Shown here: piece after piece, positions 1-64,000 of the stretch
How the letters are laid out: every line of letters begins with the position of its first letter
How positions within the stretch are numbered: position 1 is the first letter of the stretch
Source of the DNA: Mesostigma viride
Lineage: Eukaryota; Streptophyta; Mesostigmatophyceae; Mesostigmatales; Mesostigmataceae
Assembly: GCA_009746045.1 (NCBI GenBank)
Contig: RPFO01000392.1
Location: 2,773,681 to 2,837,680, forward strand
Length of the DNA stretch: 64,000 nt
Direction of reading: 5' to 3'
The notes under the pieces: model-generated
What the model was told of the DNA's origin: nothing
Seen by the model: the letters and a program-made list of their open reading frames with translations, nothing else
The model's database searches: none
Program-made: the position numbers and the translations under genes

Positions 1-1080
<1,080 letters not shown>

Positions 1081-1145
1081 ACCCCCCCCTCCCTTTTACA
1101 AACACCATAATTCTGCCAACGTCACTCTTCTTTGACCGTGTGATA

Positions 1146-1556
1146 GTTACGCCCGCCGTCGTTTCTTCTCTTACTGGAAGAGCACATGACCAACATTGGT
1201 TGTGCTAGTTACGCCCGCCGTCGTTTCTTTTGCCTTCGATTCGAAATATATCTCGTGAAAGATGCCCTCCCATCAGGTAACTTGTCTTCTTGTAAGCTAA
1301 ATCTTTCCAGAATAGTTACGCCCGCCGTCGTTTCTTTTGCATCTTCGATGTCTAAGTATTTGTCGTGTAGTTGCATTCTAGTCAGGTCCATTGTCCCTTG
1401 TGATATCAATGTATCCCATGATAGTTACGCCCGCCGTCGTTTCTTTTTTATTTTCGATGTCGAAGAATATTTCGTGAGTGTTGTTTCGCGTTACGGTCCA
1501 ATGTCTTCTTGTGATATCAATGTATCCCGAGATGGTTACGCCCGCCGTCGTTTCTC
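1146..1556 (+). repeat. Five copies of the GC-rich motif in a tandem array
   Basis: The 22-bp motif with core TTACGCCCGCCGTCGTTTCT occurs at 1146, 1208, 1315, 1424 and 1535. The last four are spaced about 107-111 bp apart. Sequence between copies is only loosely similar, with shared pieces such as TGATATCAATGTATCCC before copies 4 and 5, so the motif itself is the best conserved part. The array lies upstream of the first coding segment and resembles the single motifs found in introns further along. Confidence 0.85.
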
Positions 1557-1658
1557 TTTCCGTCTCGTTCGCTTTAAAATATCTAATGAAGGTTGTACCA
1601 ACGTCCATTCACTTTTCTTATAGAATGATAAACGTTCACCTAAAACAAATTACTATAT

Positions 1659-1712
1659 ACACCCGTTAAACCACCCCCCCCTCGAAATGACTCGTTTGTT
1701 GCAGAACAAATG
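1659..1712 (+). repeat. Duplicated splice-acceptor cassette, copy 1
   Basis: About 54 bases running from ACACCCGTTAAACCAC through a C-run to GTTTGTTGCAG and the first ATG are almost identical to 2340-2393. The block ends in a good 3' splice site (TTGTTGCAG) five bases before the start codon. Two different coding segments therefore share the same leader and acceptor, which points to segmental duplication of a 5' module. Confidence 0.75.
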
Positions 1713-2257
1713 GATGAAGAACTTCAGAATATTTGCCGCGGAAACACCGATTGCCAAAAGAAAGCCGTTGACAAGTTTCACCCTTTTTGTGTGGATCACC
1801 TGAAGATTGTTTCAGACATTCAGGCAGTGTTTGACACTGGCTTAAAAAAGATTGCAAGAAAGGCGAAAAACGAGGGGGGCTCTAAGCTTGTCATGGTCCT
1901 TGAGATGAGGAAGGCCGGCATGACGGTTTGTGTGGAGACAACAGATAGTGTCGCGGATAGCATGCCAGAAATGGCAGATGTTTTGTATGAGAATGATGCG
2001 TCGGTTTTCTTCGCCATCAAGCCTCTCGGGATCGAATTCATATACACGACAAAAGAATGTGTGTGGGGGGCCGGGATCCAAGTAGTGTAGCAGAGAGTGC
2101 GGCAGAGGCCCTTGTTTTGAATGCGGGTGCTTGGTCCTACAGGGAGATCGACTTCTTAAGGCCAGGAGGGTGGGTTGACGAGCTGAAAGATGCAGTCAGT
2201 ATCGCCACAGGTGTTAGGAGGGCATCTTTTGGAAAGAGGCTCCACGGTATCATGTAA
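1705..2257 (+). pseudogene. Unknown cysteine-motif protein, frameshifted
   Basis: Not recognised. An exon opens just after a TTGTTGCAG acceptor, with ATG at 1710. It encodes about 120 residues including C-x5-C-x11-C-x2-H (residues about 9-31), a possible zinc site. The frame stops at 2090, but a second frame continues with similar composition to 2257. A single frameshift near 2060-2085 would join them. The C-terminal part (AAE...AWSYREI) resembles AAE...GWSNLDV in the intact protein at 3291-3983, which has a comparable cysteine motif. The two are therefore probably paralogues and this copy has decayed. Confidence 0.5.
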
Positions 2258-2339
2258 TATATTTTAATACGTTTCGAAACAAACAATACAAATGATTTTG
2301 ACAACATTGAATTGTATGTGTTACGCCCGCCATGAATCT

Positions 2340-2393
2340 ACACCCGTTAAACCACACCCCCCTCGAAATGACTCGTTTGTTGCAGAACGAATG
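2340..2393 (+). repeat. Duplicated splice-acceptor cassette, copy 2
   Basis: Second copy of the block at 1659-1712, again ending in TTGTTGCAG five bases before an ATG. It is immediately preceded by a half motif (GTTACGCCCGCC at 2320), so motif and acceptor travel together here. Confidence 0.75.
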
Positions 2394-2615
2394 TCAGAAG
2401 AAGAACCAAAAAAATGCCTCGGAAACCACAAGCGTAAAAGGAAAGCCGATGACAACGTAGAGACCCTCTCGGAGGATGTGCCGGAGTTGGTTTCTTCGGA
2501 TGACGAGTTTGATTACTCGAAAACATCGGGGGGACAAGTTCTTGAGAAAGCATGGAAGGTCTTTGTGACAAACGCGTTTGTGGAATGGATAAAAAAAAAC
2601 TATTCCGAGGAATAA
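2391..2615 (+). CDS. Small charged protein of unknown function
   Basis: Not recognised. The ATG at 2391 follows the duplicated acceptor and gives 74 residues ending at TAA 2613-2615. The N-terminal third is basic with a KRKRK cluster that could serve as a nuclear localisation signal. The middle is acidic and serine-rich, and the C-terminal 30 residues look like an amphipathic helix. An AT-rich stretch after the stop could hold a polyadenylation site. It may be a true short gene or a remnant of a longer one. Confidence 0.4.
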   Translation: MSEEEPKKCLGNHKRKRKADDNVETLSEDVPELVSSDDEFDYSKTSGGQVLEKAWKVFVTNAFVEWIKKNYSEE

Positions 2616-2691
2616 CAACTTGTTTATATAATATTTTTTTAATAAATTAATGTTTATTTAAAACGTATCATTTTATTCCTTCGCGCAGGAA

Positions 2692-2967
2692 ATGGTGGAG
2701 GTTGAGGAGAGTTCGCCCAAAAGGCAAAGGACCGACACAGTTCGACGAAAATGGAAGGAGTCTTCCATTGTACATCAAAAAAATAGTTGAGGATTACTGG
2801 CTCGCTTCCGATTCCACTCCTCGTCCGAGTCGGTCGTACCGACAGTGAAAGTCTGGAAGGTTTCAGACATCAATCGCATATTGAATAGATATCTATCGCC
2901 AATGTTGCTGTACAAGTTGCGCCTTCTTTGTGCCAAATTTAAACCTATTAATAAACAAGTACAATAA
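2692..2967 (+). pseudogene. Decayed small charged protein
   Basis: A segment opens three bases after a TTCGCGCAG acceptor, with ATG at 2692. It encodes about 32 residues with a basic KRQR cluster, then hits a stop. Two further frames to 2967 continue with plausible coding sequence. Its layout (acceptor, ATG, acidic start, basic cluster) matches the neighbour at 2391. It may be a diverged duplicate broken by at least two frameshifts. Confidence 0.35.
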
Positions 2968-3017
2968 AAAATTTCAAATCGTTTTTTGATTTTATTTTCC
3001 GGGGCCGGTTATGATGA

Positions 3018-3177
3018 GTTGCGCCCGCCGGCGTTTCTCTGGTTTGAATGCCCCCCTCTACATACACATTATATTGTCTGGACATTCGTATGTAGTGACA
3101 ATCGTAGTCGATGTGATTGCCATTCGTTTGTACGTAGAAAGTGGTTGTTGAGGAAGTTGCGCCCCAGGGCGTTTCTT
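3018..3177 (+). promoter_or_regulatory. Two GC-rich motifs upstream of an acceptor
   Basis: Motif copies lie at 3018 (core GCGCCCGCCGGCGTTTCT) and 3156 (core GCGCCCCAGGGCGTTTCT). The second keeps the outer bases but replaces the centre so that CGCCC and GGGCG can still pair. They sit about 270 and 130 bp upstream of the acceptor before the 3291 gene. Function unknown. Confidence 0.6.
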
Positions 3178-3290
3178 TGTTGCATTTTCTTCAAATTTTA
3201 GCTCGCATAAATAGATGAAGATGACTTAATAAATGCCAGTTTTTTTTAATAATATAAACTACTCGCGGCCGGTATGTTCTGGTTTCGCAG

Positions 3291-3983
3291 ATGTCCAGTC
3301 TGACGGTCGACATAAGGGGACGTCCATATCAGGACGCTGTTTTCCGGATTTTTGAGAAGGATCCCGAAAAGAAGTGCCGGGATAGGAAATGTAAAAAGCT
3401 GTCAATTACCGACATGGGTCTGTGTGGGGAACACATCGTAGCTTTCGGAAAGGACATGATTTCCCGTCATCTGCAACAATACGTTGACAACAATTGTGTG
3501 GGAGGGGCGCAGATGGACGTCCTTCTTGAGGATGGAGTGGACGGAGCCAAAAGGGCTGTAATTCGGCTGTCGGAAATGGATGATGACAAAGAGGACGTGA
3601 ACATTCGCCTTAGGAGGCACGACGACAACACGGCCGATTGTGTGTTTGGGTCTGGAGGAATGGAGGATGAGAGCCAGGTCTTCCATGATGCCGCGGAGAA
3701 GGTGGTTGAATGGATGATGGGTTGGTCAAATCTTGACGTTCGCATATTCAACCGTCTGACGTCTGATTTCCTTCTTAGGGGAAGTTTCAAGATGGTTGAC
3801 CGTGCAAGGCAGTCCAGGAACCAGCTATCCCTTTCCATGGCCAGTCCGATCGCACGCATGATTAAGGAGGGCCCTCTTCCGCGCAACCTTGCCTCGAGAT
3901 TTCGAAAATACCATGAAGGGCCGACCGAAAATCAGCAGCGATTTCCCATTCGCGAACCACTTATGGGTCGACGGAGTTGGTAA
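3291..3983 (+). CDS. Unknown 230-residue protein with Cx4C...GLCxxH motif
   Basis: Not recognised. The ATG directly follows a TTTCGCAG acceptor and the frame is open for 230 codons to TAA 3981-3983. Residues about 29-48 hold C-x4-C-x10-GLC-x2-H, resembling the small zinc-binding repeats seen in some WRKY-related and algal proteins. The middle is acidic. The C-terminal 100 residues are helical and basic and share AAE...GW(S)xx(D/E)(V/I) with the decayed copy at 1705-2257. Conservation of the pattern in two copies supports it being a real protein. The reaction or role cannot be inferred. Confidence 0.6.
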   Translation: MSSLTVDIRGRPYQDAVFRIFEKDPEKKCRDRKCKKLSITDMGLCGEHIVAFGKDMISRHLQQYVDNNCVGGAQMDVLLEDGVDGAKRAVIRLSEMDDDKEDVNIRLRRHDDNTADCVFGSGGMEDESQVFHDAAEKVVEWMMGWSNLDVRIFNRLTSDFLLRGSFKMVDRARQSRNQLSLSMASPIARMIKEGPLPRNLASRFRKYHEGPTENQQRFPIREPLMGRRSW

Positions 3984-4064
3984 CCGAATTTTTTTGCATT
4001 TCCTTGCCAAATGATTCTTTATGAGGGACATAGAGTTGTTTGTATAGAGAGTGAATTGACGAAA

Positions 4065-4197
4065 GTTGCGACGGCGGTCGCATCTTTTAGTGCGTCGTTC
4101 TCTTGTTATGAATCTCTGTTCATTCTGAATTATAACGTTGTTTGTACCTTGACATAATGATGCATTTTTTGTATTGAGTTGCGACGTGGGGCGCATC
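4065..4197 (+). promoter_or_regulatory. Two variant GC-rich motifs before the 4250 segment
   Basis: At 4065 the core is GCGACGGCGGTCGCATCTTT, a perfect GCGAC/GTCGC hairpin with a GGCG loop. At 4178 it is GCGACGTGGGGCGCATCTTC. Both keep TTGCG at the left and an ATCTT/TTTCT pyrimidine stretch at the right. They lie between the stop codon at 3983 and the acceptor at 4249. Confidence 0.55.
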
Positions 4198-4249
4198 TTC
4201 CTGCTGACTCGTATGATTTTTCCAATTTTTTTGTTTTGTTGTTGCAGAT

Positions 4250-5423
4250 GGAAAAGGGCGGCCCTACATCGCAGGTGGTCGGCGACTCTCCCCCTAGGGG
4301 GAAGGGTCTGAAGGGCAACCAGTTCAGGCCCAAGGCGCCTCCTCACAACAGCCTCCTCACAAGCGTGCAAGGGGGCACGCCGCCCCCAATGGTGGAATCT
4401 GGTGTCAGCTTTGCCGCGGTCACTGGGAAGGATGAGTACCACGGTGGTCTGAGATGGTGGACGATCCGGTTAAGCGGTTCAGATTGAGCGGTTTGAGCGA
4501 CTCGCGAATGGCACTCGTGAACAGCAATTCGCGCTGTACCAAGACATCCTTAATGACAAACCTGAAGTCGCCAAGGTGCCTTATCTCTCCAAAACACATT
4601 CATGCCTCGTTTCGAAACCCTGCTCCAGCAGGAGCTAAGGTTGCGTCGGTTGGCTCAGAATGCGCCAGAGACAGTAGCCGCCGCGCCCTCCCATGCCGCG
4701 CCTGCCGCAGTAGCCCAAAAGAGGGGGAGAGTGTGCACGAGTCGGCCGCAGTGCCCTCAACCGCAAGGGATCCCCCCGCGACTTCCAAGCCGGTCGCGAC
4801 GGGCGATATGCCCCCGCCGCGGCCAAGGGGAAGGGGGAAGGGGGTCGATGGAGGGGAAGACGATGTTTTCGAATGACGCTGGCAATTTGGAAGGTGGCGG
4901 GCCGATCTTCGTAAGTCTCCGCCCATTTAATTGATGTCGTGAAATACAATAAGCATTTTTTTGCAATATTCGCCAGACATGTCATTTCCGACAACTAAGC
5001 GGATTTTTACTTTCCGTTGAAATGTTCGCAGGGCCGGCAAGAGGATGTGGGTGCAAGAGAAGCCCGCTCAATGGCGGGAAGCACCCAGGTACATGAGTGC
5101 GTCAGATTCCTCTCCGGTTTACTTGTATGAAATGGTTTGCGTGCGTATATCCTTGTTTATTTTTGTAGTAATTTTTTTCTTGTGAATGGACAATCGCGTT
5201 TGCTATTTTTACAGGGAAGTCCGTTCGAGCAGCAAGAGGGCGGTGAGAGGAGGGGAAGTGGATCTTACGGTGGTTCCACTGCAGAGGGGGGAAGGGTAAG
5301 TTACCGTTGACTTACAAATTGAAAGTTTAGGTTCGTCCTCAATTGACAGAGTTACGACGGCCGGCGTTTCTCTACACTTTTCTTACATTAAAAATCTTCC
5401 GTTGATAATGTTCTTGCAGGAAG
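4250..5423 (+). pseudogene. Degenerate proline/arginine-rich multi-exon segment
   Basis: Not recognised. An ATG at 4250 follows TTGTTGCAG and is open to 4487. Overlapping frames then run to a likely 5' splice site at 4912 (GTAAGT). Further exons are suggested at about 5031-5090 and 5214-5297, with acceptors TTCGCAG and TTTTTACAG and donors GTACAT and GTAAGTT. The intron after 5297 contains a motif copy at 5351 and ends in TTCTTGCAG near 5419. The product would be low-complexity, rich in P, R, G and A. At least one frameshift is needed, so it is called a pseudogene; exon edges are approximate. Confidence 0.35.
5351..5372 (+). promoter_or_regulatory. GC-rich motif inside an intron
   Basis: One copy, core TTACGACGGCCGGCGTTTCT, lies about 55 bases after a GTAAGTT donor and about 48 bases before the TTCTTGCAG acceptor. 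The position is the same relative to the splice sites as in the introns at 5926 and 7540. Confidence 0.6.
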
Positions 5424-5523
5424 CCGGTCGTCAGGGTGGGGCAAATCTCCAGGGAGAGGGGGCTATCGCTGTCGGTGAGCCTGTGTCAGAGGCGCGGGTG
5501 GAAGCGACGGCGATACTGCGAAA

Positions 5524-7002
5524 ATGACACGCTTTAAGGAGCAAGCGGATGCTTATAAACTGAGGACGTTGGCAAAGCGGGTTGTGGCCGAGGTGAGAAC
5601 GGAAACAGCCCCACCTGAGGTACGGAACCAGATGATGACTCTCCATCAAGTCGCTGAGTTGATCGTGAAGAATGCGTGCGCGCCCGATGGAGCCACACAG
5701 CCTGAGGAGATCCCGAGCGCCAAGGCCTTGATAAAGTGGATGCAGGAGAACCTGTTCGAGGGCAAAGGGAAGGAGAGGAAGTGTAAACTGTTGACGGTGA
5801 CGGAGAAGGACGCCAAGACTCTGATCAAGATGTTGAAGGAACACGATGCCCGCCGGGACAAGTCTCCGAAGATCGCGAAGGGGTCGAAGAAAGCGGCTGA
5901 AGCAGCAGCGGTTGAGGGGAATGAGGTAAGTCTACCTCTGTTGTGAGGGGGGCTTTGTTCTTGAGGTCCACGTTTCATGTAGGTTGCGACGGCCGGCGTT
6001 TCTTAAGTGTGACACTTACTTCCTTTTGACTAACACTTACTTCCTTTCCTGATTTCGCATCGTTGAGGGAAATGAGCCAAGTGTACCTCTGTTGTGAGGG
6101 GGCTTGATCTTGAGGTTTAGGTTTCATCTAGGTTGCGACGGCCGGCGTTTCTCAAGTGTGACATTACTTTATTCCTTTCGGTTATGCTTTCCTGATTTTT
6201 TCTATCATTGTTAAGGGGAACGAGGTAAGTGTACCTCTGTTGTGAGGGGGGCTTTGATGTTGAGGTTCAGGTTTCATGTAGGTTGCGACGGCCGGCGTTT
6301 CTCAATCGACATTTACTTTATTCCTTTTGGTTATGCTTTCCTGATTTTTTCGCATCACTGCAGTACGTGCAGGCCGAGAGGGCGACCCACGCGGCCATCA
6401 TGTACTCAATCAGGCTCGACCAGCACCCGCGCCGCGAGAACATGAAAATAGATAGTACGTGGACTGCTGCCGTCGACGAACACCAGAAGGGACTCTCCGA
6501 AGCACTTGCGACCTACAAGGGGAAGGCGCTGAAGGGAAAGGGGAAAGGAAAGGAGGTGGAGGTTGCGGATGCTCCCGTGTCTCTGCTTGAGAAATGGGAG
6601 AAGTCCCCGGTGTCGCAGGATGATGATGACATCCTGGATGTGAACGATGAGATCGCGAAGGGCAAACGGTTGCGGCAGGAGCTTGCCGTTCAGCCTCGGG
6701 ACCTCGATGAGATGTCCAAAGCCTTGGTGCATCGAAATCGGGTGTGGACAAGGAACCTGTTCGTTGGGCCTCAGAAGCTCCTCGCACGAGACTTGCATCT
6801 GTCGAGAGCCGAGCAGAACGCCACCATTTTTGCAAACTCGGAGTCCGACTACGGCCACGACAAGCTGGTGATTCCTGTGTGGCGGTACTCGTTCCAGTTT
6901 TTGGCTGACCGGTGCCCCAACACTTTTCATGACTGGATGAAAAAGGAACACCCAGCGTCAGCTCGCGCAACTCTTCGGGGAGATGGGGGGGACGGACAAT
7001 GA
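5524..7002 (+). CDS. Unknown two-exon lysine-rich protein
   Basis: Not recognised. Exon 1 (5524-5925) and exon 2 (6364-7002) join in phase across a GTAAGT...CTGCAG intron to give about 346 residues. The frame is open on both sides and the junction falls between codons, which supports the model. The upstream exon from about 5420 reads into the ATG in another frame, so the true start may be further upstream behind a one-base shift. The protein has a helical N-terminal half, a KGKGKGK linker near the middle, an acidic stretch, and a C-terminal globular-looking part rich in aromatic and charged residues (VWRYSFQFLADRCPNTF). No catalytic motif is visible. Confidence 0.5.
5926..6363 (+). repeat. 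Intron built of three tandem copies, each with the motif
   Basis: The intron consists of three roughly 150-bp units. Each begins with a donor-like (AA/GG)GTAAGT or AAGTGTACCTCTGTTGTGAGG block, continues with a motif copy (5983, 6132, 6282; core TTGCGACGGCCGGCGTTTCT), and ends in TTCCTGATTT. The 20-base motif core is unchanged in all three while flanking bases differ. The first donor and the last acceptor (CTGCAG, 6363) give an open spliced frame. Confidence 0.75.
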
Positions 7003-7539
7003 AGGCTGGCTACGCTCGCGCAATGACTGACAAAGAGATTGATATCTACCTGCGAACGAGCTCGGCCAAGGGATGGCCGAAGCTGCTTCCACCGGTTCTG
7101 ACAGGACGGGCCGATTGCTGGACGATCTTAAGCCCGTGGACGTGAGAAAGGCCGCGCTTTTGGACAGTTTGTGCAAGTCCGCCTGGGAGATGGCTCCACT
7201 CGAGAAGAAGCCACCGTTGCCGCCAGCCATTTGCGGCTTTCTCGTGCTGGACGGGAACCACTTTACCACACTCATCAAATCGGTGAAATTCGAACTGGTC
7301 GCCCCAAATATGACGGTGGACCAAAGATCTGTGTGGTACAGGCAATGCTGAATGGTTTCATGAAGGCGGAAAAGCTAAGGGTCGTTGCGCGGGGAGGGAA
7401 GGAGCAGGAGTCACGAAGACCGTGGCCGCGGAGAAGCTGGAGGAGTGGGCAATGATTGGACGAATTCGGGGGGGTGGACGTGCAGATGCTCAAGGGTGAG
7501 ACCATCCTGCCGACCTGGTGGCAGATCCGTGAAGAGAAG
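7003..7539 (+). pseudogene. Frameshifted continuation of the 5524 gene
   Basis: After the stop at 7002, coding-like sequence continues in other frames. One frame is open at 7073-7351 (including LVLDGNHFTTLIKSVKFEL) and another at 7315-7455. The segment ends at a good donor (GAAGAGAAG/GTAAGC, 7539/7540). It looks like the rest of the same gene with two or more single-base shifts. No family recognised. Confidence 0.35.
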
Positions 7540-7794
7540 GTAAGCCAGTTGCGACCGCCGGCGTTTCTATAAGTGGTTTTCTTGTGTTAATTTCAGTATG
7601 CCATTAGTTCGGTCAAGATGCGACCGCCGGCGTTTCTATAAGGGGTTTTCATGTTCCACCTTAGTATGCCATATTTTGGTCAAGATGCGACCGCCGGCGT
7701 TTCTGTCAGTCGTATTCTTGTTCTCAGTTGAGTTGTGCTTATTTGGGAGGACTATCGATGTGTCTCTGCGCGTTGTTGCCCTACGGCGATGCAG
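7540..7794 (+). other. Intron with three motif copies
   Basis: A GTAAGC donor at 7540 and a GATGCAG acceptor at 7794 bound an intron carrying the motif at 7548, 7616 and 7683 (core TGCGACCGCCGGCGTTTCT). The first copy begins only eight bases after the donor. The three lie in roughly 68-bp tandem units containing TTAGTATGCCAT-like text, so the intron has grown by internal duplication, like the one at 5926. Confidence 0.65.
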
Positions 7795-8423
7795 GTTTCC
7801 GAACAAGTCGGCAAGATGATCGAAGTTGTCAGGCAGCTCGGGAACGCCATGAACGCCGAGGACACAGCCCAAGCCAAGGCAACGTGGGGCTCAGCGCTGG
7901 GGGATGTGCACCGGGCCTACCAGGCATATGGACCCGTCAAGAGAGGGAAGGGCGTGTCTATCCCAACTCCTCTGTACGGCAAGATCTGGGCGATTGTGAA
8001 GCCCTTTTGGCAGAAAGGAGAGCAAGCCAAGGCCGAAGGGGACGGCGCAGGCGACAAGGCAGGGGGGCTGAAGAGACGGACAAGTGGGGGCCGGACCAGA
8101 AGAACTTCATGCAGCGCTGGCTGTTCTGGTGTGAGGACCCTTTGAAGCCCGTTGTCGACGGCAAGCCGGCGATCGCACAGGATATCGCGGCTCGGCAAGA
8201 CTTCCTTGACGCGCGCCCTAAAGACAAGGCGCACGAACTGTCCATTTTCACCGCGCATCGGGAACTTGCGAGTTTCCAGTACTTCGACAGCCTGATCCAA
8301 GCGCCGATCATGTCCTGTGAGGCCCCTCCCAGCAACCTGATAAAAATAATGGAAGTCGCCAAGAATTTGATAGAGGCGGCAAAGCAATTCGCCCACATCA
8401 AGTTCCTGGAGAACCCCCGCTGA
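7795..8423 (+). pseudogene. Unknown helical protein, one frameshift
   Basis: The exon starts right after the acceptor (VSEQVGKMIEVVRQLG...). It is open for about 90 codons, then changes frame near a G-run at about 8065, and continues (KWGPDQKNFMQRWLFW...) to a stop at 8421-8423. Together about 208 residues, mostly helical, with conserved-looking tryptophans. No domain recognised. The shift lies in a homopolymer, so an assembly error is possible here. Confidence 0.4.
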
Positions 8424-8449
8424 TGGCGCTTGCAAACAACTAAACGGGA

Positions 8450-9623
8450 CTTTCGACCCCGTATTGGTGAGGGAGCACGTGTTTGGCGTGAAGCTGAAGG
8501 GCACCGACCGCCACGGACCTCGACAAGTTCATCGCCGAGTGCCGCCTGACCAGAGACTTTTGGCGGGTGGTCGTCACGGCCACGAGGGCGATCATTCTCA
8601 CGCTGAGGGACCTTCCGCCGGCTAAAAGGAAAGTGGTCGACCAGAAGGACTGGAAGTTCCCGAGAGGGCTGCTCGCTTCCCACCCCCGTCATTTGTATGA
8701 CGATTTGGGTGTGAAGACCAAACATCTGCTGGGTGTGCCAGGAGGCGGCGGCGGAGAAGGAGGTCGAGGAGGCGGAGGAGGGCAAGGGGACTACCAAGGC
8801 CAAGAAGGGGTGGCGGGACAGGTTGGAAGCCTACAGCGATTGGAAGGGGGTGAGGATGGGATCCGACTGGATCGCATACAGGACAATGACATGGAAGGAA
8901 AACGAAAAAAGAAAGGATCTGGTTGTGACGAAGGTGGTGGACGAGTTGTGCACGGGGTCTGACAAAATTCCTCGGTCGCTGAAGGACCAGGCGTTTGCTG
9001 TGCTGGACCTGGCAGCTGACAGCAACGAGAAGTGGAGGAACCTGCGCAAGTGGGACCCAGACTGCATTCCGGAGGAGCGCCACATTCCCAAACCCTCCTC
9101 GCATTTGAACCCGGTCGTGTGGGATGTGGTTGACAAGATGACCAACGCCCTTTTTAGGGGACCCTGCAGAGTTCTGCTGGTGTTCGGGGAGCCCGCCCAT
9201 ATCCGCCGGTGGAAGCGCCTGGTCCGCCTTATCAAATATTGGCTTGTTGAAGATGGGTGGGAAGACCTCGCCTACTTTAAGGACGACGATTCTTCGTCTG
9301 ATGAGGGTGATGATTCGGAGAAGGGGGAAGAGGGGGAGGAGGAAGTGGGGGAGGCGGATGAGAATGAGGATGAGAAGGAGGAGGATGAGGAGGACGAGGA
9401 GGACGAGGAGGACGAGGAGGACGAGGAGGACGAGGAGGAGGATATTGCTGAGGGGCACCCGCCCGGGGTGGGTGAGGGGCAGGCGGAGGGGGAGAAAGGG
9501 GATGGGGATGGGGAGAAGGGAGGAGGGGGGAGGGGGAGAGGGACGGGGGAGGAGATGGAAGGGGAGGGAAAAAGCGCCGTCGGGATGATGGAGGCTCGCG
9601 TGATGAGACAATGGGGGGGATGA
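8450..9623 (+). pseudogene. Unknown protein with long acidic tail, frameshifted
   Basis: Coding-like sequence runs in one frame from about 8567 to 8735 (DLPPAKRKVVDQKDWKF...), shifts in a GGAGGCGG-rich stretch, and continues open to 9623. The second part has a charged region (KGWRDRLEAYSDWKGV), a compact segment (VLLVFGEPAHIRRWKRLVRL), then an acidic tail with about 13 repeats of DEE or EDEE and a glycine/glutamate-rich end. Acidic tails like this are found in many nuclear DNA- or histone-binding proteins, but the core is unrecognised. Confidence 0.4.
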
Positions 9624-9660
9624 AGACAACAGGGGGGGAGGTAAGCGCCAGCGTGCTGGT

Positions 9661-10150
9661 GAAGGAGACTCGAGGCCTGTCGTTGGAAACGCCGGCGGGC
9701 GTATCTGTGATGAGGAGGGGGATCGCCAGCGGGAGGGAGGCTCGCGGCCTGTTACTGGAAACGCCGGCGGGCGTATCTGTGATGAGGAGGGGGATCGCCA
9801 GCAGGAAGGAGACTCGAGGCCTGTCGTTGGAAACGCCGGCGGGCGTATCTGTGATGAGGAGGGGGATCGCCAGCGGGAGGGAGGCTCGCGGCCTGTTACT
9901 GGAAACGCCGGCGGGCGTATCTGTGATGAGGAGGGGGATCGCCAGCAGGAAGGAGGCTCGCGGGCTGTTACTGGAAACGCCGGCGGGCGTATCTGTGATG
10001 AGGAGGGGGATCGCCAGCAGGAAGGAGGCTCGCGGCCTGTTACTGGTAACGCCGGCGGGCGTATCTGTGATGAGGATGGGGATCGCCAGCAGGAAGCAGG
10101 CTCGCGGCCTGTTACTGGTAGAGCCGGCGGGCGTTCCCGATTTACGGGAG
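9661..10150 (+). repeat. Seven 72-bp tandem units carrying the inverted motif
   Basis: Units of 72 bp repeat with cores at 9686, 9758, 9830, 9902, 9974, 10046 and 10118. Each contains GAAACGCCGGCGGGCGTATC or a close variant. Its reverse complement, GATACGCCCGCCGGCGTTTC, is the intron motif seen upstream. Because 72 is a multiple of three, the plus strand stays open as 24-residue repeats (LETPAGVSVMRRGIAS). A GTAAGC donor at about 9640 precedes the array, so it may be intronic rather than coding. Confidence 0.8.
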
Positions 10151-10167
10151 GCGGTCGTGTCCGACAG

Positions 10168-10641
10168 ATGGGAATGAGGCCTCGTCAGGATTCATGGGGA
10201 CCGCCGGTTGAGGGGACCCCCGCCCTCGCCTCGGTTTCTTTGGTTCTGGATGACGATCCCGTACCGTCGTCAGGAAGGACGGTTGTGATGACTTTGCCCC
10301 CCCGCTCGACGGGGATGGAGCAATGCCCGGACACGATACTGCTGAATGAGGATGACGATCCGGAGCCGTCGGCTGACACGGATTTTGTTGCGAGCACCCC
10401 ACTGCAGAAGAGGTTTTTGGAGGCTCGTAACGTGGAGGGTCCGCGGACAGTCGCAGGTGGAGGGCCGGCGTTTGCCGGATTGATGCGCCCGACTGAGGTG
10501 GTCGATGTTGAGGCGCCGCCAGGGACATCGGCCGGATACTATACCGAATTGACCGCGGGTTTGGGTGACACCATGCGTCCACGAAGGATGCCCTTCCACG
10601 CTCCAACGGTACATTCGGCCGGTAAATTTCATTTTCAATAA
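10168..10641 (+). CDS. Unknown low-complexity protein segment
   Basis: The frame opens at 10168 in a different phase from the tandem units and ends at TAA 10639-10641, about 157 codons. The product is rich in P, D, S and T with LDDDP and NEDDDP blocks. It is followed by AATAAACGAG, a possible polyadenylation signal. It could be the last exon of the gene upstream if the 72-bp array is spliced out. No family recognised. Confidence 0.3.
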   Translation: MGMRPRQDSWGPPVEGTPALASVSLVLDDDPVPSSGRTVVMTLPPRSTGMEQCPDTILLNEDDDPEPSADTDFVASTPLQKRFLEARNVEGPRTVAGGGPAFAGLMRPTEVVDVEAPPGTSAGYYTELTAGLGDTMRPRRMPFHAPTVHSAGKFHFQ

Positions 10642-10762
10642 ACGAGTTTAATAAGTACCTTAATATATTTCTACATAAGTTTTTTTGCATCAGTCCATGG
10701 CTTCATTGATTTCTCACACGACCCTTCCGTATTCATGTTAATTGGCATCTGCTTACGTGCAG

Positions 10763-11457
10763 GGAAAGGCGAAGAAGAAACTCCAGTTCGGTTTCCCCGT
10801 GGATCCGCGTCTGGGACTGTGTCCGGAGAGGCCGGCCGTGTTGTTGGCCAGGCCGCGGTCGGCGAACCAGTTGCACAACCGGGGGCGGGAGGGGACGAGC
10901 TCCCACCCAACGCACCAACCCACGCACCAGCCTTACCGTGCGGTCAGCCAGAAAAAACGTACGAAGACTTGATGGCAGAGGCGGCGGCTGCGCAGGGGCA
11001 GAAGGCAAAACGTCGGGGAGGGGGCAGGCGAGGGGCGGGGCAGGAGACGGAGGGTGCCGACGAACCTGCACAGCCGCAGAAGGGTGGTGGTCAGGGCAGA
11101 GATGCGACGGCCGAAAACCGAATCAGGGACGTTCGGCCGGACGTCCGGATGCGCTTTATGGATGGCGCGAAACTGAGTCGCGGAGGTTGGAGTTCGAAAT
11201 GGGTAGACGAGGTGTGCATAAACTGGGAGCACAAGTACCCCAAGAAGGAAGATTTTCTGCTCTTTGGCACCCTCCTGGGCAAAGAGAGGGAGAAGGTGGT
11301 GATCAGATGGTTTGATGAAGGGCACGACATCGGTTGGAGTAATGAGTGCGAGCAAAAGTTTCGTTTCCCTCTGAAGTTCGCTAGAGAACATGTTACTCTC
11401 CTGAAGGAAGGCGCCAGCTGGGACAACATTCCTTCATATCGACCTGGCAAGCGATGA
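10763..11457 (+). CDS. Unknown protein, last segment of the left cluster
   Basis: An exon opens after TTACGTGCAG and runs about 230 codons to TGA 11455-11457. The first 120 residues are low complexity (G, A, P, Q, R). The last 110 look globular (RMRFMDGAKLSRGGWSSKW, later REKVVIRWFDEGHDIGW), with several tryptophans and cysteines. No recognised domain. It is the last coding segment in the motif-bearing block; no motif is seen after it. Confidence 0.4.
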
Positions 11458-12492
11458 TGGGCGAGGACTTTGCACGAAATCGCGTTTTGCACGTAATTGC
11501 CCACCGCAACGTGGAGAAATGCAGATGTACATAGTAGTTGGTTCAGTGACCGTGACTTTGGGCAGTTTAGTAGTTGGGGTGACGTGTCCAATGTATATAT
11601 GGTGGGGCGCGTCCAAGGGGGTCCACGCTGATTGAGCACTTGCATGTGTTCTTTCAACATATTCGGACATGTATGAAATGAATAAATTGTTTGGACGATT
11701 GCAAATTGATTGATTGAAGAATGAGATACCATTAATAATTGAAAAATGTAAAACCTCATTGTGAATTTGTACTTCAAACTTTCACATGCATGCCCCAAAT
11801 TGTGCATTTGTGCAGGTTTTAATTATGAGAAGTAGCATTTCTCTACAAATATTGAGAAATTTAGGGGCACTTGGGGTTGTTGGCCATGTTCATTCATGAT
11901 AAAATGGACTTTTTATGCTGTAACATCATATTCCACTAGTCCAAAACGCTGCTTTCATGACGTCAAAAGTACCAGCAATGGCCCTAGGTTGGAGCAGTAG
12001 ATGTTGGGGACGCCCTGCACTACTAGACTACTAGGGGGGAGGGCCCTGAGTAGCCCGGTTGCGCCCACGTAGGGTGACGCGCGCCTTCCCCACCGGGGGG
12101 GGGGGGGCAAATTGGCCTCTACAACATGTTGCCATGCCAACTATCAAACAAAGTAGAGGTCCATACCTCCCATGCCTGCGCCAAGCTGCTCACGAATGGT
12201 GCGTGGGCCCGCTGCCGTTCTGCTTTCTTCGGGCCTCCCTGGGTAAGGAGCTGCCAGCCACAATGGCCCTCTCGGACACCTGTACCAGCATGAGCTAGCC
12301 GTTCACTGTGTTTTGGCACTTGTGAGCGGACCAAGTCCGGTGAGACCCTTGATGAGCAGAGACAGGGCTTTTGTTTACATGCTAGCTAGTAAGTAAGCAA
12401 AATTAACCTAAATTTGTCGTGGAGCGTAAATTCGCAATGGAATTGAGTTCACGAACTTGCAAGTATCTATAAGTTTACCCCAATTTACACGT
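11458..12492. other. No gene seen
   Basis: About 1 kb of mixed-composition DNA with no open frame that looks coding. A G-run of 12 lies near 12095. No repeat family from elsewhere in the window is recognised here. Confidence 0.6.
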
Positions 12493-12505
12493 ATTTAGTT
12501 GTCTC

Positions 12506-13450
12506 TCTGGGCCTGGAGGCGAGGGCGGTGGGGTTGGAGATTAGTGTCAAAACTGAGGCGATGGTGATTGGGCCCTCCAGTCGTCCACCGCTGCCGCGCC
12601 TGCTCGACGGGACGGAGGTCCCATTCCGCGACCGCTTCAAGCTGTTGGGGAGTTGGCTTCCTGACACTGCCGACGATGTGGACACCCGCATCGGCCTTTC
12701 CTGGGCCAAGCTCTGTTCGCTCAACACCTACTGGCGCTCCAAGGGCCTGGACAAGCACCGCAAGCGCATGCTCTTCAAGGTCCTCGTCCTCACGGTGCTC
12801 ACGTATGGCGCCGAGGCGTGGACACTCACGGCAACACTGGCAGCCAAGCTAGACGGCACGGTAACCAGGATGCTCCGACAGGTCCTGAATGTAGGGTTTT
12901 CTCAGCGTCGGTCATTAGAGTCTTTGTATCACGGTATGCCTCGTATTTCGAATGAGATTAGGCAGTGTAGGATAGCATTTGTAGGACATCTTGCTCGCAC
13001 CAGCCAGGTCGACACCGCCCTTGGTCTGGCCGGTCCCCAGCGGCTCGGCCAACCAGGGCGGCATATTTTGACCTGGCCTGGCCCCAAGAACATTCCTAAA
13101 AGGGTAGGGAAACATGCCATGACCTATACCCAGATGTTGCTGGACGACCTAGTGGTCCCAGCCCAGTTTGAGTACCGCATCCCCTAGCTCTCTCTCCCTT
13201 CTCTGGACTGCCATGCAGGACAAGGAGCGGTGGCAGAAGATTGTCAAGGCTCACACGCCAGCCCCTGTGGGCAAGCCGCCTCCCCCCAAGAGGAGGAGCC
13301 GTTTTGATGAGTAGCGTAGATAGGCTTTTCTAGACTAGATATAGCTTAGAGTTAGGTTAGTTCGATTACGCGGCTTCCTCCACACCACCCATCCCACCTG
13401 GAATATGTGCAACATGATCTCCCAACGGAGACATGTTATAATTTAATTTA
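12506..13450 (+). mobile_element. 5'-truncated family A LINE with 13-bp TSD
   Basis: The insertion is flanked by the direct repeat ATTTAGTTGTCTC (12493-12505 and 13451-13463). It carries the C-terminal end of a LINE ORF2: the RT thumb region (GLEISVKTEAM, KLLGSWLPD), then LFKVLVLTVLTYGAEAWTLT, then a histidine-bearing tail (RIAFVGHLARTSQVD). The frame is open at 12528-13187. The 3' UTR contains TGATCTCCCAACGGAG and ends in a (TTTAA)n tail. The element is truncated 5' of the RT active site and cannot move itself. Confidence 0.9.
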
Positions 13451-13463
13451 ATTTAGTTGTCTC

Positions 13464-13885
13464 ACTTAGTATTCAATGAAATTCTCTGCAAATGCTCCGT
13501 GACTCCCCAACGGGAGCACGAGATTAATGCATTCATTCATTCATTTAATTGAAACGTATCTAGACTGCCTCGTCTGCTTCAAAAGGTCGGGGAGCATGCT
13601 CCCTGACACCGCCGATGTGGACATCCGCATCGGCCAGGCCTGGGCTAGGCTGCGTTCGCTCAAAACCTACTGGCACTCGAAGGACCTGGGCGAGCACCGC
13701 AAGCGAATGCTCTTCAAGGTCATGCTTCTCACGGTGCTTACGCATGGCGACGAGGCATGGACGCTCACGGACACGCTGGCCGCCCGGCTGGACGGCACGT
13801 TTTACAGGATGCTTCGACAGGTCCTGAATGTAGGGTTTTCCACACCGATAGGTCATTAGAGACTTTGTATCAGGGTCTCGTCAGG
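13464..13885 (+). mobile_element. LINE remnants (family B end, family A fragment)
   Basis: A stretch at about 13485-13550 (GTGACTCCCCAACGGGAGCA and an ATTCATTC tail) is the 3' end of family B in plus orientation. It is followed by a 5'- and 3'-truncated family A ORF2 fragment, open at 13527-13859 (LFKVMLLTVLTHGDEAWTLT). The fragment breaks off near 13880 in sequence unlike the usual family A continuation. Confidence 0.65.
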
Positions 13886-14365
13886 TGTCTCGCAAGAAGG
13901 GTGCTGCCTCTGGTGGTGCCAGTAGGTATTCAACTTTCCTCGTCGGCTCGCGGCCAACAGGCTTCGGGGACAGCCGCTAAACAGTCCCGTTCCACTACCA
14001 CGCCTCGACCTAGCCGTCGGGTGATAGCCACATGGTGACCAGTGCCGGTATTTCGGGCTACAACCTCATCTCTCAACTGTCAGATTCGTATAAAACCCAA
14101 CGTTTGCTAGATTACCTACGCCTCGGCGTTGTACAATCAGCCCCACCCCCGAATACCCCGAGCAAGCGGCAGGCTCGCATCCTCCGCTTGCAGGACATAA
14201 TCAATGCGATGAAAAGCACTATTCCCTCCGTTTCCACCCCCTCCGTTTCATCCCCACCCCCACCTCCCACTGCATCCACCCCCACCATCCATCACCGTTC
14301 TCCCCTGTTGGGCCAGCAGGCATCCTTGGCCCTTGCCGGCCACCTTCAATGCGCACGCACATTGC

Positions 14366-14415
14366 TAGCCGACGACACCCATAATTAATTAATTAATTAG
14401 CCGACGACACCCATA
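14366..14415 (+). repeat. Tail-only insertion between 18-bp direct repeats
   Basis: TAGCCGACGACACCCATA occurs at 14366-14383 and again at 14398-14415, separated only by 14 bases of ATTA repeats. Family LINEs here end in ATTA-type tails and make 12-14-bp target duplications. This looks like an insertion truncated down to its 3' tail. Confidence 0.7.
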
Positions 14416-16669
14416 GCTACCGGGTAGTTCTAAGAGCTCGTTGCCTTCTGCATGGCCCATCGTGTATCTATTCTAGGCGTACAATAGCATCGCCGCAAGG
14501 TGCCACTTGGCATGGTGAGCACTGATCGCCTGGCGGGTGCATGGCTGGCGGTTTACTTCGCTGGTAGTGGTACACCCGGCCAAGGTGGTGTTGGTCTTTT
14601 GTGTTCGCCGCTAGCTGGCAGTTGCTAGCCTCAGCACGCTTAAGTTTCTAATTAACCCCACGCCTTATGGTAGCACATGCATTTCACCTCCGTCGAGGGG
14701 CGGTCTAAACACCACCTCACGGTAAGGGTGGGCTACGCACCCCATATAGTGGCAGGTCTACCTGAGTTGGAACGCCAGACGCTCTTCGAGTCATTTCATA
14801 GCCTTGAGGGAGTCAGTGGTCACCCCGGCCCGCCACTTTTTGGTTATGCTCGACGCCAATGCCACGCTCCTCGATCGTGGGCTCTGCTGGCAGTCGCTTT
14901 GCGCCTGCTGACACGGCTGCTAACCACAACACTCCCCTGTTTTCTGCCTTTTTGCGGGATAGCGGGATGCATGGTTGCTGTCAACTGCCACTTCCAACGT
15001 GCCTCACAGGACTTGGTCACTTCATCGTGGCCCTAACGGCCGTCAGGCCTGCATGTTTGGACTACGTGGTGGTACGGCAGCCCAGGTGCACCTCGGTTCT
15101 GGACACCCGGCCGAGTGTTTGACACGCCCATGGTGTGCTCTGACCATGCACCGGTTGGTGCGCGCGACCATTCGGCTCCGGTTCCACGTACCCGAGCGCC
15201 GCGCCCCAGTGGTCCGCCCTGACTGGTCCGCTCTACGCCCGGTCGATCTGGCCGGGGAGATCCAGAGGACTGGACGGACGCCGAGCACGCGCGGAACCGG
15301 TGCCGACTGGAGTACCTGTCGGCCCTGGACGCCCGGGCGGACGTCGACGAGCTGGACAAGGGTGCCCCCAGGGCCCAGGCCCCAAGTTACGCCACCATTT
15401 TTGCGGGCCTTGCGGCCCGTGCCCCGTTGCTGGCGGCCCGGCACGTACCTAGCTGGGCACCGGTCATGCCCCGCCGCCGCCCCGGCCCGCTCTACCGCCA
15501 GGACCCCAAGGTCTTGGCCGCCCTGCACCGCCAGGCTCAAGCGTAACCGGGACTCGCTGCAGAAACCGGTGCTCAAGGCCGCCCTCGTGGAGGCCTACGA
15601 GCACGCTCAGGACGCGGAGGCGGCCCAGTGCATCGCGGATGCCAAGGCCTGCCAGGCTCGCAACCAACTGGCAAGCCTGGACATGTGGTACCACCTCGAC
15701 CCGCTCGGCGGCCGGCGGCAGCGCACGTCCCCGGTGGAGCACACGGGGGACGGCACGACGCCGGTCAGCCTTGCATGACCGCTGGTTGGCCCACAATGTT
15801 TCCTTGAATGGTGGGGCTCGCGCCCCCCCCCCTCCGCTTCACCCCGAGACGGCCGCCCGCGCCTCGGGGTTGCCGGACCCCCGCCGCCGCCAGCGCCCGG
15901 CCCCCCTCCTCGGCCGCGGACTACCAAGTCCCCGCCTTGCAGGATCGAGCCGGCTGCCTTGCCACCAACGATGTCGTCCACCCCTTCACTTTGAAGGAAT
16001 TGGACGGCGCCCTTGCTCGCCTGCGGTACGATGCGGCGGTCGGTGCCGACCACCTTTCTGCTGAGCTGCATGCTGAAGACCCCTGATCCGGCGGTTAGGG
16101 ATCTTCTGCTGGCGTTCTGCAACCGTGTCCTGCTTTCTGACGAGCCTCCGCCTGCTGAGTGGCAGCTAGACGGCCATCCGCGTCATGCTGTATACAAGAA
16201 GGGCTCTGCTGCTGACCCCGGTAACTACCGGGGTGTCTGCCTCCAGAGCGCCGCGCTGAACGGGTCTTCATGCGATTGCCATGATGCTGCACAGGCTCTG
16301 CGCCACGCTGGACCCACACCTGGGTGAGTCTCAGATCAGGGTTTCCGTCATGGTCGTAACACTGTCATGGCTGTGTTTGTCGCGCGCCGGTTGATGGAGG
16401 AGGTGCGTCGCCTTTGCCCTGACAGTTTGCCGCTGGTCTTCATTTTTGTTTACTACATCAAGGCCTTTGACACGGTCCTCTGGGAGGCTCTTTGGGCCAT
16501 CCTAGCTCTGGATCGGGTGGCCACCAACGTTTATTGCTGCCATTCGTCGACTGTATGAGGGCTCACAACAGGCAGTAGTGCGGACTGCGGAGGGCACCAC
16601 CCCATGCACCATCCCCCCTTCACCACGGGGTGTGGCAAGTTTGTGTCCTGTCCCCATATATATACCTGT

Positions 16670-17752
16670 GTCAGGCGGTACAGCGCCACCTCCCTCGCGG
16701 CACTCCCTCGGTCGCCTCCGTTCAATCTCCCGCCGCATTCCCTGCTCGCGTCATCGATAAACACCAGAAAACCTACGCGGGTATTCTGCACACGGCTGAT
16801 TGGATTGCTCTTTTCGCGGACCTCAACGCCCAGGGACGTGCGTGGCTGTTCTCGCTTTCCTTGCGGAGTGTGGGCTCGGCGTACCTTCGTGCTCTTCCCA
16901 TGGCCCCCCCATTCGCCTTGGCTCCCAGCCACTACTCGGTGGCGCTCCGGCACCAGCTATTTGCCCCGCAGCCTCTTGTTCCGGCCGGGCGGCCTTGTGG
17001 TAGCTGTGGGCAGCCGCTGGATCCCACGGGGACTCACTACCTTGCCTGTGCATGGGGGCCAACAGAATCAGAATTGGTATTTGTATTTGCACACTGTCCT
17101 CCTGACGGTGGTGCTCGCCATGATTCGGTCGGTTTTCCCCCACGCGAACATCCGGTCCGAGGATGCGGATGGCGCTGCCTTCTATTCCCCCAACCACCGG
17201 CCTGACATCGTGGTGCTGGACTTTGAGGGGGGTGGCCGGCATCTGCTTATTGACGTTTCGGTGGCGCGGCCCTTGGCTCTTAGCCACGTGGCTGGGGCCT
17301 CCCTCACGGCAGGTTACACGGCGGACCGGGCGGAGCGGGCCAAGCTCCTGGCCTACGGCGACGTCGGGCACCATCGTGTGGTGCCCTTTGTCCTGGAGGA
17401 GTTTGGGGCCATGGGGCCCCTGACCTCCGCCTTCTTCAAGGAGTGTTGCCGGCTCCGGGAGGACCGGCTGGACCTGGAGGGCCAGCGGGCCCCATGGTCG
17501 GCGCGGACCTGGACGTCATATTGGCGTCAGCGCTTGTCGGTGGCGCTGACTCGGGCCATGGCTGACATCATGCTCCGCCGTACGCGGGCTGATTTTGCGG
17601 TGCAGCAGGGCTATTAGGTTCCTCCCGTTAGGCGTTTCCATTGGTCTTATCGTAGTATAGAGCTTTGACATGGCTCTGTATATAGGTTTATAGCTGGGCG
17701 TTTGCTTTGGTTTGAGTGATTTCACTCTGCTGTAAGTAATTATATTTTTAAT
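16670..17752 (+). mobile_element. 5'-truncated RLE-type retroelement in LINE RT
   Basis: The insert is flanked by ATATATATACCTGT (16656-16669 and 17753-17766). The uninterrupted target is visible on the minus strand near 29060. The frame holds the C-terminal end of a retroelement protein: a CCHC knuckle (CGSCGQPLDPTGTHYLAC, about 17000), then RPDIVVLD and LIDVSVARP (about 17200-17270), the PD...D pattern of the restriction-like endonuclease found in R2-class elements. It ends with a conserved basic tail to the stop near 17617. A one-base shift near 17060 separates the zinc knuckle from the endonuclease. No RT active site remains. Confidence 0.8.
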
Positions 17753-18944
17753 ATATATATACCTGTTCATTATTGTCGTGGATCACGTCATGCGCCGGGC
17801 ACGTGCGCGCTTTACTGCTCTTAAGGGGTTCGAGCCAGGCTTGGACATCCTTAACGAGAAAGAGCACGGCGGGGTTAGACCTGGTTACCGCCTGGCCGAC
17901 CTGATTTATGCGGATGACACCACCCTCAGATGTCGCGCGCCCTGAGCACATTCAGACCTGGCTGGACTGTCTGGGCTTGGAGGCGAGGGCGGTGGGGTTG
18001 GAGATTAGTGTCAAAACTGAGGCGATGGTGATTGGGGCCTCCAGTACACCGCCGCTGCCGCGCCTGCTCGACGGGACGGAGGTCCCGTTCCGCGACCGCT
18101 TCAAACTGTTGGGGAGTTGGCTGACTTGGCTCCCTGTCGACACCGCCGACGATGTGGACATCTGCATCGGCCTGGCCTGGGCTAGGCTTCGTTCGCTCAT
18201 GCACACCTACTGGCGCTCCAAGGGCCTGCAGCTGATCGAGCACCGCAAGAGCATGCTCTTCAAGGTCCTCGCCCTCACGGTGCTCACGTATGGCGCCGAG
18301 GCGTGGACACTCACACCCACACTGGCAGCTAAGCTAGACGGCACAGTTTACAGGATGCTCCGACAGGTCCTGAACGTAGGGTTTTCCAAGCGCCCGTCAT
18401 CAGAGTCTTTGTATCAGGGCATGCCTCGTATTTCGGACGAGATTAGACAGCGTAGGATAGCATTTGTAGGACACCTTGCTCACACCAGCCAGGTCGACAC
18501 CGCCCTTGGTCAGTGGCAGGCCCCCAGCGGCTTGGCCAGCTAGGGCGGCATATTCTGACCTCGCCTGGCCCTGCGGACATTCCCAAAAGGGTAGGGAAAC
18601 ATGTCATGAGCTATACCCAGATGTTGCTGGACGACCTACTGGTCCCAACCCAGTTTGAATATCACATCCACTCTCTCTCCCTTCTTTGGACTGCCATGCA
18701 GAACAAGACGCGGTGGCAGAAGATTGTCAAGGCTCACACGCCCGACCCTGTGGGCAAGCCACCTGCCCCCAAGAGGAGGAGGCGTTTTGATGAGTAGGGT
18801 AGTTTGGATTTGTCTAGACTAGATAGATTAGCGTTAGGTTAGCTAGATTACGCGGCTCTCTCCACTCCACCATCCATCAAGGAATATGTGCTACATGATC
18901 TCCCAACGGAAGCATGTTATAATTTAATTTTTTTATTTTTTAAA

Positions 18945-19023
18945 ATCAGGGTATGCATTATTAGACACGTTACGCAGTCACGTGTCTATTAATTAATTAA
19001 CTAATTATTTCATCAGGGTATGC
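18945..19023. repeat. 55-bp insertion between 12-bp direct repeats
   Basis: ATCAGGGTATGC at 18945-18956 and 19012-19023 flanks 55 bases containing the inverted repeat AGACACGT...ACGTGTCT and an ATTA-type tail. The AGACACGT block reappears near 19485 and 19513. It looks like a tiny retro-inserted fragment in the start of the next family A copy. Confidence 0.6.
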
Positions 19024-20320
19024 CTCGCATTTCGGACGAGATTAGGCAGCGTAGGATAGCATTCGTAGGACATCTTGCCGATCACACCAGTCAGGTAGAC
19101 ACCGCCCGTGGTCTGGCCGGCCCCCAGCTGCTTGGCCAACCAGGGCGGCATATCCTGACCTGGCCTGGCCCCAAGGACAGTCCTAGAAAGCTGGGTAAAC
19201 CTGCCCTGAACTACACCCAGATGTTGCATGCTGGCCGACCTAGTGGTCCCAGCTCAGTTTGAACACCGCATTCACTCCCTCTCTCTTGCATGCTTGGACT
19301 GCTATGCAGAACAAGAATTAATTAATTGATTAATTAAACTCGAGCTCCCGTTGGGGAGTCACAGAGCATTAACCCCGCGATGGATGGATGGATGGATGGG
19401 TGGGTGGGTACACGCAATCCTACCGGTCTAAGCTATCTACAAGCAATCTACAATTAATTAATTAATTAATTAAATTGATTAATAGACACGTTGAAATTAA
19501 TTAATTGATTAATAGACACGTTGATAGCAATCTACAAGCTATCTACAAAACAGTCCTACTATAACGGCGCTCGCGACCCTAGAGGGGTCCTGTCTAGCAT
19601 GCCTCCCGCGTTTGCAAACACGCTCCTTCCCCACGTACGGCAGAGGGGTTGTTGTCCTCTACGACCTGGGCCCACTTGGCCTTGTCCATCATCTTTTTCC
19701 AAATCATGGAGAGGCCGGCCTAGGCCCCCCATGTCCTCTAGTAGCTGTTCTTTGAAGGTGCGGGCCGGCCTTGCGGCGCCTAACCTGGCTGGGCCCGGCC
19801 CACCGACGTGAGGAGGTGCCGGCCCTTGCAGCTGGGCGGGGCGCAGCCCTGCAGAGGGGCCACGTGAGGCCTGTCTACCTGGTTGGTGCGAGCTAAGTGC
19901 CCAACTAGCAGCAGGCGCCGCTGCTTGATGGTGCTGGCACCTGATAAGTGGCATGCCGAGATACAAGTCCTCCTTGCGGACATGAGCAGCGTATCCTACA
20001 CGAAAAACTGACCGTAGCATGTTGGTGACCGCACCATCCAGCTTGTTGGCATGCAAAACAAGAAGAGGCACCGGCATGCAGACGATTGTCCAGGCTCACA
20101 CGCCAGCCCTTTTGGGCAAGCCCCCTCCCCTAAGGAGGAACGGGCGCTTTGCTGAGTAGAGCAGTTAGGGGTTTCTACTAGATAGATGTATTAGCTTAGT
20201 TCGGTTTAATTTCGCGGCTTCGCCCACCTCCATCTATCCAGCAAGCCTGGAATATGTGCTACATGATCTCCCAACGGAGTCATGTTATATAACTTAATTT
20301 AATTTTTTAATGTGAGCAAA
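19024..20320 (+). mobile_element. Family A LINE 3' end, split by a family B LINE
   Basis: Family A tail sequence begins with PRISDEIRQRRIAFVGHLA, is cut at 19316 and resumes at 20051 (ATGCAAAACAAGA...), ending with CCCAACGGAGTCATG and a T/A-rich tail near 20312. It is heavily 5' truncated. Confidence 0.75.
19317..20050 (-). mobile_element. Family B LINE, minus strand, 13-bp TSD
   Basis: Flanked by ATGCAGAACAAGA (19304-19316) and ATGCAAAACAAGA (20051-20063), one mismatch. The 3' end lies at the left (ATTA tail, TCCCGTTGGGGAGTCAC, GGATGGATGG repeats). On the minus strand it encodes the LINE ORF2 end (LDGAVTNMLRSVFRVGYAAH, then RRLLLVGHLARTNQVDR). It is homologous to 26829-27687 and distinct from family A. 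5' truncated. Confidence 0.8.
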
Positions 20321-21524
20321 AGTCCCCAGATGCAATGGATTAAATTCAATTAAACACTTTGATTATGTATTATTGTGGCCCGCCACTCCCCACCGGGTGC
20401 ACGCAATTGATTACTTATAATTGAGAAAGTGCATATGCACAGAAGGCGTGTCCCTGCCGGCCTGCCCCCACCCCTTGGGACACTTAGCGCTGCCCACCCC
20501 AAGGATACAGTCTCCTTGCCAATGAGGTGTCATGTCGCAAGCAAGAAAGCATGGAGAACGATGTGGGCATTCTAGGCTTCACGATGGCGAACGCTCGCAG
20601 AACGGGTCGGATTGCTCAGTCCTAGTTAACACACAGGGCCAGGAAGTTACGTGGTCAGTGAATGGCAACGGTGAGACGCGGCGAACGAAAAACATAGCGA
20701 AGGCGTACTTCCGATGAAAAGAAAGATAATGGCGCGCTCTCGTCCGTCCTGCCGTGGGAGAAAATGACAATGCCAGCGCAGTTTTCTTTCCCACTGTCCA
20801 GAACCTAAAAAAAAAAAAAAAGCGTATGAATGCTGTCGGCCAAACACTCTTAAAAGAAAAGGAGGCGAGTTGGCAGAAGTTCAGGAGGCGAGGCGAGGAT
20901 GCCGAGAAGGTCAGCGGTAAGGCTAAAGGAATTAGTGATTGCCCGACAACTGATCTTAATTCTAAAAACCACTGTCACCCGCCAGGCGCCTGTGAGACCG
21001 CACGAGCAAACAGATATCCCAAAGCATACACACGCTGACACGCACATCAGATTCACGACGAGTTTAGGTTAGATTTCAGCTCAACGTCCATGCACGTTAA
21101 CCAGGAACCGAACTCCGCCACACTTTGCTCGCGGATATATACCCCAATGTTGCAAGCTTGCTACTCGATTCTGCTGCACGGCTACCAATATTATGTCAGC
21201 ATGGTTTCGCGTCAGTTTTAAGTCCAAACACGAACGCGTCCTGCATGCAGCGGTCCTGCATCCTGCCTGAAGTCCTACTATGCGTGATGTACATAAAAGG
21301 GAAAGCGTCAAAAGCGAGCTTTGCTTCCTGCCATGGAGTCTGACTCTGGCCTCTGGGAGACGTGGGGTTGCGTCCTTGCGTGGGCCGTGGGGTCATACAC
21401 AACTAGTACAGTATGTACATACCCGATTTCTGGCCTGCGCTGGTTGTCTCTTTGATACGTACAGACAATCATGGCTCCACTGGGTATGTAGAGGGTAGAC
21501 GACTATGGGGTGCATACTGTAGTA
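20321..21524. other. No gene recognised
   Basis: Mixed-composition DNA with an A-run near 20806. Several short open frames exist but none looks coding. A stretch at about 21420-21456 (containing GATTTCTGGCCTGCGCTGG) is nearly identical to one at about 34937-34973 inside the smaller CACTA element. Confidence 0.5.
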
Positions 21525-21758
21525 CAGGCATTCACGCCTTAAGTTGGGTTGGCTTAAGTTGGGTTCACGTCTTAAGTTGGGTCAAATAGGGTTTCGGCAT
21601 TCCATGTTCAAAGTAGTTCAGCATAGTATGTTTAAGCATCTTTAGTTCAAATTAGTAGACTTGAAGTGAATTATTCGCGCCTTAAGTTGGGTTCACGCCT
21701 TAACTTTTGTGGGTTGACCCTCAAAAACCTCGAACCCAACTTAAGGCGTGAATTCCTG
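21525..21758. mobile_element. 234-bp MITE with TA duplication
   Basis: The ends are inverted repeats: CAGGCATTCACGCCTTAAG at the left and CTTAAGGCGTGAATTCCTG at the right, continuing into GTTGGGTT/AACCCAAC, about 27 bp with one mismatch. TA flanks both sides (21523-21524, 21759-21760). Further copies of CTTAAGTTGGGTT lie inside. A TA duplication with short inverted ends suggests mobilisation by a Tc1/mariner-type transposase. No coding capacity. Confidence 0.7.
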
Positions 21759-21878
21759 TACGTGTACACTGATACAGGCATTGGTATACACAGATGACTG
21801 ACGGACTGACCGACTGACATAGCAGTCACTGAAGCACAGACTGCACAGTCAGTACTGCGTATCTACTGCGGCCCTCGG

Positions 21879-21931
21879 CCACTATAGACTCTCTGCTGCC
21901 CATGTGCGGCGTGGGACACAACAACAACAAC
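21879..21931 (+). repeat. Left arm of inverted repeat around the LHC gene
   Basis: About 52 bases (including CTGCTGCCCATGTGCGGCGT and a CAA run) recur inverted at 24303-24354 with a 4-base CATG gain and a few mismatches. A shorter direct relative (GGCCCTCGGCCAATATAGAT) lies at about 23741-23770. The two arms bracket about 2.4 kb containing the LHC gene. Confidence 0.7.
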
Positions 21932-22078
21932 AACAACTGCGTATCTACTATACAATCAGTACGGTATATCTACACAACTGACCTCAGTAAAATCATGGAG
22001 CAATATTGTCAAACATGGAACCCTGCGCCGGTTCGCGAGCCGACAGCGCGGCGCGGCGCCAACGCCCCCGAAAAATCT

Positions 22079-22092
22079 CGGAAACGTTTCCG
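22079..22092. promoter_or_regulatory. 14-bp palindrome upstream of the LHC gene
   Basis: CGGAAACGTTTCCG is a perfect palindrome 316 bp before the LHC start codon. It may be a binding site for a dimeric factor; this rests on symmetry alone. Confidence 0.3.
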
Positions 22093-22407
22093 TCAGCGAG
22101 CGCGTGCGCTACTTGCTCGAACCTCGGAGCCACCAGGTGAATGAGCGAGGAACGTCTGGGGCGCGGCGCTCCGTCCTGTGGTCGACTGGTCGTACGAAAA
22201 AACAAGCAAGGATGAAGGGAAAGCTAGGACAGAATCCTAGGATAGACTTCGTCTACAGGCGCGACGCCAGGTGTTGGGTGCCCTATCGTGGAGCCCGATG
22301 CGCAATCCAATCGGAAATCTCGCAACCCGCAAGGCTTGATAAAGTCGTGCACACCCACCAGGAAAGGCACCATCACCCCTCAACTCCACCTTCAACCCCT
22401 CAACAAC

Positions 22408-23393
22408 ATGGCTGCCGCCCTTGCTTCTTCCACCTTCCTGGGAGCCGCCGTTGTGGCTGTAAGTTCTTCTGCGTGCTTGACCGATTGTATCTTTCTCGAT
22501 GAGGTTGCTGTAGATTTCCTGCAGAACTCATTTTCTCATTTCGGTTCGGGGTGAGCAACCCTTGATTGATCCTTTCGTGAAGCTTCCAGGCTGACCGATG
22601 CGTGTTCCTTTACTCATTCTTGTTTTTTTGTATCCTTCAGCCCGCCCAGAAGGCTGAGGCCAAGAAGATCAACACCGTTGTTGAGGCCCGCCGCACCAAG
22701 TCCGCGACCCCTGACTCCCCCTTCTACGGCCCGGACCGTGTGACCTTCCTCGGCCCATTCACCGATGTGCCATCCTACCTCACCGGCGAGTACCCCGGTG
22801 ACTACGGCTGGGACACCGTCGGCCTGTCGGCTGATCCCGAGACCTTCGCCGCCTACCGCGAGATCGAGCTGATGCACGCTCGCTGGGCCATGCTCGGCAC
22901 GCTCGGCTGCTTCCTGCCCGAGGCCCTGGAGAAGTACTCCGGTATTAACTTCGGCGAGTCCGTGTGGTTCAAGGCTGGTGGCCAGATCTTCCAGGAGGGC
23001 GGTCTGGACTACCTGGGCAACCCATCCCTGGTGCACGCCCAGTCCATCATCGCCACCGTCTTCATCCAGGCTCTGCTGATGGGCCTGGTTGAGGGCTACC
23101 GTGTGGGTGGTGGCCCCCTGGGTGAGGCCGGTGACAAGATGTACCCCGGCGGGTCCTTCGACCCACTTGGCCTGGGCGATGATCCCGACACCCTGGCTGA
23201 GCTCAAGGTGAAGGAGATCAAGAACGGCCGCCTGGCTATGTTCTCCATGTTCGGCTACTTCATCCAGGCCATCGTTACCGGCAAGGGCCCAGTCGAGAAC
23301 CTGGATGCCCACCTGGCTGACCCATTCGTCAACAACGGCTTCGCCTACGCCACCTCCTCTGGCCTGGTTGGCCTGATCAACAAGTCTGTCTAA
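22408..23393 (+). CDS. Light-harvesting chlorophyll a/b-binding protein (LHCII type)
   Basis: This encodes a thylakoid antenna protein that binds chlorophyll and carotenoid and passes excitation to photosystem II. Exon 1 is 22408-22458 and exon 2 22641-23393, with a GTAAGT...CCTTCAG intron, giving 267 residues, near the family's usual length. The first 35-40 residues ([17 protein letters not shown], then KK-rich) form a plausible chloroplast transit peptide. Landmarks are FYGPDR near the mature N-terminus, and helix 1 with the chlorophyll-ligand pattern [14 protein letters not shown] middle helix holds VHAQS, FDPLGL follows, and helix 3 has [15 protein letters not shown] short C-terminal segment ends in LINKSV. 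The ATG is chosen because it begins the transit peptide and splices in frame. Codon use is strongly C-biased at third positions, unlike nearby elements, as expected of a highly expressed nuclear gene. The exact Lhcb subtype is not assigned. Confidence 0.96.
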
Positions 23394-23423
23394 ATCCACA
23401 GACTTCCATCTCTCCGCAGTTGG

Positions 23424-23428
23424 TGTAA
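23424..23428 (+). terminator. TGTAA polyadenylation motif
   Basis: TGTAA lies 31 bases after the LHC stop codon. This pentamer is the usual polyadenylation signal of chlorophyte green algae. An alternative AATAAA-like AATAAAAT lies near 23464. Confidence 0.5.
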
Positions 23429-23866
23429 ATAGCCGTTCGGATTATATTTATTGAATTATGATATAATAAAATCCTGAATGGATCTCATCTTAATTCTCCA
23501 TCCAAAACTAGTCTTCTGAATCTGATTCATTTCAGCCGATTGAATCCTAACAATTGATGTTGTCTAACAGTTAACAGGAGGAAAAAGTACTTTGGACTTA
23601 GGTTTTTTGCAAAACTTAGCCCTTACCGGGAGAAGACAAGTGTCCAGCAAGGAAAATCGTACTCGGGCGTATGTTTCCGTTACAGAGTAGACAAGTGGAG
23701 AACTCGAATAGGTACGTAGTTACGGCCCATGTGCGGTTCCGGCCCTCGGCCAATATAGATTCTCTGCTTTTGAGCTTCAAACGTCAGAGGGCGGGGGCAC
23801 AGTCTGCGGGGGCTGAGGAGATTATATAAGAGGTACCTTGAAATTAAATAAGAGGCATGCCTCTAT

Positions 23867-24254
23867 TCTGATTTGGCACGCCGCAAAGGTGAAAACCATT
23901 TGCGTTCAGTGCCGGTCCGCGGAAAACGCGGAAAACGCGATCTGCAAATGAATCCGACCGGAATCGAACTGGGGACCTCTCGCACCAACTTTCGCTGACT
24001 ACAGGACGGATGTCTCCGGATCCTAGGGCATCGCCAACTTACACCAACAGTCATCCGCAAAAGTTCTCCTTTCCGGGGAGTGATGCCTCTATGAATATAT
24101 AGTTTTAGACGTCCGTCCTACAGTCAGCAAAAGTTGGTGCGAGAGGTCCCCAGTTCGATTCCGGCCTGGATTCATTTGCAGATCGCGTTTGCCGCGGACC
24201 GGCACTGAAGGCAAATGGTTTTCACCTTTGCAGCGTGCCAAATCAGAATATAGT
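23867..24254. repeat. Foldback repeat with tRNA-Ala-like 3' halves
   Basis: Two arms of about 145 bp (about 23867-24013 and 24108-24254) are inverted copies, roughly 90% alike, around a spacer of about 95 bp. Each arm contains GCGAGAGGTCCCCAGTTCGA and then TTCCGG. This matches the anticodon-stem, variable-loop and T-arm half of a tRNA-Ala, including a GTTCGATTC B-box. No complete tRNA cloverleaf can be drawn, so it is not called as a tRNA gene. It may be a SINE-like or foldback transposon derived from a tRNA. Confidence 0.65.
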
Positions 24255-24302
24255 TTTGGAGGCGAGTTTCTGTTGGCGTTAATTGGTAGTAGTAGTTACA
24301 AG

Positions 24303-24354
24303 TTGTTGTTGTGTCCCACGCCGCACATGCATGGGCAGCAGAGAATCTGTAGTG
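24303..24354 (-). repeat. Right arm of inverted repeat around the LHC gene
   Basis: Inverted partner of 21879-21931; see that entry. Confidence 0.7.
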
Positions 24355-24960
24355 GTTAATTCGTAGTACCCTATTGTACGACAACATGTCAAGGGTGATG
24401 GAAAGTACTGAAGTCGCGGTACTGTCGCGGTGACGTTTCTAGATGGCGAAATTAAATAAGAGGTTTACATCCAGCGATATCGGTGATTTGAATGGTAGAT
24501 TGGTAGTGCATTGGTGGTACTGCCTCGCTTCTTGAACTTTGCAAGCAGCTCTTCAGCCGAGGTCGCCTCTTTGATCCTCACCAGAATCGCGCCTCCACTT
24601 TTGATCGCTTTCCCAGCCTCCGCCGCCCCCACCTCCAGCAATTCGCCCTCTTTTCCCTCCTTGGACGCTCCATCGAGGAGCTTTGCCCCCCCAAGCCCCT
24701 CACCACCACCTTAACCGAATCCTCCATCCGCTCACTCCTCAAGGAGGCCCTCGAGCAGCATGCACGTGGCCCCCATCACTGCAGATGTGGCGGCCCTGGG
24801 CAGCACGCTGGCTGCCGAGCTTCCCCTCCTCTCCACCATCTCCACCGCCACCTCCACCCTCCTCGCCTCCTCCACCGCCGCCACCCCCACCTCCGACGCC
24901 ATCACCGCCCAGCTCCGCGACATCGACCAGCGTCTTAAGGACAATGCCATCGCTATCGAG

Positions 24961-25946
24961 CACATTCAGACCTGGCTGGACTGTCTGGGCCTGGAGGCGA
25001 GGGCGGTGGGGTTGGAGATTAGTGTCAAAACTGAGGCGATGTTGATTGGGGCCTCCAGTACACCGCCGCTGCCGCGCCTGCTCGATGGGACGACGGTCCC
25101 GTTCCGCCGGATCGCTTCAAGCTGTTAGGGAGCTGGCTCCCTGACACCGCCGACAATGTGGACACCCGCATCGGCCTGGCCTGGGCTAGGCTTCGTTCGC
25201 TCAACACCTACTGGCGCTCCAAGGGCCTGGGCTGAGCACCGCAAGAGCATGCTCTTCAAGGTCCTCGTCCTCACGGTGCTCATGTATGGCGCCGAGGCGT
25301 GGACACTCACACCCACACTCGCAGCTAGGCTAGCTAGACGGCACAGTTTACAGGATGCTCCGACAGGTCTTGAACGTAGGGTTTTCCAAGCGCCCGGCGT
25401 CATCAGAGTCTTTGTATCAGGCCATGCCTCGTATTTCGGACGAGATTAGACAGCGTAGGATAGCATTTGTAGGACACCTTGCTCGCACTAGCCAGGTCAA
25501 CACCGCCCTTGGTCTGGCAGGCCCCCAGCGGCTTGGCCAGCCAGGGCGGCACATTCTGACCTGGCCTGGCCCCAAGGACATTCCCAAAAGGGTAGGGAAA
25601 CATGTCATGAGCTATACCCAGATGTTGCTGGATGACCTACTGGTCCCAGCCCAGTTTGAATACCGCATGCACTCTCTCTCCCTTCTTTGGACTGCATGCC
25701 ATGCAGAACAAGACGCGGTGGCAGAAGATTGTCAAGGCTCACACGCCCGACCCTGTGGGCAAGCCACCTCCCCCCAAGGGGAGGAGGCGTTTTGACGAGT
25801 AGGGCAGTAGGATTTTTCTAGACTAGGTAGCTTAGCGTTAGGATAGTTAGATTACGCGGCTCTCTCCTTTTCCACCACCCAGCTTGCAAGGCCATATGTG
25901 CTACATGACCCCCCAACGGAGGCATGTTATAATTTAATTTAATTTA
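24961..25946 (+). mobile_element. Family A LINE inserted in ORF1, exact 12-bp TSD
   Basis: ATCGCTATCGAG occurs at 24949-24960 and 25947-25958; the empty site is visible once at about 30335-30350. The insert is a 5'-truncated family A copy of 986 bp. It starts in the RT thumb (GLEISVKTEAM), carries the conserved tail to a stop near 25801 with several frameshifts, and ends CCCAACGGAGGCATG plus (TTTAA)n. It is one of the cleanest retroposition events in the window. Confidence 0.93.
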
Positions 25947-26828
25947 ATCGCTATCGAGGTCCTGCAGAACACCGCAGGCCTCACCGCCCAGGCGGTGAAG
26001 GACATTGCCGCCAAGCCAGCCCCGTGCTGGCCTGGCCGGCGATGCTCCTCCCATCACGACCTGGGCGGACATGCTTAATAAGCAGCACACCACCTCCGGC
26101 ACCACCTCCGCCCTCGCAGCCCAGCTCCAGCGGCAGACGCTTGACCTCCGCGAGGAGGCCGAGCTCGCCAAGCGCAGCCTCAACGCCATCCTCAAGAACT
26201 TCGACATGGAGGAAGGTGAGAATTCCGAGAAGCTTGCACGTGCGTTTGAGAGCAAAATCCTTGCATGCATGGGCCTTCTTGGTGAGATCAAGCTGACCGC
26301 CCACCGCCTCCCCCGCGCGCGGGGTAAGGCAGGGGCGCCTCCGCTTCTTCTCATCTTTGAGAGCCCAGCGGACAAGATTTCGTTTCTCAGACGCCGCAAG
26401 TGGCTCGAGAAGACTCACTTCACCGTGGACGACGACTCACTGTGACCCTGGCGCATGCAGCAACAACGGCGACGGGAGCTATGGCCGACCTACCTCCAGC
26501 TCCGGCAGACCAAGGCGGGCCAGCCGGTGTAGTGGAAGGGGGCGGCCATCTACGTCGGCCACAAGCCCTGGCACGCGACCCCCTCGACCACCGCGGCCCC
26601 AGCGACCCCAGAAGCCCCAGCCTAGGGGAATACAGTACTTAGCAGTAGTGTAGAAGTTAGACAGTGGCCTTGTACATGCCCGCCTACTACAGGCACTATA
26701 CCAGCTGGGCTTAGCCTTTTTAGTCATGTACATGTGTGTGCCTATGATGAGCCACCCTCCAGATGATGCCTAGCTTTATTTAAGTATGCCGTGCCCATGC
26801 AGGGAGTAACTCTCTGCTGAGACGCCAT

Positions 26829-27687
26829 TAATTAATTAATTAATTAGACTCGTGCTCCCGTTGGGGAGTCACAGAGCATTAACCCCGATGGATGGATGGA
26901 TGGGTGCAAACATTCCTACCGGTCTAATCTATCTACATTGGCTACATACTACATCTATCTAACAACATTCTAACTACAACATCTATCTAGGCAGCCGCAC
27001 GCTGCCCTAGGGGGAGCTATCTAGCGTGCCTCCCGCGGGATTGCACACGCGGGCGCTTCCCCACTGGGGGGGGCTCGTTGTCCTCTATGACCTGGGCCCA
27101 CTTGGCCTTGTCCATCATCTTCTTCCAAATCACGGAGAGGCCTAGGCCCCCCATGTCCTCTACTAGCTGTTCTTTGAAGGTGCGGGCCTTGCGGCGTCTA
27201 ACATCACTGGCCGGCCCAGCCCACGTCAGGAGGTGCCGGCCAGGCTGGGCTGGTCGCAGTCCTGCGGGGGGGCCACGTGAGGTGTCTACCTGGTTGGTGC
27301 GAGCTAGGTGCCCTACTAGCTGCAGGCGGCGTTGCTTAATTGTGCTGGTGATATAGGGCATGCCCTGGTACAGGTCCTCATTGCGGACATGAGCAGCATA
27401 TCCTACTCTGAAAATGGAACGCAGCACATGTGCTGGTGACCGCGCCGTCCAGCTTGCGGGCCAGGTCGGCGGTGAGGGTCCACGTCTCGGCGCCATACGT
27501 GAGAACAGGAAGGACGAGGACCTTGAACAGGTCCTGTTTCTCGATCTTGCCCAGGGGCTTGCGCCACAGGGCCCGGTACTGGCGTAAAGCGTGCCAGGCG
27601 AGGGAGATGCGGTGGTCCACATCAACCTCGCAGCTAGGGAGCAGGCTGCCCAGCAGCTTAACACGGTCCCGATACAGGACTCGAAGA
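26829..27687 (-). mobile_element. Family B LINE, exact 12-bp TSD
   Basis: CTGAGACGCCAT flanks the insert (26817-26828 and 27688-27699); the empty site is present in the 29592-31429 element near 31190. The minus strand encodes the ORF2 end (DLFKVLVLPVLTYGAETWTL, then RRLQLVGHLARTNQVDT), and the ATTA tail lies at the left. It is 5' truncated and frameshifted, and longer than its relative at 19317. Confidence 0.92.
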
Positions 27688-27889
27688 CTGAGACGCCATG
27701 CCCTAGGGTAGCTTTTGTATAGCTATGCTGATCTTCCCCTTCATGACAGGCTCCCCCTTAGCTGGGCATAGGCTTGAAGATCATGGGGCTGCAAGTGCCC
27801 TGGTGCACCTAGAGCAAAGGTCGTTTACATTCCCACCGGCTTGCAGGAAGTAGCTTAGGATGTATGATAGGCCATATGCCCCTTCTCCG

Positions 27890-29513
27890 TGCTATTAAAA
27901 AATTAAAATTAAATTATAACATGCCTCCGTGGCCAGGGAGGTCATGTAGCACATATTTCATGATGGATGGGGTGGAGGAAGCCGCGTGATCGAACTATCC
28001 TATCACTCTATCTAGAAAATCCTAACTACACTACTCATCAAAACGCCTCCTCCGCTTGGGGGGAGGTGGCTTGCCCACAGGGTCGGGCGTGTGCGCCTTG
28101 ACAATCTTCTTCCACCGCGTCTTGTCCTGCATGGCAGTCCAAAGACGGGAGAGATCGAGAGTGGAGGCGGTGCTCAAACTGGGCTGGGACCACTAGGTCG
28201 TCCAGCAACATCTGAACGTAGTTGGTGACAGGTTTCCCTACCCTTTTGGGAATGTCCGCGGGGCCAGGCCAGGTCAGAATGTGCCGCCCTGGCTGGCCAA
28301 GCCGCTGGGGGCCGGCCAGACCAAGGGTGGAGTCGACCTGGCTGGTGCGGGCAAGGTGTCCTACAAATGCTATCCTACGCAGCCTGCCTAATCTCGTCCG
28401 AAACACGAGGCATGCCATGATACAAAGACTCTGATGACGGACGCTCGGAAAAACCTACGTTAAGGACCTGTTGGAGCATCCTGTAAACTGTGCCGTCGAG
28501 CCGAGCTGCCAGTTTGGGTGGGAGGGTCCACGCCTCGGCGCCATACGTGAGCACCGTGAGGACGAGGACCTTGAAGAGCATGCGCTTGCGGTGCCCGTCC
28601 AGGCCCTTCGAGCGCCAGTAGGGTGTGAGCGAACGGAGCTTGGCCCAGGCAAGGCCAATGCGGGTGTCCACATCGTCGGCGGTGTCAGGAAGCCAGCTCC
28701 CCAACAGCTTGAAGCGGTCGCGGAACGGGACCTCCGTCCCGTCGAGCAGGCGCGGCAGCGGTGGTTTACTGGATGCCCCTATCACCATCGCCTCAGTTTT
28801 GACACTAATCTCCAGCCCCACCGCCCGCGCCTCCAGGCCCACTGGCAGTCCAGTTAGGTCTGAATGTGCTCGGGGCTCTCGATGAGGGTGGTATCATCCG
28901 CATCAATCAGGTCGGCAAGGCGGTAACCAGGTCTAACCCCGCCGTGCTCTTTCACGTTAAGGATGTCCAAGCCTGGCTTGAAGTCCCCTTAATCTTGAGC
29001 AGTAAAGCGCGCACGTGCCCGGCGCATGACGTGATCCACGACAATAATGAACAGGTATGCGGGGACAGGACACAACCTTGCCACACCCCGTGGTGAAGGG
29101 GGAATGGTGGAGTGGTGTCCTCCGCAGTCCGCACTACTGCCTGTGAGCCCTCATACAGTCGGCGAATGGCAGCAATAAACGTTGGTGGCCACCCGATCGA
29201 TCCAGAGCTAGGATGGCCCAAAGAGCCTCCCAGAGAACCGTGTCAAAGGCCTTGATATAGTCAACAAAAATGAAGACCAGCGGCAAACTGTCACCTGGGG
29301 GAAGTCGACGCACCTCCTCCATCAACCGGCGCGCGACAAACACAGCCATGACAGTGTTACGACCACGACGGACACCCATCTGAGACTCACCCAGGTGTGC
29401 ACGTGGGTCCAGCGCGGCGCGGAGCCTGTGCAGCATCATGCGCATGAAGACCTTCAGCGCGGCGCTCTGGAGGCAGACACCCCGGTATAGTTGCCGGGGT
29501 CAGCAGCAGAGCC
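27890..29513 (-). mobile_element. Family A LINE, minus strand, 3' portion
   Basis: Reading on the minus strand, the element enters at 29513 inside the RT domain. It carries motif A (FVDYIKAFDTV, about 29260), motif B (GVWQGCVLSP, about 29070), the thumb (GLEISVKTEAM, about 28800) and the conserved tail to about 28040. It ends in TAATTT repeats near 27893. Its 5' part is displaced to 63353-64000 by the copia array: GAGCC at 29509-29513 and 63353-63357 is the duplicated target. Unlike the copy at 16.4 kb it keeps the motif A aspartate, but frameshifts are present. Confidence 0.88.
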
Positions 29514-29591
29514 AGTTAGTCTCCATGCTTTGCTGTAGACTAAGTCTCAAAGGCATTGTGAATACAACGTATGAATAAGCCTTGTAAACCT

Positions 29592-31429
29592 CCGCAGCTC
29601 TTGTAACGCAATATACGATGAGCAAACGCCTCTCGACGCAACGCAGCCTGGCGGCTGCGCTCAGCAATGAAAATACGTCTGCAGCTCCGGTTGCAGCTTC
29701 GCCCACCGGCCCAGAAGGCAACGGCGCCACTAGCCAAGCTCTAGTGGTCGTCCAGCCCCCTGCTGCGCCCCCCTCGCCCGCAGCGTCGCCTGAACCCAAG
29801 CGCAGTCGCCCTGCCGAGCCGAGTTGGACAGAGCTCGACTTTGTCGCCGAAGCCAGCAAGCCCGGCTTCCTTGACACGCTTACCACGGAACGCACGCCTC
29901 GCTTCTTGCACTATGCAAGCAGCTCTTCAACCAAGGTCGCCTCTTTGACCCTCGCTGGATTCGTCTCGCCTCTTTCGACATCATTCCCAGCCTCCACCGC
30001 CCCTACCTCCAGCAATTCGCTCTCTTTTCCCTCCTTGGACGCTCCATCGGGGAGCTTTGGCCCCCCAAGCCTCTCACCACCACCTTAACCGAATCCTCCC
30101 TCCGCTCACTCCTTAAGGAGATCCTCGAGGAGCACGTGGACCCCATTGCTGCAGATGTGGCGGCCATTGGCGGCACGCTGACTGCCGAGCTTCCCCTCCT
30201 TTCCACCGCCACCTCCACCATCTCCACCGCCACCTCCACCCTCCTCGCCTCCTCCACCGCCACCACCTCCACCTCCGACGCCATCACCGCCCAGCTCCGT
30301 GACATCGACCAGCGTCTTAAGGACAACGCCATCGCTATCGAGGTTCTGCAGAACACGGCAGGCCTCACCGCCCAGGCGGTGAAGGACATTGCCGCCAAGC
30401 CAGCCCCGGCTGGCCTGGCCGGCGATGCTCCTCCCATCACCACCTGGGCGGACATGCTTAAGCAACATACCACCTCCACCACCTCCGCCGTCGCAGCCCA
30501 GCTCCAACGGCAGACGCTTGACCTCCGCGAGGAGGCCGAGCTCGCCCAGCGCAGCCTCAACGTCATTGTCAAGAACTTCACCATGGAGGAAGGTGAGACT
30601 TCCGAGAAGCTTTTGCGTGCGTTTGAGCGAGAAATCCTTGGCCGCATGGGCCTTATCGGTGAGATCGCGCTGGCCGCCCACCGCCTTCCCCGCGCGCGGG
30701 GTAAGGCAGGGCCGCCCCCGCTCCTTCTCACCTTTAAGACCCCGGCGGACAAGATTTCTTTTCTCCGACGCCGCAAGCGGCTCGAGAAGACTCTCTTCAC
30801 CCTTGATGACGACCTGACCCTGGCGCAGCAACAACGGCGACGGGAGCTATGGCCGACCTACCTCCAGCTCCGGCAGACCAAGGCGGGCCAGCCGGTGTAC
30901 TGGAAGGGGGCGGCCATCTACGTCGGCCACAAGCCCTGGCAGGCGACCCCCCCCCCCCCGCGGCCCCAGCGACTCCAGACGCCCCAGCTTAGGGGAATAC
31001 AGCAGTAGTAGTGCAGAATAGATAGACCGTGGCCATGTACATGTACGCCTCCTAGAGGCACTATCCTAGCTAAGCCACGCGCTTTCCTTAATCATGTACA
31101 TGTGTGCCTATGATGAGCCACACCCCAGATGATGCCTAGCTTTATTTAGTTATGTTGTGCCCATGCAGGGAGTAACTCTCTGCTGAGACGCCATGCCCTA
31201 GCTTCTTTGCATAGCTATGCTGATCTTCCCCCCCATGACAGGCTCCCCCTTCGCTGGGCATAGCTTGAAGATCATGGGGATGCACGTGCCCTGGTGCACC
31301 TAGAGCAAGGGTCCTTTACATCCCCACCCTTGCAGGAAGTAGCTTAGGATGTATGATAGGCCATATGCCCCCCTCTCAAGGGCTGTGTGCTACATATACT
31401 CCCAACGGAGTTATGTTACAATTCAATTC
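29592..31429 (+). mobile_element. ORF1-only LINE derivative in the LTR
   Basis: This 1,838-bp insert has a 26-base leader, one ORF1-type coding region and a 3' UTR. Its end (TACTCCCAACGGAGTTATGT plus an ATTCA tail) is homologous to the end of family A LINEs. No endonuclease or RT is present between ORF1 and the 3' end. It therefore resembles half-LINEs, which rely on another element's ORF2. The 6-bp TSD (AAACCT) is shorter than for the other insertions here. Confidence 0.8.
29618..31008 (+). pseudogene. LINE ORF1 protein (RNA-binding chaperone type)
   Basis: The ATG at 29618 opens a serine/alanine/proline-rich N-terminus. A one-base shift near 29900 moves the homologous frame, which then runs to TAG at 31006-31008. 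The downstream part has a coiled coil (AQLRDIDQRLKDNAIAIEVL, about 30292-30350), then a basic globular region. The end is of ELWPTYLQLRQTKAG...VYWKGAAIYV type, like the C-terminal domain of L1-type ORF1 proteins that bind RNA in the retrotransposition particle. The full protein would be about 450 residues. The frameshift and missing partner ORF2 make it non-autonomous. Confidence 0.7.
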
Positions 31430-32539
31430 AAACCTACGTTGGTATGTGAATATAAATACCACGTGGGCTATGCAGATAGGAATGCTAGTCGAGTCGCATA
31501 CGTTTCCCTAGATAGGTACTTTGGTGACTGGGGTACGTGACAGATGTCAGTACCCAGTATACGTAGTGTCCTGTCATTGGACGGTACTAGAGTATCCTAG
31601 ATAGGGACCGTACAGTTGCAGCGTGCATTGATCTGTGATCACACGATGCAGTGACTAGACTGCTACCTGTCATCGTGCGGCCTCGGGCCAACGGTCTGCA
31701 CCCAACGGTCACTGGCGGCGCAGCCAGTGAGAGGAACGTTGATAAAGGGTAAACCTATTTTCTAATGAACCAAGCAATTCATTGCTCTCAGCACACAGTG
31801 TTCTCAAGCAATATACCACGTCGTTCATTTCTCATTTCCTAACTTGAATTTTATAAACGCTCTTCAGCAACATCAAACTCAACAACGGTTCAAACCGGAC
31901 TGGAAAAAAAAAAAAAAAAAAAAAAGAAAAGAAAAAAAAGAGAAAAAGAAACTATATCTTGGGGACGACGATGATGATCAGCGTCGTCCGCCAGACAACA
32001 GGGCACCGGCTGATGTCGGTGCGCCTGCATGCAATAACAACACTAGGAACTCAATTTCTGAGAAAATTCTCAAAAACCCTCAATTTTCTCACCCCTTTGA
32101 GAAAAAAGGTGAGAAAAGTGAGAAAAATCTCAATTTTTTTCCGCAAACGCTAGGCAACAAAATCTCACCAGGGTGAGATTTTGGTGAGAAAAAGGGGGTT
32201 TGGGTGAGATTTGGGTGAGAAAAAACCCTAAAGTGAGAAAAAAGGTGAGAATGGGTGAGAAAAAGTGAGAAAAAGTGAAAAAATTGAGAAGTTTCTCACC
32301 AACACGAGAAAAATCACTAACACGAGAAAAATCACAAGTCAACGTGGTGAGAAATTTCTCACCAAGAGTGTAACACGAGAAAAATCACGAGCTTTATTTC
32401 ATTAAGTCCTTAACGTGAAAAAAAACTCAACACCACTTTGATATGCATTATAGGGTGCACCACAAAGGTGCAATATAGGGTTCATACAATATAAAACAGC
32501 ACATCATTCCATAAACAATGCTGTCATGCCCAAATTAAA

Positions 32540-33843
32540 TCAATAGTCATCTTCTTCAGAACTGCTGTCCGAGGGGTTGCTTGCATCAACATCATCTTCT
32601 GATGACATAGTGTCATCCCCACTAGTGTCGCAATAGTTCACAGCTTTACGCTGCCTTCCACTGGCCCTCTTTGCCATAGGGACCTCCTCAATTACAACGG
32701 TGGGCTGGCTAGGTCCAGCATCTGTGGGAGCACCACGCTTGCGGCTGCGCCCTCGAGCAGGTGCCTTGCCAGCGCGGCGCACCACGTCGCCATCACCTAC
32801 GTCTGCCGCTGCCACCTTCTTCTTCTTCTTGGACCCCTTCTTCTTGCCTTTCTTCTTGCCACTAGGCGGTGGCATCGGCTCACCCTCCTCAATCACTTCA
32901 AACTGCGGCATGGTGGGGAAAGCTGCTGCCACGCTGTGATACACATGGTTACTGAGGGCAGATTGCGCCTGGTGTGCCATGCTCCATGGCAGTTTGGCAG
33001 GGATTACCACCATTTCGGGAGCATAGCATTCATCGACGACATACCCAACTGAGCTCACTGCACCTGGCAACACAAGGCACGACGACCTGGGGGCCTGTGC
33101 GCTGCTGATGACCACCAACCTCTCGTGGGGCAGGTGAGCGACATGAAGGCGATCAAAAAGCTCCACCTTCAACAACAGCTGCCATTCCCAGCCCCCTCGT
33201 GGGTACTCTAACCTGGCCTTCAGAATGTGTGTGATGAAACCAAAGTCTACACCGCCCGGGCCATGCACCGCAACTCCCGCATTCTTGTGCCGCTTTCCCT
33301 GGGATTGGTCCGCAGCCTCCGTGCGGTAGTTGAACCCGTGTATCCTGACTTTGTGGAAAGAATCCGCGTAGCGCTTCACGCCCCCACACGCCGCTACAAT
33401 GCCTTGCGGCACAAGCGGCGTCAGGTTTAATGATGCCCATGCAAGCACGTTGAACGTTGTGTCAGCACAGCGATCTCGCCTGCATTCAAACAAACGCACA
33501 CCGATAACCCAGCAAAGAGTATTATTATTAAGTATTGGTTATTAAAAAAAAAAACAGATACAACACAGGACGCTTTTACTGGCGGCAAGATCATGGCACC
33601 CGGATGGGTAAAACCAAACAAACTAGATATTAATTACTAGGGCTGGCTTTGTGACAGTAAAACATGATTGCATGGCTAATCCCAAGGCGCCTTTCAATAG
33701 GACTGAATTAAAATAACCAAAGCAGACGGCGTAAGTAGCATTTGCAAAAAACAAGGCTCACCAGTAGGCCTCGTCGCCATTCGCAGGGTCGCTGTAATCA
33801 GCCTTGGGAAGGGCATCTTCTACCAGCAAATCCCTTGCCGCGT
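32540..33843 (-). pseudogene. Tnp2-type transposase, C-terminal remnant
   Basis: Two exons remain. The upstream one (about 33764-33843) ends in ...GDEAYW at a GTGAGC donor. The next (33479-32540) starts after GAATGCAG and restores the W codon, matching the exon 5/exon 6 junction of the large element. The 313-codon exon has the DUF4216-like segment (RIHGFNYRTEAADQ...NAGVAVHG...FITHILKARLEY), a KKKGKKKGSKKKKK block and an acidic tail after ASGRQRKAVNY. The N-terminal and catalytic exons are missing. A 65-bp direct repeat (33453-33520 and 33842-33909) lies at the edge of the loss. Confidence 0.8.
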
Positions 33844-33916
33844 TGTGTCAGCACAGCGATCCCCCCTGCATCCAAACAAAGGCACACCGATAACCAAGCA
33901 AAGAGTATGCAAATGT

Positions 33917-34852
33917 GTAGCCTTGTTCATTGAAATTATGGCTGGCTTACGCAAAGAGCGACTGTAAGATGACCTATACAGTGGGGCCGGAAACAGCTTG
34001 CTTGATCAGGGCGTGTTTTTCGAGCTTCACTGGCCGGGAGTGTCTAGTGGTGAGAACCATTGCTGCGATCGCTTTCCCACCATTTACGAGGAAATACCCG
34101 CAAATGAAAAACCACTGAAACGGTCTAGCTAGTCAGTCATTACATTAGCCACATGCCATCATGCATGTTTCCAAACGTCCAAGAACTGCACACGGTGCAA
34201 ATGCCATTTGCAGTGCAAAAATCCAGAGGACACGACCTCATTGCTTCATATTTGTATGCAGAAGACTAAAAAAGTAACATGCATTAATGGCCCGCATGCA
34301 TAAAGGGCCTGAATTCTGATGCGGGCCCAACGGCAGCACCGCCAAAGCAGATAAGGGCCCGCAGTCTGATGCGGGCCCCACGGCACCACCGCCATAGCAG
34401 AGCTCGAAGGTCGTGGTGTGCGTGAAACGTACGTATGCCCTTTGTCGGTAGGTGCCGTTGGGGTCAAATTGGGTGCCGCCAAAATCGGGCCGACGCGTCA
34501 ATAGACTGAGGCCGTCGATGAGAGCCATCATGCGGCTTGGGGAACTTCAGCTAAGTTAACTTAACGCAAACCACTGGTCGCCCGCGTCGGGAACCGGCCC
34601 AACGGCTCTCCCGCAACAGAAAATTACGCGGCATACTGCATAAGTCGTCGGATTGTTACATTTCGACGGTCAAGATTTCATGATGAGGTTTGCGTTCAAT
34701 TTGCCGCAGTTTGCCGCCCAGAGAAAGTAGTCGTTGGACTCGTTGCCCACGATGAAACACAATCAAGCAAGCCGTTTCCGGCCCCACCGTGTAGGTCATG
34801 TAGTCGCTCTTCACGTCAGCCAGCCGTAATTTCAATGCACAAGGCTACACAT
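33917..34852. repeat. Inverted duplication inside the small CACTA
   Basis: About 95 bases at 33917-34012 (including GGCCGGAAACAGCTTGCTTG) recur inverted at 34761-34852 with scattered mismatches. Between them are GC-rich repeats with GATGCGGGCCC. No intact gene is seen at 33.9-35.3 kb. Confidence 0.65.
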
Positions 34853-35399
34853 TTCCATCTCCATTCATATTCATAATCCTGCACGACTCGAAAACGCGGA
34901 CAAGATAACGGCAGGCTCGAGCTACCATGGTCCGGATTCTCCCGATTTCTGGCCTGCGCTGGTTGTCTCCTTGATATTGGCAACTCTCTCCGGTAAGAGA
35001 TTTTCCGCAGTTTGGCTGTTTCGAAACGTTAATTAAGTGAGATGCCTTCGGATCAGGAGACTCACACAGCCGCGAAATCATGCCAAAGGTCATATGTTCG
35101 ATCCCTTGCTGGTAGCTTCTGAGCTTTCTTATTTTCTGTGTTCCGCGGAATCTCAGATTTGGGCCGCTAGCGTTTTCACGTTTGTTGCTTTCTGATCCGA
35201 CGACAACGTTGTGCCTTGCTCGTGTGACATCTGGCGCATGGTGTGATTCATGTGTATGGTGCTGCCTTGCCACATGGGGCCGCTTTGCCATAAGAGTGAG
35301 TGTTGGGTCATAAATCGTGTTCTACACATTTCACTGCATGGACCGTTAGGTGCTGGTGAGCTCTTCCTTGTAGAATGGTGATGTCTATGTCAAGGATCT

Positions 35400-35940
35400 G
35401 ATGTCTTTTTTTTCTCTTGCATATTGTGTCGCGGTTTGCTTGGATTCATGCAGGCACCACGAGAATGAAATGGGAGCGGTTGCCATGCAGTGTCAGTTGA
35501 TTTCCTTGTATGCCTCTTACTTGCAGGTAAACTGGACCGCCCAGGAGGAAGCTCGTGGTGGGAGGACTGACAGTGAGGATGGCAATGACGATACCCTGTC
35601 ATCGGCGTCGAGCGTTGCATCACCATCCAAGGTAAGCTGCACTGCTTTCAATCTAGGGGGAATTATAGGTGTCATTATTTTGGCATTTGAAGGTATAGAT
35701 GTTTATCTGCAAGGGCCTGTTTTTTTCCCCCGGCCTCTTGCATGCATGGATGTGTAGAATTGTATGTTGATGGAATTATGATTTGCCATACACATTTGCT
35801 GCATGGATTTTTAGGTGGTGCTGAGCTCAAGATCCTTGTAGAACGCTTACATCTATGTCAAGGATCTGATTTCTTTTCCCCTTGCGTATATTGTGTCGGT
35901 TTGCTTGATTTCTTGCAGGGACCACGAGAGTAAAATGCAA
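35400..35940 (+). pseudogene. Plus-strand spliced remnant in the small CACTA
   Basis: An exon at about 35528-35630 lies between a CTTGCAG acceptor and a GTAAGC donor and encodes an acidic, serine-rich stretch (TDSEDGNDDTLSSASS). A block ending in CAGGCACCACGAGA and one ending in CAGGGACCACGAGA (about 35450 and 35920) show a tandem duplication of the acceptor. The position, divergent from the transposase, matches that of the plus-strand gene of the large element, but sequence homology between them is not evident. Confidence 0.35.
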
Positions 35941-36919
35941 GCGGTTCCACTTTCAAGTCAGCATGTGACGCCCTGTCGACCGGCCCGCTTTGTTAGCTAG
36001 CTACCATATAGTATTTGATGATAGGCATTGAATGCGGAAGATGTCATAACGCCATAACAGACTGTGTTGAACAGGCATATTTGAATGCCGAAGATGTCAT
36101 AACGCCATAACAGACTGTGTTGAACAGGCATATTTGAATGCCGAAGATGTACATAACGCCATAACAGTGTTGAATAGTTGAATCAACGGGTTCTTTCAGC
36201 TGTAAACATTAAAATTATTCAAACATTTAATGAAAAAATCATTATTGTTCGTGCTGTTTTGAACAGCGGTTGTTACTGGCACTGCATGCATGTGTCTGCT
36301 GCCAGCATATTGTATTATGGCTGTGTTTCTCATCGCTGTGTTTTCTCGCTTTTCTCACTTTTCTCACGTCCTGATTTTCTCACTTTTCTCACGTCCTGAT
36401 TTTCTCACTTTTCTCACGTTTCACACCTCCCGTTTTTCTCACTTATCTCACGTCCTGTTTTTTGAGATTTTTCTCACGTTTTTCCCCTTTTTTCACCTTT
36501 TTGGGGCAATCTCACCCGGGTGAGATTGCCCTTTTCTCACCCATTCTCACCCATTTCTCACCCTATTTTCTCACTTTTCTCACCCATTCTCACCCATTTC
36601 TCACCCTTTTTCTCACCCATCTCACCCTTTTTCTCACCTTTTCTCACCCATTCTCAAAGCCGAGTTCCTAGTGAACAAAACAAAAAGAAGACAAAGAAAA
36701 AGAAAACAAAAGAACAACCATGACAATACCAGCCAGGTGGAGGGTCCGGCTGCCGCGAGGCAGTCCGAACAACCCCCCTCCCCTGTGCGCCAGCCGGTGG
36801 CGGAGCCGGTTCCCCTACGGGGCACCGACCAACCCTCTTCCCCGGCGGCTGCGACAGCAGCACCCACTGCTGGAGCAGCCATGGCGGCGGCAATGCGGCA
36901 GGAAAACAACCCCCCAGGA

Positions 36920-37370
36920 CACTAGGAAGGGGTCTGTGACATTTTGTGATATTTTTTTATAAAATATCACTTTTTTATAAAATATCACTATTTTTTATAA
37001 AATGTCACTTTTGTGACATTTTGTGATAAAAAAATGATAAAACGTGACAAAATGTGACAAAATGTGATAAAACTGTGACAAATTGTGATCGAGACATGTC
37101 ATGATTGTGACAAAACGTGACAAACGTGATAAAACCAGCATATTTTGTGATAAAGGCATTATCACAAAATGTCAAAGTGTCACAAAATGTCACAAACGCA
37201 CAGAAAAACAAAATGTGACAAGGTGATAAATCACAACCACTCAGGGGAAGTGATATATCACAAAAACACGCAAACATGCACCCAAAACGTGACAAAGTGA
37301 TAAATCACAACCACTCAGGGGAAGTGATATATCACAAAAACACTCAAACATGCACCCAAAATGCACCTTT
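36920..37370. repeat. CACTA left TIR and subterminal repeats
   Basis: After the TIR come many TGTGACAAAA and TGTGATAAAA units in both orientations. Two 74-bp tandem units follow at about 37215-37360 (AAATCACAACCACTCAGGGG). These are the likely binding sites for the element's own proteins. Confidence 0.8.
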
Positions 37371-37516
37371 TTATTAAATGAAATAAATAGTTTTCAATAA
37401 ATAGAGTTATGTACAATATATACATCATTCAAACGTGGTCCTCATCGTCACCACAGGCCTCATCAAAATCGGAAGCAACATGGCTACCAGCTTCACCACT
37501 GCCGTAGTCATTGTCG

Positions 37517-40500
37517 TCACCGACAGGCCTCATCAAAACTGGAATAAAAATGGCTACCAGCTTCACCGCTGCCGGAATCATGGTTTTCTGCATAGTTGAC
37601 AGCCTTGCGCCTCCTGCCACTCGTTCGAGTTGTCACCGGCACACCTGTTGCCTCAGGTGCCTTGCCAGGACACTTGCCTTTGGGGCGGGATGTTGTAGCC
37701 GGCCTCAAACTTGCTGCTTCCGCAGGTTTCTTGCCCTTCCCCTTGCCCTTTGCTGGTGGATCTGGCAGATCATACAACGGTATGTCTTTCCAATTCGTGC
37801 CAAGGCTGCGAAAAAGCTCATTGCTGACAGGGCCATCTGCAGATTGTGACAGGTGGCGAGGTAACTTGACATGCAACACAGCCATCTCTGAAGGATACGC
37901 AGGATCAACCACATACCCAACAGAGCTGATAGCCGTGGGAAAAACAATACTAGCGGAACGGGGTTCATCCCAGCTCTTGACTAAAGTGAGCCTCTCAGCA
38001 GGAAAGTGTCGAACATTCTGGAAAAACTCCACTCTAAACAAAAGCTGCCTGTCCCAGTGAGCTAGTGGCCTCCGAAGTTTGCAATTCAGTATATGTGTCA
38101 CAATGCCATACCGGACAATGCCTCCCTGCCCATGGTAGGCCACACCTGCATTGCGGGTCTTTCTGCACCTCTTGTCCATGTCCTCCGTTCGGAACTTCAT
38201 TCCATACAGCTGCACCATGTCGTGTTCATCTGCACGGTGCTCAATTCCAGCTTCAGCAACTTTGATCAGATCTGGTACAAAGGGCCGTTGGTTTTGGGCG
38301 ATCCACCTCTTCAGCCAATCGGCTTGATCCAGAATGCAGTACTGCCTCCTGCACACAAGCATCATCCCAAGCACCGATCGACCAACATTCATGCACATTT
38401 TGTGCCAAGGTTAGACAAAATATTTATACATATATATTCATTGAGAATGATAGATTACGGAGGTGAGATAGGCATGCAACATAAGGAAAAACCCGATAAC
38501 TGGGAGAATAACCCTGAAGAAATTAATAGTAATCTGACACAGACATCCAAGGATCACGCCAGCGGCACAAGGTACAACTAACTAGACATCACAAAACTAC
38601 ACGCAGCAACAGCGCTGCCGGCCCACCATGCAGGCCTGGAAGGGATCTAGACCGCATGGGTCGCGACAAAGTCGGCCCGGGTGCGGCGGAATAACACATC
38701 AGCCACGGTGCGAGTGAGGGCGAGTGACAGGCGCTGCCGCCAATACGAGGACCACGTGCGGGCCGACCACGGGGCGGTCTGACCCTCGAGGTCGAGGCGG
38801 TCTTCACGGCGCTGGCAGCACTCGTGGAAAAACTCCGCTGTCTTGGGGCCCATGGCCCCGAACTCCTCAAGGACAAAGGGGATGACCCGGTGGGGCCCCA
38901 CATTGCCGTAGGAGGCAAACTTGTCGCGCTCAGCCACAGTGGCAGCAGCGCCGGCATCCACAGCCGCCCGGAGGATGTGGCGACCGGAAAGCGGCCGAGC
39001 CACGGAGACATCGATGAGCAGGTGGCAACCCTGCCCGTCGTAGTCAAGCACGGTAATGTCGGGGCGGTGGTTGGGTGAGTAGAGGGCGGCCCCATCCGCG
39101 TCCTCGCACTTGATGGTGGAGTGGGGAAAGACCGACCGAACCATGGCACACACCACCCGGAGGAGAGCGGTATGGAGATAGAGGAACCAGTTCTGGTTCT
39201 GCTGGCCACCCATGCACGCGATGTAGTGCGTCCCAGTAGTATCCAGAGCAAGCCCGCAGCTGCCGCAGGACGCACCCGCCGTGATGAGAGGTTGCGGGGC
39301 AAAGAGCTGGTGGCGGAGAGCGATGGCGTAAAGGGCCGGAACCAGCGTGAACAAAGGGCTCATGGGAGGGCGCGCAGGAATGCGGACCCCACGCTCCCCT
39401 CAAGGGAAACGGAGTGAAGCCAAGCCTTCCCCTGATCGTTCAAGCTCGCGTGCAGACCCATCCAGTCGGCACAGTGTAGTATACCCGCGTAGGTCTTTTG
39501 TTGTTTTTCATGAACGCAGGCAGGGAAGACACTAGGACTGACGACAGTAGACACGCCGGGCGTGCCCCGGGGCAGGCGACGGTGGACGGCCTGAGCGGGG
39601 CGGACGAGGTCGCAAGCCTGCTGGATCCCGAGGTAAGAATCCTGCACAGCCTGCACAAAGGGGAAGGGGGATGGGGTGACCAAGTCGGGAATGGCGCTGA
39701 CGGCGCTGGGGACCAACCGGCGGATCTCCGCCCAGGCTTGAGCAACAGAGCCAAGGAAGGCGGCGGGGGCGAGGCGGGCGGCGCGGGTGAGCCCACACCC
39801 GCCCATGCGGCAGGGGAGGGTGGCCAAGCGCATGGAGTGAGCTGGCAGGCTAGGGCCGGGGAGGAGCACCTGCAAGGCGGCCTGAATGCGCTCGTCATGG
39901 CCTTCCGCGGCAAGCCGCACCAAGTGGGGGGGAGCGCCACGGAGCCAGTGAACCACCCGCGGGTGGGCGCAAAACCACAGGAGGAGCCCTTTGATGTGGG
40001 GGTCCTTGAGGCGCGCCCAAGTCTCGAGGACATGGGTGCGCTGTTCCACGGTGGCCCGGAGCTCCTCTTCGACGTAGTCAGGGTCACCCACAGGGACGCC
40101 TAGGCACGAGAAACCACGCGCCCGCGCCAATGCCCCCGGGATAGCCGCGGGGAAGCCAGAGCAGTCCCCCTGGGGCGAAAAGACTGCACACTTGGGGAGG
40201 GTGAGCCGAAGGTTGATGGCCGCCATGGCCACTTCAAGGGCAGCCAGGGCGGCAACCACAGCGTCGGCCGGGCCAAGGGCATGGATATCGTCCATATAGG
40301 CGAGGAGCACGACATCCGGGTGCGCAGCGTGGACACCTATATATGCACCACCAGCAAAATAGTTACTCATACCCGGAAGCCAAAAAAAAAAAAGGCCGAA
40401 AGCGAGGAAGGTTTAGACTGAAACAACATTGGAGCAAACAAAGTGTTGCATATACTTCAAGGTAAAAGACACACATTGCCAATTCAGACAAGACACACAT

Positions 40501-43500
40501 TTATAAAGAGGGACTCCATGTCAAGAAAAGAAGCTCACCAGAAAGCCTCATCATAGCCCTCGTTCTTTTCAGGATAGGTGGCATGCTTTAGCGCGTACTC
40601 CATGAGCAACGCACGCACTTGAGCTCGCTCCTCTCCAGAAAGTTTGTAATTGCGTTCCCGGACAATCTTGCCCAGCTGGACTTCCTTTGAAGGGTCTCTG
40701 CTCAGCAAATCCCAGACAAAATACTTGTCTTTCACCTGCATGCATGCCGGAATATTAAGTACACATTCAGGCACCATTAACATTTTAAGGCACAATGTTA
40801 GTGGCACCTTAACCTTATAAAACCATACATACAACTCATCTGTGCAAGGCTATGATTCGCTCTTCAAAAAATAGTTTGCATACATGCAATAAACGATTGC
40901 AGGGTGTGAACAGGCATGCATATGTCATGTACATAATCACTTCGGACAATGTGTGAGAAACTACACGCATTTCAGTTGCCATACAGGACTAGAAAACAAA
41001 TGGTGGTGTACTTAACTTTCAGGGATGATGATAACGAATGGACTGATGGAAATGATCGCTGGTAAAGTGTTTGAGACGAAAAAAAAGATCCAATAATAAT
41101 GCACTTACCTGCGTTTTTTCGTGTACAAAATAGCTGGCGATGCGGAGCAACTCCTTGTCGAGGAATGACTCCGCCATCGAGTGCTCGACATTGACGTTCG
41201 AGAGCCGGGCATTTGTGACTTCACGCATGGTCCTCTCACCCCATGCCATTGTTCGCGTCTCAGGCAGGCCAAGCAACTCTATCTGCTTAGCCAAGTGAAG
41301 GGCTGCATGCATAGACCGAGGCATCTCAGTTGCTGGTATGACCCTCTCCATGGCGACCACAGCCTTGGTCATAAGCTTGCCAACCTGCTCCAGCTCTGAC
41401 TGTTTCAAAGCTCTACTTGATAAAATGCAATCCCACGCCGCTGACAGCATCAAGAACGCCGCGCGCGCGTGAGGGTGAAGCCTGCCTCGAAGAGCTACAG
41501 GCAAACACTTGCACAAATAGAGGTTCTTGTCGCGTGTCTTCAACCCAGCACCCTTCGCCGTGCAAAGCAGGCCTACAGGAAGCCCACTAAAGTACTCCGG
41601 CAGGCTTCCTTCCGACATTGCCTTGTCAGCTTCTGCTTTTTTCAAGCATGTTGCCAAGAGGAGACGACGTCCACACCAAGTGTTAACAACACGAAAATAC
41701 TTGTTAGAGGAGTGAAAACCTGAGCCCAACAAAACACAATATAAAATGGCTAGGAAGTAGCATCGCTTGCAGACAGTAGTAACGCATAACAGTGAGTCTA
41801 CCATGTAAGGCATATTGCGAATGGATACATAGGCAGATGCACTTACCAAGGCACGCTGCCTTCTCAGCCGTCGTGAATTGTCCCATTGGGTGCCGTCCTC
41901 GTTTTCTTGTAGTCTTCCCTTTCCCCTTTGCCTTGGTGGTTGCTTTAGCGGCCTCTTCAACCCACAACTCCGGGTTAAGGCCCTTCTCCTCCAATCTTGC
42001 CCGCACGGCACGGGTGTAAGCCTTCCCTGCATATACATAATGCGGCGATCCGCAAGTACACGAAAACTTCTGGTTACTAACACACATTGTATGCATGTCA
42101 TTGCAGAAAATGCATGGTATGCATGGTATACTGTAACTATGAAGTACGCAACTAAAAAAAGAAACGACGCTAACAAATATCATGGCCCCCATGCTTACCA
42201 GAGGTTGAGGTCTCAATCCGCAGCAGCATATTCGAGCACAGATGAAACTCATCAATGGCGTGCCGTATCAGCAGCTCCGCCCAGTATGGCAGGCGGAAAA
42301 AGGGCTCCGGTTCACGTTTCAATGTTCCGCAGTAATCAAAATATTCTTTAAAACTCATGGGGGCAGGTGGCGGCCCCGCACTGGCTGGACGGCAAGGGTC
42401 CGTTGCATCCAGCATGCGCTCACTGCCCAAAAAGGCAATTTTGCCTGATGAAATAACCTCCCCCTCCCAGTTTGGGCCGCACACCATACACCCAACCTTT
42501 CCTGTGTCGGGTATGTTTAAACACTTTGCATACGCCGGATAGTCATGGATGATAAGAGATAGAATGGCGTGCACCTTGACAGGCTTATACACACCATCAT
42601 CCTCATCCAGGATATCACAAGCATAGATACCATCCCATAGCGCAAGAAACTCCTCCACTATCAGATCAAGAAACGCATGCATATTCTTTGGCGCCTGCCG
42701 ATGGGAGGCTCCAACAAGTAGGATCATCGGCGAAAAATACTGGCTGATGAACGCCCACTCAGGCAGATTGTAACAACACAAAAAAGCCGGCCAAGAACTG
42801 TGCGTGTCCATGAAAGAGCGTGGACATACGCCGTCAAAACACAGTGCCCAGATTGTATTGCGGGGGTTCTCTCTGAAATGGGGATATTTCTCCTTGATGT
42901 ACTGTACTGCCTTGCAGTCTGCACACATGCAAACATAAACGGAACGCAAGGCAAGACATGGCATCCACAATCAGGCCGAGCACAAGCATAATTTTCTCAC
43001 CAACAGCGGCATTCCAGTGAGAGGAGAGGGGAAAAGCGAGAGGCGAACAGGGAGGCCGGAGAAAGAACTCCGTGCAGAATTTCAGGGAAATAGCCTTCAT
43101 GCATACCTATATATCGAACAAAAACTAGAATTCGAAAAGGGGAAGGCATGTACATGGCAAATCAGTTACTCACCCTTGATGCCGTGGACCACCCGATCCG
43201 GTCCATCCGGCTGTTTATTTTCGGTATTGTTCGCATAACGAAGTGCCTCGGACATTGCGCGGATCCGCAGCCAGCCCCGGATCCGGTCTCGCAAAGGAAA
43301 AAAACGGACTTGACGATGGGGCTTTGAAGTCTTGACAGTTTCCCCATTTTCGTCTGGATAAGTTTCATATCTGTATTCGTTACATTTTGGGCACCATAAG
43401 GTGGTCTTGTCTTTGTATATATAACTCTCGCATTTGCACACGTCAAATACTTTGTACGTTAGGCCCAGCGCCTTAAGAATCTCCTTTGCTTTATCCACTG

Positions 43501-43798
43501 ACCCAGGAAGCTTGTGGCCCTTCGGGAGACCATCCCCAATAATCTTGAATACCTCATTTGCAGCGGCCTTAGAGCAGCCGTTGAAGCCTAGTGTTGACAG
43601 CAATTTAATGGTAAATAATACTGCGCTCTCCTCACTTCCCTCACACAACGGGGTTTCAATCCCTAAATCTCTCACCGCCTGATCAAATCTTCTCGCAAAC
43701 TGTACTGCTTCGGCCTTTTTTGCTTTATCGTCACCATTCCTGTGTACATCCTCAGAGGATTCCTCGCACATGAAGTCATCTAACGACAGATCAGCCAT
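37517..43798 (-). CDS. tnp2: CACTA Tnp2-type DDE transposase, six exons
   Basis: Exons on the minus strand are 43798-43174, 42918-42199, 42026-41847, 41719-41109, 40735-40539 and 38348-37517. All introns have GT-AG ends and the joined length is 3,165 bases, exactly 1,055 codons including the stop. Exon 1 carries the N-terminal Tnp2 zinc-like region (KALGLTYKVFDVCKCESYIY, CPKCNEYRY, then RFFPLRDRIRGWL). Exon 2 carries the core (FDGVCPRSF, SWPAFLCCYNLPEW, LSLIIHDYPAYAKC, CMVC), with aspartates in the expected catalytic context. Exon 4 matches the downstream transposase domain. Exon 6 has the DUF4216-like segment (LYGMKFRTEDMD, NAGVAYHG, YGIVTHILNCKL) and a basic end with SGRRRKAVNY. The protein cuts and joins element ends in the nucleus. 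Start ATG 43798 is chosen; another in-frame ATG at 43816 is possible. Confidence 0.92.
38589..40370 (-). mobile_element. RLE-type retroelement fragment in tnp2 intron 5
   Basis: On the minus strand the fragment starts just before the RT active site (LLAYMDDIHALGP; YMDD at 40287-40298). It continues through the RT thumb to 39360, then a frame change at an ATGA overlap, then the CCHC knuckle (CGSCGLALDTTGTHYIAC) and endonuclease (RPDITVLD, LIDVSVARP), ending near 38647. It is the same family as 16670-17752 and longer at its 5' end. The N-terminal DNA-binding and RT fingers are absent. No clear target duplication was found. Its place in an intron leaves the transposase exons intact. Confidence 0.82.
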
Positions 43799-44599
43799 TT
43801 TCAAGTTCCACCCCAACGTGGGGCCTCATCCGACGGGGTACCCGCATACCAACGCTGGTATGCGGGCCACCCCTGTTTACGCCATAGCCGGAAGATGTCG
43901 GTGGTCACCGCCCATTTCTTTCTGCCTACTACTTCACGGCCTGCATATCAACGCTGGTCAACCCCCTTTCAAGGCACGAATACCCGGCAGTTGTGCTCAC
44001 TGCCCACTTTAGACTGCCCACTTCAGGGCCCGCACAGCAATGCTGGTATGCGGCGGGTCCCCATGCTCCACCATAGATGGCGGCTGTGCTCACTTTGCTC
44101 GAGCACTAACGAAATAAATCAGTCGCAAAACGAGTTTCAAGCGAACACTTGGAAATTTGCGGGCCTGCCGGAAAATGTGCCTTGCTGACGAAACAAATCA
44201 CATGTCAGGATACACGCGCCCAGCCAAAACTATCGCGCCATCCGATTTTTCCGGGTACATCCGATGTTAACATACAAACAAAAGAATCCAGGGTGGCATC
44301 TGGTGCACAAATCACTTGACAGGAGGCACGCACTCTGCTATTGCCGTCTTCCAGATCCGATTTTCTGCAGAAAGTGGAATCCAGGGTTCAACTGGTTAAC
44401 TTGGCTCAGCTTTATTGCTAACCAGGGTTCCAATATGACAAGTATTTAATCCTAGATTAAATTTTCTGACGGATTGAATTTGCCGGTTGAGTACACCTAA
44501 ACTTGGTGGTCGACAGGCCACGTGGCAAGATGTGACGTCTGACAAACGCTTGGCTTCCTCGTAACAAGATTCCTGCCACGCAATGACGTAAACCACGGT
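43799..44599. promoter_or_regulatory. Divergent promoter region of the large CACTA
   Basis: The 0.8 kb between the two oppositely transcribed genes contains a perfect inverted repeat, CCCGCATACCA/TGGTATGCGGG with a 4-base loop (43841-43866). Two looser copies lie near 43938 (GCATATCAACGCTGGT) and 44027 (GCAATGCTGGTATGCGG). Three related palindromic sites in a shared promoter suggest an operator for one of the element's proteins. No clear TATA box is assigned. Confidence 0.45.
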
Positions 44600-45373
44600 A
44601 TGCGGCGCGGCGCGGAAGTCCGCACAAGGAATCAAGGACATGACTTTGACGTCAGTGTGCCCTCGAAATTTAAAATTTGCGCCAAATGCCGCGGGGCGTT
44701 GCGCAGCAACGGCGTTGCGTGCCCACTACATGTGTGGGACACTTACGCAAAGTTTCCCCGAACACACCATGAACGTAAGAAGCTGCCGCTCGGAAATCGG
44801 ATGGTTCGAGGGGCTTCATCTGGCCGCGTCGTGGCTTCTGCGGACCTCTGGGCGAGGTTCAAAGCGGCTGAGCGTGACGAGGCGGTCCCCCTACGTGGGG
44901 TGACCGAAGACGAATATAGAAAGTTCATTAATAAAACCGTACACGATCTGTCTAAAAATTGGCTGGACGAGAACCACCCAGCAAAAGAGCAGGACAGAAA
45001 GCTGTTCAATGAAGTTGTAGATCGGGCCTTCACTATCTGCCCGTTTGCAAAACATCTGGTGTTGACAAAGAATAGTGGGAAACCCGAGGAGCCACAAGAT
45101 GTCATTAAGAAAGCACTGGCGAGGCATCTCACGGTGACCTCTTACAACTACAGGCAAAGGCTTGAGGCCCGTGCTGCAGCACAGGACAAAGAGGACTCAG
45201 GTAGTGACGAGCCTCAAGAGGACTCAGATGAGGACTCAGATGAGGAGTCCGATGGGGAAAGTGATGAAGACCTGAAGCCTTCCGCTTCCACAAAGAGCGG
45301 CCGGGCGCCCCTCAGCTGCATTACCAACGTGAAGAACCCGAAGGTCAATTGCTTGCTTGTTGAATTTAATTAG
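44600..45373 (+). CDS. Unknown CACTA accessory protein, first exon
   Basis: Not recognised. The frame is open for 257 codons from ATG 44600, running divergently from the transposase. It has ICAKCRGAL...ACPLHVW (a possible zinc site), a lysine/arginine-rich segment, a helical middle (DEYRKFINKTVHDLSKNWLDE), and an acidic tail with SDEDSDEESDGESDED. The frame runs into a minisatellite and stops. A splice near 45350 into the exon at 47927 is likely but not proven. En/Spm elements encode a second, DNA-binding protein (TNPA) that works with the transposase. This gene may play that part, although sequence similarity is not evident. Confidence 0.5.
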   Translation: MRRGAEVRTRNQGHDFDVSVPSKFKICAKCRGALRSNGVACPLHVWDTYAKFPRTHHERKKLPLGNRMVRGASSGRVVASADLWARFKAAERDEAVPLRGVTEDEYRKFINKTVHDLSKNWLDENHPAKEQDRKLFNEVVDRAFTICPFAKHLVLTKNSGKPEEPQDVIKKALARHLTVTSYNYRQRLEARAAAQDKEDSGSDEPQEDSDEDSDEESDGESDEDLKPSASTKSGRAPLSCITNVKNPKVNCLLVEFN

Positions 45374-46660
45374 TGCCTTGCTTCCTTTGTTAGACCCTTG
45401 CTTGACCTTTGTTAGTCCCTTGCTTCCTTAGTTAGCCACTCCTCCTTGCATGCTTGCAATTGCTTGCTTGCTGAATTTAATTAGTCATGCCTTGCTTCCT
45501 TTGTTAGACCCTTGCTTGACCTTTGTTAGTCCCTTGCTTTCTTTGTTGGCCACTCTTCCTTGCATGCTTGCAATTGCTTGCTTGCTGAATTTAATTAGTG
45601 CCTTGCTTCCTTTGTTAGACCCTTGCTTGACCTTTGTTAGTCCCTTGCTTTCTTTGTTAGCCACTCTTCCTTCAATGCTTGCAATTGCTTGCTTGCTGAA
45701 TTTAATTAGTGCCTTGCTTCCTTTGTTAGACCCTTAACTTGACCTTTGTCAGTCCCTTGCTTTCTTTGTTACCCACTCTTCCTTCAATGCTTGCAATTGC
45801 TTGCTTGCTGAATTTTATTAGTCCCTTGCTTCCTTTGTTAGCCACTCTCTTCCTTGAATGCTTGCAATTACTTGCTTGCTGAATTTAATTCAGTCCCTTG
45901 CTTCCTTTGTTAGACCCTTGCTTGACCTTTGTTAGTCCCTTGCTTTCTTTGTTAGCCACTCTTCCTTCAATGCTTGCAATTGCTTGCTTGCTGAATTTAA
46001 TTAGTGCCTTGCTTCCTTTGTTAGACCCTTGCTTGACCTTTGTTAGTCCCTTGCTTCCTTTGTTAGGCCCTTGCTTGACCTTTGTCAGTCCCTTGCTTCC
46101 TTTGTTACCCACTCTTCCTTCAATGCTTGCAATTGCTTGCTTGCTGAATTTTATTAGTCCCTTGCTTCCTTTGTTAGCCACTCTCTTCCTTGAATGCTTG
46201 CAATTACTTGCTTGCTGAATTTAATTCAGTCCCTTGCTTCCTTTGTTAGGCACTTGCTTCCTTTGTTAGCCACTGTCTTCCTTGCGCGCATGTACGCTTG
46301 CTTGCTGAATCTAATTGGTCCCTTGCTTCCTTTGTTAATTAGGCCCTTGCTTCCTTTGTTGGCCACTCACTTCCTTGCGCGCATGTACCCTTGCTGAATT
46401 TAATTAGTCCCTTGCTTCCTTTGTTAGGCCCTTGCTTTACCTTTGTTAGGACCTTGATTCCTTTGTTAGCCACTCTCTTCCTTGCACGCATGTACGCTTG
46501 CTTGCTGAATTTTATTAATTAGTCCCTAGCTTACTTGGTTATGCCCATGCTTCCTTTGTAAGCCACTCTTCCTTGCACGCTTGCAGTTGCTGAATATAAT
46601 TAGTCCCTTGCTTCCTTTGATACGACCTTGCCTACTTGCATGGTTAGGCCATTGCTTCCC
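45374..46660 (+). repeat. Minisatellite of CCTTGCTTCCTTTGTTAG units
   Basis: Units of roughly 40 bp built from CCCTTGCTTCCTTTGTTAG and CTTGCAATTGCTTGCTTGCT repeat in higher-order blocks of about 120 bp. It lies in what is probably a long intron of the plus-strand gene. Confidence 0.85.
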
Positions 46661-47169
46661 TGCATGCTAGAGAACTTCATGAATTGAAATAGACCCCTGT
46701 TAAGTGAGACAACTAACTTGTTGATTCGTCCTTGCTGCCTCGCGTGGTTGCTTGCTGCATTCCATTTGTCCCTTGCTTCCTTGGTTAGTCCGGCCTTAAG
46801 ATAATTATCGGCATTGTGCTCTTGTTGTCCATTTAAGGCCCGTGCTCCTCTTTCCGGCATGCGGTTAGTTTTAACGCCGACATCTGTGTGGTATCGTTCC
46901 TTGACTGCCCTATCAGTGTCGTTCTTCTACAGCTTCCGACCTGCATTTGTTTTGGTGCCAAAAGCTTATTCAGTCAGGTACATTTTTTCCTTGATTGCCT
47001 TTATCTCTGTCGTTTCCCTCTAGTTTCCCGCCTGCATTTAGTTTTAACGCCGACATCTATGTGGTGTCATTCCTGAAGTGCCTTTAGCTGTGTTGTTTTC
47101 CTCTAGCATGGCTGGCCACCCACTCAGGTTTGTCCCTTAATTATCCCTCCATCCCACCTCATTCAGCCA

Positions 47170-47390
47170 TCATGGCTGGCCTATGTATATGGATGTCATA
47201 GAATAATAAATGTTGAGGATTCATGTTCCCTTCTCGCAATCATGGCTGGCCTATGTACATGGATGTCAAAGAAAAATATATGTTGAGGATTCAGGCTCTA
47301 TTAATGTCATCATGGCTGGCCTACGTACATGGATGTCAAAGAATAATAAATGTTGAGGATTCAGGCTCCCTTGCGGTCATCGTGGCTGGC
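47170..47390 (+). repeat. Four 62-bp tandem units
   Basis: ATCATGGCTGGCCTATGTA followed by TGGATGTCA and AATGTTGAGGATTCA repeats about four times. A separate 40-bp duplication (ATGCTCGAGCCTCTAACCCG) lies at about 47585-47660. Confidence 0.8.
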
Positions 47391-47926
47391 CTACCTGCCT
47401 TTGTTTTGATGCCGAAGTTGAACGCCCTTCACCGCTGGCTAGCACGCCGGCGATGGAGACGGGATTTTTGTTGTTTGGGGAACCGATTGTGGGAGGCTGA
47501 GCCCGCAGCCGCCACTGATTGCTATTGAACCCTTGCTGCTGGCCAGGCCGCAAGGAGCTCAGCGGCGCGGCGCTAACCGATAAGGCATGCTCGAGCCTCT
47601 AACCCGAGACTACCGGTAGGCTACCCGATAGTGCATGCTCGAGCCTCTAACCCGAGACTACCGGCACTCAGCGGATCTGTGCTACCGAGGGCGACGGTTC
47701 TCTGACCGTCCCGGCGCGCACTGGCTTCCGTACCTTGCTTAGGCACCGACTAGCATCTAGACACCAATCTTTGATGCCCACCTGACTAGGCGCCCAGGCC
47801 GGCGACTACCGGCCAGCGGATAGATGCCACTCGGGAGCACAACTGCCGAACGCTGATTTGGGTACTGTTCCTTGATTGTCTTTTTTTGTGTTGTTTTGTG
47901 ATATCACATATTATACACCTTGACAG

Positions 47927-50552
47927 GTTGCACCCATGAAGCCCGCAGTGCCAAATCCCCAGAAGATGACGGTGCAAGAGAAGATTGAAGAGCTGGAGGC
48001 GCAGCTGGCTGAGCTGAAAGGCAGCACGAAGGAAATCAAAAAGGAAGCACGCCCCAAGGTGGCGCCACCTCCACTGCCCATTCGTGTAGCCGAGCCGCCG
48101 GTGTTCGAGCCGAAGTTGCCTGCAAGCACTGTTCTAAAGGCGTCGCTTGCAACCATGCCGGTGGCCGCTGCGCAAACTCCTTCCCCACAGCTGGTGCCTC
48201 AGTCCGAGAAGGCAGCCTTCGTGCAGCCGCCTGCGGTGCCGGTCATCCCTGCGCAACCCCATTCGCCTAAGCTGCCGGTGGGCCCGCGCGAGCAGGCAGC
48301 CCCGAGGCAGCCACCTGCGGTGCCAGCAAAGGCCAAGTCTCGTAAGGGCTCTGCACCTCCGCCGCTCGAGCGTGGCCTCCGCTACTTCCTGGATGAAGTG
48401 AGACCAGGCGCGGTTATCTTGCCCAAGCCCGCGGACCTCATAAACGACGTTCCGGTGGGTGCGGTCATCGCCCAAAAGTTCAAATACACCCCCTTGGCAA
48501 GGAATGGACAGGTTGAGTTTGGCTGGGAGCTGGCCGAGGTGGTTGTACTAGACAAGGAGGAGAAATACCCCTGGGAGGCTTGCTTTGTCGAGAGGAACGG
48601 CGTGCGATCCAAGGGTCTCGGATTTGATTTCCGCGAGCTGCATTATGGGGAGGAGGGGTCGAGTGTATACTCATGGGTGCTGGTTCAGGGTATCACACCG
48701 GCCGACCTTGACAGGCGGAGCAAGGAGTTGCGCGCCGCGACCGAGGCGGAAAAGGCCAAGGCGGGGAAGGAGAAGGCGGCAACCAACGGGAAGGCGACCA
48801 CCAAGGGGAAGGCGACTACCAAGGGGAAGGCGACCACCAAGGGGAAGGCGGCTGAAGATGAGGCAGCCGAGGATGAGGCGGCCGAGGATGAGGCGGCCGA
48901 GGATGAGGCAGCCAAGGGAAACGCGGCCAAGGGGAAGGTAGCCGATGAGGAGGCGGCCGAGAAGGAGGCGGTCCAAATGGGAAGCGTAGCGAAGGCTGGT
49001 TCACGACGAGAGAAACGCAGCGCTGCCGATCCAAGAGTGCAGCCGCGCACGAAGCTCGCAAAGCTGCCTGCAGCAGCACCACCACCGCCGGCAGCGCCGA
49101 CAATCCTGCCCCCGACAGTACTCCCTTCAACAACCGCCACAGCATCGGTGCCATCATCCATGTTGCCTGCGCAAGGAGCAGATGAAGACATGGCCTCGGT
49201 AGAGGCGGCGCTGGCCGCGCTCCTTGCCAAGAAGGAGGCAATGATTGCAGCCAGGAAGGCGGCCGATGTCTCCAATGCAACCCCTGAAGTAAGTCTCAGG
49301 AGTGGGTGGGGTTGTAAACCTGGACATGGTTTATGAGTGGTGTGATTTGGGGGTTGCAAAGAGGGGTAGTTCATGAGTGGGCAGAGTGGGGGCTGTGGGA
49401 AATAGGGGTTATTTATGAGTGGAGGGGCTGTAAGCTGGGTTGTTTTTTAGTGGGCTGAGCAGGGGCTGTTGGGGGGGTTGTCAACCAGGTTATTTATGAG
49501 TGGGCTGGGCGGGGGCTGTTAGAAACTGGGATTATTTATGAGTGGGCAGTGTGTGAAGCTGTTTTTTTTTTTTTTTAAACGACTGATTGAGGGGGTTGTA
49601 AACACTTGGGATTATTTATGAGGGGGGGGGGACTGTAAACTCAGTGGCATTTGAGGTGGCTGAGTGGTGCACTCGTTTTTCATAGCCCCCGGGGGCTGTG
49701 GAGAACAGGGGTTAATATGAGGGGGAAGGTTGTAAACTGCATGAGTGGGCTGAGTGGGGGGCTGTAGGAACCAGGGCCGGGTTATTTATGAGAGGGGGGT
49801 CAAACTGGGGTTGTTTATGTCAGAGTGGGCTGAGTGGGGCTGTGTGAAACGGGGATAATGTATGGGTGGGGGGGTTGTATTTAACTGGATTGCTTATGAG
49901 TGGGCTCAGTGAGCAGGGGCTGTCAGAAACTGGATTATTTATGAGTAGGCAGTGTGTGAAAAGTGGGATTTTTTTTGTTTTTGATGACTGATTGAGGGGG
50001 TTGTAAACCATTTGGATTATTATGAGGGGGGTGGGTGGAAACTGGGTGGTTTATCAGTGGGGCTGAGTGGTGACTGTGGGAAACTGGGGTTATTCATGAG
50101 AGGGGGTGTCTAAACTGGGGTGGTTTATGTCAGAGTGGGCTGAGTGGGGGCTGTGGGAAACTGGGATAGTGTATGAGTGGGGGAGGTCTAAACTGGGTTG
50201 TTCATTAGTGGGCTGAGCGGGGGCTGTCAGAAACTGGGATTATTTATGAGCGGGAAGTGTGTGAAACTGGAAATTTTTTTTTTTTTTTTAATGACTGATT
50301 GCAATTTTACAACCCCCTCAAGAGGGGGTTGTCAACACTGGGATTGTGAGTTTGTGGGCGGGGGCCGGAGGCCGCCTTGCTGTTCTTGAGACCCATTCAA
50401 GGGTGTTCTAGGCAAGACGTTGATTTTGATGTGCAACATTTCTATTGATCGAGGCTGTGAAAGGCTATGACACATCTTGAGTGTTTGAACTTGCCTTTTT
50501 TTTCTGCTCACAGGGAGACAAGGTGCCGGCCTCCCAGTCGTCGTCCATTTAA
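47927..50552 (+). CDS. Unknown CACTA accessory protein, main exons
   Basis: Not recognised. Exon 47927-49288 follows a CTTGACAG acceptor and joins exon 50514-50552 through a GTAAGT...GCTCACAG intron in phase (TPE/GDKVPASQ), ending at TAA. From ATG 47936 this gives 464 residues. An N-terminal coiled coil (EKIEELEAQLAELKG) is followed by a proline-rich region and a compact, possibly conserved domain (about residues 140-260, including FVERNGVRSKGLGFDFRELH). Three KGKATT and four AAEDE repeats follow, then a second coiled coil (VEAALAALLAKKEAMIAA). It may be spliced to the 44600 exon. Coiled coils plus a basic/acidic repeat suggest a multimeric DNA-associated protein. Confidence 0.6.
49320..50340 (+). 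repeat. Degenerate minisatellite filling an intron
   Basis: Irregular units of about 45-55 bp with GGTTATTTATGAGTGGGCTG and GGGGCTGTGGGAAACTGGG repeat across nearly the whole intron 49289-50513. The strand is strikingly G/T-rich. Confidence 0.85.
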
Positions 50553-50814
50553 CATCGTCATCTAGTAGGCGCCACGGCTGCGCAGGTTTGTTTTTGTTTT
50601 CTTGATCTATATATCGAGCGCTTTCTTGTTCATGCATTGGTTACTAGGGACTAGGGTGCAGTGCTAGATGAGACAATTGACACCAACCACCCGTTCATGT
50701 TTCTTGCGCATGTGCGTTTTTTAATGCATTCCAGGAACATTCTGAGATTTCTGTCATGCAACGCCAAGCGCCAAGCCGGCGTTTGCAAATTGTCACTGAT
50801 CGATAATCACTGTT

Positions 50815-51028
50815 GAAGAATGAAGAATGAAGAATGAAGAATGAAGAATGAAGAATGAAGAATGAAGAATGAAGAATGAAGAATGAAGAATGAAGAATGA
50901 AGAATGAAGAATGAAGAATGAAGAATGAAGAATGAAGAATGAAGAATGAAGAATGAAGAATGAAGAATGAAGAATGAAGAATGAAGAATGAAGAATGAAG
51001 AATGAAGAATGAAGAATGAAGAATGAAG
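50815..51028 (+). repeat. About 30 copies of a 7-bp repeat
   Basis: GAAGAAT repeats almost perfectly for about 210 bases. Since 7 is not a multiple of 3, every frame reads the same seven-residue repeat (minus strand ILHSSFF), which makes long spurious open frames. Not a gene. Confidence 0.95.
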
Positions 51029-51099
51029 ATCTGTTGCACTTATCTTTATATTTGTAATAAAGAAATCGCGAGTTTTGCTTTTCATCCGTTTTGCTTTGG

Positions 51100-51695
51100 A
51101 ATGTGATCTGATATATCTGTGTGATATATCACGATATATCTGTGTGATATGTCATGATCGCCCGTGGTTTTATGTCACTGTTTTCTGCCCAGATTTATCA
51201 GTGATAATGTCACGAATTTGTCACCCTTTTTTTCGTGATATATCAGTGATAATGTCACGGATTTGTCACCCTTTTTTTCGTGATATATCAGTGATAATGT
51301 CACGGATTTGTCGCCCTTTTTTCGTGACATATCAGTGATAATGTCACGAATTTGTCACCCTTTTTTTCGTGATATATCAGTGATAATGTCACCGTCGGAT
51401 TTGTCACCCTTTTTTCGTGATAATGTCACGGATTATCAGTGATAATGTCACGGATTTTGTCAGTGCGTTTTGTCAAGTCGTGACATTGATATTTTGTGAT
51501 AATTTCCTTGTTTTTGTCACAAAGATAATCACAGAATATGCTGGTTTTATCACAAGATTTGTCACAAAATGTCACAGAATATCACAGTTTTGTCACAAAA
51601 AATCACAAAGTGTCACATTTTGTCACATCCACATCACAAAATGTCACGTGATATGTCACAAAATATCACAAAATGTCACACCCCCCTTCCTAGTG
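51100..51695. repeat. CACTA right subterminal repeats and TIR
   Basis: About five units of roughly 52 bp (CGTGATATATCAGTGATAAT then GTCACGGATTTGTCACCC) run into dense ATCACAAAATGTCACA text. The inverted terminus lies at 51660-51695. Confidence 0.85.
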
Positions 51696-51697
51696 GA

Positions 51698-52640
51698 GGC
51701 ACCGGCCCCGCGCCGGCCCCTGGGGCTTCCAGCGTAAGCAAGTCCGTTGCTTTCTTTCCTCATGCATGCTCTGATATAATGCTCAAGAGCGGTGGCTATC
51801 TTTTCAACATATCATAACCAAACAGAAAGCTATCGCTGCAGCATGAGGAGCATAGAAACGCTCCAGCTGTTATGTGATAAAAGCACTCCTGGCCTATCCC
51901 CATCGCCGGCGGTGGGCGGCCTGGGCTGGACGGCATATGCAAACGAGACAAGTATCACAGTCCACCCCAACGTGACTTATCTGAATGAATGTCATGTCTT
52001 TTGAACGCAGATCTCCCCATTTTATTTGGGATGAGTGTAAGGGTATTGTTGCTTTCTTGGCAGCACAGCCTCTACCCTCTAGGGAGACTGTTGATCCTCT
52101 CTATGTCAGGGCTGAGGGCCCTTAATCAAACCCACTGCTGTCAACTCCCTAGACATGGAGCTTGCCCAGCCGCCGCACATAATCAATAACGCATGCCGTA
52201 GTGGCAGAAGCCATTACCAAACGCATGTACTTGCGGGTAAAGACATGGCTGGTGCTAACGCTCAAGCAGCACCGGGAGGCAATAACAAGAAACACTAACA
52301 GAAAACAAACAAACAAACAAAACTGTTACCAAACCATGGTTGGTGTTGAGGCAGCACAGATGCTGTCCTCTCATTACAAGCAAACAAACGAAACTGTTAC
52401 CAAACCATGGTTGGTGTTGAGGCAGCACAGATGCTGTCCTCTCACTGCAAACAAACAAACGAAACTGTTACCAAACCATGGTTGGTGTTGAGGCAGCACA
52501 GCTTCTGTCCTCTCATTACAAGCAAACAAACGAAAATGCTACCAAACCATGGTGGGTTTTGAGGCAGCAAAGATACTGTCCTCTCAATCAATACAATGAA
52601 CAAACAAGAAAAGCTGCGATTAATTAATTAACAATAACAA
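51698..52640 (+). other. Copia leader continuation, copy 1
   Basis: Sequence after the CACTA matches 57758-58690 of copy 2. It contains a possible donor (CCAGC/GTAAGC, about 51730) and four 64-bp tandem units (about 52315-52580) with ACCAAACCATGGTTGGTGTT. No long frame is seen, so the gag gene may be spliced here. Confidence 0.6.
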
Positions 52641-52668
52641 CAACAACAACAACCGGCCCCAACAGGGC

Positions 52669-52737
<69 letters not shown>

Positions 52738-52929
52738 AGGCAACCTGGCAACCCTGGAAGGGTCAGGTGCCTGAGGTGCTTCCAGACGGGGCACAGCCGC
52801 AACCAGTGCAACCACAACCCTACACTGGTCAACAATGTGGATCTCTGCCCAGGCTGCCACTACACGAGGCACAACCTGGCCAGCTCCAGGCAGCCGTTGC
52901 AACAGGCCTCGCTACCCAAATCAATGTGA
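52640..52929 (+). CDS. gag: Copia gag 3' end with zinc knuckle, copy 1
   Basis: After a (CAA)n stretch read as poly-Asn, the frame encodes CLRCFQTGHSRNQC, a perfect CX2CX4HX4C nucleocapsid knuckle. A second Cys/His cluster (CPGCHYTRH) follows, ending at TGA 52927-52929. The knuckle binds RNA for packaging. The frame overlaps pol by about 150 bases, with pol one base ahead (+1). The gag start is not located. The (CAA)n run is longer here than in copy 2. Confidence 0.7.
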
Positions 52930-55900
52930 GTTCTCTCACCTTGCTTACTCTGAGGATGATGATCTCATTACCATTGGGGATGGCAGCCAGGGCATAATTG
53001 ATTTTGAGGCAGCAACCTTACTGTCCTCCCAACACCCTGTACTGGAACCTTACATAAAAGCACTAACCCCCACTGTTGACAACTCCATAGATATCAAGGA
53101 GCTTGCTCATCAGCTGCACCTAGCCATGGGTCATGAAACAGTGGCTGAGGAACTGGCCAGACGGCTGGGGGGTAGTAGCATGGGAAAACCTCTCAGGAAT
53201 GCAGTAAAACTGGCTAGACAACACTGTCAAGAATGTCAGTTTAATAACAGCCCCAAACCTAAAAAATGGCATACTGCAACTCCTTCCACCACTAGAGGCA
53301 TGATAGTGGGGGATGTGATGCACATCAACAAAGATGTCCAGCCCTACCTGATCCTAAAAGATTCATGGTCCAGGTTCACAGTAATGGAACCCCTACCTGG
53401 CATGTCTGCAGGGCAGCTACGTGTTGCACTCATGATTGCTTTACCCAGATTCTACCCAGTTGACAGAATTTTGCTTGATCAACAATTTTCTTGTCTGACT
53501 GACCTGGAAGGGTGTGAAGCAATAGAGATTGCTGGGCTGGAAGATCATGAGGGTCAGGGGGTCATTGAAAGAACCATCAGATCTGTCAAAACCCTACTAG
53601 CCAAAAATCCTTCCAAGGATGCTACTTCAGGGGTCTATTGTGACAGGGCACTCTGGTGTCATGAAATGTGCACAACCCTAAACATGAGACCTGTCTTGCA
53701 TGCCAAGTGGGGTGAAGTAATCCCAGCAGGCCTGCAGGCAGGTGTATATCCCCCAGAGGTGATAGCACTGTACAACACTGCACGTGCACAAACCTCAGCA
53801 AAACTGGCAGAAAAAGATAAAACCCATCCCAGGCCAGTATTCCAAAAAGGTGATCAAGTTCTCTATTACAAGGAAAACAGCTTTGGTAAGGTTGGAACTT
53901 GGCTAGGTCCAGTTACCATCCGTGGATTTACCAAAAAAAGCAAGACCGTGGAGGTCAAGCACAATATCAATGGGAAGCGTCACAGGGTGAGCTGTCATAG
54001 AATTAAGAAGTATTATTCTCCCATGGCAGACGTGCCTGGGGAAGAGTCTTTAAGCATGGACTCACTACTTCTATCTGGCAACTCCAGCATGCCCAGCAGT
54101 AGCCCTGAGCCACCAATTACTGCTGTTGACAGCACCACAGCACCCTCTGTGAACCCTTCCACCCTCAGTGAAGCCAGGCCCACTTCACAACCTGGGGATT
54201 GCTTAACCAGGCACGAGGTAGCTGGGTTGGAAGCATTAGCTCAGCCCCAAGGCACCAAATTGTCTGCCAACCCTCCCGCTCTGAGGTCAAGATTGGCAGT
54301 CGCCTTGCAAGCATTACACAGGTCACATAAGCAACAAGCTGCTGTGGCCGAAGGGTTGGCAAAAGTCTCAGCTGTGTGCACTAGTCAGGACCCCTGGACC
54401 CTGGCAATAGACACTCAGGCACAGGTCAGTGTGATCAGTGCACAAGCCATCCCTGGTCTTGAGATTGCACCTTCATTTTGGGCACGGGTGCAGGATTTCT
54501 CAGGCCAAAGCTCACTGGATGTAGTGGGACAGTGATGCTCCCTATACTTGGTATTCAGACACCCTTCCAGGTGGTGGAGGGGTACTCTGGTAACACCTTG
54601 TTGGGGGAACCTTTTGTATCCTATCCTGGGGTGCTTATCTCAGCTAATGAGCTCAGTGTCACAGGGGTGGGTGCAGTTCCTCTGGACCACTTTAAAATCC
54701 CTCTCTCCAGTATTGTCCCTGGTATGGATGCTGTCATCAAGGCAGTCAACACTCAGTATGCACCAGGGGAGATCCCTGATCTGGACAAGTTAGTGCACAG
54801 CCAGTTCCTCCATCCCTCAGCCTTTGGGCTGGGTAAGTGGGACATAGCCATGCACTCACCCCACCAAATCTCCCACGTCATACAAGAATGCAAAACACAA
54901 AAAGGGTTTACCAAGTGGCTGATGGCCATTGTCCACCAAGCCAGGCAGGAATGGGTCCTGCCCAACCCCAAAAACCCTCAATACAAACCTCCTGTCACCC
55001 CTTCATGGGACGTGCCAGAGGGAGCCAAAAAGCTCAGATTAAAATTTGTTCTCAAACAAAAACCACAAAAAGTGGGCTCCCCAATCTTCCATGCCAGACC
55101 ATGTGTCACAGAATTAAAGGGGACATCCACACTGCCAAAAGGGGAAACCTACACACCTGGGCTGCAACAAACCTCACTCAGGATCATGCTCTCCCTATTC
55201 CTCCACAACCTCAATGCAGGCCAAGACTATGTCTGCAAAGCCACTGATATTAAAAGGGCCTTCCTCAGGGGGGACCCAGAAAAGGCTGAATCTGTGTGGA
55301 AAGGGAAGGTGTACGTGGTAGACACCCCAGCTGTGTGGAAACCTTACATTGATGAGCCCCACCTGATCATCAACATTGGGGTGGAAGGGCTTGTCAGTGC
55401 CCCCAAAATTTTCAGAGACTCAGCAGAGGAAGTATTCCAAAAGCTCAAGGCCAGGTATGATGACCTGGACCCTTGCTTTTTTGTTGTACCCACCCCCTCT
55501 GGACTGCTGTTCTTTGTGTGGCATGGAGATGACCAACTCATTTGTGGGCCTAGAGCTGAGGTGGAAAATTTATTCAGCAGGTCCAGGAATCATATGAGAT
55601 TGGCAAACAGGTGGAATTGAGCACAACCCCCATCCAGTTCTGTGGCATCATGTTGCAGCTGCACAGGCAGCCAGATCAGTGGGTCTGCTCTCTCTCTCCT
55701 CCTGCAGAATATATTCAAGATTGTCTAGATCTGCTGCAACACAACTACCTCCCCTTACGCATGTGTGCCACTGTTCAGGGCAAACTGGGGTGGTGGTCAG
55801 CCATCTGTGGGGCTCCCTTAGCTGTCATCAGCAGGGTCACCCATGATGTTCTAGTCAAGATAAAATGCAGTCAAATCAGGAAGTTGGTCAATGACTGTCC

Positions 55901-56375
55901 CCCCCTCATCCTCCATGGCCTGAATCTGATGGAAGACATCCACATCCAATGTGTCATGGACAGCTCCATGGAGAGCAGAACAATGAATCAGATGGGGGCA
56001 CGGGAATCAGGGCTGTTTTTTCTCACCAACAGGTCAGATTACATGTCCCTCACTTCCTGGTACAGCAGGCTACACCGCAGAAAACCTGGCAGCAGCAACT
56101 CAGCTGAATGTCGTGCTGTGGTGTCTGCTGCATTGCATGCTCGTTCCCTGCAGCACATGCTCACCTGGCTACAAACCCAGGCAGGCAGCACATGCAATGT
56201 AATCTCACATCTCTACACTGACAGCTTTTCTGTGATCAGTTTTCTAACCAAGAAATCTGTTTCTGCTGCTGTCCACACTGACTTGGATTGGGTGATCCTC
56301 AAACAGGAGGCCACCTATTTTTCCAGCTGGACTCATGTGGATGATGAGGACAACCCCGGCCAGCAGACGCTCTAA
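52775..56375 (+). pseudogene. pol: Copia-like pol, copy 1, frameshifted
   Basis: The order is integrase, protease-like, RT, RNase H. The first frame runs to 54535 and holds the integrase HHCC zinc site, DDE core and a GPV/GPF-like C-terminal module, then reaches the protease. There a lost G relative to copy 2 (about 54531) ends it. The second frame (54478-55620) has the rest of the protease, RT motif A (TDIKRAFLRGD) and the active site as WHGDD (Asp pair 55528-55533) where most copia elements have YVDD. The third (55611-56375) is RNase H, with Asp 55959-55961, the SAE glutamate and Asp 56220-56222. A 5-base gain near 56357 destroys the final NPADALTK seen in copy 2. Confidence 0.85.
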
Positions 56376-56827
56376 CGAAGCTGCGGGATGCTGCTGGCCT
56401 ACCAGCTCCTCTTTCAGAACATGAACCCCTATGATATCAGCGTCAGTGTTTGAATAAAGGACTGGCCATAGCACAGTACACAACCACCACACCCCCTTAC
56501 CACAGCGATAGCTGCTGGGCGCCATAAAATTCAACACATTCGTTGTGGGGTGTGAGTACTGGCTAGGTCAGATTTGTATCCATTTGCAGCTTGAGGACAC
56601 AAGCTTTGTATACACTTACTTAATGTGTGCTCCAATAACTGGCCAAACCAGCCAGCTGTGTACACCTTATTTAATGTGCAATATAACACCTGGCCAGAAC
56701 AGCCAGCTGTAACCAACCTGGCTCAACCAGCCATGTCTCTTTTGTACCCCTAATCAACTTAAAAACAATAACAATAATGTTGGGGGTGCAGACCTGCATT
56801 AAGAAATTAATAATAAAACAATACTGG

Positions 56828-57316
56828 AGTTAGTCTCCATGCTTTGCTGTAGACTAAGTCTCAAAGGCATTGTGAATACAACGTACATGAATAAGCCTTG
56901 TAAACCTACGTTGGTATGTGAATATAAATACCACGTGGGCTATGCAGATAGGAATGCTAGTCGAGTCGCATACGTTTCCCTAGATAGGTACTTTGGGTAC
57001 TGGGGTACGTGACAGATGTCAGTACCCAGTATACGTAGTGTCCTGTCATTGGACGGTACTAGAGTATCCTAGATAGGGACCGTACAGTTGCAGCGTGCAT
57101 TGATCTGTGATCACACGATGCAGTGACTAGACTGCTACCTGTCATCGTGCGGCCTCGGGCCAACGGTCTGCACCCAACGGTCACTGGCGGCGCAGCCAGT
57201 GTGAGGAACGTTGATAAAGGGTAAACCTATTTTCTAATGAACCAAGCAATTCATTGCTCTCAGCACACAGTGTTCTCAAGCAATATACCACGTCGTTCAT
57301 TTCTCATTTCCTAACT
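56828..57316 (+). repeat. LTR2, central, intact
   Basis: This 489-bp LTR runs from AGTTAG to CTAACT. It serves as the 3' LTR of copy 1 and the 5' LTR of copy 2. It differs from LTR3 by a few bases, such as an extra CA near 56884 and GTGTGAGG against GTGAGAGG. Confidence 0.92.
56923..56930 (+). promoter_or_regulatory. LTR TATA box with adjacent CACGTG
   Basis: TATAAATA is followed directly by CCACGTGG, a G-box core. The pair is the same in all three LTRs (31448-31455 and about 62961-62968). It is the probable promoter of the retrotransposon. Confidence 0.6.
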
Positions 57317-57375
57317 TGAATTTTATAAACGCTCTTCAGCAACATCAAACTCAACAACGGTTCAAACCGGACTGG

Positions 57376-57406
<31 letters not shown>

Positions 57407-58690
57407 AAAAGAGAAAAAGAAACTATATCTTGGGGATGACGATGATGATCAGCGTCGTCCGCCAGACAACAGGGCACCGGCTGATGTCGGTGCGCCTGCA
57501 TGCAATAACAACAAAACAAAAAGAAGACAAAGAAAAAGAAAACAAAAGAACAACCATGACAATACCAGCCAGGTGGAGGGTCCGGCTGCCGCGAGGCAGT
57601 CCGAACAACCCCCCTCCCCTGTGCGCCAGCCGGTGGCGGAGCCGGTTCCCCTACGGGGCACCGACCAACCCTCTTCCCCGGCGGCTGCGACAGCAGCACC
57701 CACTGCTGGAGCAGCCATGGCGGCGGCAATGCGGCAGGAAAACAACCCCCCAGGAGGCACCGGCCCCGCGCCGGCCCCTGGGGCTTCCAGCGTAAGCAAG
57801 TCCGTTGCTTTCTTTCCTCATGCATGCTCTGATATAATGCTCAAGAGCGGTGGCTATCTTTTCAACATATCATAACCAAACAGAAAGCTATCGCTGCAGC
57901 ATGAGGAGCATAGAAACGCTCCAGCTGTTATGTGATAAAAGCACTCCTGGCCTATCCCCATCGCCGGCGGTGGGCGGCCTGGGCTGGACGGCATATGCAA
58001 ACGAGACAAGTATCACAGTCCACCCCAACGTGACTTATCTGAATGAATGTCATGTCTTTTGAACGCAGATCTCCCCATTTTATTTGGGATGAGTGTAAGG
58101 GTATTGTTGCTTTCTTGGCAGCACAGCCTCTACCCTCTAGGGAGACTGTTGATCCTCTCTATGTCAGGGCTGAGGGCCCTTAATCAAACCCACTGCTGTC
58201 AACTCCCTAGACATGGAGCTTGCCCAGCCGCCGCACATAATCAATAACGCATGCAGTAGTGGCAGAAGCCATTACCAAACGCATGTACTTGCGGGTAAAG
58301 ACATGGCTGGTGCTAACGCTCAAGCAGCACCGGGAGGCAATAACAAGAAACACTAACAGAAAACAAACAAACAAACAAAACTGTTACCAAACCATGGTTG
58401 GTGTTGAGGCAGCACAGATGCTGTCCTCTCATTACAAGCAAACAAACGAAACTGTTACCAAACCATGGTTGGTGTTGAGGCAGCACAGATGCTGTCCTCT
58501 CACTGCAAACAAACAAACGAAACTGTTACCAAACCATGGTTGGTGTTGAGGCAGCACAGCTTCTGTCCTCTCATTACAAGCAAACAAACGAAAATGCTAC
58601 CAAACCATGGTGGGTTTTGAGGCAGCAAAGATACTGTCCTCTCAATCAATACAATGAACAAACAAGAAAAGCTGCGATTAATTAATTAAC
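57317..58690 (+). other. Copia leader, copy 2, uninterrupted
   Basis: This stretch gives the empty sites of both CACTA insertions. It has an A/G-rich run at 57376-57420. A proline/alanine-rich frame at 57573-57795 is probably gag N-terminal coding (RQSEQPPSPVRQP...). A GTAAGC donor lies at about 57791 and the 64-bp tandem units at about 58373-58640. No standard tRNA-Met primer site is seen after the LTR. Confidence 0.6.
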
Positions 58691-58721
58691 AATAACAACA
58701 ACAACAACGGCCCCACAGGGC

Positions 58722-58781
<60 letters not shown>

Positions 58782-58973
58782 AGGCAACCTGGCAACCCTG
58801 GAAGGGTCAGGTGCCTGAGGTGCTTCCAGACGGGGCACAGCCGCAACCAGTGCAACCACAACCCTACACTGGTCAACAATGTGGATCTCTGCCCAGGCTG
58901 CCACTACACGAGGCACAACCTGGCCAGCTCCAGGCAGCCGTTGCAACAGGCCTCGCTACCCAAATCAATGTGA
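58690..58973 (+). CDS. gag: Copia gag 3' end with zinc knuckle, copy 2
   Basis: Same knuckle and stop (TGA 58971-58973) as copy 1, after a shorter poly-Asn stretch. The gag and pol frames again differ by +1 and overlap by about 150 bases, so the arrangement is conserved and not a chance mutation. Confidence 0.7.
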
Positions 58974-61900
58974 GTTCTCTCACCTTGCTTACTCTGAGGA
59001 TGATGATCTCATTACCATTGGGGATGGCAGCCAGGGCATAATTGATTTTGAGGCAGCAACCTTACTGTCCTCCCAACACCCTGTACTGGAACCTTACATA
59101 AAAGCACTAACCCCCACTGTTGACAACTCCATAGATATCAAGGAGCTTGCTCATCAGCTGCACCTAGCCATGGGTCATGAAACAGTGGCTGAGGAACTGG
59201 CCAGACGGCTGGGGGGTAGTAGCATGGGAAAACCTCTCAGGAATGCAGTAAAACTGGCTAGACAACACTGTCAAGAATGTCAGTTTAATAACAGCCCCAA
59301 ACCTAAAAAATGGCATACTGCAACTCCTTCCACCACTAGAGGCATGATAGTGGGGGATGTGATGCACATCAACAAAGATGTCCAGCCCTACCTGATCCTA
59401 AAAGATTCATGGTCCAGGTTCACAGTAATGGAACCCCTACCTGGCATGTCTGCAGGGCAGCTACGTGTTGCACTCATGATTGCTTTACCCAGATTCTACC
59501 CAGTTGACAGAATTTTGCTTGATCAACAATTTTCTTGTCTGACTGACCTGGAAGGGTGTGAAGCAATAGAGATTGCTGGGCTGGAAGATCATGAGGGTCA
59601 GGGGGTCATTGAAAGAACCATCAGATCTGTCAAAACCCTACTAGCCAAAAATCCTTCCAAGGATGCTACTTCAGGGGTCTATTGTGACAGGGCACTCTGG
59701 TGTCATGAAATGTGCACAACCCTAAACATGAGACCTGTCTTGCATGCCAAGTGGGGTGAAGTAATCCCAGCAGGCCTGCAGGCAGGTGTATATCCCCCAG
59801 AGGTGATAGCACTGTACAACACTGCACGTGCACAAACCTCAGCAAAACTGGCAGAAAAAGATAAAACCCATCCCAGGCCAGTATTCCAAAAAGGTGATCA
59901 AGTTCTCTATTACAAGGAAAACAGCTTTGGTAAGGTTGGAACTTGGCTAGGTCCAGTTACCATCCGTGGATTTACCAAAAACAGCAAGACCGTGGAGGTC
60001 AAGCACAATATCAATGGGAAGCGTCACAGGGTGAGCTGTCATAGAATTAAGAAGTATTATTCTCCCATGGCAGACGTGCCTGGGGAAGAGTCTTTAAGCA
60101 TGGACTCACTACTTCTATCTGGCAACTCCAGCATGCCCAGCAGTAGCCCTGAGCCACCAATTACTGCTGTTGACAGCACCACAGCACCCTCTGTGAACCC
60201 TTCCACCCTCAGTGAAGCCAGGCCCACTTCACAACCTGGGGATTGCTTAACCAGGCACGAGGTAGCTGGGTTGGAAGCATTAGCTCAGCCCCAAGGCACC
60301 AAATTGTCTGCCAACCCTCCCGCTCTGAGGTCAAGATTGGCAGTCGCCTTGCAAGCATTACACAGGTCACATAAGCAACAAGCTGCTGTGGCCGAAGGGT
60401 TGGCAAAAGTCTCAGCTGTGTGCACTAGTCAGGACCCCTGGACCCTGGCAATAGACACTCAGGCACAGGTCAGTGTGATCAGTGCACAAGCCATCCCTGG
60501 TCTTGAGATTGCACCTTCATTTTGGGCACGGGTGCAGGATTTCTCAGGCCAAAGCTCACTGGATGTAGTGGGACAGGTGATGCTCCCTATACTTGGTATT
60601 CAGACACCCTTCCAGGTGGTGGAGGGGTACTCTGGTAACACCTTGTTGGGGGAACCTTTTGTATCCTATCCTGGGGTGCTTATCTCAGCTAATGAGCTCA
60701 GTGTCACAGGGGTGGGTGCAGTTCCTCTGGACCACTTTAAAATCCCTCTCTCCAGTATTGTCCCTGGTATGGATGCTGTCATCAAGGCAGTCAACACTCA
60801 GTATGCACCAGGGGAGATCCCTGATCTGGACAAGTTAGTGCACAGCCAGTTCCTCCATCCCTCAGCCTTTGGGCTGGGTAAGTGGGACATAGCCATGCAC
60901 TCACCCCACCAAATCTCCCACGTCATACAAGAATGCAAAACACAAAAAGGGTTTACCAAGTGGCTGATGGCCATTGTCCACCAAGCCAGGCAGGAATGGG
61001 TCCTGCCCAACCCCAAAAACCCTCAATACAAACCTCCTGTCACCCCTTCATGGGACGTGCCAGAGGGAGCCAAAAAGCTCAGATTAAAATTTGTTCTCAA
61101 ACAAAAACCACAAAAAGTGGGCTCCCCAATCTTCCATGCCAGACCATGTGTCACAGAATTAAAGGGGACATCCACACTGCCAAAAGGGGAAACCTACACA
61201 CCTGGGCTGCAACAAACCTCACTCAGGATCATGCTCTCCCTATTCCTCCACAACCTCAATGCAGGCCAAGACTATGTCTGCAAAGCCACTGATATTAAAA
61301 GGGCCTTCCTCAGGGGGGACCCAGAAAAGGCTGAATCTGTGTGGAAAGGGAAGGTGTACGTGGTAGACACCCCAGCTGTGTGGAAACCTTACATTGATGA
61401 GCCCCACCTTATCATCAACATTGGGGTGGAAGGGCTTGTCAGTGCCCCAAAATTTTCAGAGACTCAGCAGAGGAAGTATTCAAAAAGCTCAAGGCCACGT
61501 ATGATGACCTGGACCCATGCTTTTTTGTTGTACCCACCCCCTCTGGACTGCTGTTCTTTGTGTGGCATGGAGATGACCAACTCATTTGTGGGCCTAGAGC
61601 TGAGGTGGAAAATTTATTCAGCAGGTCCAGGAATCATATGAGATTGGCAAACAGGTGGAATTGAGCACAACCCCCATCCAGTTCTGTGGCATCATGTTGC
61701 AGCTGCACAGGCAGCCAGATCAGTGGGTCTGCTCTCTCTCTCCTCCTGCAGAATATATCCAAGATTGTCTAGATCTGCTGCAACAACTACCTCCCCTTAC
61801 ACATGTGTGCCACTGTTCAGGGCAAACTGGGGTGGTGGTCAGCCATCTGTGGGGCTCCCTTAGCTGTCATCAGCAGGGTCACCCATGATGTTCTAGTCAA

Positions 61901-62494
61901 GATAAAATGCAGTCACATCAGGAAGTTGGTCAATGACTGTCCCCCCCTCATCCTCCATGGCCTGAATCTGATGGAAGACATCCACATCCAATGTGTCATG
62001 GACAGCTCCATGGAGAGCAGAACAATCAATCAGATGGGGGCACGGGAATCAGGGCTGTTTTTTCTCACCAACAGGTCAGATTACATGTCCCTCACTTCCT
62101 GGTACAGCAGGCTACACCGCAGAAAACCTGGCAGCAGCAACTCAGCTGAATGTCGTGCTGTGGTGTCTGCTGCATTGCATGCTCGTTCCCTGCAGCACAT
62201 GCTCACCTGGCTACAAACCCAGGCAGGCAGCACATGCAATGTATCTCACATCTCTACACTGACAGCTTTTCTGTGATCAGTTTTCTAACCAAGAAATCTG
62301 TTTCTGCTGCTGTCCACACTGACTTGGATTGGGTGATCCTCAAACAGGAGGCCACCTATTTTTCCAGCTGGACTCATGTGGATGATGAGGACAACCCAGC
62401 AGACGCTCTAACGAAGCTGCGGGATGCTGCTGGCCAACAGTACCAGCTCCTCTTTCAGAACATGAACCCCTATGATATCAGAGTCAGTGTTTGA
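58819..62494 (+). pseudogene. pol: Copia-like pol, copy 2, longest open frame
   Basis: One frame runs unbroken to 61641 from its first ATG at 58879. It has integrase HLAMGH (59161-59178) and HCQEC (59266-59280), and core aspartates at 59356 and 59521 and glutamate at 59611, a D-x54-D-x29-E spacing. The integrase C-terminal module (WLGPVTIRGF) follows, then a protease-like domain with IDTQAQ (60451-60468) and LLGEPF (60643-60660), and RT motif A (D at 61291). A one-base loss at a C-run near 61447 shifts the frame before the RT active site. RNase H (61655-62494) keeps SAE, the first part of YTDS and NPADALTK, with a one-base loss near 62243. Both copies also share a frame change before RNase H, near 55594 and 61637. 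Confidence 0.88.
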
Positions 62495-62868
62495 ATAAAT
62501 GACTGGCCATAGCACAGTACACAACCACCACACCCCCTTACCACAGCGATAGCTGCTGGGCGCCATAAAATTCAACACATTCGTTGTGGGGTGTGAGTGC
62601 TGGCTAGGTCAGATTTGTATCCATTTGCAGCTTGAGGACACAAGCTTTGTATACACTTACTTAATGTGTGCTCCAATAACTGGCCAAACCAGCCAGCTGT
62701 GTACACCTTATTTAATGTGCAATATAACACCTGGCCAGAACAGCCAGCTGTAACCAACCTGGCTCAACCAGCCATGTCTCTTTTGTACCCCTAATCAACT
62801 TAAAAACAATAACAATAATGTTGGGGGTGCAGACCTGCATTAAGAAATAAATAATAAAACAATACTGG

Positions 62869-63352
62869 AGTTAGTCTCCATGCTTTGCTGTAGACTAAGT
62901 CTCAAAGGCATTGTGAATACAACGTATGAATAAGCCTTGTAAACCTACGTTGGTATGTGAATATAAATACCACGTGGGCTATGCAGATAGGAATGCTAGT
63001 CGAGTCGCATACGTTTCCCTAGATAGGTACTTTGGGTACTGGGGTACGTGACAGATGTCAGTACCCAGTATACGTAGTGTCCTGTCATTGGACGGTACTA
63101 GAGTATCCTAGATAGGGACCGTACTGCAGCGTGCATTGATCTGTGATCACACGATGCAGTGACTAGACTGCTACCTGTCATCGTGCGGCCTCGGGCCAAC
63201 GGTCTGCACCCAACGGTCACTGGCGGCGCAGCCAGTGAGAGGAACGTTGATAAAGGGTAAACCTATTTTCTAATGAACCAAGCAATTCATTGCTCTCAGC
63301 ACACAGTGTTCTCAAGCAATATACCACGTCGTTCATTTCTCATTTCCTAACT
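62869..63352 (+). repeat. LTR3, right end of the array
   Basis: This 484-bp LTR ends CTAACT, followed immediately by the target duplication GAGCC (63353-63357). A 4-base loss near 63125 distinguishes it from LTR1 and LTR2. Confidence 0.92.
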
Positions 63353-64000
63353 GAGCCCTTCTTGTACAGCATGACGCGGATGGTCGTCTGGCACTCAGCA
63401 GGCGGAGGCTCGTCAGAGAGCAGGACACGGTTGCAGAACGCCAGCAGAAGATCCCTAACCGCCAGATCAGGGGTCTTCAGCAGCTCAGCAGAAAGGTGGT
63501 CGGCACCGACCGCCGCATCGTACCGCAGGCGAGCAAGGGCGCCGTCCAATTCCTTCAAAGTGAAGGGGGGGACGACGTCGTCAGTGGCAAGGCAGCCCTC
63601 CTGCAAGGCGGGGACTTGGTAGTCCGCGGCCGAGGAGGGGGGCGCTGGCGGCGGCGGGGGTCCGGCGACCCCGAGGCGGGCGGCCGTCTCGGGGTGAAGC
63701 GGCGGGGGGGGGGCGCGAGCCCCACCGGTCAAGGAAACATTGTGGGCCAACCAGCGGTCAAGGCTGACCGGCGCCGTGCCGTCCCCCGTGTGCTCCACCG
63801 GGGACGTGCGCTGCCGCCGGCCGCCGAGCCGGTCGAGGTGGTACCACATGTCCTTGCCCTGGTTGCGAGCCTGGCAGGCCTTGGCATCCGCGATGCACTG
63901 GGCCGCCTCCGCTTCCTGAGCGTGCTCGTAGGCCGCCACGAGGGCGGCCTTGAGCACTGGTTTCTGCAGCGGGTCCCGGTTATGCTTGGCGGTGCCGGGC
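63353..64000 (-). mobile_element. Family A LINE, minus strand, displaced 5' part
   Basis: The minus strand encodes the ORF2 linker and start of RT (LDGALARLRYDAAVGADHLS..., RVMLYKKGS). It breaks exactly where the copia array begins and resumes at 29513. Homologous sequence on the plus strand lies at about 15560-16210. It runs off the window edge. Confidence 0.88.

Follow-up and report, generated by a model that had tools for sequence, protein, structure and literature searches.

Does the window, i.e., the 64,000-nucleotide stretch of DNA analysed here, carry retrotransposons whose integrase lies ahead of the protease, and is such an order a property of the element or an accident of the locus? 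The initial annotation had described a pol with an integrase-like module first, followed by a protease-like segment, a copia-type reverse transcriptase (RT) and RNase H. When the motifs were located by translation this arrangement was confirmed in both copies present in the window, with the integrase HHCC and D, D, E motifs ahead of the protease segment and with the left copy (motifs at 53117-56354) identical in order to the right. The features of the right copy are:

58809-58853, + strand: CCHC zinc knuckle, in a frame different from that of the integrase (by translation)
59161-59283, + strand: integrase HHCC zinc-binding motif, HX4HX30CX2C (translation and shuffle test)
59350-59622, + strand: DDE catalytic region (D 59356, D 59521, E 59611; D-D 54 residues, D-E 29)
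59869-60072, + strand: integrase C-terminal module GDQV...W-L-G-P...RIKKYY (W-L-G-P at 59941-59958; GPY/F-like by eye)
60430-60720, + strand: retropepsin-like segment IDTQAQVSVI...LLGEPFV (IDTQAQ 60445-60468, LLGEPFV 60643-60663; PF13975 E 0.10-0.14; relative in the L045 family)
61276-61580, + strand: copia-type RT motifs (61276-61308 and 61557-61580, frame break between)
61992-62494, + strand: RNase H, by motif only (motifs 61992-62416, HVDDEDNPADALTK at 62375-62416)

Those of the left copy are:

53117-54016, + strand: integrase-like module, i.e., HHCC, DDE and C-terminal module (motif positions; ORF 52775-54535)
54401-54618, + strand: retropepsin-like segment with a frame change inside (ORFs 52775-54535 and 54463-55620)
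55231-55536, + strand: copia-type RT motifs (RVT_2 E 1.4e-4 on ORF 54463-55617)
55950-56354, + strand: RNase H motifs, by motif only

The description of all these domains as one open frame holds for 58819-61641 of the right copy (940 aa), but not beyond it, as the end of the RT and the RNase H fall in other frames; the initial ~45 codons of this frame run over the zinc knuckle out of frame.

A local rearrangement had been dismissed on the grounds that both copies agree. Comparison by blastn showed that the copies, 99.1% identical to each other, are the two halves of a single tandem insertion with one LTR in common, therefore their agreement is not independent. The insertion is built as follows:

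29509-29513, no strand: outer 5' target-site duplication GAGCC, identical to 63353-63357
29514-29591, + strand: left element, start of 5' LTR (AGTTAG...), by blastn with the right element; interrupted by a nested insertion, 29592-31429
31430-32042, + strand: left element, LTR remainder and first internal bases (blastn 99.0% identity); nested insertion 32043-36673 next
36674-36919, + strand: left element, internal piece (blastn 100% identity); nested insertion 36920-51694 next
51695-57316, + strand: left element, remainder through 3' LTR (blastn 99.1% identity, 5628 columns)
56828-57316, + strand: LTR common to the left (3') and right (5') element, AGTTAG...CTAACT (LTR and target-site comparison)
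57317-58754, + strand: right copy, altered gag region with tandem repeats of 71-bp period; no blastn match to complete copy L043
62869-63352, + strand: right element, 3' LTR (LTR and target-site comparison)
63353-63357, no strand: outer 3' target-site duplication GAGCC (LTR and target-site comparison)

Gag is altered in the window copies and both are frame-broken; as they lack a normal gag, their movement would have depended on proteins from complete copies. Their tandem arrangement and altered gag could be taken to favour a rearrangement, or a chimera of two elements, as the source of the odd order. However, the HHCC motif lies 1232-1236 nt ahead of the protease segment at 19/20 genome places checked, and copies with two LTRs share the order, so that the dismissal stands on other evidence than the agreement first offered for it; we reject local rearrangement for the family and give it next to no weight.

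The pol order is fixed genome-wide. The 20 copies fetched were selected for long frames and 14 of them carry both LTRs, each with equal 5-bp target-site duplications (14/14), which therefore point to integrase-type insertion. Ten of the 14 hold the pol order within one frame of 1380/1381 aa, and the other four have frames of 1271, 1621, 1711 and 2063 aa, the longest stopping inside the RNase H. In complete copies a gag frame of up to 882 aa overlaps a pol frame of ~1381 aa. A G7 run is present, and a run of G8 goes with gag and pol frames that are fused already. The LTR pairs differ by 0-3 substitutions and 0-7 gap columns; the element is very common and recently active, with near-identical LTRs in the copies examined. 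Its LTRs end in AGTTAG...CTAACT, i.e., AG..CT and not the TG..CA that is usual, though not obligatory, for LTR retrotransposons. No primer-binding site or polypurine tract was evident by eye next to the LTRs.

How well each domain is identified differs along pol. The profile searches that the initial annotation had proposed returned RVT_2 and a sub-threshold PF13975, but no relevant Pfam match for integrase or RNase H. For the integrase, the exact HX4HX30CX2C spacing arose in 22/20000 shuffles of pol, and together with D..D..E behind it in 9/20000; finger and D, D, E residues are recognised by motif only, and the D-to-E spacing of 29 is shorter than in DD35E. Neither the core nor the C-terminal module had a relevant Pfam or PDB match. 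The likeness of the latter to the gypsy GPY/F module, claimed earlier, is hinted at by a W-x-GP motif seen by eye but not by these searches, and a GPY/F-like tail, non-copia in look, is suggestive only. The copia-type RT is supported: RVT_2 matched at E 1.4e-4 in the left copy and at 2.4e-4, both under the curated cut-off (E 0.075 for the frame-broken right copy), and pol matched an ordinary in-genome Copia at E 1.7e-5 vs E 1.2 for an in-genome Gypsy, in agreement with the initial annotation. The RNase H that it placed after the RT is identified from motifs by eye; the in-genome Copia did not match significantly in this region, and the assignment is suggestive only. The DNPADALTK end motif resembles Copia RNase H, without a profile match.

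The segment on which the unusual order turns is the putative protease. Submitted alone it had a sole Pfam match at E<=10, the aspartyl protease family PF13975 (E 0.10-0.14, profile 9-89 of 92), with a score of 13.2-13.7 bits, under the curated cut-off of 28.2. Given 24736 models in the Pfam set, the chance for one expected model is ~E/24736 by our own reckoning, a figure not corrected for the number of segments submitted. An in-genome Gypsy protease matches PF13975 at E 9.6e-13, with the same profile positions covered. Scans of the complete 940-aa and 2063-aa frames at E<=1 did not return this profile. A profile of the segment against the Gypsy protease plus ASPRV1 gave P 0.0064 over 87 columns and 0.0036 locally over 32 in a small-sample test. 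With the in-genome Gypsy protease as sole partner there was no signal, hhalign aligning 25 columns at E 0.15 and the shuffle tests giving 865 and 375 of 1000, whereas Gypsy protease vs ASPRV1 beat all 1000 shuffles. A PDB profile search with the segment placed a retroviral protease second, at E 2.1. AlphaFold models of two window segments, built without relatives, had pLDDT values of 44.9 (the retropepsin-like segment) and 35.3, too low for use, and the single retroviral protease that Foldseek found with the former (rank 46, E 4.9) is not meaningful. That IDTQAQ...LLGEPF is a retropepsin, as initially annotated, is thus supported but not proven: the sole, sub-threshold Pfam match and the retained D-T and LLG are in its favour, the low-confidence models and the DTQ motif are not. 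No other protease was found upstream, again as annotated. There was no D[ST]G in the gag frame ahead of the integrase in stretches scanned in six two-LTR copies (the single DSG seen belongs to a different frame and lies well before the pol frame opens), none in the three forward frames of window stretches 57313-59150 and 51691-53106, and no protease by Pfam in two copies; on these scans a true protease in gag is rejected.

The reading that we favour, with a probability of roughly 0.72, is an LTR retrotransposon family arranged as Gag - zinc knuckle - integrase - retropepsin-derived domain - copia-type RT - RNase H. It is improbable, judging by the motifs and profiles, that the segment is instead an unrelated beta-rich linker in an element without a protease (integrase - linker - RT - RNase H). 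Such a linker would account for the lack of any match at a curated threshold, for the null comparison with the in-genome Gypsy protease and for AlphaFold and Foldseek giving no weighty retropepsin, but not for the fact that the one match among all Pfam models is the expected family across the whole domain, with profile P values of 0.0036-0.0064, nor for the retention of D-T, QVSxI, G and LLG in two families. A stronger rival, still considerably less probable than the favoured reading, accepts the order and takes the domain to be catalytically dead, a structural or dimerisation part, with the polyprotein cut by a host protease or working uncut. The glycine of D-[ST]-G is indeed missing, the motif being DTQ at 20/20 fetched loci and DTN in the L045 family, never DTG there, whereas two in-genome Gypsy elements still read DTG or DSG. 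Yet the catalytic Asp, the Thr and the LLG loop are retained in both families, no other protease was seen in the gag stretches scanned, and both families are present as many near-identical copies, of which the dated ones are young. The balance tips slightly towards an active protease. The protease segment had zero amino-acid changes among 52 copies, which is no evidence of selection because the copies were chosen by protease similarity.

If the favoured arrangement is right, pol would be made by a -1 slip on the G7 run, and the retropepsin-like domain, dimerised in a Gag-Pol particle, would release itself and the adjoining domains by cleavage; the subsequent steps, reverse transcription and DDE integration, would be those known from other LTR elements. 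The abundance of the families and the youth of the dated copies suggest that this order can work, and therefore filters that go by the known orders may hide real lineages. Were the DTQ/DTN protease active, it would test how fixed the retropepsin DTG motif is.

The order had been said to fit neither Copia nor Gypsy, and it differs from both. Ty1/copia elements are arranged as protease-integrase-RT-RNase H, Ty3/gypsy elements as protease-RT-RNase H-integrase. The present family shares with the latter an LLG/ILG-type protease loop and, by eye, a GPY/F-like integrase tail, but its RT did not significantly match that of the in-genome Gypsy and its integrase does not follow the RNase H. PVCV, a caulimovirid, is a virus without LTRs. 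In PVCV, according to a 2009 account (PMC2774666), the integrase precedes gag and with it the protease, therefore integrase-before-protease is not wholly unparalleled, a precedent that the initial annotation missed; in the present family, however, the integrase lies between gag and protease. According to the same account, integrase always follows protease in Copia elements known by 2009, Copia integrases are without a GPY/F module, nearly all Copia proteases have LLS and not LLG (with few exceptions), and the list of integrase positions holds no integrase-protease-RT order (PMC2774666). Our family resembles Ty1/Copia in its RVT_2-type RT, in RT then RNase H coming last in pol and in an HX4HX30CX2C integrase finger as printed for one Copia element (PMC3587641). 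It differs in integrase before protease, the W-x-GP tail seen by eye, DTQ, the AG..CT LTR ends and the LLG loop, which in both the main and L045 families departs from the LLS criterion (PMC2774666). Gmr1-type Gypsy elements are a precedent for a moved integrase, but theirs is downstream of the protease (PMC2774666). Troyka is a precedent for a lineage set apart partly by non-TG/CA termini (PMC12440569), but it has CG..CG termini, 3-bp target-site duplications, a position as sister of Gypsy and relatives and an RT that is not copia-like. An integrase-protease-RT order in retrotransposons was not found among the literature matches listed, a scope outside which subscription journals and Repbase fall.

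The family is possibly a mosaic lineage. There is a second amplified family (L045), whose protease segment is 42% identical to that of the main family and retains D-T, QVS(I/V)I, G and LLG. Its segment lies 5' of an RNase H end motif in 13/13 places, with space for an integrase ahead of it, and alone has no Pfam match at E<=10. HLx-hydrophobic-GH patterns for its integrase matched 1916 places (control 559) and 1514 places (control 131); of the first 100 listed in each case, none stood at the distance expected of the integrase. A narrower pattern gave 1 match vs 1 in the control. No relatives were confirmed in viral, genome and phage contig collections, and the Gypsy protease query had no match among plasmids. 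The order probably predates the split of the two families, and probably arose when a non-copia-like integrase and protease unit was brought before a copia-type RT-RNase H, or when the protease moved. We propose only tentatively, and with some doubt, that the two families form a separate mosaic LTR-retrotransposon lineage, with a non-copia integrase-protease unit (GPY/F-like tail, LLG) before copia-type RT-RNase H, an active glycine-less (DTQ/DTN) protease and AG..CT LTR ends, ranking beside Copia and Gypsy or as a new deep Copia branch. The LLGEPFV pattern, excluding the main family's CCT codon, occurs at 123 places vs 2 in the control. Among the first 46 of these there are two codon versions besides that of the main family, one of which includes a one-base variant, and these versions may represent diverged families.

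The two related elements in the window (G000:C1457:2773681-2837680, in a genome assembly of 440 Mb in 2243 contigs) represent a real, abundant and unusual family, a new variant of LTR retrotransposon with the integrase between gag and a retropepsin-like segment. The order integrase, retropepsin-like segment, RT and RNase H, proposed in the initial annotation, was seen in both window copies and in copies genome-wide.

Main-family elements in the window
56828-63352: right element, LTRs of 489 and 484 bp
29514-29591, 31430-32042, 36674-36919, 51695-57316: pieces of the left element, from the right element aligned to the window and tiled in order

In the right copy, a 940-aa frame (58819-61641) carries an HHCC finger, D, D, E, a W-L-G-P tail, a linker, the protease segment IDTQAQVSVI...LLGEPFV and the start of RT. 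The single open frame claimed earlier extends this far; the remaining RT and RNase H are in other frames 3' of it, and the zinc knuckle (58809-58853) is out of the integrase frame. The left copy has the same order, its frame broken within the protease segment. The finger spacing is exactly HX4HX30CX2C, which 22 of 20,000 shuffles reach, or nine of 20,000 with D..D..E behind it; an excerpt of PMC3587641 prints this formula for a Copia element also. Integrase and RNase H had no relevant Pfam match and were both assigned by motif only.

The bases GAGCC immediately precede 29514 and immediately follow 63352, such that 29509-63357 is an LTR-internal-LTR-internal-LTR tandem bounded by a single 5-bp duplication. 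The best interpretation of the left copy is that of a full-length element interrupted by three nested insertions, its 3' LTR common with the right copy, to which it is 99.1% identical over 5628 columns. Because a tandem with a common LTR lies inside one duplication, the copies represent one event and are not independent witnesses, and their agreement loses the evidential weight it was initially given. Both match L043, a complete copy elsewhere in the genome, at 97-98% from the zinc knuckle onward; their gag gave no blastn match to L043 and other sequence lies there, including 71-bp-period tandem repeats at 52234-52657 (left) and 58292-58715 (right). They look like gag-altered, non-autonomous derivatives. 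A 14-bp-period tandem array (50758-51072) adjoins the left copy, and an ORF at 41022-42179 on the minus strand carries DUF4218 (PF13960, E 9.2e-7). Many direct and inverted repeats, with inverted arms 83-100% complementary, occupy 12447-29377 and 63388-63988; perhaps, as a guess, these are pieces of a LINE-like element.

A genome search with the protease segment returned 4494 candidates, of which 150 were scored, all at 99%, giving at least 150 matches. Twenty of the 150 were fetched with up to 10 kb of sequence each (4.9 kb for one that abuts a contig end; a run of N in at least one, L038), and since they were picked for long open frames they are a non-random sample. Two LTRs are present in 14, one in four and none in two. 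All 14 two-LTR copies have equal 5-bp target site duplications; their LTRs measure 471-477 bp, show 0-3 substitutions and carry AGTTAG...CTAACT termini rather than TG...CA. Neither a primer site nor a polypurine tract was evident by eye beside the LTRs. Pol occupies a single frame of 1380 or 1381 aa in ten of them and frames of 1271, 1621, 1711 and 2063 aa in the others, the last (L042) being gag and pol fused and ending inside RNase H; the longest gag frame has 882 aa. At 19 of 20 search places on contigs C1-C80, an HHCC-type motif lies 1232-1236 nt upstream of the protease segment on the same strand. Matches to the HHCC-type pattern on C1 recur pairwise about 10.2 kb apart, as if they lay within the LTRs of another large element.

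The gag-pol junction was compared in the 19 copies covering it. Fifteen have CAG GGG GGG CAC, a G7 run (at 4269 in L031), with pol in the -1 frame; three (L036, L039, L042) have G8 and fused frames, and in L032 a nearby deletion fuses them. The length of the G7/G8 run determines if the two genes are in a common frame, and pol would most naturally be made by a -1 slip on G_GGG_GGG.

The copia-type RT noted initially was supported by an RVT_2 profile match and in-genome comparison, and the element functions like an LTR retrotransposon whose polymerase is copia-type. According to the portions of PMC2774666 consulted, all Ty1/Copia elements known at the time, and Gmr1, carry int downstream of pr, and most other elements carry it downstream of rh; in REM1 it survives as a reversed remnant, most caulimovirids have lost it, and in PVCV it precedes gag. 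The same portions describe Copia integrases as lacking the GPY/F module and Copia proteases as keeping LLS with few exceptions. Our element shares the RT with Ty1/Copia but has int between gag and pr, unlike these elements, Gmr1 or PVCV, together with LLG and a W-x-GP tail; of the GPY/F-like tail suggested earlier, this motif is what was seen, recognised by eye only. Because the Copia order and LLS are absent, we do not class it with ordinary Copia elements. The cautious reading is a rearranged Copia with drifted motifs; the bold one is a mosaic origin.

We consider the protease segment retropepsin-derived, with a probability of about 0.85. The anatomy with such a domain is the best explanation and is rated fairly likely; the prediction that the segment is an active protease is graded separately, at slightly better than even odds. 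Searched alone, the segment has PF13975 as its sole Pfam match at E≤10 (E 0.14 and 0.10, profile 9-89 of 92, below the curated threshold), at the same profile positions as a Gypsy protease in L048 (9.6e-13); PF13975 was absent when whole frames were scanned at E≤1. A profile of the window segment and that of a relative, L045, compared with the Gypsy protease plus ASPRV1, aligned over 87 columns (P 0.0064) and locally over 32 (P 0.0036). With ASPRV1 as partner, shuffle tests gave 11 and 6 of 1000. A PDB profile search placed a retroviral protease second (E 2.1). All these supporting results fall short of curated thresholds. Tests against the Gypsy protease alone were null (865 and 375 of 1000 shuffles; in hhalign, E 0.15 across 25 columns), whereas the Gypsy protease versus ASPRV1 beat all 1000. 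A plain PDB search had no relevant hit, and structure prediction with fold comparison gave no usable retropepsin fold. The aspartic motif is DTQ at all 20 fetched loci and DTN in L045, whereas two Gypsy elements of the same genome keep DTG or DSG. The retropepsin identification made initially is supported by the profile and ASPRV1 results; the sub-threshold scores, the null against Gypsy alone and the DTQ motif speak against it.

The L045 relative, at the edge of an inserted main-family copy, represents a second family. It is 33% identical to the main family over 243 aa, from the linker through the protease into the pre-RT region, and 42% within the protease segment; the L045 version of that segment, scanned alone, gave no Pfam match. 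Queried against the genome, it gave 138 scored of 5380 candidates, nearly all at 99%; the most frequent open-frame length was 1208 aa. The DNPADALTK pattern, with the main-family codon excluded, occurs at 1458 places versus 0 in the control. Among the first 100 of these matches listed, it lies 2206-2208 nt downstream at 13 of 13 L045-type places on the same contigs, ten of them exactly 2208 nt and in frame. If the 1208-aa frame ends as closely behind DNPADALTK as in the main family, about 430 codons would precede the query, enough for an integrase; in L045 itself the open stretch ahead of the query is 307 codons (588 less 281). HLx-hydrophobic-GH patterns gave no L045-type integrase at the expected distance among the matches listed. 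Within the same 10 kb, L045 7789-9999 on the minus strand encodes the RT-RNase H of an ordinary Copia element (RVT_2 E 4e-51), and of 1981 RVT_2 candidates in the genome 150 were scored, all among the matches listed passing the cut-off.
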